From a virus, in IMG/VR virus record IMGVR_UViG_3300033149_001822, positions 1 to 55,794 of that record: 55,794 nt of DNA; one strand, given 5' to 3'. Shown here piece by piece: positions 1-55,794 of this stretch. A model generated the notes under the pieces. That model worked only from the letters and a program-made list of their open reading frames with translations. It was not told the origin of the DNA and searched no databases. Both the position numbers and the translations under genes were made by a program. The first letter of the stretch is position 1; every line of letters starts with the position of its first letter.

Positions 1-1
1 A

Positions 2-553
2 ATAGCAGGATTAAATTATTATATGTTTGGTGATTCTATGACTATAAAGAATCATCCTTTTTGGTTAAATGTACATGTTTATTCATGTACATTAATTCTT
101 AATAGTTTGCCAAATAAATGGCGTGGAAAATATAATGAAGATACTGATATGTGTTTACAAGTTTTGGCAGATGGATGGTGTACTATTCTTTTCAATGCAT
201 TTTTAGTAGATAAAGTATGGACAATGGCAATGAAAGGTGGAAATACTGACGAACTTTATAAAGGTGATGGTCGATTAAAAATGGCTCGTAGTCTTGAGCG
301 CGTTTGGCCATATGTTGTAAGTGTAATTCGTCGTTTTCAAAGACCACAACATCATATTAAAGATACATGGAGAAAATTTGATACTCCACTTAAACTTAAA
401 CCAGGAATTGATTTATCAAAAATGAAACCTAATGAATATGGAATGAAATTAGTAAAAGTAAAGGAAATTAAAAGTAAAGAACTTAAACAACTTTTAGATG
501 AATATGGAAAAAAGAAATTGAAAGGAAAAAAGCGCAGGAAAAAGAGGAAATAA
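2..553 (+). CDS. Probable TET-associated glycosyltransferase (TAGT), C-terminal part; 5' end outside window
   Basis: The reading frame is open to the window edge, so the true start is probably upstream; the ATG at 23 would be internal. The block YNEDTDMCLQVLADGWC, followed by LFNAFL and a KGGNT segment, matches my recollection of the TET-associated glycosyltransferase family of phages, which adds sugar to oxidised 5-methylpyrimidines in phage DNA. The acidic EDTD is a candidate metal/sugar-nucleotide site. The C-terminus is lysine/arginine-rich (KKKLKGKKRRKKRK), which could help bind DNA. It is coupled by a TAATG overlap to the radical SAM gene. A TET-like dioxygenase would be expected nearby but is not visible. 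Codon use is AT-rich compared with genes after 1.5 kb. The family call is from memory, without a profile search. Confidence 0.6.
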   Translation: MAGLNYYMFGDSMTIKNHPFWLNVHVYSCTLILNSLPNKWRGKYNEDTDMCLQVLADGWCTILFNAFLVDKVWTMAMKGGNTDELYKGDGRLKMARSLERVWPYVVSVIRRFQRPQHHIKDTWRKFDTPLKLKPGIDLSKMKPNEYGMKLVKVKEIKSKELKQLLDEYGKKKLKGKKRRKKRK

Positions 554-1509
554 TGAAAATAAAAAAACAAAAATTTTTTGGAAATATGACTCCCTGGGTA
601 TGGGTGTTAGAGCCAGTTCACGGATGTAATTTGAAATGTGGTCATTGTTGTGCTGAACTATTGGAACATAACAAATTCCATTATATGTCAGAATCGGCAT
701 GGACTAAGACGTGGGAGTTAATTAGAAAGATATCTCCGACATGTCGTATTGATATTTGTGGTATTGTTGGTGAGCCATCTTTGCACCCACATCTTCTAAA
801 GTTTATAAAGATTGCAAGAGAAATTTCACCCCTTAGTCAAATTCAATTAACTACCAACGGAACAATGTTAAAAAATGGTAAATTAAAATTCAGAGATTTA
901 TTAGATAATGGGTTGAATATTGTTTATACAGATCAGTATGGAACTAAGGCACTATTTGAAAAATTAGCATACGAATCTGGATATTCACATTATCAGTATT
1001 ACGATAAACCAGATGATGCCCCGAGTCCGTGGACTTATGTTGGTCCAGACTTAAAGATTATTGTTTTGCAAGATCCACCTGATACTTGGCCTGATTCCAG
1101 ATATCGAGCAGGTTTGTTGGGAAATTGGTATGGTAATTTGGATTGGAAACGTGCGAAAAAATATAAAATGGCTCCACTTGAGAAGCCTTTAACACGAAGA
1201 TGTAATCAGCCATTTCTTTTTGTAAATGTATCATCTGAAGGGAAATATCTTTTGTGTTGCCAAGATGGAATGCATATAACAAAAGATAAATTTGGCACGG
1301 TAAATGATGGTTTTGAGGGATTCGTTGAGTTCTGGTTTGGAAAGGAAATGCAAACAATCCGAAGGCGATTAAAAAATAAGGATCGAGCTTCTACAAAATA
1401 TGCTTGTGCAAAATGTAATATTACTTTTTCAAGATGTGATTTTAATCATTGGACAAACGAACAAGTAGGGCAGTATTACAAAAATGGAAAATGGCATAAG
1501 CTAAAATAA
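553..1509 (+). CDS. Radical SAM enzyme with SPASM-like C-terminal cluster domain
   Basis: 318 aa. Cys25-Cys29-Cys32 (CNLKCGHC) is the CxxxCxxC motif that binds the radical SAM [4Fe-4S] cluster. GIVGEPSLHPHL is the GGEP-type SAM-contact segment, and QLTTNGT follows as usual. Cysteines 217, 235, 236, 285, 288 and 295 form a SPASM/twitch-like auxiliary cluster region. The start overlaps the upstream stop (TAATG), so it is translated with the TAGT-like gene. SPASM proteins commonly modify peptides, but the neighbour points to a modified nucleobase or nucleobase-linked sugar; that substrate is inference. It is AT-rich like its partner. The radical SAM assignment is firm and the role is not. Confidence 0.85.
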   Translation: MKIKKQKFFGNMTPWVWVLEPVHGCNLKCGHCCAELLEHNKFHYMSESAWTKTWELIRKISPTCRIDICGIVGEPSLHPHLLKFIKIAREISPLSQIQLTTNGTMLKNGKLKFRDLLDNGLNIVYTDQYGTKALFEKLAYESGYSHYQYYDKPDDAPSPWTYVGPDLKIIVLQDPPDTWPDSRYRAGLLGNWYGNLDWKRAKKYKMAPLEKPLTRRCNQPFLFVNVSSEGKYLLCCQDGMHITKDKFGTVNDGFEGFVEFWFGKEMQTIRRRLKNKDRASTKYACAKCNITFSRCDFNHWTNEQVGQYYKNGKWHKLK

Positions 1510-1535
1510 ATTTAATTAATGCAAATGGAGGAAGC

Positions 1536-1709
1536 GTGGAAAAAAGAAGAGAAAAGCGAAAGCGCAGAAGGAAAAAGGCTGAGAGGGGCCGTTTTGGGCA
1601 GAAGAAGGAATTGATCTATGATGGCACGGTTACAAAGCTTAACAATGTCTGTACTACCGAGAAGCTTGAGGACGCCTGGAGAATGAACGAGGAGGACGCA
1701 GGAAGATGA
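1536..1709 (+). CDS. Small basic hypothetical protein (57 aa)
   Basis: Starts at GTG, 5 bases after a strong GGAGGAAGC ribosome binding site; no ATG start is available. The first third is almost entirely Arg/Lys (EKRREKRKRRRKKAERGR), which suggests nucleic acid binding. The rest is a short unrecognised domain with a single Cys. The stop overlaps the next ATG (ATGA), so translation is coupled. Base composition shifts from AT-rich to balanced here. No family recognised. Confidence 0.6.
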   Translation: MEKRREKRKRRRKKAERGRFGQKKELIYDGTVTKLNNVCTTEKLEDAWRMNEEDAGR

Positions 1710-1918
1710 ATTATAGGCAGTGTGAGTTGGAAAAGGGAAACAAGAAAATGATTTCCTGGGTTCCAGAACGGTTTGCCATTTTGAACAAGTTTCTAAGGAT
1801 AGGTGACGATGACGGGTGGAGAGTTGTGACAGTCCATGCAAGTGAGTCTGAGGATGTGGTGAAGTCGAGGGAACGTGACTACAAACGATGGGCCGAAGGA
1901 CGAGGTTTGAGGAGGTAG
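1706..1918 (+). CDS. Small DUF4177-like protein (70 aa)
   Basis: The start overlaps the previous stop (ATGA). The pattern of an N-terminal YxxCELEKG, a central 'ILNKFLRIGDDDGWRVV' and a short strand resembles the small DUF4177-type fold (tyrosine-containing strand, helix, GW-hydrophobic strand). Similar short domains occur in the products at 4160 and 14200. Function unknown. It precedes the zinc-binding gene at 1921 by 2 bases. Confidence 0.65.
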   Translation: MNYRQCELEKGNKKMISWVPERFAILNKFLRIGDDDGWRVVTVHASESEDVVKSRERDYKRWAEGRGLRR

Positions 1919-1920
1919 TT

Positions 1921-2643
1921 ATGAGTAACGAGTATACAGTTGCTAAGTGTTTTACGTGCATCGACACGAAGACTATCACAAGGAATGGTGTGTCTGTTCC
2001 GTGTCCTGACTGTAACGAAGGCAGGCTCGATGGTGAGACTGACCTGGATGTGATTGCAAAGAAGATCAAGCCTAAGTGGACTGTTCGGGATCTGGCAAAT
2101 GCAATTGCGTTGCCTGAAGACATTGTTAAAAAGATGTCTACGAAAGAGCTGAGCACTGTCCTTGACACGTTAGGTGCGTCTGCTGAGGAAGCTTCCAACT
2201 CGATTCGGGTTTTGTCGTCTGCAATGAGCAGGTATGACTTGGATAATAAACCTGCTTTAATAGGTCACAAGGGAAAGGAATTTTACAACACAGGATTTCT
2301 TGGTATCCCCAGGTTGGAACCACCTGAAGATCCTGACGAGAAGGATTTTGTAAATGAAATTGCAGATGGGATGGGTGTTCCAAGAGAATATTTGAAGCCT
2401 GTTGTATATGCAAAAGAGGTGGCCAAAGAGATAGTATCAGGTCAACCAAGTGAGAAGTTAAAGCAAATTAGTAAAAGGCTTAAGGTCAAATGGACTGAAG
2501 CAGAAAATGATGTTTATACAAGGGAAATGGTCAAGAGATTAGAACAAGAACTTGTGCTGGCTGAATCACCAGAAGCAAAAGATAGGGCCAATAAGGCATT
2601 GGAAGCCTTCAATCGTTCAGTACTCAAGGATACTGAAGAATGA
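1921..2643 (+). CDS. Hypothetical protein with N-terminal four-cysteine zinc motif
   Basis: 240 aa from the ATG at 1921, chosen because GAGGAGG lies 6 bases upstream; an upstream in-frame ATG at 1888 has no such site. CFTC and CPDC near residues 9-30 form a zinc-ribbon/DnaJ-type knuckle. The remainder is largely helical and charged, with repeated KxLKxKWTxxxxD-like segments (KKIKPKWTVRDLANAI and KRLKVKWTEAENDV), which look like an internal duplication of a small helical domain. No family recognised. A 17-bp palindrome follows it. Confidence 0.7.
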   Translation: MSNEYTVAKCFTCIDTKTITRNGVSVPCPDCNEGRLDGETDLDVIAKKIKPKWTVRDLANAIALPEDIVKKMSTKELSTVLDTLGASAEEASNSIRVLSSAMSRYDLDNKPALIGHKGKEFYNTGFLGIPRLEPPEDPDEKDFVNEIADGMGVPREYLKPVVYAKEVAKEIVSGQPSEKLKQISKRLKVKWTEAENDVYTREMVKRLEQELVLAESPEAKDRANKALEAFNRSVLKDTEE

Positions 2644-2646
2644 TTT

Positions 2647-2663
2647 GTTTAACACTGTTAAAT
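2647..2663. promoter_or_regulatory. 17-bp palindrome, copy 1 of 7
   Basis: GTTTAACACTGTTAAAT, an inverted repeat with 8-base arms around one central base and one mismatch at the last base. It lies 3 bases after the preceding stop and 16 bases before the ATG at 2680. Its last bases create an in-frame ATG at 2662 that has no ribosome binding site, so that ATG is not the start. Likely operator or leader element. Confidence 0.75.
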
Positions 2664-2679
2664 GGGATTGGGAGGCGGC

Positions 2680-2997
2680 ATGAGAGGTGAGTGTTTATAT
2701 ATTGAGATTCAGGCTAGCATTAGGAAGCTGGAGGAGTTGAGGAATGAGTTTGAGGAGAACATTGATTTTGTAATGATGTCTGATGAGAAAAGAAAGGAAA
2801 CTGTCATCAAGGAAGCTCGGTTGATGAACAAGGTTGTGAACAAGTTTATAGAGCTTGATGAGCTTATGCAGGAAGGAGATGATAGACCTAAGGTTTGGGG
2901 TGGAAGGAGTCTTATGTCTACTGTCAGAAATTGTTTTTCAGACAAATTAACAAAAGGAAAGACTATCTGTGAGATGACCACAGGATGGGATTCATGA
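2680..2997 (+). CDS. Hypothetical helical protein (105 aa), first gene after palindrome 1
   Basis: Start at 2680 chosen because GGGAGG lies 5 bases upstream; the in-frame ATG at 2662 lies inside the palindrome. The product is mostly charged helix (IRKLEELRNEFEENIDF), with a basic C-terminal quarter containing two Cys. It is the first gene of a chain of overlapping small genes running to about 6.2 kb. No family recognised. Confidence 0.65.
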   Translation: MRGECLYIEIQASIRKLEELRNEFEENIDFVMMSDEKRKETVIKEARLMNKVVNKFIELDELMQEGDDRPKVWGGRSLMSTVRNCFSDKLTKGKTICEMTTGWDS

Positions 2998-3299
2998 CAA
3001 CGGCTAACGAAAAGAGGGACCAGGACTTCCTTTCCCTGTTCGGTGAGTTGTTCGATTACCTGACCGAGTTCTACCTGCGCTGGAAGAAGATGCAGGAGGG
3101 CCTGAAGGAGGACTGTAGCCTGGAGAAGTTCATATACGTCCTGGGGCTGACCATGCCTGGCTACATAAACGTCCTGAGCATGAGCAATGCCGATATAGAC
3201 GTGACCAAGCTCATAAGGTTGTACGTGAAGGGCACTCTGGACTACTCGGAGAGTATAGTGGATGTTGACGGGCCACCAGAGGGGACCACCCTCCAATGA
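2994..3299 (+). CDS. Hypothetical protein (101 aa)
   Basis: The ATG at 2994 overlaps the previous stop (ATGA). The product is acidic and helical with aromatic residues (LFGELFDYLTEFYLRWKKM). GC-richer codon use than its upstream neighbour marks it as a distinct import or different codon-adaptation history. No recognisable motif. The stop overlaps the next start (ATGATG). Confidence 0.65.
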   Translation: MTTANEKRDQDFLSLFGELFDYLTEFYLRWKKMQEGLKEDCSLEKFIYVLGLTMPGYINVLSMSNADIDVTKLIRLYVKGTLDYSESIVDVDGPPEGTTLQ

Positions 3300-3550
3300 T
3301 GTCAAAAGGAAAACAGGCTGGAGCAAACGATCTGCTTTGGAAGGCAGAGTACCTGATTACCATTCTTGAAGAAGGTCCTTGGTTCGTCAGGGATTTGGAG
3401 ACAACTTTCAGAATGAACGGATTTCAGATGCACGTTCTTATTGACAATGCCAACCAGGTTCTGATGAGAAGCGACAGGGTTATCAAGTTGAGCGAGGGCA
3501 ACAGGGGAAGTGTAGGCGTTTGTGGAATACGGCACATAAACGAGGAGTGA
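3296..3550 (+). CDS. Small protein, possible winged-helix fold
   Basis: 84 aa, starting at the ATGATG overlapping the previous stop. The order helix (DLLWKAEYLITILEEGP), helix (FVRDLETTF), helix (MHVLIDNANQVL), then a basic strand (DRVIKLSEGNRG) resembles a compact winged helix-turn-helix, which would bind DNA. This is a visual impression only. If real, it is one candidate to bind the 17-bp palindromes. Confidence 0.55.
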   Translation: MMSKGKQAGANDLLWKAEYLITILEEGPWFVRDLETTFRMNGFQMHVLIDNANQVLMRSDRVIKLSEGNRGSVGVCGIRHINEE

Positions 3551-3570
3551 ACGTGGTATGGAGGTGTACA

Positions 3571-3900
3571 ATGGCAAGGTTGGCTAGTGAAATGCAGGAT
3601 TGTCTGAACAAGTTGCTGCTGAAGAGGTATCAGAGTGCAATTGAGCGAGGGGTTGACGTTTACCTGGAGAACGATGATAATTTCAAAATGCTCGGTGTTC
3701 TCGTGAACAAGCTTATTCGAGAGGAAGATGAGATTGTTAAAGTTTTATCCGTGGGGATTGATTTTGACATATCAAAATCGATGACTGAGGTGGAGAGGAC
3801 TGTCCATGTGAACAAGATAAAGCTGGCTTTCTTGCAGCGACAGACGGTTGCGCTTGAGAATATGGCCTCCATTATGCAGGAGTTGAAGGGGATGCCGTGA
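3571..3900 (+). CDS. Hypothetical helical protein (109 aa)
   Basis: The ATG at 3571 is preceded by GGAGGTG at 7 bases; an upstream in-frame ATG at 3520 lies inside the preceding gene and lacks a site. The product is nearly all alpha-helical with hydrophobic heptad spacing, so oligomerisation is plausible. No family recognised. It ends GTGA into the next gene. Confidence 0.65.
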   Translation: MARLASEMQDCLNKLLLKRYQSAIERGVDVYLENDDNFKMLGVLVNKLIREEDEIVKVLSVGIDFDISKSMTEVERTVHVNKIKLAFLQRQTVALENMASIMQELKGMP

Positions 3901-4163
3901 TAGCCATCTTGAATAGGGTCAAGGAGCAAGTGGAGAAGAGGTCCAGCGTCTATAACCTGGAGGATATTAAGAAGCTTTTGTCGGTCGTTGACAAGGCGTC
4001 CGTCCTGTCAGCCAAGCTGGCTGCTATTACAGTGGATGAGGATTATCGTGCAGTCTTCGAGAAGGCATTTGCACATGGTCTGCGGTACAAGGGACCAAAT
4101 TGGCACGACGAGCTTGAGGAAATGAAGGAAGCCTTAAAGAAGATGTGGGAGGTTGCTGAATGA
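3897..4163 (+). CDS. Hypothetical helical protein (88 aa)
   Basis: GTG start overlapping the upstream stop (GTGA), with an ATGA overlap to the next gene at its end, so it is locked into a translationally coupled string. Helical, charged sequence ending in an amphipathic helix (ELEEMKEALKKMWEV). No family recognised. Confidence 0.65.
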   Translation: MIAILNRVKEQVEKRSSVYNLEDIKKLLSVVDKASVLSAKLAAITVDEDYRAVFEKAFAHGLRYKGPNWHDELEEMKEALKKMWEVAE

Positions 4164-4621
4164 AAAAGTTTGAGTATAAACGTTTCACTAATCCAATGGT
4201 TGAAGAGATAATACCATGGTTGAACAAGCTTGGTAATGCTGGTTGGAAAGTTGTTCATATTGGTGAAAATATGTTCAAGGAACGCATTGCTATTTGTTTG
4301 AGAGAATTACGTTTTGATGGCAGTTTTCCAAAGGAAGAAGATAACAAAGAAGAGACTTGTGAGAATTGTCCTGTCAATGAACAGTGTGGCCGTTGGCACA
4401 AGGATAGCCTGTACAAGACCATATGTCCTTCCCGTGAACAGGTGATACAACTTGAAAAGGTACTCAGACCTTTTGCAAAAATCTACAAGGACAATGCCGG
4501 GGAGTGGAGAAGTCAATTTGCAAATGGTAGTGGGTATGTTGTGTTTTCTAATAGAGCTGGTGAAATAGACATAGGGGAATTTCAAGCTGCCTATGAAGCC
4601 ATGCTAAAGAAGGAGGACTAA
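4160..4621 (+). CDS. Hypothetical protein: DUF4177-like N-terminus plus four-cysteine module
   Basis: 153 aa. Residues 1-48 (YKRFTN..., LNKLGNAGWKVVHIG) repeat the short domain also seen in the products at 1706 and 14200. A Cys cluster follows (CENCPVNEQCGRW, then IC), reminiscent of small iron-sulfur or zinc modules. The C-terminal half is an alpha/beta region of unknown type. Both boundaries are overlaps or direct abutments with neighbours. Confidence 0.65.
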   Translation: MKKFEYKRFTNPMVEEIIPWLNKLGNAGWKVVHIGENMFKERIAICLRELRFDGSFPKEEDNKEETCENCPVNEQCGRWHKDSLYKTICPSREQVIQLEKVLRPFAKIYKDNAGEWRSQFANGSGYVVFSNRAGEIDIGEFQAAYEAMLKKED

Positions 4622-5065
4622 ATGAACCTTACGTTGAACGATGTAGCGGAAATAGTCGAGGAGATTGAGGAAGAAGCGTTGGTAGACGGTGAGACTCTGA
4701 CACTGGCAATTGGTGGAGGGACCAATTGCCAGGGGATACATATCGAGGCGTCCATCTGGAATTCAGAAGAGGATGAGAGAATTTTCTACGAGGACAAGAA
4801 CGAGTACGAGCCGTTGAAGGATCATATCGTGAGAAAGCTTGAGGAGCACGCCAATCATGTCCTCAATACCGTGAAGCGCATAAAGCTTGTGGACAGTATT
4901 CAACAGGAGGCCGAGACAGGTTTCAAGACGTTCATGGATGGGAACAAGTGGTGCGCTGTCCAAAAGGACTTCATAAATTTGCAAGAGTCTCTTGCAGGAT
5001 ATGGTGACACTGAGCAGGAGGCGAGGGACAATCTTGTAGATATGTTGAAGGAAGAGGTGTTGTAA
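4622..5065 (+). CDS. Hypothetical protein with HicB-like C-terminal segment
   Basis: 147 aa; the start directly abuts the upstream stop, with AGGAGG 5 bases before. The C-terminal third (residues about 100-145) reads FKTFMDGNKWCAVQKDFINL, then ESLAGYGDTEQEA. This resembles the partial RNase-H-like fold of HicB antitoxins and phage relatives. No HicA toxin partner is adjacent, so a stand-alone phage role is more likely than a toxin-antitoxin pair. The N-terminal half is acidic and unrecognised. Confidence 0.6.
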   Translation: MNLTLNDVAEIVEEIEEEALVDGETLTLAIGGGTNCQGIHIEASIWNSEEDERIFYEDKNEYEPLKDHIVRKLEEHANHVLNTVKRIKLVDSIQQEAETGFKTFMDGNKWCAVQKDFINLQESLAGYGDTEQEARDNLVDMLKEEVL

Positions 5066-5424
5066 TGTCTATAAGACTCCGAAAGAATGATAGTGGTATA
5101 TGGGTTGCACATTGTGCTGCTGAATTCAGGGCTAATCCTAATAATAAAGGAATGGAGACTGATGTATATCTCGATGATGTCCAGCATCATGCACTGACAG
5201 AAAAGTTCGAGGTGGATTTTAGAAGCATGGGGTTTCTAAAAGACGAAAAAGCAGAGGCACAAGTCCATAAATTGACAAGGGCGCTGTTTACTATAATTGA
5301 ACTGCATATTGACGAAACCAAGGTAGGGCTAATACCCGCGTGTAATTGCAAGCCTTGTAAGATTGCACGCGAGGCCCTGTGGGAGACAAAGCCAGCCAAA
5401 CAAAGTCAATGTAAAAAGGAGTAA
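5065..5424 (+). CDS. Hypothetical protein with C-terminal CNCKPC motif
   Basis: 119 aa; TAATG overlap with the previous gene. The N-terminal part is probably beta (IRLRKNDSGIWVAHCAAEF), the middle helical, and the end carries CNCKPCKI, a possible metal knuckle. No family recognised. A GGAG site for the next gene lies in its last codons. Confidence 0.6.
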   Translation: MSIRLRKNDSGIWVAHCAAEFRANPNNKGMETDVYLDDVQHHALTEKFEVDFRSMGFLKDEKAEAQVHKLTRALFTIIELHIDETKVGLIPACNCKPCKIAREALWETKPAKQSQCKKE

Positions 5425-5425
5425 C

Positions 5426-6049
5426 ATGCTATTTAAGCTCAAAAGTCCAGAGGAGTTGGAAAAGATCTCCGATGCTTACGATTATATGAAGGCGCATCCT
5501 GAGAAGTACAGCCCACTTAGTGACGAGGACCAGCCTTTCCATCATACGATATTGCCTGAGAAGACCTTGTTGAGGATGGTGCCTGAACAGGAGTGCTCCA
5601 CGTTCCCAGAGGAGTGGGTCCCAAAGGAAATACAGTTGGTTCGTGTCCCGACGTTTATGACGTATTCTCTAGCAGGAAGCCACGAGGCAATGTACACGGA
5701 GAACGATGCCCATGGTGAGAGATTTCTTGAGAATGCAAGACAGGAGGTCGGGGTAGGTCCTGTCAAGTTCTTAAGACATCCACACTCTATCATGATGAGG
5801 AAGATATGGATAAGAGAATGGGAGTTCCGTAAACCAATCCTGGCAGATCATGACAGGTTCGAGGAAGTGATCAAAAATTGCTTTAACATTTTGTTAGGTC
5901 ACAAGATGAAGATTGAAAAAGAAGTGGATCAACCTGTCAACATGTTCTTCCTGGGGTTCATGGAGTCTAGGAGGGTAAACCAGTTCGGATACCTTCCTAA
6001 CGAGGTCATGATGGCTGCCAGGATGTCCACGTTTGCAATACCGGTATGA
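5426..6049 (+). CDS. Hypothetical protein (207 aa)
   Basis: Start at 5426, one base after the upstream stop, with AAAAGGAG 6 bases before; an in-frame ATG at 5363 inside the previous gene is rejected. The sequence is a mixed alpha/beta globular domain rich in His, Arg and aromatic residues (VKFLRHPHSIMMRKIWIREW). No recognised motif. It may be an enzyme or a DNA-metabolism accessory, but nothing visible decides this. Confidence 0.65.
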   Translation: MLFKLKSPEELEKISDAYDYMKAHPEKYSPLSDEDQPFHHTILPEKTLLRMVPEQECSTFPEEWVPKEIQLVRVPTFMTYSLAGSHEAMYTENDAHGERFLENARQEVGVGPVKFLRHPHSIMMRKIWIREWEFRKPILADHDRFEEVIKNCFNILLGHKMKIEKEVDQPVNMFFLGFMESRRVNQFGYLPNEVMMAARMSTFAIPV

Positions 6050-6060
6050 GGAGAACTAAA

Positions 6061-6234
6061 ATGAATCCTTGTAAGATATGCGGCAAGGAGACATCGGGGT
6101 ACGTTGATGGTGAGCAGGTGTGCTGGACTTGTTACCTGTGGGGATGGCGTTCAGAGGAAGACATACAAAAGGGAGTCTATCCACTTATTAGTGAGTTTGT
6201 ATTGGAAGACTTGTTGGATGAACCGGCAGATTAG
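6061..6234 (+). CDS. Small zinc-finger protein (57 aa)
   Basis: CKIC and CWTC, 19 residues apart near the N-terminus, form a classical four-cysteine zinc knuckle; the rest is a short acidic helix. The ATG at 6061 has GAGGAG 8 bases upstream. The alternative in-frame ATG at 6046 overlaps the preceding stop (ATGA) and would add five residues, so the exact start is uncertain. Confidence 0.6.
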   Translation: MNPCKICGKETSGYVDGEQVCWTCYLWGWRSEEDIQKGVYPLISEFVLEDLLDEPAD

Positions 6235-6340
6235 CTTAGGTCATACTGGGCCATGATAACTGGAGAGGTGCAAGAGGATGGGTAGGAAAAAAAGTAGAAA
6301 TTAAAATGAGAATAATCAAGAAGAAAAAGGAGAGTGACAA

Positions 6341-6757
6341 ATGAAAATGATTAAGGTGAGTGTTGAGTATGAGCCTGGTAAAAAGGACGATTGTGAAGAA
6401 AGAAAGACAAATAAAGAAAAAATAACCAAGGTGACCGTCGAGTACGAGCCTGGTAAGAAGGGTGACGCTGAGGGTAGTGGACAAAAGTTTCCAGACATTC
6501 CAGACATTTCTATAAGGCAACCACAGACTGAGTTAATTGTTGGTGATTGTTCATATTGTCCATTTTTTCAGGAAGTGGAAGAAGAAGAGATTATTGATGA
6601 TAAAGTTTGTAGGAATGAATGTAGTCATCCTAATCATTCAGGTGGTAGAATGTTCAGACATAAAGATATTCCAGGTGGTTCTTTTCCTAAGTGGTGCCCA
6701 ATCGCCACGAGTGGTATATTGGTGAAGCGGGACTATGAAGGTGTCACAAGATTGTAA
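6341..6757 (+). CDS. Hypothetical protein with duplicated VEYEPGKK segment and Cys-rich domain
   Basis: 138 aa; AAGGAGAG lies 6 bases before the ATG. Residues 4-15 and 28-40 repeat the element K-V-(S/T)-V-E-Y-E-P-G-K-K, a direct internal duplication. A Cys/His-rich part follows (CSYCPFF, CRNECSHPNH, WCP), probably binding zinc. The 105 bases upstream (6236-6340) contain no convincing gene. Function unknown. Confidence 0.6.
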   Translation: MKMIKVSVEYEPGKKDDCEERKTNKEKITKVTVEYEPGKKGDAEGSGQKFPDIPDISIRQPQTELIVGDCSYCPFFQEVEEEEIIDDKVCRNECSHPNHSGGRMFRHKDIPGGSFPKWCPIATSGILVKRDYEGVTRL

Positions 6758-6782
6758 AAGTTAGATTGAAGATAAATTAAAT

Positions 6783-6826
6783 GTAGGTTAATGGTAGGTT
6801 AATGGTAGATTAAAGGTAGATTAAAA
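6783..6826. repeat. Four tandem 11-bp repeats just upstream of terS
   Basis: Units GTAGGTTAATG, GTAGGTTAATG, GTAGATTAAAG and GTAGATTAAAA follow each other without gaps and end at the start codon at 6826. The 11-bp period matches about one helical turn. Arrays like this often bind a DNA-binding protein; because the next gene is a small terminase, a packaging (pac) or autoregulatory site is a reasonable guess. Confidence 0.7.
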
Positions 6827-7464
6827 TGGGCAGAAAAAAAAGTAAAAAGAAGATGAAGTATATGAATCCGATGGATGAGTATATATACTCCACTGACAAG
6901 ATAACTATCCCAGAGCTTGCAAAAAAGTGGAAGGGCGTTAAAGGGTGCTCGCAGGTATCCCTAGTTAAGAGATGTGCCAAAGAGAAGTGGAAAAGCAAAC
7001 GTGAGAAGTTCTGGAAGGATATACGCGACGACATGCAGAAGATGGCGGCGGAGCAGATAGCTGCTGACATGGCCGAGGGTGTGCTGGAGACAAACCGCAG
7101 GCACAGGCAGCAGGGTCAGATACTCCAGAACGTGGCGAACAAGATAATCAAACATTTTGTTGGCCTCCACAAGGACGACATGGGTAAAATAAAGGACATG
7201 AAGACCGGCGAGGCCCTGCGTGTAGCTATAAAGGGTGTGACTGACGGTGCTAACCTGGAGCGTAAGGCCCTGGGGCTGGCAGACACTATCCTGAAGGTGC
7301 AGTTCGTCAAGGAGATAGGGGCAGAGTTCGTGGACATCGTTACTAAGTACGTGAGTGACCCTGTGGTGCTTGAGAACATAGCGAGGGACATCGAGGCCCT
7401 GATAAACAAGGAGAGCGAGGACCTTGAGGAAATGATAGAGTCAAGCGGCGAAACTTTACATTAG
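6826..7464 (+). CDS. terS: Terminase small subunit (TerS) candidate
   Basis: 212 aa. A basic N-terminus is followed by a helix-turn-helix-like segment (ITIPELAKKWKGVKGCSQVS, then KRCAKEKWKSKREKFW) that fits the DNA-binding domain of small terminases. A long helical middle part has the ERKALGLAD sequence commonly seen in the oligomerisation domain of this family. TerS recognises phage DNA and recruits TerL. It lies about 4 kb from terL, an unusual but known separation. No ribosome binding site as strong as its neighbours' is visible; the TTAAA repeat unit sits where it should be. Family recognised by eye. Confidence 0.6.
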   Translation: MGRKKSKKKMKYMNPMDEYIYSTDKITIPELAKKWKGVKGCSQVSLVKRCAKEKWKSKREKFWKDIRDDMQKMAAEQIAADMAEGVLETNRRHRQQGQILQNVANKIIKHFVGLHKDDMGKIKDMKTGEALRVAIKGVTDGANLERKALGLADTILKVQFVKEIGAEFVDIVTKYVSDPVVLENIARDIEALINKESEDLEEMIESSGETLH

Positions 7465-7497
7465 ATCAAATAAGTTGTATAACAACGGTATACAAAT

Positions 7498-7582
7498 TGA
7501 CATTGGTTGGAAGAGAAACCAGATTAATCCTTCGACCGATTGTGACGGTGGCCTTGAGCCTTACGCTGACCAATGTCATTTT
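7498..7582 (+). ncRNA. Structured intergenic element with 10-bp closing stem, possible terminator
   Basis: TGACATTGGT (7498-7507) pairs perfectly with ACCAATGTCA (7569-7578), and TTTT follows. Inside, GGTT/AACC and TAATC/GATTG can form smaller stems. The element fills most of the 148-base gap between terS and the palindrome at 7583. It may terminate terS transcription or act as a structured RNA. It fails as a tRNA because no T-arm or canonical anticodon stem can be drawn. Confidence 0.4.
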
Positions 7583-7599
7583 GTTTAACGGTGTTAAAC
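7583..7599. promoter_or_regulatory. 17-bp palindrome, copy 2 of 7
   Basis: GTTTAACGGTGTTAAAC, 13 bases before the ATG at 7613 and just upstream of its AGGAGGT ribosome binding site. Identical to the copies at 24709 and 49352. Confidence 0.8.
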
Positions 7600-7612
7600 A
7601 GGAGGTAGGCAA

Positions 7613-7993
7613 ATGCGAGAAATAGATATTAAATTGGCCAAAGAAGATATTTGGCCACCTTGGTATAAAAGATGGTGGCTGACAATAACCTTTAGACGCA
7701 GAAGGTATATAAAAAAGTTAAAGGCTGTCTGGACTGATTACAGCGAGTTTGACAATCATTTAGACGAGATGTATGCAAAGGCTGCTGCACAAGGGGATCG
7801 ATTGGAGAACTTATCAAAGAAGAAGCGCCAGGAGGTTCGTGGTGTTGACATGTACAGATGCAATAAGTGCAAAAGGTCCGGCGCACCTTGGTCATGGATG
7901 CACGACACAGATAAAAACTTGGATGATTTTTCAAGCGATGAAATACCGGGAGTGTGTCCGTGTGGTGGTGTTATAGTTTTGATTGATGATTAG
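7613..7993 (+). CDS. Hypothetical protein with C-terminal zinc-ribbon-like cysteines
   Basis: 126 aa. A tryptophan- and arginine-rich N-terminal part (WPPWYKRWWLTITFRRRRYI) could be membrane-associated or nucleic-acid binding. A helical middle leads to CNKC and CPCGG at the end, a four-cysteine zinc ribbon. The AGGAGGTAGGCAAA leader before its ATG is nearly repeated before the next gene. No family recognised. Confidence 0.6.
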   Translation: MREIDIKLAKEDIWPPWYKRWWLTITFRRRRYIKKLKAVWTDYSEFDNHLDEMYAKAAAQGDRLENLSKKKRQEVRGVDMYRCNKCKRSGAPWSWMHDTDKNLDDFSSDEIPGVCPCGGVIVLIDD

Positions 7994-8005
7994 GAGGTAG
8001 GCAAA

Positions 8006-8377
8006 ATGGCAGGGTTTGAAAGAAAGAAGTTGATCTTTGTTGTGTATGAGGAAAGGATGGATGGTCTTGTTGATCCTAAGCCGATATGGAAAGGTGATTT
8101 CAAGGCTACGTGGACAGATGGGGAAAGCGCACAAGAAGAACTTGAGGCGTTTGGGTTGGAGTATAAGGAGTCACTAGTGTCAATGTTCTTGACGGCACTG
8201 ATGCGAGACATGCCTGTTGCCATGGTAAAGATGTCAATGAAAGCTTTTTATGAGGATGAGGAAGAACGGACACCGGAGTTGAGGGAGAAGTTATTGAGAG
8301 CTATAGAGCCTTTTATGGACGAGCACACAAAGGCACATTGCTTCAAGGACTATTCCCCAGACTTAACTGTTAGGTGA
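8006..8377 (+). CDS. Hypothetical acidic protein (123 aa)
   Basis: Preceded by AGGAGGTAGGCAAA, almost the same leader as the gene at 7613, which suggests coordinated translation. Sequence with an N-terminal beta part (KKLIFVVYEERMDG) and a helical acidic C-terminus. No motif recognised. Four bases separate it from the DNA methyltransferase gene. Confidence 0.6.
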   Translation: MAGFERKKLIFVVYEERMDGLVDPKPIWKGDFKATWTDGESAQEELEAFGLEYKESLVSMFLTALMRDMPVAMVKMSMKAFYEDEEERTPELREKLLRAIEPFMDEHTKAHCFKDYSPDLTVR

Positions 8378-8381
8378 TACG

Positions 8382-8846
8382 ATGACAAGGAAGCTAGCTA
8401 AGAAGAAGCCCTATATGCCGGTGAAGGCCAAGTCAACTGAGTGGGGCACGCCTGATAGCATATTCGTTCCTTTGGACGAGGAGTTCCATTTCACGCTGGA
8501 TGCAGCTGCGACACTTGAAAATGCTAAATGTAGGTTTTATTATAATAAGAGTCAGGATGGTTCTATTCAAGATTGGAGTGGTCAAACAGTTTGGCTTAAT
8601 CCACCATATAATGTTCCAAGTTTGAGTGACTTTACTGATAAGGTAATTGAGGAGACTGACAGAGGTGTCACGACAGTTATGCTTGTACCTGTGAAGACTG
8701 ACCAGTTGTGGTGGCACAAGCTATGGAGTTTGTATCTCGACTTTGGTAATATTGAGTACAGGTGGATAAAGGGCCGCGTCAAGTTCGTAGGGGCAGAACA
8801 TTCGGCCCCATTCCCTAGCGTTATAATAATAGTGAGGGGGTTCTGA
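8382..8846 (+). CDS. Phage Dam-type DNA N6-adenine methyltransferase
   Basis: 154 aa. STEWGTP, FTLDAAATLENAKC and VWLNPPY (NPPY at residues 73-76, the catalytic motif IV) are the hallmark blocks of the phage DNA N-6-adenine methyltransferase family (phage Dam). It methylates adenine N6 in phage DNA, usually to evade restriction. No cognate nuclease is adjacent, so it is an orphan enzyme. The N-terminus reads TRKLAKKK, shared with TerL and the product at 24746. The downstream gene overlaps by one base. Confidence 0.85.
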   Translation: MTRKLAKKKPYMPVKAKSTEWGTPDSIFVPLDEEFHFTLDAAATLENAKCRFYYNKSQDGSIQDWSGQTVWLNPPYNVPSLSDFTDKVIEETDRGVTTVMLVPVKTDQLWWHKLWSLYLDFGNIEYRWIKGRVKFVGAEHSAPFPSVIIIVRGF

Positions 8847-9394
8847 TGAAATACATTATCCTGTTCAAGGGCAAGGAGAGATGCTTTTTCAGTGGCTTTT
8901 TTACAATATGTTTTGTAGACACCACATTAAACGACGGCATGTGTGGGTGGAGGCCAGAGTTCGCTAGACATCAAAGAAAAGTTCAGAAGTTTGATAACAA
9001 GGAATTGGCTTTAAAAGGGATTGAGGATATGCCGCTTGATATTGCTCCTATGTGCGAGGTACATGAGTATCCCTATGAGCACAAGTTCAAGCATGTCGGT
9101 TTGTTCACAGTTTCGTTTTGGAAGCACACTATAGACGATGGAATAAGCGTGATTGATCCTATGTTCTCATGTGCCGGTTGTTTCCAGGATGGTATGGGAT
9201 ATGTTGACCCCAAGCAGATCCGTGTTCCTGAGGGCTGGCATCTCTGCCGGGATGCTAAGGTCCGTTGTAAGGTGTGCAATGAGAAGTATGAGAGTGACTA
9301 CTATAGGGACAAAGAGAAAAAGGGTTGGGCTGAAGATGCAAAAAAGAGGTCTGTAACATTTCTCAATTCGTTACGGAATCAAAGAGGAGGGTGA
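8846..9394 (+). CDS. Hypothetical cysteine-rich protein (182 aa)
   Basis: Starts at the TGATG overlap with the methyltransferase stop. The N-terminal half is mixed beta/alpha. The C-terminal half carries CAGC and CRDAKVRCKVC, consistent with one or two zinc sites, then a basic helix. No family recognised. Operon position suggests an accessory to early phage DNA metabolism, without direct support. Confidence 0.6.
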   Translation: MKYIILFKGKERCFFSGFFTICFVDTTLNDGMCGWRPEFARHQRKVQKFDNKELALKGIEDMPLDIAPMCEVHEYPYEHKFKHVGLFTVSFWKHTIDDGISVIDPMFSCAGCFQDGMGYVDPKQIRVPEGWHLCRDAKVRCKVCNEKYESDYYRDKEKKGWAEDAKKRSVTFLNSLRNQRGG

Positions 9395-9426
9395 GTGATG
9401 GACGAGAAAGAGAAGAGTGAGATGTT

Positions 9427-9519
9427 TTGAATAAATCAGGAAGACTTGGTGATGCAAAGCTTGTCGAGACTAGTGTTTTTATACCTGGAACGAATATAAT
9501 TTGTGATGAGGAGGAATAA
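9427..9519 (+). CDS. Possible 30-aa peptide with TTG start
   Basis: A TTG codon inside ATGTTTTGA is followed by 30 codons that read like a natural peptide (GDAKLVETSVFIPG) and end at a TAATG overlap with the next gene. A purine-rich GAGAAGAGTGAG lies upstream. A ten-codon frame (9398-9430) precedes it and could be a leader. Very short, so only tentative. Confidence 0.35.
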   Translation: MNKSGRLGDAKLVETSVFIPGTNIICDEEE

Positions 9520-9722
9520 TGGTATCACCTACATATCCAATGTATTTGACACTGAAAGAGTGGAAGTTATTGCTTTCTTCGATGTCTGTTCTTATGCACA
9601 TGGAGAATGTGCACATGGATGGCAAGTCTACCATTGAATCTATAGCTAAAGAAGGGGAACAGATTAGAAAACTTAAAAAGGAAATCAAAGAGAGTATTGT
9701 AGCATGGGAGAGGGGTGAGTAA
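9519..9722 (+). CDS. Small hypothetical protein (67 aa)
   Basis: GAGGAGG lies 4-5 bases before the ATG, and the stop overlaps the next ATG (TAATG). Amphipathic helices with several Met and His residues (MSVLMHMENVHMDG), then a charged coil. No family recognised. Part of a run of very small overlapping genes from 9.4 to 10.7 kb. Confidence 0.6.
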   Translation: MVSPTYPMYLTLKEWKLLLSSMSVLMHMENVHMDGKSTIESIAKEGEQIRKLKKEIKESIVAWERGE

Positions 9723-9865
9723 TGGGTAAGAGTGAAATAAAAAAGCGTTATCAAGAAATAGGATTATCGATTGTTAGGGAAAGCAATTGGCAGATTATCT
9801 TGGTAACTGCTCTGCTGGTTGGCATGATACTGTGTTCCTTTCTATTCGACTGTGGGGTGAGATGA
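9722..9865 (+). CDS. Small single-span membrane protein (47 aa)
   Basis: ATG in a TAATG overlap with the previous stop. 25 polar residues are followed by one clear transmembrane segment (WQIILVTALLVGMILCSFLF) and a short polar tail. The stop overlaps the next gene (ATGA). Its size and topology fit small phage membrane proteins such as holin or antiholin components or exclusion proteins; it stands directly upstream of another small gene and then a lipoprotein. The specific role is unknown. Confidence 0.6.
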   Translation: MGKSEIKKRYQEIGLSIVRESNWQIILVTALLVGMILCSFLFDCGVR

Positions 9866-10077
9866 TGGGTAAAGTTACAATTGATGATGTTGTTTTCGTT
9901 AGGCCGACTGATGATGGTTTTAAGAAGAGGGGTATGGCGTTCATTGAGAGGCTCAGGCAAATCAACAAGAATTATGGCACCTACGACGAGAAGCGCGAAA
10001 GGATGTACAAGCAGTTCGAGAAGGCCACAAAGGGTGAGGACGTTGAGTTGACTTTCGAGGAGGATGAGGAGGAGTAA
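9862..10077 (+). CDS. Small acidic hypothetical protein (71 aa)
   Basis: The ATG at 9862 (or the adjacent in-frame ATG at 9865) overlaps the membrane-protein stop, with GGGGTGAG upstream; a further in-frame ATG at 9787 lies inside the membrane-protein gene. VTIDDVVFVRP forms a possible beta hairpin, then a helix, then a strongly acidic end (EEDEEE). No family recognised. Confidence 0.6.
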   Translation: MMGKVTIDDVVFVRPTDDGFKKRGMAFIERLRQINKNYGTYDEKRERMYKQFEKATKGEDVELTFEEDEEE

Positions 10078-10434
10078 ATGAAAAGACTGTTATTGATACT
10101 GTGGATTGTTCTACAGGGTTGTGGAGCAGGAGACAAAACGGAAGGCAATGACTTTGACCTGTTCACTGAGTACTACGCTGAGTGTATTCGATACTGTGAG
10201 GCAGACATTGAGTGGTTGGACGCTTGCGGGTACACTCCATACGACGTCGAGGACTGTGTGAGGCAGGCCTGGGACGATGGATGTGGTAATTGGTGGTGTG
10301 TTGAGAGGATCGTGTGGATTGATGGGATAAACTATGCCACCGAGATAGCCGCTGGCAACAGGGAGCAGATGTGTACAAGCTATGACAGCAGGACAGGCAT
10401 GAAGCTCCCACAGACTGAGTTATATTGTCATTGA
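10078..10434 (+). CDS. Small cysteine-rich lipoprotein, possible superinfection-exclusion type
   Basis: 118 aa. The N-terminus MKRLLLILWIVLQGC is a lipoprotein signal peptide with lipobox LQGC and modified Cys15. The mature part has about ten more cysteines (YCEADIEWLDAC, CVRQAWDDGCGNWWCVER), which suggests disulfide bonds outside the cytoplasm. Phage-encoded lipoproteins of this size (for example T5 Llp) often block receptors or DNA entry of related phages; that role is inference from type and size. Translation starts directly after the upstream stop (TAAATG). Confidence 0.7.
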   Translation: MKRLLLILWIVLQGCGAGDKTEGNDFDLFTEYYAECIRYCEADIEWLDACGYTPYDVEDCVRQAWDDGCGNWWCVERIVWIDGINYATEIAAGNREQMCTSYDSRTGMKLPQTELYCH

Positions 10435-10442
10435 GGTGAGTG

Positions 10443-10673
10443 ATGGCTAAACCACTTTTCAGAAAGGTTCCACATTTCAAACGTACAATGAAACAACGTA
10501 AGCATAAAGCGTTCTCCGTAATATTCGAAGGTATAGATTGTACGAATGACGAACTTTACGAGATACAGATGGCTTTGTTGAGCGCACAGACAGAACGTAT
10601 AAACGAGCAATATCGTAAAGATTTGAAAGCCGGAAAAATTTTTGATGATTTGGACAGGCCACATTATGGGTAG
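10443..10673 (+). CDS. Small basic hypothetical protein (76 aa)
   Basis: GAGGTGAG before ATG 10443 supports this start; an in-frame GTG at 10440 is an alternative. Basic N-terminal 25 residues (RKVPHFKRTMKQRKHK), then a helical part with TNDELYEIQMALLSAQTERI. No family recognised. Confidence 0.6.
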   Translation: MAKPLFRKVPHFKRTMKQRKHKAFSVIFEGIDCTNDELYEIQMALLSAQTERINEQYRKDLKAGKIFDDLDRPHYG

Positions 10674-10679
10674 GAAGAA

Positions 10680-10997
10680 ATGTTCGGCAGAAAAAACAAA
10701 ACAAAGATAGTCTTGTCCAAGGGTGACTCGGCCATAGTGGTCCGTGCTAATAAGGGTATAGAGTTACATGTTGACAAGCCTGAGAGCGAGGAGGATGACC
10801 TTAGCTACTCTAGCAATATGATTGCAGTGCTTGGAATGGCCGTTGCAGACCAGAAGGCGATGGACCTGCTGAACGGCAGGTTCGATGAGCTACTCATGAG
10901 CAAGACTGTCGAGGAAAGGCTTAGTCAGAAGGCAATAGATGAGGAAGAGTTGGATGAACATTCAGATGATGTACATGATTTCAAAAAGATGTATTGA
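10680..10997 (+). CDS. Hypothetical acidic protein (105 aa)
   Basis: Starts seven bases after the upstream stop, at the end of GGGTAGGAAGAA. A beta-rich N-terminal third (TKIVLSKGDSAIVVRANKG) is followed by helices and an acidic tail. No recognisable motif. The next gene starts 13 bases downstream. Confidence 0.6.
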   Translation: MFGRKNKTKIVLSKGDSAIVVRANKGIELHVDKPESEEDDLSYSSNMIAVLGMAVADQKAMDLLNGRFDELLMSKTVEERLSQKAIDEEELDEHSDDVHDFKKMY

Positions 10998-11009
10998 AAG
11001 GAGATTGTC

Positions 11010-11342
11010 ATGAAATTGAAATGGGAACAAGACTCAATAGATAATCCTGACCTGCACCATCTGATGGAGGAGTACCCAGAGGCAACTGTCCCGGACTTTG
11101 ATCCAGGTTGGGCACCTGTTGGCAGGGTGGAGCCAGGCAGACCGTCTAGGATATTCGGACAGTTCTGGTATGCCGTGCTCTATGGTTCACCTTCCACGAC
11201 AGGTCATTTTTTCGACAACGAGAAGCTCAATAGTAAGGGTTTTGACGATGCCAGGGAATGGCTTGAGGAAAAGTATAACGAGGCTGAAGAAAGAGGAGAA
11301 TATGACCACTCTCCTGTGAACCGTTCGTCGAAGGAAGATTGA
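11010..11342 (+). CDS. Hypothetical protein (110 aa), last before the terL leader
   Basis: AAAGGAG 8 bases before the ATG. A Pro- and Trp-containing acidic N-terminal half (DFDPGWAPVGRVEPG) is followed by a helical charged end. No motif recognised. Its stop is followed after 3 bases by palindrome copy 3. Confidence 0.6.
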   Translation: MKLKWEQDSIDNPDLHHLMEEYPEATVPDFDPGWAPVGRVEPGRPSRIFGQFWYAVLYGSPSTTGHFFDNEKLNSKGFDDAREWLEEKYNEAEERGEYDHSPVNRSSKED

Positions 11343-11345
11343 TTA

Positions 11346-11362
11346 GTTTAACAGTGTTAAAG
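11346..11362. promoter_or_regulatory. 17-bp palindrome, copy 3 of 7
   Basis: GTTTAACAGTGTTAAAG, one mismatch at the last base. Unlike the other copies it is far (210 bases) from the next large gene, terL. The intervening stretch contains a structured leader and a short zinc-motif frame, so the transcription unit may begin with these. Confidence 0.75.
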
Positions 11363-11438
11363 TAATCTTAGAAACCAGTCCCCCCGACAGAGTAGCGATG
11401 ATACACATCGTGAAATGTTGAAGCAGGTGTCGTACCTT

Positions 11439-11524
11439 CACAGGGTGGTGGGACAGCAGATCAGATGAGTGTCTTTCATGAGGGACACTCGAAGGAAATC
11501 CTATAGGTGTGATCTGTTCCTGTG
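11439..11524 (+). ncRNA. Structured leader upstream of terL (three nested stems)
   Basis: Three inverted repeats nest: CACAGG/CCTGTG (11439-11444 with 11519-11524), CAGATCA/TGATCTG (11457-11463 with 11510-11516) and GAGTGTC/GACACTC (11467-11473 with 11484-11490). The inner hairpin holds a GTG in its stem and an ATG in its loop, the start codons of the short frame at 11478. It could be a translation-control leader, a packaging signal or a small RNA; nothing visible separates these. Confidence 0.4.
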
Positions 11525-11588
11525 TAAATGCGGCCATAGTGATAGCCAGTTGTTCATCGTTGAGAGTGTTGTGTGGCAAGAAAACTAG
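11478..11588 (+). CDS. Possible 36-aa zinc-motif protein overlapping terL start
   Basis: The short frame reads RRKSYRCDLFLCKCGHSDSQ, then LFIVES, ending 16 bases inside terL. Cys-Cys-Cys-His spacing looks like the small CxCG...H zinc proteins found in many phages. The start is ATG 11478, or GTG 11469 right after an upstream stop, both within the inner hairpin. No clear ribosome binding site. Protein-like composition is the main support. Confidence 0.45.
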   Translation: MRDTRRKSYRCDLFLCKCGHSDSQLFIVESVVWQEN

Positions 11589-13735
11589 CAACAAAGAAGT
11601 TAGATTCAAAGTCAAGACGGACCTGCCTCAGTTCAGTGTCCAACAAGATACGCTCGCATGTTAGTATCCTTCGTGAGCGTCGGTCTACAGAGGAAGACGA
11701 AGAGAGATCGGAACAACTTCGCAGGGAACTTTCCAAGCGCGACCGCGTGCCCTTAAAGCCAGCAGAGTGGATAGAGAACGAGTATTTCTGTGGACCCCTC
11801 GCCCGAGATATGTTCGACGTGCTCAAGGAAGAGTTTATCGATATATATGAGCGGAACATATTCGAAGTTGTCATGGGTGGTAGTATAGGTTGGGGAAAAA
11901 CTACTATGTCCACTGCTCTCCAGCTTTACAGTTTGTACCTTCTCACCTGCTATGGTATCCCACAGTTTGCGTTCAAGAGGATGATGGAGACAGCGCAGAT
12001 TCTCTACATGAACCTGAATGTCAAGAAGGAGAAGGCTTTCAACTCCTACTTCAAGGACATTGACAAACTCATAAAGGCCACCCCGTATTTCCAGAAGGAT
12101 TTTGCCCCACAGAAGGGTCTTGTTCATGAGATTCGCTTTCCGCAGAAGGGCATAATTTCGAAGTACAGTGGTGCGACAAAAACCGCAGCAGAGTCCGAGC
12201 ATCTAATCTTCCTAGTCCTCGACGAAGTGAACCTCTACGACAAGGTAAAAAAGAGTAGGCGCTCCACAAGGGGCGACGAGGAGTATGACGCCGCCGAGGT
12301 CGTATACACCTCGGGCAGACGTAGGATGCAAAGTAGGTTCATGGCCCCGGATGGCTCCATGCCTTTACCGGCAAAACTTATCACATTGTGTAAGGAAACA
12401 TACAAGAAAAGTTTTATACGCAACCGCATGAAGGAGGTTAGGAAGCTAGGGCTTGAGGCCAAGAACAAAGTTAAGATAATGGAGTACACGGAGTGGGACA
12501 CCAGGCCACCGGGCACGTATGAGAAGAAGTACTTTTGGGTCAGGACAGGCAATCGCACCGAGAGTCCACGCATCATCTTGACGAAGAAGACTGCTGATAT
12601 TGAATTAAAGGCTCTTGAGAAGCTGAGAAAGGTTCCAGGAGTGAATGAGGACGAGCTGTACGATGTCAAACGATGTCCGTTGGCTGGAGGGGAGTTCCTA
12701 GACTCTGCTCGTAAAAATCTGCCGGACTTCATACGCGACACTTTAGGATTGCCGACGGAGGCGCTTACCATGTTCATGGAGAGAAGAGAACCGATTTTCG
12801 AAGCTGTCAGGGAACCTAATCAAGCGTGCCGCGATCACACTAGGATAGACTTTCGCTCCGAGGTCTGCGAGCATCCGTTCAGCGAGATAAACACTAATTT
12901 CTACGATGGTGTTTTCCTGAAGGCTGATATGCTCTGCGATGACGTTGCCGTGATGGACGACGACGGGAAGCCACTGAAGGACGACGAGGGCAAGATCATG
13001 TACCACAAGCGCCCGATGATTAATCCGTCTGCTAGGAGGTTCGCGCACATCGACACAGGTCTGACGAATGACCCTTGTGGGATAGCGGTTGGGCATATGG
13101 CGGGATGGCGGGAGGTAGTCAGGATGATTGAGGGTGGCGCTGTCGTGACGGAGCGTGCGCCGTTCATTTGGTACGATCTCCTATTGCAGGTAGTTCCTCC
13201 GCCTGGTGGTGAGATACCTTTTGCTGGTATTCGTGGCCTACTGTACTCTCTCAAGAAGTTTGGGTTCAACTTTAAACTGGTCAGTTTGGACAGTTACCAG
13301 TCGAGGGACTTCATTCAGATAATGGAGCGCAAGAAGTTCCGCTGTGCTCTTGTCAGCATAGACGAGACTACTACACCTTACGACCGGCTCAAGGCCGCTT
13401 ACATGGAGGGACGTATCAGTGCATATGCCTACGAGCCTGTGGAGGTTGAGTTGGTCGAGCTTGAGAGAATGTACACAGGAGAGATAAGGGGAGGGAGGGC
13501 AATAGAAAAAGTGGACCACCCCCCTCATGGGACAAAGGATATTGCAGATGCGATGGCAGGGGTGGCAGACGCGATTGAGAATTATGCGGCCACGATGACG
13601 ACAACGATTATACCGGAGAAGGCAAGAGAAAGGATCAAGCCTAGACACGAGAGGGAGTATGAGAAGGCTGAAATGTTTCACAGCGGGGATTGGGAGTCGT
13701 TGGAAGAATATATGCGTAAGGAGGAAGAGAGATGA
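11573..13735 (+). CDS. terL: Terminase large subunit (TerL), ATPase and nuclease
   Basis: 720 aa, GTG start. TerL pumps DNA into the prohead and cuts concatemers. GGSIGWGKTT (residues 102-111) is a variant Walker A; LIFLVLDE (211-218) is Walker B with the catalytic Glu. The C-terminal RuvC-like nuclease shows Asp494 (FAHIDTGLTNDP), LVSLDSYQSRDF and HGTKDIADAMAG, giving the three acidic metal ligands. Length is slightly above the usual 450-650. The first residues ARKLATKK resemble those of the Dam and 24746 products. ATGA overlap with the following membrane gene. Complete and apparently functional. Confidence 0.9.
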   Translation: MARKLATKKLDSKSRRTCLSSVSNKIRSHVSILRERRSTEEDEERSEQLRRELSKRDRVPLKPAEWIENEYFCGPLARDMFDVLKEEFIDIYERNIFEVVMGGSIGWGKTTMSTALQLYSLYLLTCYGIPQFAFKRMMETAQILYMNLNVKKEKAFNSYFKDIDKLIKATPYFQKDFAPQKGLVHEIRFPQKGIISKYSGATKTAAESEHLIFLVLDEVNLYDKVKKSRRSTRGDEEYDAAEVVYTSGRRRMQSRFMAPDGSMPLPAKLITLCKETYKKSFIRNRMKEVRKLGLEAKNKVKIMEYTEWDTRPPGTYEKKYFWVRTGNRTESPRIILTKKTADIELKALEKLRKVPGVNEDELYDVKRCPLAGGEFLDSARKNLPDFIRDTLGLPTEALTMFMERREPIFEAVREPNQACRDHTRIDFRSEVCEHPFSEINTNFYDGVFLKADMLCDDVAVMDDDGKPLKDDEGKIMYHKRPMINPSARRFAHIDTGLTNDPCGIAVGHMAGWREVVRMIEGGAVVTERAPFIWYDLLLQVVPPPGGEIPFAGIRGLLYSLKKFGFNFKLVSLDSYQSRDFIQIMERKKFRCALVSIDETTTPYDRLKAAYMEGRISAYAYEPVEVELVELERMYTGEIRGGRAIEKVDHPPHGTKDIADAMAGVADAIENYAATMTTTIIPEKARERIKPRHEREYEKAEMFHSGDWESLEEYMRKEEER

Positions 13736-14061
13736 TCAGACTAAAAATACTTTCATTCACGTTGGCGGTTCTGTCGATGCTCATGTGTGCATACGTTGTC
13801 CATGTGAAGGCCATGTTGGACGGTGAGCGAATTGTCAGAGTGACGCTGAACGAGAACATGGAGTTGAAGGAGAGGTTAATACGGTTGCTTGAGCTGCACC
13901 AGGCCAAGACGACGGAGCTTTTCCATATTAAGGTAAGGTTGGGGGAGGCATACCGTTCGACACTCTATAACTTGGTGGATGACCTTGGTTTGGACAGCAG
14001 GCCCAATGCAGCCACTATCATGCTCAGGAGGTTCGAGGGAGTAGGTGGGCCAGGAGGCTAG
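13732..14061 (+). CDS. Small N-terminally anchored membrane protein
   Basis: 109 aa; ATGA overlap with terL, GGAGG upstream. Residues 5-25 (LKILSFTLAVLSMLMCAYVV) are one transmembrane segment or uncleaved signal anchor. A helical coiled-coil-like region follows, with Leu/Glu heptads (ELKERLIRLLELHQ), and a Gly-rich end. The size and N-in single-span topology recall spanin i-components or other lysis accessory proteins, but no lysin is nearby; function unknown. Confidence 0.6.
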   Translation: MIRLKILSFTLAVLSMLMCAYVVHVKAMLDGERIVRVTLNENMELKERLIRLLELHQAKTTELFHIKVRLGEAYRSTLYNLVDDLGLDSRPNAATIMLRRFEGVGGPGG

Positions 14062-14176
14062 ACACACGGTTGACGTGTGTACAGTAGGTAAGCGATAAGG
14101 TCCTTGCCTACCGTATCGCCTCCTGTTTTCGTTTTGGCGTCGTTCACTGTTTGGAAATATTTCGGTGGACGACGCC
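14062..14176 (+). ncRNA. Three consecutive strong hairpins in the gap after terL
   Basis: Hairpin 1: ACACACG/CGTGTGT with a 5-base loop, beginning at the base after the stop codon. Hairpin 2: GTAGGTAAG (14084-14092) with CTTGCCTAC (14103-14111), one G-U pair; GCGATA in its loop can instead pair with TATCGC (14114-14119). Hairpin 3: 12-bp stem 14136-14147 with 14165-14176, one G-U pair, followed by ACTATTTTA. Candidate small RNA, switch-like leader of the next gene, or terminator region. Confidence 0.5.
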
Positions 14177-14199
14177 ACTATTTTACAAGGAGAGTTAGG

Positions 14200-14388
14200 A
14201 TGGACAGGGCAAGAGAGCAGATGGAATATAAGACGGTTACGAAGTTGTCAGATGAGAGTGAAAGTGATTTGTTCAATCGAATGGAAAAAGATGGTTGGAG
14301 ATTGCATATTGTAATTGATACTGCACCACAGAAATATACTTTCAGCAGACCGGACAGAACAAAGGCAAGAGTTCTAACAGAAGCATAA
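14200..14388 (+). CDS. Small DUF4177-like protein (62 aa)
   Basis: AAGGAGAG 7 bases before ATG 14200 fixes the start; longer in-frame starts run into the hairpins. MEYKTVTKLSD, FNRMEKDGWRLHIVID and a final strand match the small fold also seen in the products at 1706 and 4160. Such proteins are common, single-domain and uncharacterised in phages and bacteria. Confidence 0.65.
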   Translation: MDRAREQMEYKTVTKLSDESESDLFNRMEKDGWRLHIVIDTAPQKYTFSRPDRTKARVLTEA

Positions 14389-14408
14389 ACAGGAACAGGA
14401 GAAAGAAA

Positions 14409-15119
14409 ATGGAAGATAAAGGCAAATCAGAAGAAGGTGAAGTGTTTACAGAGAATACAATTGAAATTGCAAAGAAGTTGGATGAGTTAAACAAAAAGAA
14501 TCAGGAGCAAGAAGGTAAAGTTGTAAAACGGAGTTATACAGATGAAGAAACTGAAGAAAAAGTAAAAGAGAGCAAAGAGAGCAAAGAGAGCATTGACATT
14601 TTGAAAGAAGCTTTCGAGAAGAATGACGGCACTGTTAAACCCATTCTTGAAACAATCAAAAATGACCTTGAAAAGTTAACCGATGAAGAGTTCGACTTCA
14701 TACAGAAGCAATACGGCTTTGCCCTGAACAACAATGCGTGTCCTTGTGGTGCTCGCTGTGTAAACTTCGTTGACTGTTGCAAGCCAACCTGGACGGAGAT
14801 TCGCAGGAATTACGTTAGGGAATCCAAGCGTCAGATCAAACAGGTTAAACAGGTCAAGAAAAACATTGATGAGGCCATGGAGACAAGATGGATTGTCACC
14901 ATAGGCGTCCAGAGAAACGGTGACATAGCTTTCGAGGAGCCGAACAAGGACAAGAAGAACCCTATTGACCTGCGTGACATAGTTGATGTTCTGCGTCGGG
15001 CGACATTCCAGATGGAGACAGCACTCACTCTCAGGATGGTAAAGAAGCAGACTGAGACACAGATCGCTGAGGCTGCAATGAACGCGGGTAGGAAGAACAA
15101 GAGCAACATAATCATCTAA
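14409..15119 (+). CDS. Hypothetical protein between terL and portal (236 aa)
   Basis: GGAGAAAG precedes the ATG. The first 90 residues are very charged and probably coiled coil (ELNKKNQEQEGK, VKESKESKESIDILKEAFEK). A cysteine cluster (CPCGARCVNFVDCC) follows, then a basic helix and an alpha/beta C-terminus. AT-rich at the start, GC-richer at the end. Position suggests a packaging or head accessory; no family recognised. Confidence 0.65.
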   Translation: MEDKGKSEEGEVFTENTIEIAKKLDELNKKNQEQEGKVVKRSYTDEETEEKVKESKESKESIDILKEAFEKNDGTVKPILETIKNDLEKLTDEEFDFIQKQYGFALNNNACPCGARCVNFVDCCKPTWTEIRRNYVRESKRQIKQVKQVKKNIDEAMETRWIVTIGVQRNGDIAFEEPNKDKKNPIDLRDIVDVLRRATFQMETALTLRMVKKQTETQIAEAAMNAGRKNKSNIII

Positions 15120-15130
15120 TCGGAGGTGTT

Positions 15131-17953
15131 GTGGTGAGGAAGTCCAAGAGACAGCGAAAGCGAGCAGCATTAGAGATCGTAAAGGACAAATACCCGGTAG
15201 CCCTGTTCGAGAACGATGATGGTAATGTCGAGCACCGTGCCATGGTCCCGATGACTGAGGCTGTTACCTTGGCAGACGACGCCAGGAAATTTGGACTGAT
15301 AGCTCGCGTCAGTGCTGCTGTGCGCGGTTGGTTCCGTCCCAGGACTTCCGCTGCTGATGATGTGGGTACGACCGACCTGGGAAGCACAGCCTCAGCTATC
15401 ACTGTAGGAAATGGTTTCTTCACGTCCAACATGCACAAGTTTTCCAAGGAGGAGAATACCCGCAAGGCGAAGTACACTGACTACATGAAGATAGACGAGG
15501 AGTGTACCGAGCTTACTCGCGCATTATCAGTCACTGTGTCTAACGTGTTCACGGCTAAGGATGGTGATGAGGGTTCTTACAAGATAAAGAGCCAGGATGA
15601 GCGGGTAGTTAAGATCATAGAGGATGTTGACCAGCGTACTGAAATGCAGACAGAGCTTCCCGGTGTCTGCCGCAGTATGTTGAGGTTGGGTGACGATTTC
15701 GAGGAGATAGTTGTTGACCAGGCGCTGTCAGTCATTCGCATAAAATGGCTCAATCAGAAGTACATGTACCGCAGGGAGGATGAGTTTGGAAGGCTACAGG
15801 AGAAGGGAGCCTTTGAGATGCGTTCCGAGGACGACCACCAGATCGCGAGCTTTGAGCCGTGGCAGGTCGTCCACCTGAGGTACGATCACCAGCGAGGCGA
15901 TCTTTATGGTCGCTCGTTTTTTTTCGCGGCCAGGAAGTCATGGCGTTTGTTACAGATGATGGAAGACGGTGTGGTGATGGGTCGGCTGGTTCGTTCAGTT
16001 GACAGGCTGGTTTACTACATACCCGCCGAGGAGGGGGCAGACGAAGTTGAAGCTAACAGGGTTCTGACGAAGGCCAAGAACGCCTTGAAGCGTAAGAGTT
16101 CTGTTGACCCGACCACGGGAAAGCTGGACACTACCAAGTCTGTCATGGCCGACGATGAGGACATTTTTGTCATTACTAGCAAGGACAATCCTGCAAAGGT
16201 AGAGAGGCTTCCTGCTTCCAACGTTACAGGCAACTTGAGTGACGTCGAGTATTTCCAAAACAAGATGTGTATGTCAACACCTGTTCCTAAAAGTTACTTA
16301 GGTCTTGAGCGTGATGTGAATTGTTTATCTTTGAGGACGAAGATACCTTGTCTCGATGGGAAGACAAGAACATTGGGTGACATAATAAACGAGTACAACA
16401 GGACAGGTAAATTGCCTTATGTGTATTCGTGGGACAAAGAGACAAACAAGATTGTTCCAGGTGAGGTTACTTGGGCAGGTGTCACGAGGAGAAACGCTAG
16501 GGTTGTCGAGGTCGAGCTTGACGACGGGTCAAAATGTGAATGTACACCTGAGCATCTATGGTTTGACATAGATGGGAATGAGGTCAGGGCAGACGATTTG
16601 ACAAGTGGCATGCAGCTTCTTCCGTTGAGGAGAAAAGTACTAACATCAAAAAGCTACAACGGCTACGAGAGATTATACGATCCTAGGGGTGGCACGTGCC
16701 TGACGCACATCAGAGTTGCTGAGAGTATTTATCAACGGGAACTAAAGTCGTTGGTCAGACCAAATGTGCATCACAGTGATAGAGACAAGCGAAACAACGA
16801 TCCCAGGAACCTTGACCCGTGTGAGTACGAGGAGCACATGCGTAAACATGAGGTTGATAGGTTCATAACTCTGTCCGATTTTCGCAAGGGAAATGATGTT
16901 TGGAACAAGGGATTGACAAAGGATAGCAAAGATCCCATGGCTTCGAGGCTTAGGCAAACTACGTATCTGCATAAGCTTTGTCTTGTATGTGGAAAGGCAT
17001 TCATTGTTCCATTGTCCAAGAAAAAGAAGTTGGTTTGTTCAACTGTATGTGCTGGTGTTCGAAGTGGGGAGGCCAGGGACAAGTCTGTATGGATTGATTG
17101 CTTGAATTGTGGTGTGAAGGTTCGCGTAGTGGGATCACGCATAGGCAGGACAAAGTTTTGTTCAAAGGAGTGTAAACGCGAACATTATAAGAACGAGAAG
17201 AACAGAGAAATGCGATTCTGTGAGTTTTGTGGAACTGATTTCCTGGTCATACATTCTAGCAAGAGAAGGTTCTGTTGCAAGAAATGTTCCAATACGTACT
17301 CCAATAAGTTGAGGGCAGGACTTGTTCCCGTGCCTAACCATCGTGTTAAGGCGATCAGATTAATAAAGAATAGAAGGGTTGACACTGGTGACATAACTGT
17401 CAAACGTGTCAGCAATTTCTTTATTGCAGACGCTTCGAACGGTGGTGTCCTTGTACACAATTCTAAAGCGACCTTAAGTTGGCAGGACATCGAGTTTGCT
17501 AGGCAGCTCAGACACATTGTGAAGATAATGGCATGGTTCCAGCGGCAAGTGTATGACCTCCAGCTTCAGCTTGTTGGTATTGTTCCTAGCAAAGAGCTTT
17601 ATCAGATTGAGTATCCCCCAATTAGCTTTGTTGACGAAGAGTTGCGAATGACCATCGAGACATTGAAGTGGAACATAGCGGTCATTGCAAAGGGCATGAA
17701 TATTCCACTCGAATGGATACTTCAGCACATTGTTGGTTTGTCCGAGGAGGACACACAAGACCTGGTGGTTACCATTGAGCCGGAAGTCCCGCAGCAAGGT
17801 GCTCCCCCGCAGCAGGTTCCTAATCCGAACGATGCGATAAACGTCAGGAAGGCTGTTGTAAAGGACGCCAAGCTCGCGGCTAGCATACGTGAGTTGAAGG
17901 ATATGATCCATGCCATACAGGAAGACCGGCTGAATGTTGCCGTGAGGTTCTAA
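15131..17953 (+). CDS. Portal protein (T4 gp20-like) precursor containing an intein
   Basis: 940 aa including a 380-aa intein; the spliced portal would be about 560 aa, normal for gp20-like portals. The portal forms the dodecameric ring through which TerL packages DNA. Family hallmarks: VDRLVYYIPAEEG, a DPTTGKLDTT loop, VERLPASNVTGNLSDVEYFQ and, across the splice site, RDVN-SKATLSWQDIEFARQL. GTG start with GGAGGT 5 bases upstream; an adjacent in-frame GTG at 15134 is an alternative. The C-terminus is Pro/Gln-rich (VPQQGAPPQQVPNP). The next gene starts on the overlapping TAATG. Confidence 0.88.
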   Translation: MVRKSKRQRKRAALEIVKDKYPVALFENDDGNVEHRAMVPMTEAVTLADDARKFGLIARVSAAVRGWFRPRTSAADDVGTTDLGSTASAITVGNGFFTSNMHKFSKEENTRKAKYTDYMKIDEECTELTRALSVTVSNVFTAKDGDEGSYKIKSQDERVVKIIEDVDQRTEMQTELPGVCRSMLRLGDDFEEIVVDQALSVIRIKWLNQKYMYRREDEFGRLQEKGAFEMRSEDDHQIASFEPWQVVHLRYDHQRGDLYGRSFFFAARKSWRLLQMMEDGVVMGRLVRSVDRLVYYIPAEEGADEVEANRVLTKAKNALKRKSSVDPTTGKLDTTKSVMADDEDIFVITSKDNPAKVERLPASNVTGNLSDVEYFQNKMCMSTPVPKSYLGLERDVNCLSLRTKIPCLDGKTRTLGDIINEYNRTGKLPYVYSWDKETNKIVPGEVTWAGVTRRNARVVEVELDDGSKCECTPEHLWFDIDGNEVRADDLTSGMQLLPLRRKVLTSKSYNGYERLYDPRGGTCLTHIRVAESIYQRELKSLVRPNVHHSDRDKRNNDPRNLDPCEYEEHMRKHEVDRFITLSDFRKGNDVWNKGLTKDSKDPMASRLRQTTYLHKLCLVCGKAFIVPLSKKKKLVCSTVCAGVRSGEARDKSVWIDCLNCGVKVRVVGSRIGRTKFCSKECKREHYKNEKNREMRFCEFCGTDFLVIHSSKRRFCCKKCSNTYSNKLRAGLVPVPNHRVKAIRLIKNRRVDTGDITVKRVSNFFIADASNGGVLVHNSKATLSWQDIEFARQLRHIVKIMAWFQRQVYDLQLQLVGIVPSKELYQIEYPPISFVDEELRMTIETLKWNIAVIAKGMNIPLEWILQHIVGLSEEDTQDLVVTIEPEVPQQGAPPQQVPNPNDAINVRKAVVKDAKLAASIRELKDMIHAIQEDRLNVAVRF
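16322..17461 (+). other. Intein with HNH homing endonuclease inside the portal
   Basis: Residues 398-777 of the portal precursor. It begins with Cys1 (CLSLRTKIPCLDGKT), has the block B motif CTPEHLW, and ends VSNFFIADASNGGVLVHN followed by Ser+1, so all splicing residues are present. The insert carries an HNH-type nuclease (VHHSDRDKRNNDPRNLDPCE), a NUMOD3-like segment (NDVWNKGLTKD) and three successive Cys4 zinc fingers (CLVC...C...C; CLNC...CSKEC; CEFC...CCKKC). It lies in a conserved portal segment, typical for homing sites. Loss of splicing would destroy the portal, so it should be active. Confidence 0.9.
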
Positions 17954-18588
17954 TGAAACTATTTTTCATGCGAGCGTGGGGGTTCGTGATGTTCCGCTTG
18001 CGACTCTACTATCTGTGGAGTCGCATCTACCAATGGCTACGCGAGCGCAAATACAACCACACTGTGTTGCCTTCGCTCCCGAATCTGGACGCCTTGACAA
18101 ACGTGTTAGGGGGCATGCATTGGAGGAAGGACACCTACATCCAGCTATGGGACGCGATGAGTACAGCCAAGGCTGTCTACGCTAGGCACATGAACAGCAA
18201 GGACGCAGGTGACTGTGAGGACATTTCCAATTTTGCGGCCGACAGGATCGAGAACATGAAGTCTCGCGACCTTTTGCCGCAGGTAGATGAGGTCGGCCTC
18301 TTGTCGGTCATTTGGATCGATAGCATGGGCAATGCTGGTGGGCATACTGTTTGCATTCTGTCATACAAGCAGATAACCAACATGGACAATGGGATAATCG
18401 AAAAGACTCGTTGGGCACATGTGTCCAATTGGTATGATGGTGAGTTTCAGAAGGATTTGATGTCGGTAAAGGAAATAGTTAGGTCTGTCATGTTGACGGG
18501 TGGTGGGGGTCGGGCGGCCTGCACGGCGTGGTCCTTTGTCAGGCAGAATTTGAAAGCTGTGGTTTATGGAAGCGGGAGGGGAATGTGA
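17953..18588 (+). CDS. Transglutaminase-like cysteine peptidase of the head module
   Basis: 211 aa; TAATG overlap with the portal. The triad pattern fits: Cys88 in DAGDCEDIS at the start of a helix, His131 in NAGGHTVCI, and Asp162 in HVSNWYDG. The first 30 residues are hydrophobic/basic and could be a membrane-associating helix. Enzymes of this fold cleave or cross-link peptides; in phages they are rare between portal and MuF genes. The function could be head maturation, peptidoglycan-related or polymorphic-toxin-like. The triad is visible; the substrate is unknown. Confidence 0.6.
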   Translation: MKLFFMRAWGFVMFRLRLYYLWSRIYQWLRERKYNHTVLPSLPNLDALTNVLGGMHWRKDTYIQLWDAMSTAKAVYARHMNSKDAGDCEDISNFAADRIENMKSRDLLPQVDEVGLLSVIWIDSMGNAGGHTVCILSYKQITNMDNGIIEKTRWAHVSNWYDGEFQKDLMSVKEIVRSVMLTGGGGRAACTAWSFVRQNLKAVVYGSGRGM

Positions 18589-18824
18589 TTCTCACTTGTG
18601 AAGAGTGTTTTCTTCAAAGGAAGTGTAAGTTCTTTGGGGTAAGTCCGATGGAATTGGATAATGGTGAAACTGTCACATGTGTCTTGGAGGTTGAAAGTGA
18701 CAAAAGGGTTCTTGTGAACATACCAACATCATTTGAAGTAGATACAAAAACAGGCAACATCAAAACTGTGATATGTCAGGCTGTCACATTTAGGAAACGA
18801 TGGTGGAACAGATTGCGGAAATAG
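18585..18824 (+). CDS. Small cysteine-containing hypothetical protein (79 aa)
   Basis: GTG start at 18585, 4-base overlap with the peptidase stop, GGGAGGGG just upstream; an earlier in-frame GTG at 18528 is rejected. ILTCEECFLQRKC at the N-terminus may bind metal, followed by a beta-rich body. More AT-rich than both neighbours. No family recognised. The last 25 bases overlap the MuF-like gene. Confidence 0.6.
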   Translation: MILTCEECFLQRKCKFFGVSPMELDNGETVTCVLEVESDKRVLVNIPTSFEVDTKTGNIKTVICQAVTFRKRWWNRLRK

Positions 18825-19954
18825 TCAGTCGGACATGGCTTGAGCAACTGTCCGACGTTGATCTGGCTGGCCTTTTGCATTGCGCTGATGAAGCGTTGAT
18901 TGATGCGGAGGATTGCTACGGTGCCGTCATAGAGGAGGCAACACTCCCTAGTGGTATGGGTAAGCTCCGACAGGCACATTACAGGAAGTTCAACTCGCTC
19001 ACCAAGCAGCTTGAGGATGGTGAGATAAATATAAAGGTGTTCAACAGGAAGTCGCAGGACCTGATAACAACCAATTTCAACAAGGCATACTCCCTGGGAA
19101 AGAAGAATTTAGATGATGGTGATCTGGAGTATCTGAGGCGGGCGTCTGAAGAGGAGATGAAGTACGCCAGGCAGTTCGGCAAGGACATAAAGAGCGGCAA
19201 CATGAAAATGCCAAGGGCTACCCGTGCGGCGATGTATGGGCAGACTCTCAACGGGATTACTTGGCACGCAAAGGTCGAGGAGCAGCCGGACGATGTTCGG
19301 ATAGATTGGGTGTTGGGAGCAGGCGAGCACTGTGATGATTGTATAATTCTTGCGGCCAATTCTCCGTACACCAAATGGAATCTACCGACATCTCCGAGGG
19401 CAGGGGCTACTAGATGTTTGACACATTGCAAGTGCAAGCTCAGGTTCACGACTGGTAAGCTTACCAAGAGGGAGAGAAAGGACGCCAAGGAGTTTACGGT
19501 GCATAAGGAGGAGAGCTTATCCGACATGCTGTCTTCTGGTAAGCCTCCCGGTGATTTGAAGTTTGCCGACGAGGACCAGCAGAAGCACATAGACAATCTC
19601 AGGAACAAGATGAATTTCCAGCGTAGGCGAATAGCCAGTGGGAAGTTGAATGAGAAGCAATTGAAGAAGGCCATGAAGCTCCGCAGGGGTTACAACATGG
19701 AGCTGATAGAGTTCTCTGACTCGAACAAGATATGGGATGTGCCGCTGTTGAGTGTGGATGACATTCTTGACGAGCGGCACATAGGTCGCAAGGCGATCAA
19801 GGACATCATGCGGCACGGTCTGGACGGGAAGAGTCTGGATAAGGTCGGCAAGAAGAAGCTGGCGTCATTGCTGAATCATTATGAGAAGGCTATTGGCGAA
19901 ACACTTTCTGAGGACGTGATCGTGGATGCTGTAAAGGAGAAGGTAAAACACTGA
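18800..19954 (+). CDS. MuF-like minor head protein
   Basis: 384 aa. The block W-V-L-G-A-G-E-H-CDDCIILAANSPYT, then LPTSPRAGATRCLTHCKCKL, is the signature Cys-rich end of the phage Mu gpF-like head morphogenesis domain. The N-terminal 150 residues are helical. MuF-like proteins sit inside the head near the portal and often follow it in gene order, as here. About 130 C-terminal residues (charged helices) extend beyond the domain and may be an additional cargo or scaffold-binding part. The start overlaps the preceding gene by 25 bases with AGGAAACG before it. Confidence 0.8.
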   Translation: MVEQIAEIVSRTWLEQLSDVDLAGLLHCADEALIDAEDCYGAVIEEATLPSGMGKLRQAHYRKFNSLTKQLEDGEINIKVFNRKSQDLITTNFNKAYSLGKKNLDDGDLEYLRRASEEEMKYARQFGKDIKSGNMKMPRATRAAMYGQTLNGITWHAKVEEQPDDVRIDWVLGAGEHCDDCIILAANSPYTKWNLPTSPRAGATRCLTHCKCKLRFTTGKLTKRERKDAKEFTVHKEESLSDMLSSGKPPGDLKFADEDQQKHIDNLRNKMNFQRRRIASGKLNEKQLKKAMKLRRGYNMELIEFSDSNKIWDVPLLSVDDILDERHIGRKAIKDIMRHGLDGKSLDKVGKKKLASLLNHYEKAIGETLSEDVIVDAVKEKVKH

Positions 19955-20214
19955 TGGCAGAGCTTACATATAATTACATTGGGGAGAACGTCGAGGCAAC
20001 TGGCATGATACTCGGGTATGCTGCGAAGGCTGTTAGGGGTTCTGCTGTACGGGTGGCCCCGTTCAGCGACGAGTATTTGACGCGGGTAGGGGTATGGTTG
20101 CAGGGAGAACAAGTTGAGGTGACAAAGGTCGTTGCAAAGCTGAACAAGGAATTAAAGGACAAGAATATAGAGTTCCATTTCATGCCGTGGACGCCAGCGG
20201 CGCAGAGAGGATAG
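19954..20214 (+). CDS. Hypothetical protein (86 aa)
   Basis: One-base TGATG overlap with the MuF-like gene. Short alpha/beta protein (RVAPFSDEYLTRVGVWLQ; KVVAKLNKELKDKNIEF). Head-module position suggests a minor structural or assembly role. No family recognised. Confidence 0.6.
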   Translation: MAELTYNYIGENVEATGMILGYAAKAVRGSAVRVAPFSDEYLTRVGVWLQGEQVEVTKVVAKLNKELKDKNIEFHFMPWTPAAQRG

Positions 20215-20218
20215 GACA

Positions 20219-20614
20219 ATGGGTTACGGAGATAGAAAGACATTGAAGCTGACGAAGAAGGAGCAGAAGGATTACTTGGACGCTAAGATTCGTAGGAGTG
20301 CCCGATGGGATTTGTCGGACGTATTCAAGTCGGGTGATGGCACGAGCCTGATGGGTAGTACGGTAGTTGACGACAAGACTCTCAAGCAGATTTCACAGAC
20401 TGTTTATGACAGCATTGTATCTAGTTACGACTACGACGAGAGGCTGCTTGCTGCTACCCGTTCGGTCAAGTTCAAGGTCAGTTACGTCCAGTCCGTCCTG
20501 AAAAAGGGCCTGGACAGCGGGACGATCAAGATCGAGAGCGTCATAATGGACGGCAAGGTGAAGTTGGCGATCACGGAGAACATGAATGGCAAACGCTTCA
20601 GAAAAGTTAGCTAA
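20219..20614 (+). CDS. Hypothetical protein (131 aa)
   Basis: Starts five bases after the upstream stop, with GAGAGGA before the ATG. A basic N-terminus, a helical body and a beta C-terminus (IKIESVIMDGKVKLAI). No family recognised. The last 29 bases overlap the next gene in another frame. Confidence 0.6.
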   Translation: MGYGDRKTLKLTKKEQKDYLDAKIRRSARWDLSDVFKSGDGTSLMGSTVVDDKTLKQISQTVYDSIVSSYDYDERLLAATRSVKFKVSYVQSVLKKGLDSGTIKIESVIMDGKVKLAITENMNGKRFRKVS

Positions 20615-20831
20615 CAACATAAAGACATCCGTTTTTGCTAGCCAGGCTAACCTTGTCCATAAGCTAAAGGGGAAGTACGTTGAGCGCGATGGAACGACTT
20701 TTCTTGTGGTTAGTGTCGATTGGCGTAAGGGTCGCATCATCGTTAGTGACACCAAGACACCGGTCAAGCAGACGACGTACCTCAGCATTAGATCGTTTCT
20801 TTCGAAGGCCGTGGAGATAATCGAGGAGTGA
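20586..20831 (+). CDS. Small hypothetical protein (81 aa), possible SH3-like
   Basis: Overlaps the previous gene by 29 bases. N-terminal basic helix, then a run of short strands (LKGKYVERDGTTFLVVSVDW, KGRIIVSDTKTP) like a small beta-barrel. No family recognised. Palindrome copy 4 begins five bases after its stop. Confidence 0.55.
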   Translation: MANASEKLANNIKTSVFASQANLVHKLKGKYVERDGTTFLVVSVDWRKGRIIVSDTKTPVKQTTYLSIRSFLSKAVEIIEE

Positions 20832-20835
20832 GTTT

Positions 20836-20852
20836 GTTTAACGGTGTTAAAG
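20836..20852. promoter_or_regulatory. 17-bp palindrome, copy 4 of 7
   Basis: GTTTAACGGTGTTAAAG, last base mismatched. It lies between the stop at 20831 and the ATG at 20863, which it precedes by 10 bases. It splits the head module into an upstream part (portal, MuF) and a downstream part (protease, scaffold, capsid). Confidence 0.75.
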
Positions 20853-20862
20853 AGGTGAGTTG

Positions 20863-21051
20863 ATGACAACTACAAGTGGTGACATAGCTGCTAAGGAAGG
20901 CAAGGGAAGGTTCCCGCTAATCAGGAAGCGGTGGCCGCACTTGATTCCGAAGATTCACGAGACAGTCATTGCCTTCATGGGTACGTGGAAGATAGGCCAG
21001 AAGAAGAGAAAGAAAAAGAAAAAGAAGCATGGGATATCCAAAGCCAAATAA
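20863..21051 (+). CDS. Small lysine-rich hypothetical protein (62 aa)
   Basis: The ATG at 20863, not the adjacent TTG, is the likely start (GAGGTGAG upstream). The C-terminal half is a run of Lys/Arg (KKRKKKKKKHG), which suggests DNA or nucleoprotein contact inside the head. Overlaps the next gene by 23 bases. Confidence 0.5.
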   Translation: MTTTSGDIAAKEGKGRFPLIRKRWPHLIPKIHETVIAFMGTWKIGQKKRKKKKKKHGISKAK

Positions 21052-21313
21052 AACTGCTGTCTGTCGCATCTTCGGGCCGCGTATAAACAGGCATGGGATG
21101 AACGTGTACAGTGTCTATGATGCCAGGACGATGGAGAAAATTTGTCCTGACCTAATGTCCTTCGATGAGGCGACGCAGAGAGCAGATGATTACATACATG
21201 GGCGGTCCAGGATGTGGTTCAAGGGAATACCATTTAAAAGGATTCCTGTGGACAGTGAAGAGGCTAGACGGACGGTTGACGAGGGTACAATACATAGAGG
21301 AGAAAAGTCATGA
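21029..21313 (+). CDS. Hypothetical protein (94 aa)
   Basis: The start lies inside the lysine-rich end of the previous gene, whose AAGAAAAAGAAG tract may serve as a weak ribosome binding site. Alpha/beta sequence (AVCRIFGPRINRHGMNVYSV). ATGA overlap with the following gene. No family recognised. Confidence 0.55.
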   Translation: MGYPKPNKTAVCRIFGPRINRHGMNVYSVYDARTMEKICPDLMSFDEATQRADDYIHGRSRMWFKGIPFKRIPVDSEEARRTVDEGTIHRGEKS

Positions 21314-21531
21314 CAATTAAAGAGGGATGCAAGACGCCGGGAATGAAGATTCGCTCGAAGGGCAAGGGTCGAGGGTTGGCAATCGGGAAGGGCAAGGGGC
21401 CGCTGAACAAGAAGAAGAAGTTTTTTTTCAAAAAGAAGGGTGAGAAGAATTCCATGGAAGATGTTGTAAAGGAAGCGGTCAATGAAGCTTGTGCTGCTTA
21501 CAAGAAATCAAAAGTGAAAAAGAAAAAATAA
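21310..21531 (+). CDS. Small very basic hypothetical protein (73 aa)
   Basis: ATGA overlap with the upstream gene and GGAGAAAAG before it. Gly/Lys-rich (GKGRGLAIGKGKGPLNKKKK, then FFFKKKGEKN), ending KKSKVKKKK. It contains long A and T tracts. Likely nucleic-acid binding or a head-internal protein; unrecognised. Confidence 0.5.
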   Translation: MTIKEGCKTPGMKIRSKGKGRGLAIGKGKGPLNKKKKFFFKKKGEKNSMEDVVKEAVNEACAAYKKSKVKKKK

Positions 21532-21533
21532 CA

Positions 21534-22049
21534 ATGTCACTCCAGTTCTTACCACTCGAAGCAATACAAGAGTTCGGCATACCTGCCGAGCTTGATGAGA
21601 TAGCACTTACTAAAAGACAGTGCAAGGCGTTTGCTTCGATAGTTGACAAGCTCATGGAAGAAGCTGGACATCCAAAAGAGTTTGCATTGACCAAGGCAGC
21701 TAGGGTTTTCAGGCTCATGTACGAGCAGCATAATGGGAAGTGGAAGGCATTGCAGAAAATAAAGTTGACAGGGCATGGTGATGTTGTGGTGCGGAACAAG
21801 TTCTACAAAGCAGAGCACCGGGAGCAGGTGGTGCAGAAGGTGAAGGAAGCCATGAAGGGTGAACGGGGAATAGTCGAGACGATCATGGAGGCCGGGAGGC
21901 GCAACAGCGGGAAGGACAAGGAGGCTGTCAAGACTGCGTTATCGTCCCTAATCACGGTTCTGAACCCTACTGACCAGGAGGAGATCCTGAAGGCCATACG
22001 AAAGAAGCTTGGTGGTGGGAAGATCAAACTCAAAGGAGCAAAGAAATGA
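21534..22049 (+). CDS. Hypothetical helical protein before the prohead protease (171 aa)
   Basis: Start at ATG 21534, three bases after the previous stop; an in-frame upstream ATG at 21489 lies inside that gene. Entirely helical (LTKRQCKAFASIVDKLMEEA) with a basic Gly/Lys end (KKLGGGKIKLKGAKK). Position just before the protease-scaffold suggests a prohead core component, like the small core proteins of T4; this is inference from order. Confidence 0.55.
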   Translation: MSLQFLPLEAIQEFGIPAELDEIALTKRQCKAFASIVDKLMEEAGHPKEFALTKAARVFRLMYEQHNGKWKALQKIKLTGHGDVVVRNKFYKAEHREQVVQKVKEAMKGERGIVETIMEAGRRNSGKDKEAVKTALSSLITVLNPTDQEEILKAIRKKLGGGKIKLKGAKK

Positions 22050-23404
22050 AACCGAAATGGCTAATGGAACGGATAATGACGACGCTGCAAGAGGTTGCCA
22101 ATAAGGACCTCCCGAACGGTGTCATCATGCAGATAAAAGGGAAGTTTGGTCATGCTGGAAGGATAACGGAGAACGGTAGGTTGTATCCACTATCCGTCAT
22201 GAAACGGGAGATTCAAAATATCCAAGCAAAGTTGCAAGAGAAGGCTGTTATTGGAGAAGCTGACCACCCCGGTCCCACCCAGGGTGGTCCTACTGTTCGT
22301 CAGAGCGCATTCATTATCACTGGACTTGGTATGAATGATAACGGCGAGATAATGGGCGAGGCAGATGTTGTAGACACTCAAGCCGGAAAGGACTTGGCAG
22401 CACTCATTAGGGCAGGAGCGCAGGTCGGAATGAGTTCGCGTTCGAAGGGGACTTCGAAGACGAACCGGATGACTAGCTCACACCCAGACTATGAGCGCAA
22501 CCAGGATTGGGAAGGCAAGGAGTTCGAGGAGGTCAATGATGATTTAGGCCTCAAATCGTTCGACTCTGTTATTGGCCAAGCAGTTACCGATGCTTACATT
22601 GGTGACTATAACGAAGATCAACAAGATGAGGAGGAAGAGATGGATTGGGAAAAATTGAAGAAGTTGCTCGCAGAGAGTGAGGAGCTTCGTAAAAATGTAA
22701 CCTCGTTCGTCTTCGATAGCGATGAGGGAAAGGCCAAGATTGCCGAGGCAGTCGAGGCCAATTCCAAAGAGCTGAAAGAGCAGTTCGACAAGGAAGTTAA
22801 GGAGATTGTCAAGGAGTACATGGCATCCGACGAGTTTGCCGAGCAGTTCGAGATCGAAGAGGACGTTGAAGGCGAAGATGACAACAAGCAGAATTTCGAG
22901 GAAGCAAAATGTGCCGGTTGCGACGCGATGATTCCGAAGGGTTCTAAGTACTGTCCGGCTTGTGGTGTGCAAGTAGTGGCACCCAAGAAGGAGAGCACCG
23001 ACGACGACAAGGCTCTCAAAGCCCTGGAGGACCGCATCAACAAGCTAGAGAGCGAGAACAAGGCCAAGACCGAGAAGATCGACAAGATGGAGAAGGATGT
23101 CGAGGACCGTGATAACGAGGTTGCGGTCGAAGCAATTGTTTCCGAGGCCCTCGAAGCCAAGCCACATATGCTGGTCGAGGCGGTGAGGTCGGACCTGGAA
23201 GGCCGTGAGCTTTCCACCGAGAACGCCAAGGAGCTGGTCGAGGCCCGCATTAAGTTCTTCACGGACTTCAACGAGAAGACTGGTGGCACGCTTTCCAAAG
23301 TGTCGGGCGACGGCAAGTCATTGCCTAACGACCCCGACGACAAAACCAAAAACGAGTCCAAAGATAAAACTTTGGATGTCCAGATTTTAGACCAACTGGA
23401 TTAA
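22046..23404 (+). CDS. Prohead core protease (T4 gp21-like) fused to scaffold
   Basis: 452 aa; ATGA overlap upstream, AAAGGAG before it. Residues 1-190 are the assembly protease: NGRLYP, His74 in GEADHP and the Ser in QVGMSSRSKG (residues 130-131) match the catalytic pattern of T4 gp21-type proteases. These digest the scaffold and trim the capsid protein. Residues 195-452 are acidic, coiled-coil scaffold (KLKKLLAESEELRK; EDRINKLESENKAKTEKI), broken by a zinc ribbon (CAGCDAMIPKGSKYCPACG). In T4, protease and scaffold are separate genes. An internal start at 22640 may yield scaffold alone. Confidence 0.85.
   Translation: MKPKWLMERIMTTLQEVANKDLPNGVIMQIKGKFGHAGRITENGRLYPLSVMKREIQNIQAKLQEKAVIGEADHPGPTQGGPTVRQSAFIITGLGMNDNGEIMGEADVVDTQAGKDLAALIRAGAQVGMSSRSKGTSKTNRMTSSHPDYERNQDWEGKEFEEVNDDLGLKSFDSVIGQAVTDAYIGDYNEDQQDEEEEMDWEKLKKLLAESEELRKNVTSFVFDSDEGKAKIAEAVEANSKELKEQFDKEVKEIVKEYMASDEFAEQFEIEEDVEGEDDNKQNFEEAKCAGCDAMIPKGSKYCPACGVQVVAPKKESTDDDKALKALEDRINKLESENKAKTEKIDKMEKDVEDRDNEVAVEAIVSEALEAKPHMLVEAVRSDLEGRELSTENAKELVEARIKFFTDFNEKTGGTLSKVSGDGKSLPNDPDDKTKNESKDKTLDVQILDQLD
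22640..23404 (+). CDS. Nested scaffold protein from internal start
   Basis: An in-frame ATG at 22640 lies 5-6 bases after GAGGAGGAAG, one of the strongest Shine-Dalgarno sequences in the window, exactly at the protease-scaffold boundary. Translation from here gives a 254-aa scaffold beginning MDWEKLKKLLAE. This is the arrangement of lambda C/Nu3 and similar nested genes. The purine run also encodes the acidic stretch QQDEEEEM, so the site could be accidental. Confidence 0.55.
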   Translation: MDWEKLKKLLAESEELRKNVTSFVFDSDEGKAKIAEAVEANSKELKEQFDKEVKEIVKEYMASDEFAEQFEIEEDVEGEDDNKQNFEEAKCAGCDAMIPKGSKYCPACGVQVVAPKKESTDDDKALKALEDRINKLESENKAKTEKIDKMEKDVEDRDNEVAVEAIVSEALEAKPHMLVEAVRSDLEGRELSTENAKELVEARIKFFTDFNEKTGGTLSKVSGDGKSLPNDPDDKTKNESKDKTLDVQILDQLD

Positions 23405-23431
23405 CAAGCTCCGAGCTAGGAGAATATCGAG

Positions 23432-24637
23432 ATGAGAATTTTTCAAGAGCAGATCGAGAGCTTGCAGAAGGCTGGATACGACCCGAGCGACGCACCTTGG
23501 TTGTTTGAGAATGAGGTGCGGTCGTCAAGGTGGTCCAAGTACTTCACCGAGCAGAACGATCTTAAGGAAGACAAGCGGCTGAAGGGTTTTGACATTTCCG
23601 ATGACGAGTACGAGATGCTCCGTCGGCAGACCGAGTGTCTGCTGGACAACGTCATAGCCGAGGCCAACGCCAAGAAGCGGAACATCCTGGCGGAAACCAC
23701 AACCACATCAGAGATCGAGACATTCACCACATGGGCGCTCCCGTTGATTCGGAAAATTTGGCCGAGGCTTTTTGCCAACCAGATGGTAAGTGTCCAGCCC
23801 ATGAAGGGACCGACCGGCAAGGCATTCACGTTGGACTTCGTGTACGGAACCGCAGGTGGTGCATATGCATCGGGAACCAGCATCTATGGAAACCCCGATT
23901 ACAATTACGCCAATGACCCCGGTGAGGGTGTAGAGCCGAAGGAAGTCAACCTGAAAATCACCGGCACCACGCTGACAGCAGTCGCCAAGAAGTTAAAGGC
24001 ACTGTGGAACATCGAGGCTCAGCAGGATCTTTCTAGCCAGCATGCCCTGAACCTCCAGAGTGAAGTCATCAAGATGTTGGGTATGGAGCTGGAACGAGAG
24101 ATCAACCGGACCCTTATCCTGGGTGTCTACAATGCGGCCACTACGAACACTACATGGACTGCCACGCAGCCTGCATCCCCAGACCCCTGGGCGAACGCTA
24201 CTCCGAGACAGTACAGGGAGAGCCTGTTCGACGCGATCAATGACGCCAACAAGCAGATATTTGACCGTGTGTACGTCAACGCGAACTTCATTCTGGCTGG
24301 TAGTGGGTTTGCCAATCGGTTGCGGAAGATCAACGGGTTCCGCCAGATTGACACGTCACCTGGCGAGGCGCGAATCGCTTCCGGCCCGAACCTGTTCGGC
24401 GTGCTGAAGGACCAGTACAAGGTGTACATTGATCCGTTCTTCAGCTCTGACCAGGCAATCATCGGGCACAAGAGCAATAACTGGATGTACACGGGCTACG
24501 TGTATGCTCCTTACATCCCACTGTGGAGTACTCCGGTCATCTGGAATACCAAGATGCAACCGGCCAAGGGCATCATGACGCGGTACGCGACGTTCGCAAA
24601 GAATGGGGACTTTTTTGCCACGATTACTGTGGTGTAG
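23432..24637 (+). CDS. Major capsid protein (T4 gp23-like)
   Basis: 401 aa; GGAGAAT before the ATG. The segment TTWALPLIRKIWPRLFANQM, then VSVQPMKGPTGKAFTLDFVYG, is the conserved N-terminal part of gp23-type HK97-fold capsid proteins. An N-terminal propeptide of about 88 residues ends in LAE (residues 86-88), which fits the (I/L)-x-E cleavage rule of T4-type prohead proteases; IAE at 75-77 is a second option. The mature protein would be about 313 aa. It follows its protease and scaffold and is closed by a terminator. Confidence 0.9.
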   Translation: MRIFQEQIESLQKAGYDPSDAPWLFENEVRSSRWSKYFTEQNDLKEDKRLKGFDISDDEYEMLRRQTECLLDNVIAEANAKKRNILAETTTTSEIETFTTWALPLIRKIWPRLFANQMVSVQPMKGPTGKAFTLDFVYGTAGGAYASGTSIYGNPDYNYANDPGEGVEPKEVNLKITGTTLTAVAKKLKALWNIEAQQDLSSQHALNLQSEVIKMLGMELEREINRTLILGVYNAATTNTTWTATQPASPDPWANATPRQYRESLFDAINDANKQIFDRVYVNANFILAGSGFANRLRKINGFRQIDTSPGEARIASGPNLFGVLKDQYKVYIDPFFSSDQAIIGHKSNNWMYTGYVYAPYIPLWSTPVIWNTKMQPAKGIMTRYATFAKNGDFFATITVV

Positions 24638-24667
24638 AAATCACCTGAATAGAGAGGAATGAGTTAG

Positions 24668-24700
24668 GGTGTCCGATCTGAAAGGATCGGACACCTTTTT
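24668..24700 (+). terminator. Rho-independent terminator after the capsid gene
   Basis: GGTGTCCGATC (24668-24678) and GATCGGACACC (24685-24695) form an 11-bp perfect stem with loop TGAAAG, followed by TTTTT. It lies 31 bases after the capsid stop. It ends the abundant head transcript; the next unit begins at the palindrome 8 bases later. Confidence 0.92.
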
Positions 24701-24753
24701 ATCAATCTGTTTAACGGTGTTAAACAAAAACAGGAGAAAAAACAAATGGGCAA
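24700..24753 (+). repeat. 54-bp direct repeat, copy A (leader, palindrome, RBS, start codon)
   Basis: Identical to 49343-49396. It covers the last T of the terminator, ATCAATCT, the palindrome, AAAAACAGGAGAAAAAAC and the first eight bases of the gene (ATGGGCAA). The downstream genes are otherwise unrelated, so a leader cassette has been duplicated or exchanged. Confidence 0.9.
24709..24725. promoter_or_regulatory. 17-bp palindrome, copy 5 of 7
   Basis: GTTTAACGGTGTTAAAC between the capsid terminator and the AGGAG of the gene at 24746 (20 bases before its ATG). It lies within a 54-bp segment (24700-24753) that is identical to 49343-49396. Confidence 0.85.
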
Positions 24754-25357
24754 AAAATTAGCAAAAAAGAAAAACCTCTCTAACCAGAGGAAGGTCGTCG
24801 TAAGGAATGAAGATGGAGAACCTGTCGAGATACCGCTAGGCTCTGTTGTTGACTACGCTGAGCCTATTAAGGACGACAAGCTCGGCGTGGTCCCGGAGTT
24901 CGTGAACATCAGCAGCAAGATTCAGTTGCTGTGCGTGCCACACAACACGGACGGGACACTCATCGTCTCAAAGTACGGTATCGTCAGGGGCACTCAGTGG
25001 CGCATGTTCTCTTTGCCCAACAAGAAGGTCTGGGGTGACTTCCCTCCATTCATCGAGCGGGAGCTTCTGAAGAACAATAAGTACGACGAGAAATACCTTC
25101 TGTCCGAGGAGCAGATGTTGGAGGAGTTGGACAGGCTGGTCCGTATCAAGGCCATTAGGGAACTTCTTAAAAGTGCTGTCATAACTCAACCTGAGTTCCA
25201 GGACGATGTTGGCCCTAATGGGATGATGGTGATCTATCGCGAGAATGAGAGTCGTTCTGTGATAAATGATTTTGCCCTTCGCAAGATCATGGACCTGGAG
25301 GACGAGGCCCGCAAGAAGCGAGAGGACGCGGGGATATTCGAGGAGTCAAATTTGTAA
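24746..25357 (+). CDS. Hypothetical protein after capsid (203 aa)
   Basis: CAGGAG 8 bases before the ATG in the repeated leader. Lys-rich N-terminus (GKKLAKKK, shared with Dam and TerL), then an alpha/beta domain (VVVRNEDGEPVEIPLGSVVD; SKYGIVRGTQWRMFSLPNKK) and a long charged helical end. Its position right behind the capsid gene fits a head decoration, vertex or completion protein, but no family is recognised. Confidence 0.65.
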   Translation: MGKKLAKKKNLSNQRKVVVRNEDGEPVEIPLGSVVDYAEPIKDDKLGVVPEFVNISSKIQLLCVPHNTDGTLIVSKYGIVRGTQWRMFSLPNKKVWGDFPPFIERELLKNNKYDEKYLLSEEQMLEELDRLVRIKAIRELLKSAVITQPEFQDDVGPNGMMVIYRENESRSVINDFALRKIMDLEDEARKKREDAGIFEESNL

Positions 25358-25381
25358 ACTGTGGGGAGAACGGAAGGTGAC

Positions 25382-25600
25382 GTGGTGGAAGTTCTTGTGC
25401 AACTGAAAGACTACCTGGCAGACAGGCCCGAGACAGCATTCCTTGCATTGACACTTGTGGCTCTGTTCTACATGTTCAGAAAATACGACAAGGCACGGGA
25501 AGCCCACCTCGTCACACTTTCATCAATCGCTCCCTTGGCTGATAAGCTGTGTTACATCATTTCCAAGGTCAAGAAGAAGACTGATAACGGTGGTGAGTGA
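25382..25600 (+). CDS. Small single-span membrane protein (72 aa)
   Basis: GTG at 25382 with GGAAGG 5 bases upstream; the earlier in-frame GTG at 25361 lacks a site. One transmembrane segment (AFLALTLVALFYMF) followed by basic residues and a helix. GTGATG junction with the next gene. Holin-like by size only; it directly precedes a set of exported proteins. Confidence 0.55.
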   Translation: MVEVLVQLKDYLADRPETAFLALTLVALFYMFRKYDKAREAHLVTLSSIAPLADKLCYIISKVKKKTDNGGE

Positions 25601-25797
25601 TGAGCATGTTCGCTTGGCTGAAAAAATTGTTCAGCAGCAATGGGAATGATGTTGCCTGTGTGTCCGAGAAAAAGACATTGGAGAAGAAACACATCGACAA
25701 GCACACTGGCAAGATCCAGGCACAACTAAAAACCATAAACAATGCATTCGAGGATATGGAGCCGGACGAAATATTCAACGAATGGACAGGGGAGTAG
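25600..25797 (+). CDS. Small hypothetical protein (65 aa)
   Basis: ATG at 25600 overlaps the previous stop, GGTGGTGAG upstream. The N-terminal amphipathic stretch MSMFAWLKKLFSS could contact membrane. The rest is charged helix ending acidic (EPDEIFNEWTGE). No family recognised. Confidence 0.55.
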   Translation: MSMFAWLKKLFSSNGNDVACVSEKKTLEKKHIDKHTGKIQAQLKTINNAFEDMEPDEIFNEWTGE

Positions 25798-25800
25798 AAA

Positions 25801-27057
25801 ATGAAAAGATTCATTGTTTGTTTATTGATGTTGTTTACGTTGCTGGTTCCTGAATATGTTGTCGCGGCACCGTACCCAGATGGGTGCTGTGACAACTCAT
25901 CTCAAGCTGCACCTGGCACCTGTTACTACATGACATGTGCTGAGAAGCGTGCAGGTTCTTCAATCACCGCTCCAGGGTATTTCAGGGTCATGGATTGGGA
26001 CAGTACGTTGCGGCTTGATGTTGAGTTGCTATCAACGATTGTCACAGGGCTGGCGAACACTCATCAAGGTGCCGTCGTGATCTCGACTGGCTTCGCGTAC
26101 AACGGGGTCGATTGGGACCCTGTTCTCGCGACCGCTGGCGTGCCTCACTTTGACCTGCGCGGGATAAATGGGATGACGCCGAACACTAATGGTGGGCTTA
26201 TGAACACTGGTACGTTGACAATGACGCTTGCCGACGATGATCCGGCAGTCATCGACTTGGCTGCGATTGAGGTCTTGCAGACAACTATTGCTGGTGACAC
26301 TACTAGTATAGATGCAGATACAACCACTATCGCGGCTGATACCACGTCGATTGACGCCGACACGACTGTAATTGCTGCTGACACCACAACGATTGCTGGT
26401 TGGACTTTGAACACGGGATTGATTGACGCGACTACACAGAGATTCACCATCGGCACAGATGACCTAGTGTCAACGCAACTTGGTTTGTTAGATTTCGTAC
26501 TCACACAGGCAGATGGTCAAGCGTTTACACTCAATGGTGCTGTTACGTCTTCATTTATGTATGCGGATAACGGTGCAACTGGTGACATGCTGAAAGTCGG
26601 TGCGACCAGAGCGTTGCAGGTCGAAGAAGTAAATGCACAACCTGGTGATGACAAGGCCAATGATTGGAAGAAAACCAAGAAGCAAGCAATAGCTGTTTAC
26701 ACTCATGCCAAGGAAGCAGATACAGCAGTTGACGAAACTGCTGGTGGTGACGTTGGCGACGAGGTTTATCCACCGACCGAAGTAATTGGCTATCCGAATT
26801 GGTGCGTTGTTTTCAAGAACGAGGGTGGTGGGTCTGCTGATATTTTGGATGATGCCGCTGTTTTAGTCAGTCCATCCAATGCTGCTGGTGAATGGGAGAA
26901 CTTGACTTTTACAGCTTGTGACACACTTGCAAGTGGTGCCGGTACTTGTAGCTATTGTTGTTCGAATTGTGCTCATCGGTACGTGAAGGCAGAGGCGCTT
27001 TGCGGTGCCGGTGATGACACGACTGTCACCGTTTGGATTACGGGCAATGTAAACTAG
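25801..27057 (+). CDS. Exported protein 1: signal peptide, heptad repeats, cysteine-rich ends
   Basis: 418 aa; GGGGAG before the ATG. Residues 1-23 (MKRFIVCLLMLFTLLVPEYV, then VAA) are a typical Sec signal peptide with an AxA-like cut site. Residues 166-200 hold five exact heptads of form DTTxIxA, suggestive of a trimeric fibre or beta-roll stalk. Cys pairs at both ends (GCCDNSS; CSYCCSNC) imply disulfides outside the cytoplasm. Several VLxxG/TLNG beta segments look like a phage fibre. First of five consecutive signal-peptide genes. Family not recognised. Confidence 0.7.
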   Translation: MKRFIVCLLMLFTLLVPEYVVAAPYPDGCCDNSSQAAPGTCYYMTCAEKRAGSSITAPGYFRVMDWDSTLRLDVELLSTIVTGLANTHQGAVVISTGFAYNGVDWDPVLATAGVPHFDLRGINGMTPNTNGGLMNTGTLTMTLADDDPAVIDLAAIEVLQTTIAGDTTSIDADTTTIAADTTSIDADTTVIAADTTTIAGWTLNTGLIDATTQRFTIGTDDLVSTQLGLLDFVLTQADGQAFTLNGAVTSSFMYADNGATGDMLKVGATRALQVEEVNAQPGDDKANDWKKTKKQAIAVYTHAKEADTAVDETAGGDVGDEVYPPTEVIGYPNWCVVFKNEGGGSADILDDAAVLVSPSNAAGEWENLTFTACDTLASGAGTCSYCCSNCAHRYVKAEALCGAGDDTTVTVWITGNVN

Positions 27058-27066
27058 GGGGCAGTA

Positions 27067-28305
27067 ATGAAAAAGTTTCTATTAGCTGCAATTATTTTTT
27101 GCAGTTTGTTCTTGATAGGTTCTTCGAGTCAGCGAGGCAAGCTGATTTACTCGATGCCGTACGAGACTCAGGGACAGAAAAACTGGTTCGCGACAAAGGC
27201 AGGGACCGGTGATTGTACTTCGTGGGACAATGCCTGTACGTTCAGGGCCGCGCTCGATAAGTGCACAACTGATTTGCAGGATAATATTTGGTTGTCACCA
27301 GAAGATCACGATACAGATAATGGATTGGATGCAACCGGAACAACTATCAGTGAATACAATATTCACATCTACGGATCTGGTGGGGAAAACGAATTAGGTA
27401 CTCGCATATACAATACTGCCGGTGCAGTTACTCATGTTCTCCAAATTTCAGGTCACAGAATAGCTTTTTCTAATATCCGATTTAATCAAATGGCTCAAGC
27501 AGATGTAGATATGACACTGATTAGTGTTACAGGTAATAGAATTACATTCAATGATTGCCAATTCAGATCTGCTACTGGTGCAGTCGCAGACATAGGTTTA
27601 CTTTTTGGAAACACCAGTCGTTATCATACGATAAATAATGTAAGGTTCGATGATTTTCAAACTGTTGCGTTCAGAACAAATGATGTTAATAATTCTGAAT
27701 TTAAAAGGATGAAATTTTATCGAAATGAAATTGCAATAGATATTACGCATGGTGACGATGACACTTTGGAATTCTGTAATACATTATTTGAGCATAATAC
27801 ATCTGCAATTGAAATTGCAGCAGGTGCAGATCAGGTAACATTTATTAGTCCTATTTTTATACATAATACAACAAATATTACTGATGGTGGAACATATGAT
27901 GGGTTGCATCTAATGAATCCAGTGTCAGCACATGCATCTGTTGCAATATTACCTGCTGATGCTGGTATAACAGTTACGGGCGCAGCCGGGGCATGGGCAC
28001 AGGGAGATCTTACCCAGATAATTGCAGCAGATGTGATAACGACACCATTTTTTGTTTTGGGTATTAATGTACAGTCTTCGACAGCAGCTAATACATACAA
28101 ACTCGAATTATTTTACGGTGAAGCCACTGAAGATGAATCATTAGGAATTTTCGAATTTACGGATTCAGATAAGAAAACAACTCCACCACCACTAGATATT
28201 CGACAAATGCCAATTCCACCAAATAGTTATATCGGAGCAAAAATTGCTTCTAGTTCTGGTGGTGCAGATAATGCAGTAATAACTATTTCGTATCTGGCAC
28301 TATAA
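27067..28305 (+). CDS. Exported protein 2: parallel beta-helix protein
   Basis: 412 aa; GGGGGCA before the ATG. Signal peptide in residues 1-20 (MKKFLLAAIIFCSLFLIGSS). Repeating short rungs of the type ITFNDCQFRSATG, HTINNVRFDDFQT and NSEFKRMKFYRNE are characteristic of right-handed parallel beta-helices (pectate-lyase-like), common in phage depolymerases and tailspikes. The last 110 residues form a separate beta domain (VITTPFFVLGINVQSSTA). No catalytic residues can be assigned. AT-rich after the first 250 bases. Confidence 0.7.
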   Translation: MKKFLLAAIIFCSLFLIGSSSQRGKLIYSMPYETQGQKNWFATKAGTGDCTSWDNACTFRAALDKCTTDLQDNIWLSPEDHDTDNGLDATGTTISEYNIHIYGSGGENELGTRIYNTAGAVTHVLQISGHRIAFSNIRFNQMAQADVDMTLISVTGNRITFNDCQFRSATGAVADIGLLFGNTSRYHTINNVRFDDFQTVAFRTNDVNNSEFKRMKFYRNEIAIDITHGDDDTLEFCNTLFEHNTSAIEIAAGADQVTFISPIFIHNTTNITDGGTYDGLHLMNPVSAHASVAILPADAGITVTGAAGAWAQGDLTQIIAADVITTPFFVLGINVQSSTAANTYKLELFYGEATEDESLGIFEFTDSDKKTTPPPLDIRQMPIPPNSYIGAKIASSSGGADNAVITISYLAL

Positions 28306-28314
28306 GGGGCAACG

Positions 28315-29019
28315 ATGAAAAAGTTATTCTTTATTTTGATTGTACTGTTGTTAACGGTTTTTTTGTTGGGCCAAGGCGCATCGGATGAGGTGCGCCAGGC
28401 TAATAAAGTTGCTCGCGCAGCAAACGGAAAACTGGTTCGCATAGTCGGTGGGCCTGAACCGGCCGAGAATGTTGCGGTCAGTACTTCGGTACTTGGTGAC
28501 GTGGTGGAAGTTGCCAATCCTGGTAATGGATTGTGTCATGTAATTTTAGATGCGCGACCGATTGCGAAATCGATCATATTTGACGACGGCATGGAATACG
28601 TTGGCAACGTGCCGAATATTCCTGAATTGAAAAATGCGTTCGGGAAAGCAAGTTGGCCGGTAATGATTCCTGGTTCGTGTAATGGTGTGGGCGCGTGTAT
28701 GTGGTCTGCACTGTTTAGGGGTGCTGCGTGTTTGGCAATTGCGGAAACCGATTATTACGTTGGAAGTACGATGCACGAATTTCTAGCTTTGCCGCGTGGA
28801 CAGCAAAGACGGTTCTTGCGCGTGCGTGGGACATGTACTGAGAACGATTTAGAGCGCTCCTGTAGCGTTCCGATTGGTGATCCAAGGGCAAACGTAGGGT
28901 CGCCGGTTACAGTCCCGCACGGCTGGAGTGGCAGAATCGATTTGAATTATGTCAAGGCGCAGAACGGTAAGCCGAATCCGAGACATCCGAAAAAGGCTAA
29001 GAAGGTGGAGATCAAGTAA
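28315..29019 (+). CDS. Exported protein 3: small secreted protein of unknown fold
   Basis: 234 aa; AAGGGGC before the ATG. Strong hydrophobic N-terminus (MKKLFFILIVLLLTVFLLGQ). Cys pairs (GSCNGVGACMW; GTCTENDLERSC) may form disulfides. The C-terminus is basic (RHPKKAKKVEIK). Contains a pattern of short beta segments with VRIVGGPEPAENVAVSTSVL. No family recognised. The stop overlaps the start of the next gene (TAATG). Confidence 0.65.
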   Translation: MKKLFFILIVLLLTVFLLGQGASDEVRQANKVARAANGKLVRIVGGPEPAENVAVSTSVLGDVVEVANPGNGLCHVILDARPIAKSIIFDDGMEYVGNVPNIPELKNAFGKASWPVMIPGSCNGVGACMWSALFRGAACLAIAETDYYVGSTMHEFLALPRGQQRRFLRVRGTCTENDLERSCSVPIGDPRANVGSPVTVPHGWSGRIDLNYVKAQNGKPNPRHPKKAKKVEIK

Positions 29020-31508
29020 TGAAAAAAATTATTTTCATTCTAGCTTTTCTTTTCTGCTTGCCGTGTATGGCGGGCGGGCTGAACGCTTCGTTCGGTGGTA
29101 GTCGATATACTGGCGGGACGAAAAATTCGACTGTTTTCGAATCGTGGGGAGATGTTACCGGGGCAAATGTATTAATTGATCACTCAGGATCTAATCTCCT
29201 GACTTATACAGAAGCGTTTGACGACGCGGCATGGACAAAAACGAACGTAACAGTAACCGCCGATCAAGTACGCGGCCCTGGGAGCTTGATGAATAATGCG
29301 GATCTATTAACACCTACCGCAGCAGATTCTTATGTTTACCAAGATGCAACTGCTGTCGTTGGTACGCAATACACTTGCTCGTTTTATTTGAGATCGGTTA
29401 CTGGAAATGCGAACCTTTCGATTCATGCTTATGATCAAGCCCATGGAACAATTTTAGGAACTAAAGAAATATTAATTACTCCATATTGGCAGAGGTTTTA
29501 TGTGTCGGGAATTTTAGTAGCTGGCGATACGGATGTTGGTTGTACGATTGGTGGAAATACGACCTGGAGTACTGGTGAAAATATTTATGGAGTAAGAGCG
29601 CAAACAGCGGAAAATAATGAATGGAATACCAATCTTGGAATTTATCATCCAAGACTGGCGGGAACGAATAAACCATTATTGGATCTTGCCGACAATAACG
29701 ATCCGACAAGTGCTTACACGGATTTGCAAAGTTCAGATGGCAATCGATTACCGGCAAGAGAATTTGTGTCAGCGTCTACCCAGGATTATCGATTAGCACA
29801 CCACGATTCAATGGATGTGTTTGATGAGGACCACACGTTAACGATGTATGTGAATCAGGATATTGCTGCTCTAGGGTTTGATCGTATATTTTCACATGCT
29901 ACAGCTTCAAGTGGTATGGATATATATTCGCAAAATCTTACAAATTGGCGAGCAAGGTATCGTGGAGCAGGATCGACTTCTGTAAATATTGATTGTCCGA
30001 TTATAACAACCAACACTAATTTATATGGGATAATTCAACTTGTAAGACAAAATAATATAGTTATCTGTTATTTAAATGGAGTTGCCGGAACTCCCATAGA
30101 TGTATCTGGATTTGGTGTTGATGGTGATGCGACTCTGTACATAGGAAGTGAGGGTGGAAATTATTTTGACGGTAAGATCGGCTATGCTCGCCTCGATGCC
30201 GAAGCACTCTCAACCGACGACTTGGCCGCAGACCGCGAAAGGATTTTAGGGATTGCTACGAACTGGAGTCGAGATAACCAGTGGAGCTTTGAAAGGTCAA
30301 CGGTCGCCACGAAGCAGTTTTCAGCCGGTGGCGCGAATGCTTTGACGCCTACACTAGTTCAAGTACCGGCGAATGTTGCGAGGGTTGCAGGTAAAGGATC
30401 GGGAGTTTTAATTGAATCGCAGAGTCAGAATGTATTTTTACAATCTAATAATTTTCCTGTCACATGGACACAATTAAGATTAACATCTATTACTAATAAT
30501 GGAATGCAATCTCTTAATGGAAATATGGAAGGTGATGGACTTGTAGCAGATGTTCTAAATGCTAATCATGGTGTTTATCAACTTCCCACATTAACTGCAA
30601 CAACGTATACTTGGAGCGTTTTTGCAAAGGCAGGAGATCATGATTGGTTATTCTTATTAAATAATACTGCACCAAACCCTCAAGCGTATTTTAATTTAGC
30701 AACCTGTACTGCTGGTAGTATTGCTGGTGGTTCATTATATTCTCATGCAGAACCATACCCCGATGGTTGGTGCAGATGTTCAGTAACTTTTACAGGAACA
30801 GCAGTTGCTCATAGTTTGTTTTATATTACCGCTATATCGGATGGTGTAACCGCTTTTATTGGCGATACTGTAACTGTTAATACGTGGTTATGGGAAGCTC
30901 AAATAGAACCATCACCATTTCCAACTAGCCCAATTTCTACTACAAATGCAGCAGTCACCAGGACGGCTGATGATTTAACGATTGATCCCCATCCCGCGAA
31001 CACTAACGAGCGAATCCTGCCAGAACTATTTGCGCCTGGGACACCAGCGGATAAGTTGAGCGTTTACTTTGAAGCAAAATGTGAATGGTCGGGTAGTGTT
31101 GATATTGGTGAACATAGATATTTGATGACGATAAGTGGCAATGGTGGAACAGCAGCATGGAATCGTAATAGATTTTGGATTTATACAACATCTGCTGGTA
31201 TTGTAAGTACAAGACTTTATGACAATGGCAATACTCAACGATATATGGATTCAGCGGTTGATCCTATAGATTTTGATGAATGGTTTTCTATTAGAATGTT
31301 ATTCGATTTTACAGATTTGAGTAGATCGATGCAATGGATAAATGAAGTTGAAAATATTACAGGTGGTGTGAATAATATGACTGGTACTGCTACATTTAAT
31401 ACTAGTGATGTATCAATAAGAATAGAACAAGCATATAATGGACTTATAAACGGCAACTGCCACATCCGAACGCTCAGAATAAACAACAAAGAAATTCTCG
31501 CACCATAA
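29019..31508 (+). CDS. Exported protein 4: large multi-domain lectin/CBM-like protein
   Basis: 829 aa. Signal peptide MKKIIFILAFLFCLPCMAG. Two modules of the type NLLTYTEAFDDAAWTKTNV and VFLQSNNFPVTWTQL are carbohydrate-binding-module-like jelly rolls often found in phage fibre proteins. Between them, and again at the C-terminus, LamG/concanavalin-like segments occur (HTLTMYVNQDIAALGFDR; LYIGSEGGNYFDGKIGYARL). Likely binds a surface glycan. Second half AT-rich. A phage fibre with a signal peptide is unusual because virions assemble in the cytoplasm. Confidence 0.7.
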   Translation: MKKIIFILAFLFCLPCMAGGLNASFGGSRYTGGTKNSTVFESWGDVTGANVLIDHSGSNLLTYTEAFDDAAWTKTNVTVTADQVRGPGSLMNNADLLTPTAADSYVYQDATAVVGTQYTCSFYLRSVTGNANLSIHAYDQAHGTILGTKEILITPYWQRFYVSGILVAGDTDVGCTIGGNTTWSTGENIYGVRAQTAENNEWNTNLGIYHPRLAGTNKPLLDLADNNDPTSAYTDLQSSDGNRLPAREFVSASTQDYRLAHHDSMDVFDEDHTLTMYVNQDIAALGFDRIFSHATASSGMDIYSQNLTNWRARYRGAGSTSVNIDCPIITTNTNLYGIIQLVRQNNIVICYLNGVAGTPIDVSGFGVDGDATLYIGSEGGNYFDGKIGYARLDAEALSTDDLAADRERILGIATNWSRDNQWSFERSTVATKQFSAGGANALTPTLVQVPANVARVAGKGSGVLIESQSQNVFLQSNNFPVTWTQLRLTSITNNGMQSLNGNMEGDGLVADVLNANHGVYQLPTLTATTYTWSVFAKAGDHDWLFLLNNTAPNPQAYFNLATCTAGSIAGGSLYSHAEPYPDGWCRCSVTFTGTAVAHSLFYITAISDGVTAFIGDTVTVNTWLWEAQIEPSPFPTSPISTTNAAVTRTADDLTIDPHPANTNERILPELFAPGTPADKLSVYFEAKCEWSGSVDIGEHRYLMTISGNGGTAAWNRNRFWIYTTSAGIVSTRLYDNGNTQRYMDSAVDPIDFDEWFSIRMLFDFTDLSRSMQWINEVENITGGVNNMTGTATFNTSDVSIRIEQAYNGLINGNCHIRTLRINNKEILAP

Positions 31509-31518
31509 GGGGAAAGTC

Positions 31519-34107
31519 TTGAAAAAAATAATCACAATCCTATTTGCAATTTTCCTTGCGACAACTGCAACCGCTCAACAGGAGTACGGACAAGCAAATT
31601 TTAGTAGATCGGACGCATGGACAAAAGATGGACTGAAAGCCCATTGGTTATTAACTCCTGGTACTCGCGGTGATGCAACACAAGGAACGGGGGACTTTGA
31701 AAATTGGACTTCGGGCGGATCTTGTTTTACTTGTCCTGATGCTTGGAATTGTGCTTGTACGGGCACGACCACTCTAGCGGCTGAAACAACCCATATCTAC
31801 AAGACCAATACCTCCATAACATCGGCTGGTGCTACGGGAGCATCTTCAATTTATTTCGAAAAAACTTTTGAAGCGAATAAATGTTATCAGCTTTCTCTGA
31901 AATATCGGGGTGGAACTGGAGGGGTAGAGGATTTCCAGATTCGGATCGTGGATGCGGGAAATACTGATTATTATAATTTTGCTACAGATACATGGCAAGC
32001 TGGTGCTACACAACAAGCGTATGTGAATATACCTGTTGCGTGGACAGCTACTAGTTTGTTTGTCAGGACTGGCGCAGCGGTAAAAACTGATTATCGTATT
32101 TATATTACCACGACTTCTACACATACATTCTACTTTGATGATTTTCAATTGCAAGAATTATTTACTTGCGATGTTTTATCACCAATAGGTGCTAATAATC
32201 TTTCTGTTCCTGTCGGTAGTGATCCTTTATGGAATAAATCTTCAGAATCATTAATTAGGCCAGGAGCAAGTACAGGACCGGCTGGTTCTTATGGAATGTT
32301 GCTCGATGGGACTGATGATTACGTAGAATGTGCCGATGGCGATTGCGAGATGGACCCGGTGAATTGGGAAAGTGGTGGGTTGTTTAGTTTTGCTTGCCGG
32401 TTGATGACTGATACGGTTGCGGCTGGAACTGATTATATAATTACTAAATGGAATAGTGGTGGTAATCAAAGAAGTTGGATTATGGGTAGGGATACTGCTA
32501 ATTTATTTTTCTTTATTTCAGATGATGGAATAAATACTGATAGTAATGGTATTGCGATGTTTACAGAAAATACATTACAATCTTTTGTATCTACTTTTGA
32601 TCCGTCTGGTGGTTCTGGTGCTTGCATTAATAATTTGTATTATAATGCTTATCAGTTAATTACAGATGCTACAATGACCGAATGTATTCCGTTTAATACT
32701 ACTGCTGCTTTTCAAATTGGAGCATTGTCAGGGGCATCTACCTGGTCTGGTGGACTTTTTGAATGCACCCTATGGGACGGAGTACTTTCTGCAATCGATG
32801 CCAACAAATATATCTCCCCATATTTCCCTGGAAATAATAACGGAGATGGTTTCTTCGTGGATACTTGTGGACAGGTTGCTTCGCACAGTACTTGCAGCAC
32901 CCAAAAATGTCGCGATGGTACACCCAATGAGTGCCAAGCCGAAGGAACCGGGGTCATTGCGAATTTTGGTGCGTACACCGAAGTTATTGACAACAATAGT
33001 TACGAAACTCGCACTGGCACTGATGACGATCCAGCGTTTACCGGCTGGACCGAAATTGCCAACGTTGGCGATGGTGGTCGTGCAGACCTGACAGCATATC
33101 GCGCCGATACCAAGCACGGTGATATTTCTATGCGAATGAACGTCAAGGGTGGCGATACTGCCGTAGCATACATATCGATGACTTCGCCTTGTCATAATAT
33201 TGCGCCGGGTTCAACAGTCTACGCGGAGATCGCAGCAAAGGCACTTGAAGGTGATACCAGCATTAGGATTTGGGTTCTCGAATACGTGGGTGCTAACTGT
33301 GTGGGCGCGGGTCCGGGAACTTGGGTTGTCAATGATGTTGAAGCAAGTAGCGAATGGAAAGTTTACGGTGGGCCAGCGACGTTGACCGGTTCGGCTGCAA
33401 GCGTATCGGTAGAAATCTTGGCTCGCTTGGACCCAGGTGAGGCGGGTAGTTTGCTGGTTGATACCGCGAGTCTGAAAGTAGCGGATTATCACACGCCATG
33501 GGCGCACAATCCAAGCGGGGATGTGACGACGACTTACAATTTGAGAGATTATCGATTACACAATCCATTGAGCGATTATGTTGAGTCGGAAGATGGATAT
33601 GCATATGAGTCTGGATTTTGTGCGAGTACTTGGGTTTATACTGATTGGGATGGTGATGACGGAGTAGTACATTTTATGGTTCAAGTTCCTGATACTGGTG
33701 GAACTAACAATATTATTCAGTTAAGAAAACGTGGAGATGATGACATATATTTTTATGTTTACGATGGTGCTGGTGCAGCACGAACACGATCTTTATCAGT
33801 AACATCTGTAAATTGGACTGGTGGAAATTGGAAATATGCAGAAGCGTGTTCAGATAATACTGGTACGATGGTCGCGCATCATTACAATGTTGAAAACGAG
33901 ACTTGGTATGCTTGGACTGATGAAGGTAACGTTGGTACTGGAGTTCAAGATGATCAATCTGATGAATTTCATATTGGACATGCGGGTGGTATCACCTTCC
34001 TTGATGGCTACCAGAACCACGTTTTTATTTCTCCATATTCAGATATTTATCCTATGAAAGGTTTTAATTCTGGAAGACCACCAGTTAATGATGGGAGTCC
34101 GTATTGA
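31519..34107 (+). CDS. Exported protein 5: large LamG-like protein
   Basis: 862 aa; TTG start with AAGGGGAAAG, the same leader type as the preceding signal-peptide genes. Signal peptide MKKIITILFAIFLATTATAQ (AxA cut). LamG/pentraxin-like repeats: GMLLDGTDDYVECADGDCEM, then FSFACRLMTD; later YESGFCASTWVYTDWDGDDG and DEFHIGHAGGITFLDGYQNH. A CBM-like module sits between. Several Cys pairs. Probably a glycan-binding surface or virion protein, paralogous in architecture to the gene at 29019. The last bases overlap the HNH gene. Confidence 0.7.
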   Translation: MKKIITILFAIFLATTATAQQEYGQANFSRSDAWTKDGLKAHWLLTPGTRGDATQGTGDFENWTSGGSCFTCPDAWNCACTGTTTLAAETTHIYKTNTSITSAGATGASSIYFEKTFEANKCYQLSLKYRGGTGGVEDFQIRIVDAGNTDYYNFATDTWQAGATQQAYVNIPVAWTATSLFVRTGAAVKTDYRIYITTTSTHTFYFDDFQLQELFTCDVLSPIGANNLSVPVGSDPLWNKSSESLIRPGASTGPAGSYGMLLDGTDDYVECADGDCEMDPVNWESGGLFSFACRLMTDTVAAGTDYIITKWNSGGNQRSWIMGRDTANLFFFISDDGINTDSNGIAMFTENTLQSFVSTFDPSGGSGACINNLYYNAYQLITDATMTECIPFNTTAAFQIGALSGASTWSGGLFECTLWDGVLSAIDANKYISPYFPGNNNGDGFFVDTCGQVASHSTCSTQKCRDGTPNECQAEGTGVIANFGAYTEVIDNNSYETRTGTDDDPAFTGWTEIANVGDGGRADLTAYRADTKHGDISMRMNVKGGDTAVAYISMTSPCHNIAPGSTVYAEIAAKALEGDTSIRIWVLEYVGANCVGAGPGTWVVNDVEASSEWKVYGGPATLTGSAASVSVEILARLDPGEAGSLLVDTASLKVADYHTPWAHNPSGDVTTTYNLRDYRLHNPLSDYVESEDGYAYESGFCASTWVYTDWDGDDGVVHFMVQVPDTGGTNNIIQLRKRGDDDIYFYVYDGAGAARTRSLSVTSVNWTGGNWKYAEACSDNTGTMVAHHYNVENETWYAWTDEGNVGTGVQDDQSDEFHIGHAGGITFLDGYQNHVFISPYSDIYPMKGFNSGRPPVNDGSPY

Positions 34108-34874
34108 AACACGATCAACGAAAATATAAATGTTCTGTTAATGGTTGTGCTAATTGGGGCTATGCTAAAGGGTTATGCCATAAACATTACGAACGTAATA
34201 GAAAGTTTGGAACACCAACGCCAACAAAAGAAGATGGTTTTAATGAACGACCGATTATTACCACCACTAGAAAAGAAAGACGAGAACAAAAAGCAAAGCA
34301 AAGAAGATTAAATCTTAAATTGAGATCAATTGCATATAAGGGCGGAGCATGTATTTTATGTGGTTATAATCGTTGTTCTAAAGCATTAGATTTTCACCAT
34401 GTAGACCCTTCGCAAAAAGAATTCAACCTTAGTGGTGCATATGACAAGTATAAAAAAACTTGGAAAGAATTAATGGTTGAGTTGGACAAATGTGTTCTTC
34501 TTTGTAGTAATTGTCATAAAGAATTAGAGGCAGGATTTTTTGAAGACGATTTTGTTAATACAGTTGCCCGTCCACCAAAATCGTGCGCCCTCATTAAAGT
34601 ATGTTCAATTACGGGATGTGAAAATGAGGTTATGGCAAAAGGTCTTTGTACAAACCATTACCAAAGAAAACTGAGTGGAAAATCTGTTGAATATATACAT
34701 ATAAACAAAGGAAAAGTTTGTTCTGTAGAAAACTGCAATGTTGAAGCACATACTAAAGGGATGTGTCGAATTCATTATAGACGGATGAAAGCACATGGAA
34801 CAATTGAAGAACCGATTACGGGGCGGTGGGTAAATAGGAAACCGCCTTGCAACGACGGAAAGCAGCCGTACTAG
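34104..34874 (+). CDS. Free-standing HNH homing endonuclease with zinc-finger repeats
   Basis: 256 aa; TTG start overlapping the previous stop, GGGAG upstream. HNH nuclease core: CILCGYNRCSKALDFHHVD, then LDKCVLLCSNCHKELEAG. On both sides are modules of form C-x4-C-x5-AKGLCxxHY (CSVNGCANWGYAKGLCHKHY; CSITGC...AKGLCTNHY; CSVENC...KGMCRIHY), three DNA-binding zinc knuckles. Strongly AT-rich, consistent with a mobile element. It may have helped move the neighbouring exported-protein block. Confidence 0.85.
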   Translation: MKHDQRKYKCSVNGCANWGYAKGLCHKHYERNRKFGTPTPTKEDGFNERPIITTTRKERREQKAKQRRLNLKLRSIAYKGGACILCGYNRCSKALDFHHVDPSQKEFNLSGAYDKYKKTWKELMVELDKCVLLCSNCHKELEAGFFEDDFVNTVARPPKSCALIKVCSITGCENEVMAKGLCTNHYQRKLSGKSVEYIHINKGKVCSVENCNVEAHTKGMCRIHYRRMKAHGTIEEPITGRWVNRKPPCNDGKQPY

Positions 34875-34878
34875 TTTT

Positions 34879-34895
34879 GTTTAACAGTGTTAAAC
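34879..34895. promoter_or_regulatory. 17-bp palindrome, copy 6 of 7
   Basis: GTTTAACAGTGTTAAAC, perfectly symmetric around the central G. It lies 4 bases after the HNH stop and 17 bases before the ATG at 34913, upstream of its GAGAGG site. It heads the unit containing the adaptor and the glycosylation island. Confidence 0.85.
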
Positions 34896-34912
34896 ATTTT
34901 GAGAGGTAAACC

Positions 34913-35617
34913 ATGGCAGTCACACTTTCAAGTCTTGCAGCGGAAGTCAGGGAGATGGCGGCAGACCCGGACATCACGGAGCTTCCTGATTCAAAGATCG
35001 AGAACATCCTGGACAAGAGGGTACTGAGGTGGATAAACCGTCGCCGTCCTGGCAAGGCTATAAGCTACTTCGAGACAGTGGCCGCACAGCAGGACTACGA
35101 CGAGAAGCCGTCCAATGCTTACCGCGTCACGCAGGTCTGGTGGATGGACGCCAACTTCGAGTTTTTCAGCCCTTCCATGAGGTACGTCCCGAGCGATCAG
35201 GATATGACGTTGCAGATGAGCGGGTTCAATGTGCTCGATAACCCGGCGCTGGTGGAGGCGTTCTTCAAGAAAGTGGACGCCTATAAGAACAACTTCAAGG
35301 GCCATGGCGAGGAGAACGAGGCGGGCCTCATCAGGTTAGTCCCCTATCCTGCCAGCACAGGCGACAAGGTTTACTACGAGTACTCATATCCCATTTGGAG
35401 TGCCGTCAAGGACGTGAGCGAGGTGTTCCTTGAGGGTGTGAGGTTCAAGGCTACCGAGCTGGTTTACGATGTTTTGGCAGCAAAGAGGGGAAGGGTCCGT
35501 TCTGGCCGGACGTTCACAGGAGGTGGTGGTGCTAACGAAAAAGAATTGGCAATCAAGTACGGTAAAGAGGCTAATCGCGAGGTCCCAGTTTCCTCGGCGG
35601 TGTTCTCCAGAGGATAG
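34913..35617 (+). CDS. Head-tail adaptor candidate
   Basis: 234 aa. A helical N-terminus (LAAEVREMAADPDITELPDS), then aromatic beta segments (AYRVTQVWWMDANFEFFSPS; DKVYYEYSYPIWSAVKD) and a helical end resemble phage neck/adaptor proteins that attach below the portal. GC-rich like the head genes, unlike both neighbours' islands. It stands between head genes and the inserted cassette, with the remaining neck genes resuming at 47146. Assignment from pattern and position only. Confidence 0.5.
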   Translation: MAVTLSSLAAEVREMAADPDITELPDSKIENILDKRVLRWINRRRPGKAISYFETVAAQQDYDEKPSNAYRVTQVWWMDANFEFFSPSMRYVPSDQDMTLQMSGFNVLDNPALVEAFFKKVDAYKNNFKGHGEENEAGLIRLVPYPASTGDKVYYEYSYPIWSAVKDVSEVFLEGVRFKATELVYDVLAAKRGRVRSGRTFTGGGGANEKELAIKYGKEANREVPVSSAVFSRG

Positions 35618-35619
35618 TC

Positions 35620-37542
35620 ATGAACTACAAGATGAAGGTTGAGCTTACGTCACCGGACGGCCAGGTGATTGTGACGGACAAGGTGACTCCGGTAGTCGGT
35701 AGGTGTCAGCGAATAAAGAGGGATATGGATGTAGTCAAGGAGTGGTGGGAAGGGAAGTCCATTGACCTTATAGTAGTGGCAGATGGAGAACTGCATCATT
35801 TCCAGAGGTGCATTTCAGTCCTTGCCGAACGCACTTCCGAGTGGTGCAACTGCAAAATGATAGTTGTCAATGATTACGACTTCAATTCTGACTTTATGCA
35901 AAGAATGATATTCGAATCCTCGTTCATCAGCATGTTGGTTCATTACGTTGACATCAGCAGCCTGAAGGCAGTCGATAACACGATCAAGGAAAATACCTGG
36001 GGTAATTGGATAGTAATCGTTGACCAGAATGTTGTTGTCACTGAGGGTTGGCTTGATAGGATAATCGCCACGATACACGCGAATAGGAACGCTGCAATGG
36101 TAGTTCCTTGGAGCAGCAAGCGGATACCGCCTGAGATGGGTGGTAACTATGTCGAGACAGCAGAGCGAATATCTAGGACAGTCAGCATCGCGAATCATAT
36201 GGTTGCGTTGCCGGGCCTGTTTTGCCTGGCTATAGAGCGAGAAGCTTTCGAGGAAGCTGGTGGGTTTCTAGACGAGTCGGTTGCCAACTTGTACATGAGG
36301 ATGAGTAGGAACGGTAGGATCGCTATTCGGGCTGACGACTGTTACGTAAAGGACAGCACCAAGGGCGTTTCCGAGGTGGGTAAGTGGTTGTTGGACCCTG
36401 TTGATTACATGAAGTTCATCAACGAGTGGGGTAAGGATTCATACGATGCATATGAGATAAGGGCTGGCCGGGATATGGCTGATGAAACGGTTGTCATGAT
36501 GATGAAGGAAAAGACGGACAGAAAAAAAGTTGTGTTCGTCATGCGTGAGGCACCGATCTGCGGGATGGTACTCGCGATAGTCCACATTTGCAATGAGTTG
36601 ATAGAACTTGGGTGGGATGCTTCCTTCGCTTGCACGAAGCTTGAGAATGCTCACAAGAAACTCATGCCCATGAGGTTTACTCCATACGTGTTCCGCGACG
36701 ACGTGGAGATGATAGACACTTTGCAGAAATTGTCAGACGCCAATATCATTGCAACGATTTGGTCCACGGCAAAGACTGTCAAGAAGATATGCGACAACAA
36801 AAACAATCTTGTTCCTGCCTACTTTGTGCAGGACGACGAGCGGAAGTTTCGTCACAGTAGCGGTGAGCTTTACGCCAAGCCAAAGGACGTGGAGGCAACT
36901 TATGGAATGTTCAAGAATGTCGTCGTCAATTCGGATTGGGTACTGGAGGAGATGCAGAAGCTTGGATATGCCGGTGAGAAGATTGGCATTGGGGTTGACA
37001 CCCTCATGTTCCACCCTGAGGAAAAGTCAAATGGTAGAGTTCGTATTATGGCACATTGCAGACCTTCAACCCCGAGAAGAGGTTGGTCGTTTATTGCTGC
37101 GGTTATAAACCAGGTATTCAAGAACGGGAACGTGGAGTTCGTTACATACGACGAGGAACCGGAGGGACTGTACGTTCGCAATCACAGGCACCTGGGGAAA
37201 ATTAGCCCCGAGCAGCTTGCAATGGAAATGAACCATACGCACATCTTCCTCGAGGGGAGCGAGCGCCAGGGGTGGGGGATGCAAGCCCTTGAAGCCATGG
37301 CCAGTGGTTGTGCGCTCGTGTGTACGGACAACTACGGAATCCATAACTTCGGAACGGATGGCTACGATTGCGTGATAGTTCCATATGCTGACGTTGAAAA
37401 CACTGTAAGGGTAATCAACAGGCTGGTAGGTGACGTGAAGGAAAGGGAAGCTCTGGCGAAGTCTGCGAGGGAAACGGCGGAGCATTTCAACTGGCCGGTC
37501 ATAGGAAGTGCATGGGATAGGTTCTTGAAAAACACAAGGTGA
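35620..37542 (+). CDS. Two-domain glycosyltransferase (GT-A plus GT-B)
   Basis: 640 aa. Residues about 45-300 form a GT2-like nucleotide-sugar domain (SIDLIVVADGELHHFQRC; GNWIVIVDQNVVVTEGWLDR, with VDQN in place of a DxD). Residues about 305-640 form a GT4-type GT-B domain (VVFVMREAPICGMVLAIV; IGIGVDTLMFHPEEKSNG; EGSERQGWGMQALEAMASGC, the E-x7-E donor-binding segment). It may add two sugars in sequence. First gene of an 11.5-kb glycan island. Starts three bases after the adaptor stop. Confidence 0.8.
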   Translation: MNYKMKVELTSPDGQVIVTDKVTPVVGRCQRIKRDMDVVKEWWEGKSIDLIVVADGELHHFQRCISVLAERTSEWCNCKMIVVNDYDFNSDFMQRMIFESSFISMLVHYVDISSLKAVDNTIKENTWGNWIVIVDQNVVVTEGWLDRIIATIHANRNAAMVVPWSSKRIPPEMGGNYVETAERISRTVSIANHMVALPGLFCLAIEREAFEEAGGFLDESVANLYMRMSRNGRIAIRADDCYVKDSTKGVSEVGKWLLDPVDYMKFINEWGKDSYDAYEIRAGRDMADETVVMMMKEKTDRKKVVFVMREAPICGMVLAIVHICNELIELGWDASFACTKLENAHKKLMPMRFTPYVFRDDVEMIDTLQKLSDANIIATIWSTAKTVKKICDNKNNLVPAYFVQDDERKFRHSSGELYAKPKDVEATYGMFKNVVVNSDWVLEEMQKLGYAGEKIGIGVDTLMFHPEEKSNGRVRIMAHCRPSTPRRGWSFIAAVINQVFKNGNVEFVTYDEEPEGLYVRNHRHLGKISPEQLAMEMNHTHIFLEGSERQGWGMQALEAMASGCALVCTDNYGIHNFGTDGYDCVIVPYADVENTVRVINRLVGDVKEREALAKSARETAEHFNWPVIGSAWDRFLKNTR

Positions 37543-37546
37543 AGAT

Positions 37547-37756
37547 ATGATAACAAAAAAGACATTTTGCAAAGAGAAGTTCTTTACCGAGAAGAGACTT
37601 ACCAACTGTCCTTTTTACATAATGAAGACCCATACGGATATGGCTTGCAGTCTTTCTGACAAGATCGTTATTTGCAATTACGAGATCGACCACAAGTTTC
37701 CAGAAGATTGTCCGATGAGGAATGATTCCGTAACTCAGATATTTTTCATAGAATAG
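37547..37756 (+). CDS. Small cysteine-containing hypothetical protein (69 aa)
   Basis: GGTGAAG precedes the ATG. Cysteines at CKEKFF, NCPFYI, ACSLSD, IVICNY and DCPMRN could bind a metal cluster. It sits between a glycosyltransferase and a radical SAM enzyme, so an accessory or carrier role is possible. No family recognised. AT-rich. Confidence 0.55.
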   Translation: MITKKTFCKEKFFTEKRLTNCPFYIMKTHTDMACSLSDKIVICNYEIDHKFPEDCPMRNDSVTQIFFIE

Positions 37757-37764
37757 AGAATAAA

Positions 37765-39051
37765 ATGTCCAGACCATCAATTTGTTTTTTGAATCCACCT
37801 CATCCATATCTTATTCAGCCGAAGGCACAGGCCCCACTCGGGATGCTTTACGTTGCGGCTTCTGTGAGAAAAGCTGGATTCGATGTTAAGTTCGTTGACC
37901 TGAGTGACAAGCAGTATGGAGATGATTTCAATCTGCCAGAAGCAGACATTTATGGAATCACCGGGACAATACTTGATGTAAAGTCAATACATGTAGTGGC
38001 AAGGCAGATCAAGAAGAACAACAAGTGGAGCAAGATAATTGTCGGTGGTCCTGTATCACTCAGTCCGGCGCACCTCGATGCAGAATTGGTTGATTCCATT
38101 TTGATTGGGGAAGGTGAGATTGAGATATTCAATGTGCTGGAAGACTATCCCAGATTGAAGTCGTTCTACAAAGCAGACAGGATAACAGACCTCGACTCGC
38201 TTGAGTTTCCCGCTCGTGATCTGTTAGGTACTCATCTTGGGGGCAATGTCTTTGCCCGTTATCAGAAGTACTATGAGGGAGGGAGCACGGTCATATCCAT
38301 GAGCAGGGGTTGCCCGTTTGATTGTACATTTTGTGCGTCACCGAGGATATGGGGAAGGAGGATTATTCACAGGAGCGCGGAGAGTGTGGCTGCGGAAATA
38401 GATGAGGTCGCTGAAAGGTATGGTGTCAGACAGCTCAGGTTTAGCGACGACAACATGACGTGCGACAGGGATAAACTTGAGAGTCTTTGCAGGCACCTCC
38501 TGGGAAAGAAGATTGCTTGGCGTGCGAGCATACGTGTACGCCCGAACGATGTTGACATGTTCAAGATGATGAAGAACGCCGGATGTGTCGAGGTGTGTTT
38601 CGGAATAGAGAGTGGTGATCCGAATGTTCTCCATACTTTGCACAAGAAGGCGACTGTCAAAGAAAACAGGATCGCAATAATGAACGCCAAGGAGGCAGGA
38701 CTTGTCGTTCGAATATTGTTCATGATAGGTACTCCTGGTGAGACAGTTAAAACGGTTGACAGGAACATAGAGTTCTTGAACAGTGTTGACAAACATTACG
38801 ACACCATTGCCATCACGAACTTTACCCCGTTGCCAGGGACGGCGGTAGCAGACGATCCTGGCAGCAATGATTGCGAGATTCTTTGCTACGATGTAGACAA
38901 GTACAATCTTTGTTTATACGGCCCTGATGGTAAGCACAACGAGTGGGAGAATCATATTCGACCGTTTGGTCTTACGTTGGAGCAGTTGACCGAGAACAAG
39001 AAGCGAATGGTGAAGTTCATAATGGAAACAGGGAGAAGTAACAATGGCTAG
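37765..39051 (+). CDS. Class B radical SAM enzyme with B12-binding-like domain
   Basis: 428 aa. Residues 1-135 have the Rossmann-like cobalamin-binding layout (PLGMLYVAASVRKAGFDVKF; ADIYGITGTILD; KIIVGGPVSLSP), without the classical DxHxxG. Cys183-Cys187-Cys190 (RGCPFDCTFC) is the radical SAM cluster motif, and CFGIESGDPNVLHTLHKKAT is typical of the family. Such enzymes methylate or rearrange unreactive carbons in sugars, lipids and antibiotics. In this cluster it could modify a sugar. Overlaps the next gene by 8 bases. Confidence 0.85.
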   Translation: MSRPSICFLNPPHPYLIQPKAQAPLGMLYVAASVRKAGFDVKFVDLSDKQYGDDFNLPEADIYGITGTILDVKSIHVVARQIKKNNKWSKIIVGGPVSLSPAHLDAELVDSILIGEGEIEIFNVLEDYPRLKSFYKADRITDLDSLEFPARDLLGTHLGGNVFARYQKYYEGGSTVISMSRGCPFDCTFCASPRIWGRRIIHRSAESVAAEIDEVAERYGVRQLRFSDDNMTCDRDKLESLCRHLLGKKIAWRASIRVRPNDVDMFKMMKNAGCVEVCFGIESGDPNVLHTLHKKATVKENRIAIMNAKEAGLVVRILFMIGTPGETVKTVDRNIEFLNSVDKHYDTIAITNFTPLPGTAVADDPGSNDCEILCYDVDKYNLCLYGPDGKHNEWENHIRPFGLTLEQLTENKKRMVKFIMETGRSNNG

Positions 39052-40075
39052 GCTGAAGATTCTGGTTTTCCATCCGAAGGAGTGGGTGGGAAGCAGCAAC
39101 GAGAACGTGGAGGTCAGGCATGTGTCGATTGGTGGCAGCATTCCAAGGAGGCTCAACGGGACACCTTCGGAGGATGGTATAGGTGAGGTTGCAGACTCCG
39201 AGGGGATACGCAACTTCATGGACGCGGTTGAGCAGTTCCGACCGGACATTTTTCTTTTTGGGATACACTTCCAGTTCATGCCTTCATACGTTGCCAGAGC
39301 AAGGGCAATGTGTCCTGAGATGAAGGTAGTTATGCATTATACCGACCAGAGGAAGGATGTTCACGATGATGTTGGGAAGTACCTCGGTTTGATTGACTTG
39401 TTGTTGGTGACTAACCAGGACGAAGCAGACCATCAGAAGTATCGTGACTTTGGCTTTCCGAAGGTTGCCACGTTGTACGATGGGATCAATCCTAACAAGT
39501 ATTATCCAATGCCTGTAGAAATCAAACACGATGTCTTCTTCGGAGGGAACAATCACTATGGATTGTACGAGAGCATAAAAAAGTCTGGTCAAAAACCACC
39601 AGAGGTTCTGAACTTTTCGAAAGGAAAGTTTCGCCATGATTTCCTGATGGAGGTGAATAGCCAGTTTGATTTGCTCGTGCGTGGTCGGTTGGGGTGGGAC
39701 GAGCAGGTGTTTTATGTGAAGCCGATGAGGTTCCACCCGAGATATTTGTCTGCTATCAGGGAGGCCAAGATAGTCATAGGGACTGCTGTGGCTCCCCGTT
39801 ACAAGCTCTATATGCGCAGGATGTGGAGGGGGATAGCGTCTGCCAGAATGTTGCTCATGGAATACGTGCCGGGAATGGAAGAGGACTTCGAGAACCACGA
39901 GCACATGGTCTGGTTCAGGACGATAGAAGAAGGAATTGACTTGATCAGATATTACTTGAATAACGACGACGAAAGGGAGAGAATCGCCAAGAGTGGATAC
40001 CAGTTGATACTGGACAATCATACTTGCGATCACAGGCTGGATGAGTTCGAGCAAATTGTCAGGAGGGTTTTCTAA
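39044..40075 (+). CDS. Tandem glycosyltransferase A (CgeB-like GT-B)
   Basis: 343 aa, first of four adjacent paralogues. Shared frame: N-terminal hydrophobic strand and E/DW motif (LVFHPKEWVG), VSIGGSIPRR, ATLYDGINPN, HDVFFGGNNHY, and a C-terminal donor-binding part MLLMEYVPGMEEDFENHEHM, then VWFRTIEEGIDLIRYYLNND. The last part resembles the CgeB / Glyco_trans_1_2 family. Sequence is GC-richer than copies C and D. TAATG overlap with copy B. Confidence 0.75.
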   Translation: MARLKILVFHPKEWVGSSNENVEVRHVSIGGSIPRRLNGTPSEDGIGEVADSEGIRNFMDAVEQFRPDIFLFGIHFQFMPSYVARARAMCPEMKVVMHYTDQRKDVHDDVGKYLGLIDLLLVTNQDEADHQKYRDFGFPKVATLYDGINPNKYYPMPVEIKHDVFFGGNNHYGLYESIKKSGQKPPEVLNFSKGKFRHDFLMEVNSQFDLLVRGRLGWDEQVFYVKPMRFHPRYLSAIREAKIVIGTAVAPRYKLYMRRMWRGIASARMLLMEYVPGMEEDFENHEHMVWFRTIEEGIDLIRYYLNNDDERERIAKSGYQLILDNHTCDHRLDEFEQIVRRVF

Positions 40076-41079
40076 TGGGCAAATCGACAGCAGTAGTCTT
40101 GCATCCAAGGGATTGGGAGAGGTACGAATCAACTTTGAAGATCGTTCATGCTTCCATAGGCGGCAAGGTTCCCAGGAAGCGGGACGGGACGGCGACGTTC
40201 GACGGCTATGCTGACGTGGTGACAGAGGAAGGCAAGCAAGATTTGTTCGACAAGATAGAGGAGTACCATCCAGAGATTTTCCTATTTTGGATGCACGTCG
40301 GAATGAACCCACAGATCATAAAGAGGGTAAAGGAGATTTCTCCGAGGACAAAGATAGTTGTTTGGCATGGGAACCATCGCTACGAGTTCCCGCACGGTGT
40401 CAGGATGTACCTCAAATACCTCAGCATGGTGCTCATCAACTCCCGTGAGCCTAGTCAGTACAAGATGTACAAGGATGGCGGTGTACCTAACGTGGCGACC
40501 TTGTGGGACGGGTTTAATCCTGACGACGTGGAGCTTGAGGACAAGGAACCTGAGTTCGATTGTATATTCGGTGGCAACTCGTATTTGGGAAGGACTAACA
40601 ATCTACCGGGACAGGATTTTCCAGGTGGTCTGCTCAGATACAATTTGATTGTCGAGGCAAACAAAAGGTTCAACGTTGCTGTGCTTTCTGACGTACCAGA
40701 GGGTTGGCCATTCAAGGTGTTGCCAGCGGCATTCCACCCTAAGTACACGAACGAATTGCGAAGGGCAAAGATAACTCTGAACATTAACCATTTTCCAGGT
40801 TTTTACCAGGCGTATACGAGGCGAACCATTCGCAGCATTTTTGCCAAGCGTCTTCACCTGACACTGTATATCCCAGGCATGGAGGAGCATTTCGAGAATC
40901 ATGAAAATATTGTCTGGTATCACGACTTGAACGAGGCGATGGAGTTGATTGGTTATTACCTTGAGAACGATGACGAGCGCGAGGAGATAGCTGAAAAGTC
41001 TTGGATGCACGCTTGCAAGCATTTCACATTTGAGAATAGACTTAGAGACTTTGAGAAAATTGCAAAGGTACTATTATGA
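40075..41079 (+). CDS. Tandem glycosyltransferase B (CgeB-like GT-B)
   Basis: 334 aa. Paralogue of its neighbours: VVLHPRDWERYEST, HASIGGKVPRKRDGTATFDG, ATLWDGFNPDD, FDCIFGGNSYLG, then LTLYIPGMEEHFENHENIVW and a YYLENDDEREEIAEKSW tail. It keeps all common blocks, so it is probably active; divergence lies mainly in the acceptor half (residues 60-180), which fits different acceptor sugars. ATGA overlap with copy C. Confidence 0.75.
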   Translation: MGKSTAVVLHPRDWERYESTLKIVHASIGGKVPRKRDGTATFDGYADVVTEEGKQDLFDKIEEYHPEIFLFWMHVGMNPQIIKRVKEISPRTKIVVWHGNHRYEFPHGVRMYLKYLSMVLINSREPSQYKMYKDGGVPNVATLWDGFNPDDVELEDKEPEFDCIFGGNSYLGRTNNLPGQDFPGGLLRYNLIVEANKRFNVAVLSDVPEGWPFKVLPAAFHPKYTNELRRAKITLNINHFPGFYQAYTRRTIRSIFAKRLHLTLYIPGMEEHFENHENIVWYHDLNEAMELIGYYLENDDEREEIAEKSWMHACKHFTFENRLRDFEKIAKVLL

Positions 41080-42104
41080 CAAAGCCGACAGTGGTTTTCA
41101 CCAGGCCAGAGGATTGGGTTGAAGGCAATTACGAAACAGACGAGATGAAACTTGTCTACGTTCCTTTAGGTGGATCTGAACCAAAGCTAAGGAATGGTGG
41201 TCCTGCTGGAGAAGCTGTTGGGGTTTTGGCTACTCATGAGGGTGTGGATAAGCTGATTCAGGAGTTTCAAAAACACAAACCAGAAGTATTTTTTCATTGG
41301 GTTCATTACGGGGAATATGACCACAGGGTTATGAAGGAGCTTCGTAAAATTAGTCCAAAAACTTTGTTTGTTTTCGGGCAAGGCAATCAGGTTCTCCATA
41401 AGAAAATTATCGACAGATGGATAATGGAGAACAAGGAATTTGTTGACGTAGTGTTGACCAACAATTACAGTCCGAGCCAACACAAGATTATGAAAGATTA
41501 TGGTGTCAAGTACACTGATATTCTATATGACGGGTTTATTCCTAGACTGCATGGTCGTCCAGAATTGCCTGTTGAGTTTGATTGTTTTTTTGGTGGTGGC
41601 AATACAGTCAAAAGTGTGGATCACAAGGGCAGATTTCCGTTGAGCAAATTTAGGTTCATGTTCATCAATGAGGTTAGCAAGAGATTTGATTTGCATGTGC
41701 GTGGAGGCGGTTGGAATGATATTGAGAGTCATTCGTACTTGTACGCATTCGATTATATCGACACTTTCCGAAAGGCAAAAATAGTTTTGGGAATAAATCA
41801 TTTTGATTTTGAACGGTACTACACAAAACGAACTATTTATGGAGGTGCATCAGGCAGGATGCTGATAACGAGGTACATCCCTGAGATGGAGAAGGATTTT
41901 GAGAACCATGTAAACATGGTCTGGTTCCATTCTATTGATGAAGCTCTTGAATTAATAGAATACTATTTGAACAACGATGAAGAACGAGAAAAGATAGCCA
42001 AGCAGACAAAGGAATATTTTTTGAAGAATCATAGTTGGCAAGCAAGATTAAGGGACTTCGAAGGTGTGATGAAGCGATTGAAAGGGGTTTTCAATGAGTG
42101 GTAA
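41076..42104 (+). CDS. Tandem glycosyltransferase C (CgeB-like GT-B)
   Basis: 342 aa. Blocks: VVFTRPEDWVEGNYETDE, VYVPLGGSEPKLRNGGPAG, ILYDGFIPR, FDCFFGGGNTV, ITRYIPEMEKDFENHVNMVW, EYYLNNDEEREKIAKQ. Closest to copy D in wording and in its AT-rich codons. It reads as a complete enzyme. Overlaps copy D by 11 bases. Confidence 0.75.
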   Translation: MTKPTVVFTRPEDWVEGNYETDEMKLVYVPLGGSEPKLRNGGPAGEAVGVLATHEGVDKLIQEFQKHKPEVFFHWVHYGEYDHRVMKELRKISPKTLFVFGQGNQVLHKKIIDRWIMENKEFVDVVLTNNYSPSQHKIMKDYGVKYTDILYDGFIPRLHGRPELPVEFDCFFGGGNTVKSVDHKGRFPLSKFRFMFINEVSKRFDLHVRGGGWNDIESHSYLYAFDYIDTFRKAKIVLGINHFDFERYYTKRTIYGGASGRMLITRYIPEMEKDFENHVNMVWFHSIDEALELIEYYLNNDEEREKIAKQTKEYFLKNHSWQARLRDFEGVMKRLKGVFNEW

Positions 42105-43116
42105 ACCTACAGTAGTTTTCACAAGGCTAACGGATTGGGTCAATGGAGGATATTCCAGTGATGTTTTGAATCTTGTCTATGTCCAGGTTGGTGGTGTGAA
42201 TCCTAGGAAACACGATGGCAGTCCAATTGCCGATGGAATAGGTGACATGGTTACTGACGAGGGTCGGCAGGATTTATTAAAGTCTGTTAAGAAGTACGAG
42301 CCGGAAATACTTCTTCATTTTGTTCATAGAAGAATAGGAACGAATTTGATGACAGAAATAAAGAGGATTAGTCCGAAAACGTTGATAGTGGTGGCTGATG
42401 GGAACCAGCCACACGCGATTAGTGCATATGTAAAGAAACATAGAAAATATATTGATGGGGTGTTGTTGAATTCGTCCAATGCAGAAAGCTATGCCAAGTA
42501 CAATGATTTGAATTATAAACCAAGAATGATTGGAAAGTTGTGTGATGGGTTTGTTCCTGTTCACCATGAATTGGGGAATGTTCCAATCGAACACGATTGC
42601 TATTTTGCGGGAAGCAATCTTTTCAAGAGAAGGGGCAGACATGAAATTGTTTGGAGATTTCCAAACAGTAAGAATAGAAATGAGTTCATTGTTGCAGCAA
42701 AGAAAAAATTTGACTTGATAGTTCATGCAAATGAAGGTAACTGGCCTTTTCCTGTCAAGAAAATTTTACAGTACCCGGAATTCTACAGGGCTTTTCACAA
42801 GGCAAAAATAAGCCTGGGAATGAACCAGTTCAATCTGACAAGATATTATACCAGGAGATTGATACACGGTGGGGCGTCGTCGTCCCTTTACATAACCGGG
42901 TATATTCCTGGCATGGAAAAGGACTTTGAGAATCATGTTAACATGGCATGGTTTCACACTATCGAGGAAGGTCTTGAGCTAATTGAATATTATTTGAACA
43001 ACGACAAAGAAAGAGAGAAAGTGGCAAAACAACAACGAAAACATTTTTTGAAGCATCATTCTTGGGAAGCCAGGTTGAAGGAATTTGAAAAGTATGCAAA
43101 GAAGATTCTGAAATGA
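42094..43116 (+). CDS. Tandem glycosyltransferase D (CgeB-like GT-B)
   Basis: 340 aa. Blocks: VVFTRLTDWVNGGYSSDV, VYVQVGGVNPRKHDGSPIAD, KLCDGFVPV, HDCYFAGSNLF, ITGYIPGMEKDFENHVNMAW and EYYLNNDKEREKVAKQ. GAGTGG start region with GGGG upstream lies inside copy C. Recent common origin with C is likely. ATGA overlap with the methyltransferase gene. Confidence 0.75.
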   Translation: MSGKPTVVFTRLTDWVNGGYSSDVLNLVYVQVGGVNPRKHDGSPIADGIGDMVTDEGRQDLLKSVKKYEPEILLHFVHRRIGTNLMTEIKRISPKTLIVVADGNQPHAISAYVKKHRKYIDGVLLNSSNAESYAKYNDLNYKPRMIGKLCDGFVPVHHELGNVPIEHDCYFAGSNLFKRRGRHEIVWRFPNSKNRNEFIVAAKKKFDLIVHANEGNWPFPVKKILQYPEFYRAFHKAKISLGMNQFNLTRYYTRRLIHGGASSSLYITGYIPGMEKDFENHVNMAWFHTIEEGLELIEYYLNNDKEREKVAKQQRKHFLKHHSWEARLKEFEKYAKKILK

Positions 43117-43901
43117 AAATTAAAAAGATGACATTTTCTCCGGTTATGGCTGTTAAAATGAATGCAATGTTTCATCAGATTTTGCAGCCGAAGTTTCACA
43201 ATGTTCTGGAGGATTTGATAGAGTTTACTGGACTTGATCGTAATGAAGTGCTTTTTAGAATAATAAAGAAACTTGGCAGGGATTGGGGTGCAAGGGGTTG
43301 GTTCAATAACGAGTTCGATTGGCACGATCCGTCATCGAATCGTGAGTTGTGTTGGTTTTATGTCAGCGCTCAAAGTTATTTGTTTAGCAATGCAAGACGG
43401 CCATATTGGAATATGCTTAAGTACGTCAAAGACGGGCCTGTTTTGGATTATGGTTGTGGAATTGGACAAAATATTCTTGAACTGGCCAAAAGAGGTTTTG
43501 AAGTACGTTATCTTGAATTGGGACTTTTGCAGCAAGAGTTTTTGAAGTTCAGAATTATAAAACACCACATTACAAACGCTGTGGAATTGGATTTGTGGTC
43601 TTCAGGTTTTTTGAATACGATTGATTGTGTCAAAGGCATACAATATGGAACAATACTTTTACAACATGTCTTGGAGCATATTCCATCATACCAGAACACT
43701 CTCAGGCATCTCATTTCAAATTTGAAGGTGGGTGGAAGAATAATTGAGCACAGTCCGTTCAGGAGTTCGCCTGGGAATTCAGAGTCGCCTCAAATGCATT
43801 TGAAGGCAGAAATTACGATGAAAGAAGCGATGATCGGTATGAAAAAAATATACGGTGGGGATTCTGTCAGACGTGATGCCAATGTATGGGAAAAAATATG
43901 A
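43113..43901 (+). CDS. SAM-dependent methyltransferase
   Basis: 262 aa. DYGCGIGQN (from residue 112) is the SAM-binding motif I, with LEL about 20 residues later as the acidic ribose contact region; ILLQHVLEHIPSY is motif III/post-I. The N-terminal 100 residues are an extra domain (LQPKFHNVLEDLIEFTGLDR). Located among glycosyltransferases, it likely O- or N-methylates a sugar, capping a glycan. AT-rich. The next gene begins on overlapping codons. Confidence 0.8.
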   Translation: MKIKKMTFSPVMAVKMNAMFHQILQPKFHNVLEDLIEFTGLDRNEVLFRIIKKLGRDWGARGWFNNEFDWHDPSSNRELCWFYVSAQSYLFSNARRPYWNMLKYVKDGPVLDYGCGIGQNILELAKRGFEVRYLELGLLQQEFLKFRIIKHHITNAVELDLWSSGFLNTIDCVKGIQYGTILLQHVLEHIPSYQNTLRHLISNLKVGGRIIEHSPFRSSPGNSESPQMHLKAEITMKEAMIGMKKIYGGDSVRRDANVWEKI

Positions 43902-44884
43902 AACCAACAATTTGCATTTTGCAAAAACAAACACATTTTGACAAACCTTCATTGATTGAATCTTCTTCTGTCAAGGAGAAATTTGATGTCGTGAAGGATT
44001 ATTTCTATAACATTCCCAACAAAACAGATATTGTCTATACTCAAACTTATTTTGATAGAAAAATTCTGGAGATATTGGAGGAATGGCGCGGTCGTATTGT
44101 CATTCATGTGGGTGGTAACCTTTGGAATGAAAGCAAAGGTGTGGGGTTAATCAAGCAGGTCGTGGACATCATGAACCGTTCCCAGACAATAGTTGTCTGC
44201 AACGGACATGGGATATTCGACATTGTGAAAAAGAATCTCAATGACAATGCCAATGTGATGTGTCTTCCAGGTGGTTTATGGGGCACTGACAATTCTCGCT
44301 ACGGAATACAGCCGGACAGATTTATCCCAAAGGATGATTACTCACTCAAGAACAAGAAGAGGCCAAGTGTGGTAATGTCCATAAACTTGACGGTTGAAAG
44401 GAAATGGGCAGGGATTTTTTTGTTCCTTTCATCTATCAAGAAAATCGTAAGAAAAATGAAAATAAAAATCACATGTGCAGGAATGATAAAATCCAATCAT
44501 GATTTGGTTAAAAGTTTGTCGAACAGGTACGGTGTGAGATTTTTAGAATACACTGAAGATTGGCCTCAGATTTTGCAGGATTCTGATTTGTTTATTCACC
44601 CTAGCACGTTTGATTGCTTTCCTAGATCGGTCTGTGACGCAATGTGTACAGGACTTCCTATTGTTGCTTATAACATGCCAAGCACTAGGCACGTGAGCGA
44701 CAAGTTGCATTTTGTAGACCCACTTGATCATGATTATGTGTCAGATAGTGTCGAGTGGTTTTTGTCGAACGAAGATGAGCGCAAGCAGTTGGGCGAGGTT
44801 TTGCTTGTGGAGGCTCTTGAGAAGACCGAGAAGCATCGTGGAGACTACGCAGGAATATTGGAAGATATACTTAGTTCAACTTAA
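43898..44884 (+). CDS. GT4-type glycosyltransferase
   Basis: 328 aa from ATG 43898, which overlaps the methyltransferase stop; an in-frame ATG at 43886 is an alternative. GGRIVIHVGGN-like first Rossmann half (GRIVIHVGGNLWNESKG) and a C-terminal half with HPSTFDCFPRSVCDAMCTGL (the E-x7-E region replaced by D/C residues) and PIVAYNMPSTRHVSDKLHFV. Typical GT4 donor site with SINLTVERKWAG. Not closely related to the four tandem copies. Confidence 0.8.
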   Translation: MKPTICILQKQTHFDKPSLIESSSVKEKFDVVKDYFYNIPNKTDIVYTQTYFDRKILEILEEWRGRIVIHVGGNLWNESKGVGLIKQVVDIMNRSQTIVVCNGHGIFDIVKKNLNDNANVMCLPGGLWGTDNSRYGIQPDRFIPKDDYSLKNKKRPSVVMSINLTVERKWAGIFLFLSSIKKIVRKMKIKITCAGMIKSNHDLVKSLSNRYGVRFLEYTEDWPQILQDSDLFIHPSTFDCFPRSVCDAMCTGLPIVAYNMPSTRHVSDKLHFVDPLDHDYVSDSVEWFLSNEDERKQLGEVLLVEALEKTEKHRGDYAGILEDILSST

Positions 44885-44900
44885 TAAAGAGGATAATAAC

Positions 44901-45863
44901 ATGAGATTTTTAATTTCTGGCGGTGCTGGATTCATCGGATCTAACATTGTCATGGAGCTGGTTAAGTTGGGCCATGACGTTATGGCGATTGACAATCTCA
45001 TCACCGGAAGCAAAAAGAATCTCGAAGAGGTGATGGGCAAGATCGAGTTCGTTTGGGACGATCTCAGGAAAATGGACGTTTGTAAGAACATCTGTGGGGG
45101 TGTTGACTACATTTTACACCAGGCTGCTCTTGGCTCTGTCCCGAGGTCTGTCAAGGACCCGGTCCTGTCCAACGAGAACAACATAAACTCCACGTTGAAT
45201 CTCCTGGTTGCCGCGAAGGACGCTGGTGTTCGCAGGTTCGTGTATGCCTCGTCGTCGGGTGTCTATGGGAATTGTGAAGGGGAGTTCAAGGTGGAGACAA
45301 TGGAGAGCAAGCCGATCAATCCCTACGCGATTTCAAAGACTGCCAGCGAAGAGTATGTCAAAATATTCCATAAGTTGTACGGGATGAAGACAGTGGCGTT
45401 GAGGTACTTCAACGTATTCGGCCCGCAGCAGAATCCACACGGTGCCTATGCAGCGGTTGTCCCGGCGTTCATTTTGAATGCTTTGAATTATGAAAAATCA
45501 ATTATCTATGGCGATGGTAAACAGGCCAGGGACTTCACGTTTGTTGATGATGTGGTTCAAGCAAACATTCTGGCTTGTCAGGCAGGAGAGGAAGTTGACG
45601 GACAGGCTATCAATGTTGGAGGTGGTCACACTGTTTCGGTAAACAAATTGCACGAGATGATAGGTCGTTTCACCGACTGTCCACTTGAACCAAATTATGT
45701 AGACAAAAGAAAGGGTGATGTTATGAATAGTCGTGCAGACATTGGCAAGGCAATAAAACTGCTTGGTTACAAGCCTTACTCTGAAAAAACTTTCGAGGAA
45801 TGTATAGGCGAAACAGTCGAGTGGTACAGGAGCAGACATGAAGCTCAGCGTCATAGTAACTAG
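44901..45863 (+). CDS. NAD-dependent sugar-nucleotide epimerase
   Basis: 320 aa from ATG 44901 (AAAGAGGA upstream; longer in-frame starts lie inside the previous gene). GGAGFIGSNI at residues 7-16 binds NAD; Tyr142-x3-Lys146 (YAISK) and the preceding SSSGVYG are the catalytic extended-SDR set. GDGKQARDFTFVDDVVQA is typical of UDP-glucose/UDP-GlcNAc 4-epimerases (GalE/WbpP group). It would supply a donor such as UDP-galactose or UDP-GalNAc to the island's transferases. GC-richer than its neighbours. Confidence 0.88.
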   Translation: MRFLISGGAGFIGSNIVMELVKLGHDVMAIDNLITGSKKNLEEVMGKIEFVWDDLRKMDVCKNICGGVDYILHQAALGSVPRSVKDPVLSNENNINSTLNLLVAAKDAGVRRFVYASSSGVYGNCEGEFKVETMESKPINPYAISKTASEEYVKIFHKLYGMKTVALRYFNVFGPQQNPHGAYAAVVPAFILNALNYEKSIIYGDGKQARDFTFVDDVVQANILACQAGEEVDGQAINVGGGHTVSVNKLHEMIGRFTDCPLEPNYVDKRKGDVMNSRADIGKAIKLLGYKPYSEKTFEECIGETVEWYRSRHEAQRHSN

Positions 45864-47142
45864 TTATAACAGGTGGCCGCTTTTGAAGAACGCGGTCGAT
45901 TCTGTTATCAGGCAAGAGTTACATTCTTATGACAAAGGTGAAATGGAAATCATTGTTGTAGACGATTGTTCTGTGCAGAAAGGTGTTCGTGAGTATCTTG
46001 AAAGGATGCACAAGGAAGGACTGATAAGATACATTTCATCTGGACCGTATAGTGAGGAGTTTAGGAAGACACACAAGATGGTGTCAGTGTCTATAAACTT
46101 GGCACTAAATGTGGCGAAGGGAGATTATATCACCTATCTGTGTGACGATGATTTATTCGTGCCAGGTCGCTGTAGGAAAATGATGGATATTATCGATCAA
46201 GCTGTATGTGAAATGGTAGTCGGTCGTGTCAATTGGGTTACATGGGACGGGAGGAAATTCCCGCAGGAAAAAATAGGGTTCTACAATTACAAGAAACCAT
46301 TTGAGGAGGGACACGAGGAGTTGGTAGAAGCACTAAAGAAGTCTGGTTCGAATTTTATCTGTCATGACACGATCATGCATTGTAAGACCAGTCGAAGATG
46401 GCCAACAAATAATATACATACTCCAGTTGACTGGAGATTTTGGTGCAAGTTAAGTAGTGATGGTTTTAGAGTAAAGACGATTGACGATGTTGTAGCCGAA
46501 GCAATTTTGCCGGAGACTTGGAGAAATGGAATAACCATGGAACAAGTTCTGGCCAACAGATCATTGGGAGGTTCTATTATGGGTGAAGTAAAACAAGCGA
46601 AGAATGTGTCGAACAAGGTGCAAGTTCTGAAGGATGACAAGGGCACTGTCGAGCCAGGCGGAAGGGTTGATGCCAGCGAAGTTACCTTGGCTAATGGAAG
46701 GTTGTGGCCAGGATTTGCCTGGGACGATTCAGTCACTGTACATGATAAGAATGTTCCATTGAAAAAGAAGGGAAAGCCAAAGAAGCAAAAGAAACCAACG
46801 GAAGTCGCTGAAAAGAAACCGGAGTTCGTTGAGGATAAAAATCCTGAACCCAAACCTGAACCTGAGAAGAACATAGTCTTGCCGAAAGAGACTGCTAAAG
46901 AAAAGGCTGTGAGGGCAAAAATTGCAGACTCAAAAAAACCAACTCCGAAACCAATTTCAAAACCGACCCCGGTTCCTGAGGTAAAACCGAAAAAGAAAAC
47001 AATTCTTCGAAAAAAGACAACCAAGAGAAAACCAGCCAAGAGAAAATCGGCAACCAAGAAGAAGACCGCAAAAAGAAAGACAGTCAAGAAGAAGGCAGCC
47101 AAGAAAAAGACCGCAAAACGCAAGACTGCAAAAAAGAGGTAA
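45838..47142 (+). CDS. GT2 glycosyltransferase with histone-H1-like lysine-rich tail
   Basis: 434 aa; starts inside the epimerase gene (AGGAG upstream, 26-base overlap). Residues 1-230 are a GT2 domain: LSVIVTSYNRWPLL, VVDDCS, and LCDDDLF (103-105) as the metal-binding DxD. Residues about 295-385 form a Pro/Lys/Glu linker. The last 50 residues are Lys/Arg/Ala/Thr only, with repeats such as KKKTAKRKT, like histone H1 or bacterial H1-like proteins that coat DNA. The combination suggests a glycosyltransferase held on DNA, or on a polyanion such as teichoic acid or LPS. Very unusual fusion. Confidence 0.85.
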   Translation: MKLSVIVTSYNRWPLLKNAVDSVIRQELHSYDKGEMEIIVVDDCSVQKGVREYLERMHKEGLIRYISSGPYSEEFRKTHKMVSVSINLALNVAKGDYITYLCDDDLFVPGRCRKMMDIIDQAVCEMVVGRVNWVTWDGRKFPQEKIGFYNYKKPFEEGHEELVEALKKSGSNFICHDTIMHCKTSRRWPTNNIHTPVDWRFWCKLSSDGFRVKTIDDVVAEAILPETWRNGITMEQVLANRSLGGSIMGEVKQAKNVSNKVQVLKDDKGTVEPGGRVDASEVTLANGRLWPGFAWDDSVTVHDKNVPLKKKGKPKKQKKPTEVAEKKPEFVEDKNPEPKPEPEKNIVLPKETAKEKAVRAKIADSKKPTPKPISKPTPVPEVKPKKKTILRKKTTKRKPAKRKSATKKKTAKRKTVKKKAAKKKTAKRKTAKKR

Positions 47143-47145
47143 ATC

Positions 47146-47574
47146 ATGGGGACAAAACTTCCAGCCTCGGTCGCGGCTGCTGATGCCGAGGGAGACAACC
47201 TTGGGACCGAGCACATACTGATAGAGAAACATGCTTGGCAGCAAGACCGGGCAATGCAGTTCAATTTGACTGCTGACATTTTGAGGTATACGAGTGTTGG
47301 TGCAGATCCTTCCACTAGGAACAAAGGCACGCAGACATTGGTTGCTGACTTGGCAGCTTTATCGTGCTCCATTGACGATTACACCAAAAACTTTGAGAGA
47401 AAGTACGGTGGAGTTGCCGAGGAAGGCGACAAGTTATTTACGTTCTACGATGTCAAGGTGGTGTCGTCAGACAGGATAGAGTTTGACGGAAACATCTGGT
47501 TCCCTGTGAACGTCTGGTTTCAAGCTGAGTCAGGAAGGTGTGAGGTCCAGGCACGTATAGGTGGCGAGGACTAG
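47146..47574 (+). CDS. Head-completion or neck protein candidate
   Basis: 142 aa; AAAGAGG sits in the lysine-tail codons upstream. A mixed alpha/beta sequence (DYTKNFERKYGGVAEEGDKL; RIEFDGNIWFPVNVWF). It starts the structural module after the glycan island and precedes the gp10-like gene, the usual place of a head-tail joining protein. No family recognised by sequence. Confidence 0.5.
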   Translation: MGTKLPASVAAADAEGDNLGTEHILIEKHAWQQDRAMQFNLTADILRYTSVGADPSTRNKGTQTLVADLAALSCSIDDYTKNFERKYGGVAEEGDKLFTFYDVKVVSSDRIEFDGNIWFPVNVWFQAESGRCEVQARIGGED

Positions 47575-47616
47575 CTGCTGATTGGTTGACCTGTGTCCTG
47601 TTAATGGAGGTTTATC

Positions 47617-48207
47617 GTGGTTGGAATGGGCATAAAAACGAACATACCTGTACTGTTGAACAAGCTCGACAGAATGAAGAAGCTTGTTGACAAGGGCTGG
47701 CGCAAGGACATCATGAAAGTCATGAGGAGAGCTGAAAAGACAGTTCGAATGCTTACTCCTAAGTCAAAGAGAACAGGCAATCAAGAAGTGAACAAAAAGA
47801 GCAAGTCAGTAAAGAAAAGAGCAGGACATCTTGCAAGTGGATGGGCTATTCACACAATTGGCAGAGGCAAAAAAGACAGAGCGCCAATGCTAATGGTCAT
47901 ATACAATAAGATGACACATAAACCCTCTGGCATTCCATTGAAGAGAGCTTTAGTCAAGGTCAAGAAGACGGGTGAAGTAAAACCTTATACTGTGCTTAAC
48001 ATTCTTGAGTTCGGATCAAAGGCTCATGTCATAGTTCCTGTGGTTGGAAAAGCCCTAAGGTTTGTCACTGAGATTGGAACAGTTTTTACGAAGAGTGTGG
48101 CACACCCCGGCACTCGGGCATATGGGATGGTGAGGCTTACGACGATTAAGCTTAGACAGTGGATGCGAGAGTTGAACAATAAATGGCGGAGGAAATTTTT
48201 CAAATGA
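47617..48207 (+). CDS. HK97 gp10-like tail/neck component
   Basis: 196 aa; GTG start with GGAGG 7 bases upstream. TPKSKRTG, GHLASGW, LEFGSKAHVI and FTKSVAHPGTRAYGMVRL are the ordered signature of HK97 gp10-like proteins, found at the head-tail interface of siphophages. Basic overall. Overlaps the next gene by 25 bases. More AT-rich than the tail genes after it. Confidence 0.8.
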   Translation: MVGMGIKTNIPVLLNKLDRMKKLVDKGWRKDIMKVMRRAEKTVRMLTPKSKRTGNQEVNKKSKSVKKRAGHLASGWAIHTIGRGKKDRAPMLMVIYNKMTHKPSGIPLKRALVKVKKTGEVKPYTVLNILEFGSKAHVIVPVVGKALRFVTEIGTVFTKSVAHPGTRAYGMVRLTTIKLRQWMRELNNKWRRKFFK

Positions 48208-48713
48208 CAGTTCCTGCAAGAAGAGATTTTGACAATCATACTTTGTCGATTTTCAAGTTCATCAAGGATAATGTCGAAACGCCATACGGTATAAAGGTCA
48301 ACTATGACGACGAGACATACGATGTGAAAGGTTACAATCAGTGGATTGACGTTAGCTTTCTTTCGTTTGGAGCAGGCAGGAAGGATTCAACAGTGGTCCA
48401 GTTCGATGTGTATTCCCGTATCCGTGGGAAGATACCGGGAGGTGACGAGCAGAAGGTGGAATTATCACTCGTTGCAAACAAGCTCTATAAGGCTATGCAT
48501 GTTGATTCGATCCAGGTTTATGATTACACAATTCTTGCCAGTCCAGTGCTCATAAGCGGGGCGAAGTTGATGATTCAAAACAGCAGCGGGACGTTTAGGG
48601 AACCGGAGTCCGACCAGATGATGGAAACCGACAACGACGTTGCACGAAGGAGCCTGACATACAGGCTCAGGATGGTCGAGGATGCAAGCAACGCGCCCTC
48701 GTACTACGACTAG
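48183..48713 (+). CDS. Tail terminator / minor tail protein candidate
   Basis: 176 aa; the start lies in the basic end of the gp10-like gene with GGCGGAGG close by. Alpha/beta sequence (FKFIKDNVETPYGIKVNYDD; STVVQFDVYSRIRGKIPGGD; LANKLYKAMH-like helix) resembles tail terminator proteins, which follow gp10-like genes in siphophages. Assigned by order and general pattern. Confidence 0.5.
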   Translation: MAEEIFQMTVPARRDFDNHTLSIFKFIKDNVETPYGIKVNYDDETYDVKGYNQWIDVSFLSFGAGRKDSTVVQFDVYSRIRGKIPGGDEQKVELSLVANKLYKAMHVDSIQVYDYTILASPVLISGAKLMIQNSSGTFREPESDQMMETDNDVARRSLTYRLRMVEDASNAPSYYD

Positions 48714-48723
48714 GAGGTGCTAG

Positions 48724-49269
48724 GTGTACTCAGGCTTCACAAAGGAAGGTGGGGTAGACATATCGGCATACCTCGTGGGAAGTTGGAGTGAAATCATTGC
48801 TGAGGTAGGAGCGACTGATTATCAGATCGGGAATTGCCCTGAAGGGGTTCTCGAAATCAGCAAGGAATATTACCAGCATGAGGACACGAGTTTCCCGAGG
48901 AAGATCGATTTGGTCGTCCCTGTCCGCACTGGAATGAAGTTCACCGGGACCGTGGAGGAAGTTCATAACCAGAACGTGAGCTGGCTGTTGGGTCAGAGTT
49001 TGAACCCGATGCAGAATTATATTTATGTCGGAGCCAGATCGAACAGTTACTTTTTCACGTTCAGAGGTAGACGGGTTAGGATTTCCGATGGAGCAGTTAT
49101 GGAGTTTTGCATGTGGAAAGCCATGGTTTCATCGTTATTCTCTTTGGGGAGTGGCGACGAGGCTCAGGGCAGTCCAGTAGAGGTTATAGGACTCGATGAC
49201 ACGGCAGCTGCTTATGGTGGTTCAGCCGCAGCTCCAATCGGTTACGTGTGGGTTCCAGACAAGGCGTAA
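48724..49269 (+). CDS. Major tail tube protein candidate
   Basis: 181 aa; GTG start, AGGAGGTGC upstream. Beta-rich sequence (IDLVVPVRTGMKFTGTVEEV; NYIYVGARSNSYFFTFRGRR), with the acidic-to-Ala/Gly end commonly seen in tube proteins. It stands between the terminator candidate and the chaperone pair, the normal tube position, and is followed by a transcription terminator, as expected for an abundant product. No sheath gene is adjacent, favouring a non-contractile tail. Confidence 0.65.
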   Translation: MYSGFTKEGGVDISAYLVGSWSEIIAEVGATDYQIGNCPEGVLEISKEYYQHEDTSFPRKIDLVVPVRTGMKFTGTVEEVHNQNVSWLLGQSLNPMQNYIYVGARSNSYFFTFRGRRVRISDGAVMEFCMWKAMVSSLFSLGSGDEAQGSPVEVIGLDDTAAAYGGSAAAPIGYVWVPDKA

Positions 49270-49311
49270 ACCACTAACACGAGACTCGCCCTCGGCAGTA
49301 TCAGAATTATT

Positions 49312-49341
49312 TGACAGTCGGCCATGTGGCTGTCATTTTTT
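49312..49341 (+). terminator. Rho-independent terminator after the tail tube gene
   Basis: TGACAGTCG (49312-49320) and TGGCTGTCA (49327-49335) pair over 9 bp with two G-U pairs around loop GCCATG, followed by six T. It closes the tube gene transcript directly before the repeated leader at 49343, mirroring the capsid terminator arrangement. Confidence 0.8.
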
Positions 49342-49342
49342 C

Positions 49343-49396
49343 TATCAATCTGTTTAACGGTGTTAAACAAAAACAGGAGAAAAAACAAATGGGCAA
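49343..49396 (+). repeat. 54-bp direct repeat, copy B (leader, palindrome, RBS, start codon)
   Basis: Identical to 24700-24753 up to the third codon of the gene. It again follows a terminator and precedes a gene unrelated to that at 24746. Confidence 0.9.
49352..49368. promoter_or_regulatory. 17-bp palindrome, copy 7 of 7
   Basis: GTTTAACGGTGTTAAAC, 20 bases before the ATG at 49389 and upstream of CAGGAG. Same sequence and spacing as copy 5. Confidence 0.85.
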
Positions 49397-50048
49397 TCTG
49401 AGCGAATTCAAGGATTTCATTCCAAACTCAAAAGAAGTGCTGGTAGGGACTAGCAAGATAATGGTCGTGGACGAGTTGTCCATCATCAAGAAGGACCAGA
49501 TCATGCGGATTCTTCTTGAGACTCTTGACGTGGCAAGTCTCTTGAAGCCTTTCTTCGAGCTTATGGATGACTATCGTGCAAGGAAAGAGAAAGCTGTCAA
49601 AGATGCAATCAAAGCGGAAGCTGCTGGTGAACAGGATGAAGTTGATGAAGAGGTCAAGAAAGCCATAAAGGAATTTTCAAAGTCAGTCTTGACGGACTTT
49701 CTTCCGATGGCCGGTCAGATAAAGGACATCTGTTTGAAGTTTCTGTCCAACGACATGACAGCAGTTTCGTGCATAGTCCTGGACACTGAGGCAAATAGGA
49801 AGATTGCAGAATTAGAAAGTGACAAATTGGAAAAAAACAAAGAGTCTGGATTTGAATATTGTCCAGACATGTTTTCATATGTACAAAAATACCTAACTCC
49901 GAAGCAGGAACAGCAAATGTTCAAGATGTTCCTTGAGGTGAATGACTTTGCTGGTCTGGTAAAAAACTACTGGACCCTCGTGGCGGGGCAGATGAACGCG
50001 GCGAGGGAGGAAAAAAGCGCAAAGGAGAATCAACCAGTTTTACAATAA
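49389..50048 (+). CDS. Tail assembly chaperone, first part (gpG-like)
   Basis: 219 aa. Start at 49389 fixed by the repeated leader's AGGAG; upstream in-frame codons run through the terminator. Helical and acidic, with a compact core (IMRILLETLDVASLLKPFFE), ending in a charged tail, as in siphophage gpG-type chaperones that coat the tape measure. The frame ends TAATG with the next gene, and the -1 frame is open from an A6 run at 50011-50016 into that gene, the classic G/GT layout. Confidence 0.65.
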   Translation: MGNLSEFKDFIPNSKEVLVGTSKIMVVDELSIIKKDQIMRILLETLDVASLLKPFFELMDDYRARKEKAVKDAIKAEAAGEQDEVDEEVKKAIKEFSKSVLTDFLPMAGQIKDICLKFLSNDMTAVSCIVLDTEANRKIAELESDKLEKNKESGFEYCPDMFSYVQKYLTPKQEQQMFKMFLEVNDFAGLVKNYWTLVAGQMNAAREEKSAKENQPVLQ

Positions 50049-50362
50049 TGGAGATAATAACAATAGTCGCGACCATAAGAAACACGACAGAGGAAAGGAT
50101 AGTAAACGATTACACGTACCGGCAACTGATGCATGTAGGAATGACGTATCTGAAGGACAAGATGTATGTCTTGTCAATCATAGGCGATGCAATGAGAAGT
50201 GGAAAAGGCAAGACGCAGCAGTTAAGAGGTGAGCTTCCATCGTCAACCGGGAGACTTCCATCGTGGTTCAAACCGAGGACAGACAGGCCATATGAGGTGA
50301 TTGATCTTGACAAGACTCCGATAAAGAAACTCAGGTTGGACATAGGCAAATATTTCGGGTAA
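50048..50362 (+). CDS. Tail assembly chaperone, second part (gpT-like)
   Basis: 104 aa if started at the TAATG overlap. It may instead be made as a -1 frameshift fusion with the previous gene. Basic alpha/beta sequence (IVATIRNTTEERIVNDYTYR). It sits directly before the tape measure gene, where the T part of lambda-type chaperones lies. No separate family recognised. Confidence 0.55.
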   Translation: MEIITIVATIRNTTEERIVNDYTYRQLMHVGMTYLKDKMYVLSIIGDAMRSGKGKTQQLRGELPSSTGRLPSWFKPRTDRPYEVIDLDKTPIKKLRLDIGKYFG

Positions 50363-50381
50363 ATGTTTTGGGAGATAAAAA

Positions 50382-53300
50382 GTGGCGTCACAAAGAGAAG
50401 ACCTTATAATAGGTTTGAAGGCCGAGCAAGGAAACATGATTTCCATGCTCGACAAGCTCTCCAAGTCTTTTCACAATCTTGAGAAAGATGTTGAAAAACT
50501 GTCGGGAGAGACTGTCAAGGCAGGGAACAAGATGGAGAAGGCTTTCAGCAAGGCTGCTGGAGGCATCAAGAGGATGGCTGGCAGGATGATAGCCATGCTC
50601 GGTGCTGGAGGCCTCATAGGTGTCATCTACAAGGCTGTCGGTGCCGCGAACAGCTTTGAGACAGCGCTGGCCGAGGTGTCTACCCTTCTTGGTAAGGACG
50701 CTCCCGCACAGATGGAGAAATATCGAAGTTCCATCATGGCGCTCGCCAAGGATTCGTCTGCCAGTGTAGACGAATTGACCTCCGCGCTCTATCAGACAAT
50801 TTCAGCAGGTGTTGAGGGCAGCACGTCTGTTGCTGGAGCAATGAAACTTGTCTCGACAGCACAAAAGGCCGCTGTCGCTGGAGTATCCGATACGTTCTCT
50901 GCGGTAGACGTTCTGACTACTGCCCTCAACTCGTACAACAAGTCCACAGAGTCGGCAATGGAGTTTTCGGACAAGCTCTTTACTGCCGTCAAATTAGGAA
51001 AGATCAATTTCACTCAACTCGCACAGGGCCTCGGTGTGGTTGCGTCTGTAGCAGCAAGTTCTGGAGTGTCCTTTTCAGAATTGAATGCTTCATTGGCAGC
51101 CATGACAAAGGGTGGAGTCATGCCTGCCCGTGCGTTCACTTCTTTGAACGCAATCATAAAAGCATTTACAACAGAGAACAAAGAGCTTACGAAGGCTCTT
51201 GGTGAGTCTGCCACAACAATCCTTAGGCGTGATGGTTTGATTGGTGTCCTTGAGAAACTTAATGAAGTTACCAAAGGTGATGCCATTGAGATGCGTAAGT
51301 TGATCAAGGAACAGGAGGCGATGACTGGTATCGCTGTCTTGGCAGGGACTGGAATTGATAACATGCGTTTCGCATTGGAAGAGATGGAAAAGTCTTCTGG
51401 TGCAACCGAGACTGCATACAAGAAGATGTCCGACACGTTCGCGCAGAAAACAGCAAAATTCAAGAATCAGGTAAATGATATTTTCATCAAAATTGGAAAC
51501 AAGATATTGCCGATCTTGATGGAGAAGATGGAAGGTGTTGGAAAGTGGGTTGACGAAAATCAAGAAAAGATAGTGAGTTTTCTGATTTCTGCTATTGACG
51601 CTGTTGTAGGTTTTGGTGAATGGATAATTGAGAATGGACCGGTGATTGTAACCGTTTTGACTTCAATTTTTATAACGACAAAAATAGTATCTTGGGTTGC
51701 TGCAATTGGTAAAGCATCTGCGGCTGTAAAAATATTTGGATTGTCGGCAAAAGTTGCAGCAGGATTATTCGGCTTGTTGGCATCGGCTGTTACATTTGCA
51801 GTTGCGACAAGAGGTGGTTTGCAAGAGTGGTTTAAGGATGCTGCTGCAAATAAAGAGTGGGATAATTTGGTTGATCGAATTAATACTAAACTAGCATTTC
51901 AATTTACAATATTAAATAGGATGCAACAGAAGTTCAAAGATGCTTTTGATGAAATGACTTTTGGTACATCAGAGTTTGTACCAGAGGGTGAAACTGAAGC
52001 TGAAAAGAAAGCGAAAGAAATTTTATCCAAGGAAGAGGAAAAGAAACGAAAAGCTGCTTTGAAAAAAAGATTGGCAGAACAGAAAAAAGCAGATGCAATG
52101 TTGAAAGCTTTAAGAATAGCAGACATGAGTGAGCTTCAAAAGCTCGAACAGAAGTATGCTGATGATTATATTAAATTTCAAAAAGCCAATTACAAAAATG
52201 AGAGTGACCGTGACAAAGCTTTCGCATTGTTAGACAAGAAATTTGCAAAAGACAAAGAGAAGCTTCTTGTAAAATTAAGAGATATACAAATCAAAACTGA
52301 TGAAAAACATCTGAAGGAATTGCAAAAGGCTTACAAAATTGAAAAAGAAATAAAAGATTTTCAAGATAAATACTTGGAGGATCAAAAAACAAAGTCAGAA
52401 GAAGCTTATCAGAGATATAGAGATATGCGTGCCGAATGGACTGCAATGGCACAACAAAAATGGTTAGAACCAGGAATAAAAAGAAAAAAAGAGGAGGAAG
52501 AAAGTAGAATAAAAGCGCAGATAGAGTATGATGAATCACAATTTTCTGGAGTAAAAGAATTTTTCAATCAATTCACTTTTGAAGGTCTTAAAGAAAGTGT
52601 AGACAATTTTGCTACTAGTTTTTTATATAGGATACAAGATGGTCTTTTACAAATAGCTCAAACATCAGGTGAGTTATTTGTAAAACCTCTTAACCAGATT
52701 ACAGACATCTTGTTAGCAGTGCTTAGTGGAGCTGGTGCAGGTCAAGTTGAGGACATGGTTGGCCAGGCTGTCACGTTTTGGGAAAATATGGTTAATAATC
52801 TTGACCCGATACTTGCATATCTTGCAGAGGAAGGTGTCCCCAGAATAATCAATGCTGCAGTGAACGCGATTCCCACAATTATTTCTGCGATCATGACGCA
52901 TGTTCCTAGAATAATCGCTCAGTTGGCTGGTGCAATTCCGCTTATCATTACGGCTTTTGTAAATGGGTTGCCGGAAATTATCTCGGGTATAATCGGGATG
53001 ATTCCAATGGTCATCAATGCTTTCATAGCAGGCATACCGCAGATCATTTTCGCTTTCGTAAAGCAGATTCCCATGATAGCGATGGCGCTCGCCAAGGCCG
53101 TCGTCGAGGCAGTGTTAAACATGGTTTCGTTGGGTGCGTTTGGCAAGAAAAAGGGTGGAGGTAAGGGAGGTATCCTGCCGGGTATAGGAAAGGGAAAGGG
53201 GACTGAGCAGGAACCTATTGTCACGACCGAGCAGAAGAAGGAAGAACTTGCCAAGAAGGGATTTAACATAACACACGTCGCGGCCATGAAAAGCCATTAT

Positions 53301-53780
53301 CGGGAATCTTTGTTTGGTGGTCCAAATGAAGGTGAGTCAAATGAAGAATACAAAGAGAGACTTGCTCGCATGAAACATTATTTGGAGATGGCTGGCGAGA
53401 TGCACCAGGGAGGAATGGTTAGAAGGGCTGTCAATGCAGCTAGCAGGATCGGGAGCGCGATAAAGGCTCATGCAGGAATGTTCATTGGTCCTTCCTTAGC
53501 GGCTGACGAGGTTCCTATAATTGGCAGGATCGGGGAATCCATATTGAACCCGAATGCCACGGCTGCAATAGGCGGTGAGAAGGGTGTTAATGCTTTGAAC
53601 AGTGGACAAGGGGTTGGTGACACTCACTATCACATGGAATGGAGGCCACAACATGCGTTCGTCGAGGAAAGTGGTAGGGTGATTGACAGGATGCAGTCGG
53701 AACTGATTCGACAAAAGGTCGGAGGGGTGTACAAGACAATCAACAAGAATGCTGTACCGGGTTTCAAAACGAGGAAATGA
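50382..53780 (+). CDS. Tape measure protein
   Basis: 1132 aa, GTG start with GGGAGAT 7 bases upstream. It sets tail length: 1132 residues at about 0.15 nm each predict a tail near 170 nm. Residues 60-360 are the PhageMin_Tail domain (FETALAEVSTLLGKDAPAQM; SVDELTSALYQTISAG; GKINFTQLAQGLGVVAS). The middle (about 390-790) is AT-rich, with Lys/Glu coiled coil. Residues about 800-920 have regularly spaced IPxII hydrophobic helices, which could insert in membrane during DNA entry. The C-terminus is Gly-rich and then globular. Confidence 0.9.
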   Translation: MASQREDLIIGLKAEQGNMISMLDKLSKSFHNLEKDVEKLSGETVKAGNKMEKAFSKAAGGIKRMAGRMIAMLGAGGLIGVIYKAVGAANSFETALAEVSTLLGKDAPAQMEKYRSSIMALAKDSSASVDELTSALYQTISAGVEGSTSVAGAMKLVSTAQKAAVAGVSDTFSAVDVLTTALNSYNKSTESAMEFSDKLFTAVKLGKINFTQLAQGLGVVASVAASSGVSFSELNASLAAMTKGGVMPARAFTSLNAIIKAFTTENKELTKALGESATTILRRDGLIGVLEKLNEVTKGDAIEMRKLIKEQEAMTGIAVLAGTGIDNMRFALEEMEKSSGATETAYKKMSDTFAQKTAKFKNQVNDIFIKIGNKILPILMEKMEGVGKWVDENQEKIVSFLISAIDAVVGFGEWIIENGPVIVTVLTSIFITTKIVSWVAAIGKASAAVKIFGLSAKVAAGLFGLLASAVTFAVATRGGLQEWFKDAAANKEWDNLVDRINTKLAFQFTILNRMQQKFKDAFDEMTFGTSEFVPEGETEAEKKAKEILSKEEEKKRKAALKKRLAEQKKADAMLKALRIADMSELQKLEQKYADDYIKFQKANYKNESDRDKAFALLDKKFAKDKEKLLVKLRDIQIKTDEKHLKELQKAYKIEKEIKDFQDKYLEDQKTKSEEAYQRYRDMRAEWTAMAQQKWLEPGIKRKKEEEESRIKAQIEYDESQFSGVKEFFNQFTFEGLKESVDNFATSFLYRIQDGLLQIAQTSGELFVKPLNQITDILLAVLSGAGAGQVEDMVGQAVTFWENMVNNLDPILAYLAEEGVPRIINAAVNAIPTIISAIMTHVPRIIAQLAGAIPLIITAFVNGLPEIISGIIGMIPMVINAFIAGIPQIIFAFVKQIPMIAMALAKAVVEAVLNMVSLGAFGKKKGGGKGGILPGIGKGKGTEQEPIVTTEQKKEELAKKGFNITHVAAMKSHYRESLFGGPNEGESNEEYKERLARMKHYLEMAGEMHQGGMVRRAVNAASRIGSAIKAHAGMFIGPSLAADEVPIIGRIGESILNPNATAAIGGEKGVNALNSGQGVGDTHYHMEWRPQHAFVEESGRVIDRMQSELIRQKVGGVYKTINKNAVPGFKTRK

Positions 53781-53781
53781 C

Positions 53782-54288
53782 ATGGCTGACCATTATGGGA
53801 TAAAGATACCGACTCATCATGAAGTAGCTAAAGTGTTGGAGGAGTCACATCCGGACATCGCTGAGTTTGTTTCAAGGGTCGGGACCGAGGCAAAAGACAC
53901 GAACTGTTGGGGTGACATGGTATTCATCGTTCAACGGGACTTTCCGTTGATGGATGTTGCAAGTGCCTTTCGCAGGTTGGAGTTGAAGGGATGGGGTTTG
54001 TTTATTTGCAAGGTGTTCTGTCCCGTGACGGAGGAGATGGTAGACAAGTTCCGTGCCGCGAAGCATGAGGAAAAGGAAATAGAAAAGCTTCCATGGTTGC
54101 AGCGAGTGGTCAGGAGACAGACCGTGCTAGGAGGTCTTGCCGGGGCTGTCCTGAAGACCTGGATGAGAACCAGGCGCGAGTGGATGAAGGAACACAATGT
54201 GTTGAGCAATCATGATCCTGAATTCATGAACAAGATTGTCAGGTATTTAAGAGACAGTGAAAAAGGACAGGAAAAATGCGTAAAGTAA
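53782..54288 (+). CDS. Hypothetical protein after tape measure (168 aa)
   Basis: ATG 53782 with GAGGAAAT upstream; an in-frame ATG at 53749 lies inside the tape measure gene. The pattern is an acidic/helical N-terminus, FPLMDVASAFRRLELKGWGL, and a basic middle with a hydrophobic GGLAGAVLKTW stretch. The region after a tape measure usually encodes distal tail proteins; no family match is visible here. Overlaps the next gene by 13 bases. Confidence 0.6.
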   Translation: MADHYGIKIPTHHEVAKVLEESHPDIAEFVSRVGTEAKDTNCWGDMVFIVQRDFPLMDVASAFRRLELKGWGLFICKVFCPVTEEMVDKFRAAKHEEKEIEKLPWLQRVVRRQTVLGGLAGAVLKTWMRTRREWMKEHNVLSNHDPEFMNKIVRYLRDSEKGQEKCVK

Positions 54289-55794
54289 TGGCTGACATAG
54301 TTGCCGAGGCTTCTCAGTTTATCGAGACACCAAATGCCGCTAGTAAGATCATGAAAATACCTGAGGCTGCTAGTGGCAACAGTGGCAGGAGTGGAATAGT
54401 ACCTGTTGGCTCTCATATCAGATCAAAGCAGTCTATGGAGGTTGAAGTTGAGAAGAGTGGGACTTTCCCATCGTTCAGGAAGGATGACGGTGCTCGTTTC
54501 AAGATAAAGTTTGACGAGCTTTTGAATGATGACGGCGACGAGGTTTGTGATGATTACACTTGGACAGGTGCAGAACGAGGGACTATACCAGGTTATGTTC
54601 AACAGTTGACAGACGAAGTTGGGGAAGCTGTTTTGACCTCGCCAAGATTGTTGGAACTGGAGAAGTGGAAGAATTTAGATTCTTCAAAAGGTCTTGGAGG
54701 ACTGTTGGGGGTTACCAGGGAGTCCGGTGGAGTTGTCAGTATTCTTTTCTACGTAATGTGGGAGTATAATGATTTTGGAGGTCTTGCTAGTGACGAGATG
54801 TCGTACGAGTGGGAACAATCATCTAATAGGACATTAACATCTGGCATTACAGGTGCTGCTCTAACACCTTCGTTCGACATGGTAGAGATGGAGGATGGTT
54901 CAATTGTCGTGGCATTATATAATGGCGACGGTGAAATAATGATCTATAGGTCATTCGACACAGGGACTAACTGGATGTACTTAGGAGATGCTGTTATATC
55001 AGGTTTGAATGAACGGAATTTTGTTTCGTTGAATAGGATTGGAAGTCGTTTGGTTTTGGTATATGCGAGTCATGACGGTGCTGACACGAATGTTTATTCT
55101 CGCTATTCAGATGATGGTGGTTTTACGTGGTCCGGTGCTGTAGCTGTTTATCAAGCAACGGTTGCAGCCGACTTGAACTACACTGACATGGTAATGGGAC
55201 AAGATGGAGTTCTTTACTTGATGGTAGTAAGCGCGGGAACAATTTGGACGGTAGTAACTTTGGACGGTGTGAATTGGGACACTCCTTCGAATTCTGCGGA
55301 AGCTCTAACCGGGAACATGTCATTTTTCCAAAAACCAAACGGTCGATGGGAGATGTACTATGTGAAGGATGACGATGGATACATGATACCTTCTCATGGA
55401 GTTCGTGAGGCTTCCGACAATCCAAGAGGTGGCTATTCCCCGGCAGCAAATAGTGCCTGGTTGTGCAGGAATGCTGGCGACACTGATGGGATGGATTCAG
55501 ATGAGGTTGCCGCCAGGACATTTTTGAATGGTGGTTATACTGATGTTGCTGTTATCTGGCACGATGACCATTCTGGAACAGATTTTTATTCGTTGCAAGT
55601 AATCAGGACCTCAATGTGGTCAGGCTTGCAAGTTGAGTTTGATAATGAGTATGAATTTGGAGCGTGTTGGTTCCCGCACGGATATCCTTCAACGAATGAT
55701 GGTCATCCCAATATGAACTTTTGGAGTGAGGCACAAGGTGGTGATGGTGCGTGTGACCTAGAGGTAGGTGGAAACTTTAGGCATTTGGAGATTA
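54276..55794 (+). CDS. Asp-box (BNR) beta-propeller tail protein, 3' end outside window
   Basis: 506 codons from ATG 54276 (GGACAGGAAAA upstream), open to the last base. Asp-box repeats of the sialidase type S-x-D-x-G-x-T-W are visible: YSRYSDDGGFTWSG (55092-55133) and IYRSFDTGTNW (near 54945-54975), with related strands around GVLYLMVVSAGTIWTVV and YTDVAVIWHDDHSGTDFYSL. Such propellers bind or cleave glycans. The position behind the tape measure suggests a distal tail or receptor-binding protein. The N-terminal 150 residues are a separate charged part. Confidence 0.7.
   Translation, partial: MRKVMADIVAEASQFIETPNAASKIMKIPEAASGNSGRSGIVPVGSHIRSKQSMEVEVEKSGTFPSFRKDDGARFKIKFDELLNDDGDEVCDDYTWTGAERGTIPGYVQQLTDEVGEAVLTSPRLLELEKWKNLDSSKGLGGLLGVTRESGGVVSILFYVMWEYNDFGGLASDEMSYEWEQSSNRTLTSGITGAALTPSFDMVEMEDGSIVVALYNGDGEIMIYRSFDTGTNWMYLGDAVISGLNERNFVSLNRIGSRLVLVYASHDGADTNVYSRYSDDGGFTWSGAVAVYQATVAADLNYTDMVMGQDGVLYLMVVSAGTIWTVVTLDGVNWDTPSNSAEALTGNMSFFQKPNGRWEMYYVKDDDGYMIPSHGVREASDNPRGGYSPAANSAWLCRNAGDTDGMDSDEVAARTFLNGGYTDVAVIWHDDHSGTDFYSLQVIRTSMWSGLQVEFDNEYEFGACWFPHGYPSTNDGHPNMNFWSEAQGGDGACDLEVGGNFRHLEI

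Follow-up and report, generated by a model that had tools for sequence, protein, structure and literature searches.

The 55,794-base window analysed here is the whole linear IMG/VR record IMGVR_UViG_3300033149_001822, from an uncultured tailed phage, with both ends cut (no start in the first gene, no stop in the last), and it carries a real, large and rare phage glycan island. Between 35620 and 47142 lie ten enzyme genes for sugar chemistry and one small ORF, with all assigned genes on the + strand. According to Pfam the ten enzymes are seven glycosyltransferase (GT) proteins, a B12-type radical SAM enzyme, a methyltransferase and a WbpP-like UDP-HexNAc 4-epimerase. As acceptor we favour virion proteins over the host surface and DNA: we give a probability of about 0.45 to a late-expressed phage pathway by which one or more virion proteins would receive a short oligosaccharide. 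In the literature surveyed, the documented cases of phage virion glycosylation are confined to a few mycobacteriophages with small gene sets. Here seven GTs, a four-fold GT expansion, an epimerase and a radical SAM enzyme are placed in the neck operon of a phage whose head is T4-like, which suggests that elaborate glycans are also made by phages outside the mycobacteriophages. The locus is compact, and whether its acceptor is protein, DNA or the host surface is decidable.

Gene content and layout of the island

A sequence-only reading of the same DNA had drawn the island from 35620 to 47142 with ten sugar genes, among them at least seven GT domains, a methyltransferase, an epimerase and a radical SAM enzyme. 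Both extent and content hold: the ten enzyme genes are confirmed by Pfam, with seven recognised GT domains, all above the curated cut-offs, and with PF13489, PF01370 and PF04055/PF02310 for the other three. The genes of the island and the features that frame it are:

34913..35617, +: head-tail adaptor candidate, left flank (SU10_adaptor PF24175, 20.3 bits, below the cut-off of 27)
35620..37542, +: large GT of 640 aa (C-terminal GT4 domain PF00534 at residues 521-618, 1.2e-12, 48 bits; also PF13524 and PF13692)
37547..37756, +: small cysteine-containing ORF of 69 aa, no assignment (open frame with a ribosome-site-like sequence upstream)
37765..39051, +: B12-binding-domain radical SAM enzyme (PF04055 1.1e-22 and PF02310 9.6e-10; 81 and 39 bits)
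39044..40075, +: CgeB-type GT-B glycosyltransferase, paralog 1 (PF13524 1.8e-20)
40075..41079, +: CgeB-type GT, paralog 2 (PF13524 2.1e-16)
41076..42104, +: CgeB-type GT, paralog 3 (PF13524 2.8e-22)
42094..43116, +: CgeB-type GT, paralog 4 (PF13524 4e-17)
43113..43901, +: class I SAM methyltransferase (PF13489 1.6e-11, 45 bits)
43886..44884, +: GT4 glycosyltransferase (PF00534 2.3e-16, 60 bits)
44901..45863, +: UDP-HexNAc (GlcNAc/GalNAc) 4-epimerase, WbpP/WbgU type (PF01370 209 bits; 1sb8 WbpP 1.4e-82)
45838..47142, +: GT2 glycosyltransferase with a lysine-rich, histone-H1-like C-terminal tail (PF00535 2e-21, 77 bits)
47146..47574, +: neck gene, stopper candidate, right flank (assigned by position only; no family match)
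49312..49335, +: terminator-like hairpin (9-bp stem and T-run) after the putative tail-tube gene

The island is tightly packed, with 2 bp separating it from the adaptor candidate on the left, 3 bp from the gene at 47146 on the right, and internal junctions that range from a 26-bp overlap to a 16-bp gap and mostly overlap. The hairpin at 49312 is the strongest terminator-like site on the + strand within 33.9-50.5 kb. From these tight one-strand junctions and the position of the hairpin at 49312, the natural inference is that the island would be co-expressed with the late virion genes, i.e. transcribed late together with neck and tail genes. Around the island no convincing flanking repeats were found as an insertion signature, the Rfam and tRNA scans gave no matches, and no integrase was recognised among the genes scanned. 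An anti-defence role was considered and rejected, as the similarities reported by PADLOC are weak.

Several of the enzymes allow closer assignment. The N-terminal half of the large GT looks GT2-like by eye only, and Pfam finds no match in that half. The radical SAM enzyme has AprD4 (6fd2) as its nearest PDB relative (5e-21), yet it scores under every NCBIfam equivalog cut-off, far below in the case of the AprD4 model (93 versus 500 bits). AprD4 removes an oxygen from the aminosugar ring during apramycin synthesis, and we infer for the phage enzyme either sugar deoxygenation or C-methylation, as a superfamily-level assignment. The methyltransferase is probably a sugar O-methyltransferase. The epimerase ORF was listed from 44724; its true start is 44901, because homology begins at residue 60. 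Its close homology to WbpP/WbgU-type enzymes is accompanied by both motifs of that type, the glycine-rich loop SGGAGFIG (Rossmann GxxGxxG) and the catalytic YxxxK as YAISK, and its substrate is predicted on this basis. At the position where WbpP has DVRHS the phage protein has DVMNS, a site whose serine presumably permits N-acetylated UDP-sugars. In the tail of the last GT (45838..47142) the final 76 residues hold 37 K+R against 2 D+E; the tail is most basic from about residue 359 and is encoded by a 15-nt repeat.

Origin of the CgeB-type quartet and rarity of the island

The four CgeB-type GTs (61-80 bits each to PF13524) form one clade against ten outside homologs (support 100/100), within which paralogs 3 and 4 are sisters, 45% identical. 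An AlphaFold model built from the four-sequence alignment (pLDDT 79.7) matches GT4-fold enzymes including BshA and PglA, and also the CgeB-like proteins of phages and giant viruses. With PF13524 over its cut-off and a GT-B fold, the latter taken from the model, the proteins belong with the CgeB/GT4-like GT-B enzymes. Their composition breaks at 41076: paralogs 1-2 have a third-position GC (GC3) of about 0.6, similar to the structural genes, whereas the next four genes, for paralogs 3-4 (about 0.41), methyltransferase and GT4, lie at 0.39-0.44. A simple, recent, one-step duplication is at odds with this difference (GC3 of about 0.6 versus about 0.41). Because the four proteins form a single clade but are split in GC3, the array is old or was put together in at least two steps. 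By its composition the island as a whole is a mosaic with an old GT duplication.

The comparison set of 36 virus records (ca. 2.0 Mb) comprised 20 contigs that bear a TAGT (1.15 Mb) and another 16 that encode a gp23-type capsid and show no detectable TAGT (0.86 Mb); these are contig fragments, so that absence from them is relative. None of the 36 has an above-cutoff match to PF13524, PF00534 or PF00535, and three have a weak GT2 match. The 56-kb record itself counts five matches to PF13524, two to PF00534 and one to PF00535 (one domain matches two families). With 0/36 in the comparison records, its GT density is beyond chance. Such islands are rare, not unique: a 206-kb viral contig, picked for its CgeB-type GT, holds comparable matches (one to PF13524, two to PF00534, one of them weak, and four to PF00535). 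Searching IMG/VR with the capsid and terminase returned only one near-identical contig, which ends at 32714, before the island. Queries with the adaptor, radical SAM enzyme and GT2 found no relatives there, and tblastn of four GTs against INPHARED gave no match.

Probable neck position, and virion proteins as the favoured acceptor

Upstream of the island the record encodes a T4-like portal with an intein, an S77 protease and a gp23-type capsid protein, as well as five proteins with signal-peptide-like N-termini and an HNH protein, followed by the adaptor candidate, a cautious label in the sequence-only reading that its subthreshold SU10_adaptor score makes fair. Downstream, six genes precede a tape-measure protein at 50382 (phrog_991, 3e-50), and apart from the latter the neck/tail genes on this side have no convincing family match. 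The genes at 47146, 47617 and 48183 have no family match at all, and the model of the 47146 protein folded alone (pLDDT 42) is unusable. Their putative neck/tail roles were assigned by order before the tape measure, with Che8 (adaptor, stopper, unknown, terminator, major tail protein, two chaperones, tape measure) and Idergollasper, which follows the Che8 order with small additions, as templates. With so few family matches, the earlier placement of the island between neck genes is likely but short of proof.

Directly observed are the gene families with their order and tight coupling, and the expansion of one GT to four copies; the enzymatic steps are read from the families. In the favoured pathway the epimerase would supply UDP-GalNAc or UDP-Gal out of host UDP-sugars. 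The first sugar would be set on Ser, Thr or Tyr of a protein of the capsid, tail tube or fibre by an initiating GT, for which the GT2 and the large GT are the likeliest candidates. Chain extension would then fall to the four CgeB-type GTs and the GT4, each with a different linkage or sugar, while the methyltransferase would O-methylate and the radical SAM enzyme deoxygenate or C-methylate a sugar. The completed glycan may shield or alter the particle surface.

In favour of this pathway are the neck position and the single-strand coupled unit that the island shares with neck and tail genes. No clear membrane protein is encoded in the island, and hence no flippase, polymerase, Gtr-type membrane enzyme or lipid-carrier gene. 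There is also a precedent in the Corndogvirus Idergollasper, which has the order portal, O-methyltransferase, unknown, GT, GT, protease, capsid, adaptor, stopper. A methyltransferase together with GT2-type proteins is the recipe common to the island and the mycobacteriophage sets; in the island as in the Corndog-/Che8-type sets, a methyltransferase and several GTs lie within or with the virion module. Papers that cite Freeman et al. 2023 (PMC11600133, PMC12363180 and PMC12619734) report Corndog-/Che8-type glycans on the capsid and tail tube, and capsid and tail-tube proteins are the reported targets of cluster O enzymes of the Idergollasper kind (PMC11600133, citing Freeman 2023; PMC12363180). 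Since the TAGT contigs lack such islands, the island does not belong to the standard equipment for DNA glucosylation.

On the comparisons made, the island would work most like the mycobacteriophage virion-glycosylation sets, yet the enzyme that typifies these is missing from it. Che8 gp110, essential for capsid glycosylation, is a GT25, a type to which Corndog gp38 also belongs; PF01755 is present in gp110 and in Idergollasper gp36, Pfam finds no GT25 in the island, and no sequence homology was detected between the island enzymes and those of Che8 or Idergollasper. In its place within the head module, where genes for portal, protease and capsid surround it, the Idergollasper set resembles the island. 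The sets differ in other ways too: that of Idergollasper has two annotated GTs and one unknown, and Che8 has three GT genes, against seven GT proteins here; and the epimerase and radical SAM enzyme of the island have no counterpart among the genes scanned in either set. Against virion proteins it also counts that no acceptor protein or sequon can be named, that the neck genes around the island are putative and assigned mainly by order, and that the lysine-rich tail of the GT2 at 45838 fits a nucleic-acid partner at least as well. A location in the head module is not decisive, because in Vibrio phage 1.076.O a TAGT also sits between portal and head-morphogenesis genes.

Host surface, exported proteins and DNA as possible rival acceptors

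Virion proteins, the host surface and phage DNA, the three acceptors proposed in the sequence-only reading, are the right ones to weigh, but DNA is not the one with the best support. For the host surface, cytoplasmic island GTs would divert or extend a host LPS core, O-chain or capsule precursor, with the result that neither this phage nor its competitors could still attach to infected cells or debris. The island GTs do resemble polysaccharide enzymes (TuaG, PglI, WcaA, EpsE), several loci with bacterial relatives of the CgeB-type GTs also encode sugar epimerases, and the sugar island of the 206-kb contig is situated away from recognisable virion genes. The host-recognition clusters of pelagimyophages likewise carry GTs, read by their authors as modifying the O-chain; between two of them the difference lies in radical SAM cassettes (PMC7029224). 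They share with our island the many GTs, the radical SAM cassettes and the position of a variable island near host-recognition structural genes. Unlike it, they lie with tail-fibre genes in T4-like genomes and have GT8 as the most represented family (PMC7029224), whereas the present island splits neck genes and holds GT4, CgeB and GT2 types. The absence from the island of any recognised membrane protein, flippase, polymerase or Gtr-like gene speaks against the host surface, as does its run with late structural genes, which is poor timing for exclusion. In the Gtr O-antigen conversion operons of temperate phages the likeness is a weak similarity of the island GT2 to a GtrB-like PHROG, whereas the island has neither a membrane GtrA flippase nor a membrane-anchored GtrB/GtrC-type protein, and the lack of a recognised integrase also weighs against both the comparison and the host surface. 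We regard a host-surface acceptor as possible, though doubtful.

A further reading would have the island glycosylate, before export, the five signal-peptide proteins encoded consecutively upstream (25801-34107), the glycosylated forms of which would act at the cell surface or join the virions. One of the five has a Thr-rich repeat, and the modelled GT folds resemble, among others, cytoplasmic adhesin O-glycosyltransferases (SdgB, accessory-Sec GtfC). This fold similarity, however, reaches nearly all GT4 enzymes, the signal-peptide block differs from most of the island in third-position GC, and a GtfA/GtfB-type pair was not found at cut-off, which leaves this reading highly improbable.

The case for DNA starts at the left edge of the record, outside the island, where the DNA-glycosylation enzymes rightly noticed earlier are a truncated TAGT (PF20691) and a SPASM radical SAM enzyme:

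2..553, +: TAGT (DNA glycosyltransferase family), cut at the contig end, with a basic C-terminus (PF20691 6.9e-12 / 3.6e-15, 46 bits; phrog_842 5.4e-16)
553..1509, +: SPASM radical SAM enzyme coupled to the TAGT (PF04055, PF13186)

Members of the TAGT family add a second sugar, a glucose, to glucosylated hydroxymethylcytosine in T2/T6 (PMC13216743). The island might accordingly extend a TAGT-placed sugar into an oligosaccharide on cytosine of the phage DNA, the last GT being tethered there by its H1-like tail; among the 64 proteins of the window, no C-termini are more basic than those of the island GT2 and the TAGT. A basic C-terminal tail is nevertheless ruled out as a hallmark of DNA GTs, as five TAGT relatives carry no comparable tail, only short lysine ends, and the 206-kb contig, in which no TAGT is detectable, encodes a GT whose tail is short and basic. 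Phage DNA glycosylation is otherwise known from T6 (gentiobiosyl-hmC made by TAGT), from RB69/NP (arabinosyl-dC) and from the diverse phage DNA glycans and gene clusters announced in the title of Pyle et al. 2024. The present record shares a TAGT with such systems, but the TAGT lies 34 kb from the island, and no 5hmC-forming gene is recognised in the island, on a contig that is cut at the TAGT. The C5-methyltransferase model PF00145 had no match in the window and its controls worked; the TET model PF12851 had none in the window and likewise none in any control. None of the 20 TAGT contigs exceeds the cut-off for PF13524, PF00534 or PF00535, which argues against DNA, and we consider this acceptor unlikely. 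Nor would the product be a new kind of DNA glycan as such, as had been suggested, since disaccharides on phage cytosine are already documented (PMC13390438); only a chain longer than the known DNA glycans, or new sugar chemistry, would be new. Quite improbable in our estimate is the more specific form, an oligosaccharide of at least four sugars, including a deoxy- or C-methyl sugar made by the radical SAM enzyme, on TAGT-primed DNA with the last GT held by its H1-like tail; if true, such a DNA glycan would exceed in length the disaccharides that the literature surveyed documents, and would differ from them in chemistry.

Lineage and head genes

The virus belongs to a mosaic lineage that has a single near relative in IMG/VR. 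The terminase is closest to those of Vibrio siphophages of about 80 kb (the lineage observation covers 11573-13735 and 23432-24637 jointly), and the capsid, portal, and protease are of the T4 type, with about 25% identity. At 15131-17953, an intein with an HNH-type insertion interrupts the T4-like portal gene. An intergenic array at 6757-6825 consists of six tandem copies of an 11-nt repeat (AAAGGTAGATT).

Head-module genes with signal-peptide-like N-termini

Five successive genes in the tailed-phage head module (25801-34107) each carry a Sec-type signal-peptide-like N-terminus; for a virion module, encoding exported proteins is unusual. Gene 29019 has a phage tail-protein family domain (phrog_5939, 1.7e-30). 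The near-identical contig L001 lacks precisely 70 nt (26320-26389) within the Thr-rich repeat of gene 25801, and the absence shifts the frame of its copy; this difference from the window reflects either an assembly collapse or real variation.

DNA glycosyltransferase and sugar genes

At the left edge (2-1509), the contig end cuts a gene of the TAGT family of DNA glycosyltransferases. This TAGT gene overlaps the beginning of another, which encodes a SPASM radical SAM protein weakly resembling viperin-like enzymes; the two may form a DNA-modification pair. Genes of the TAGT family can occupy a head module, since that of Vibrio phage 1.076.O (L018:6534-7703) is flanked by portal and head-morphogenesis genes. 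A 206-kb viral contig, in which TAGT was not detectable, holds a bigger sugar island (L003:6784-20306 and L012:1-6309) of glycosyltransferases (one with a short basic tail), aminotransferases, epimerases, methyltransferases, and a sulfotransferase-like component.
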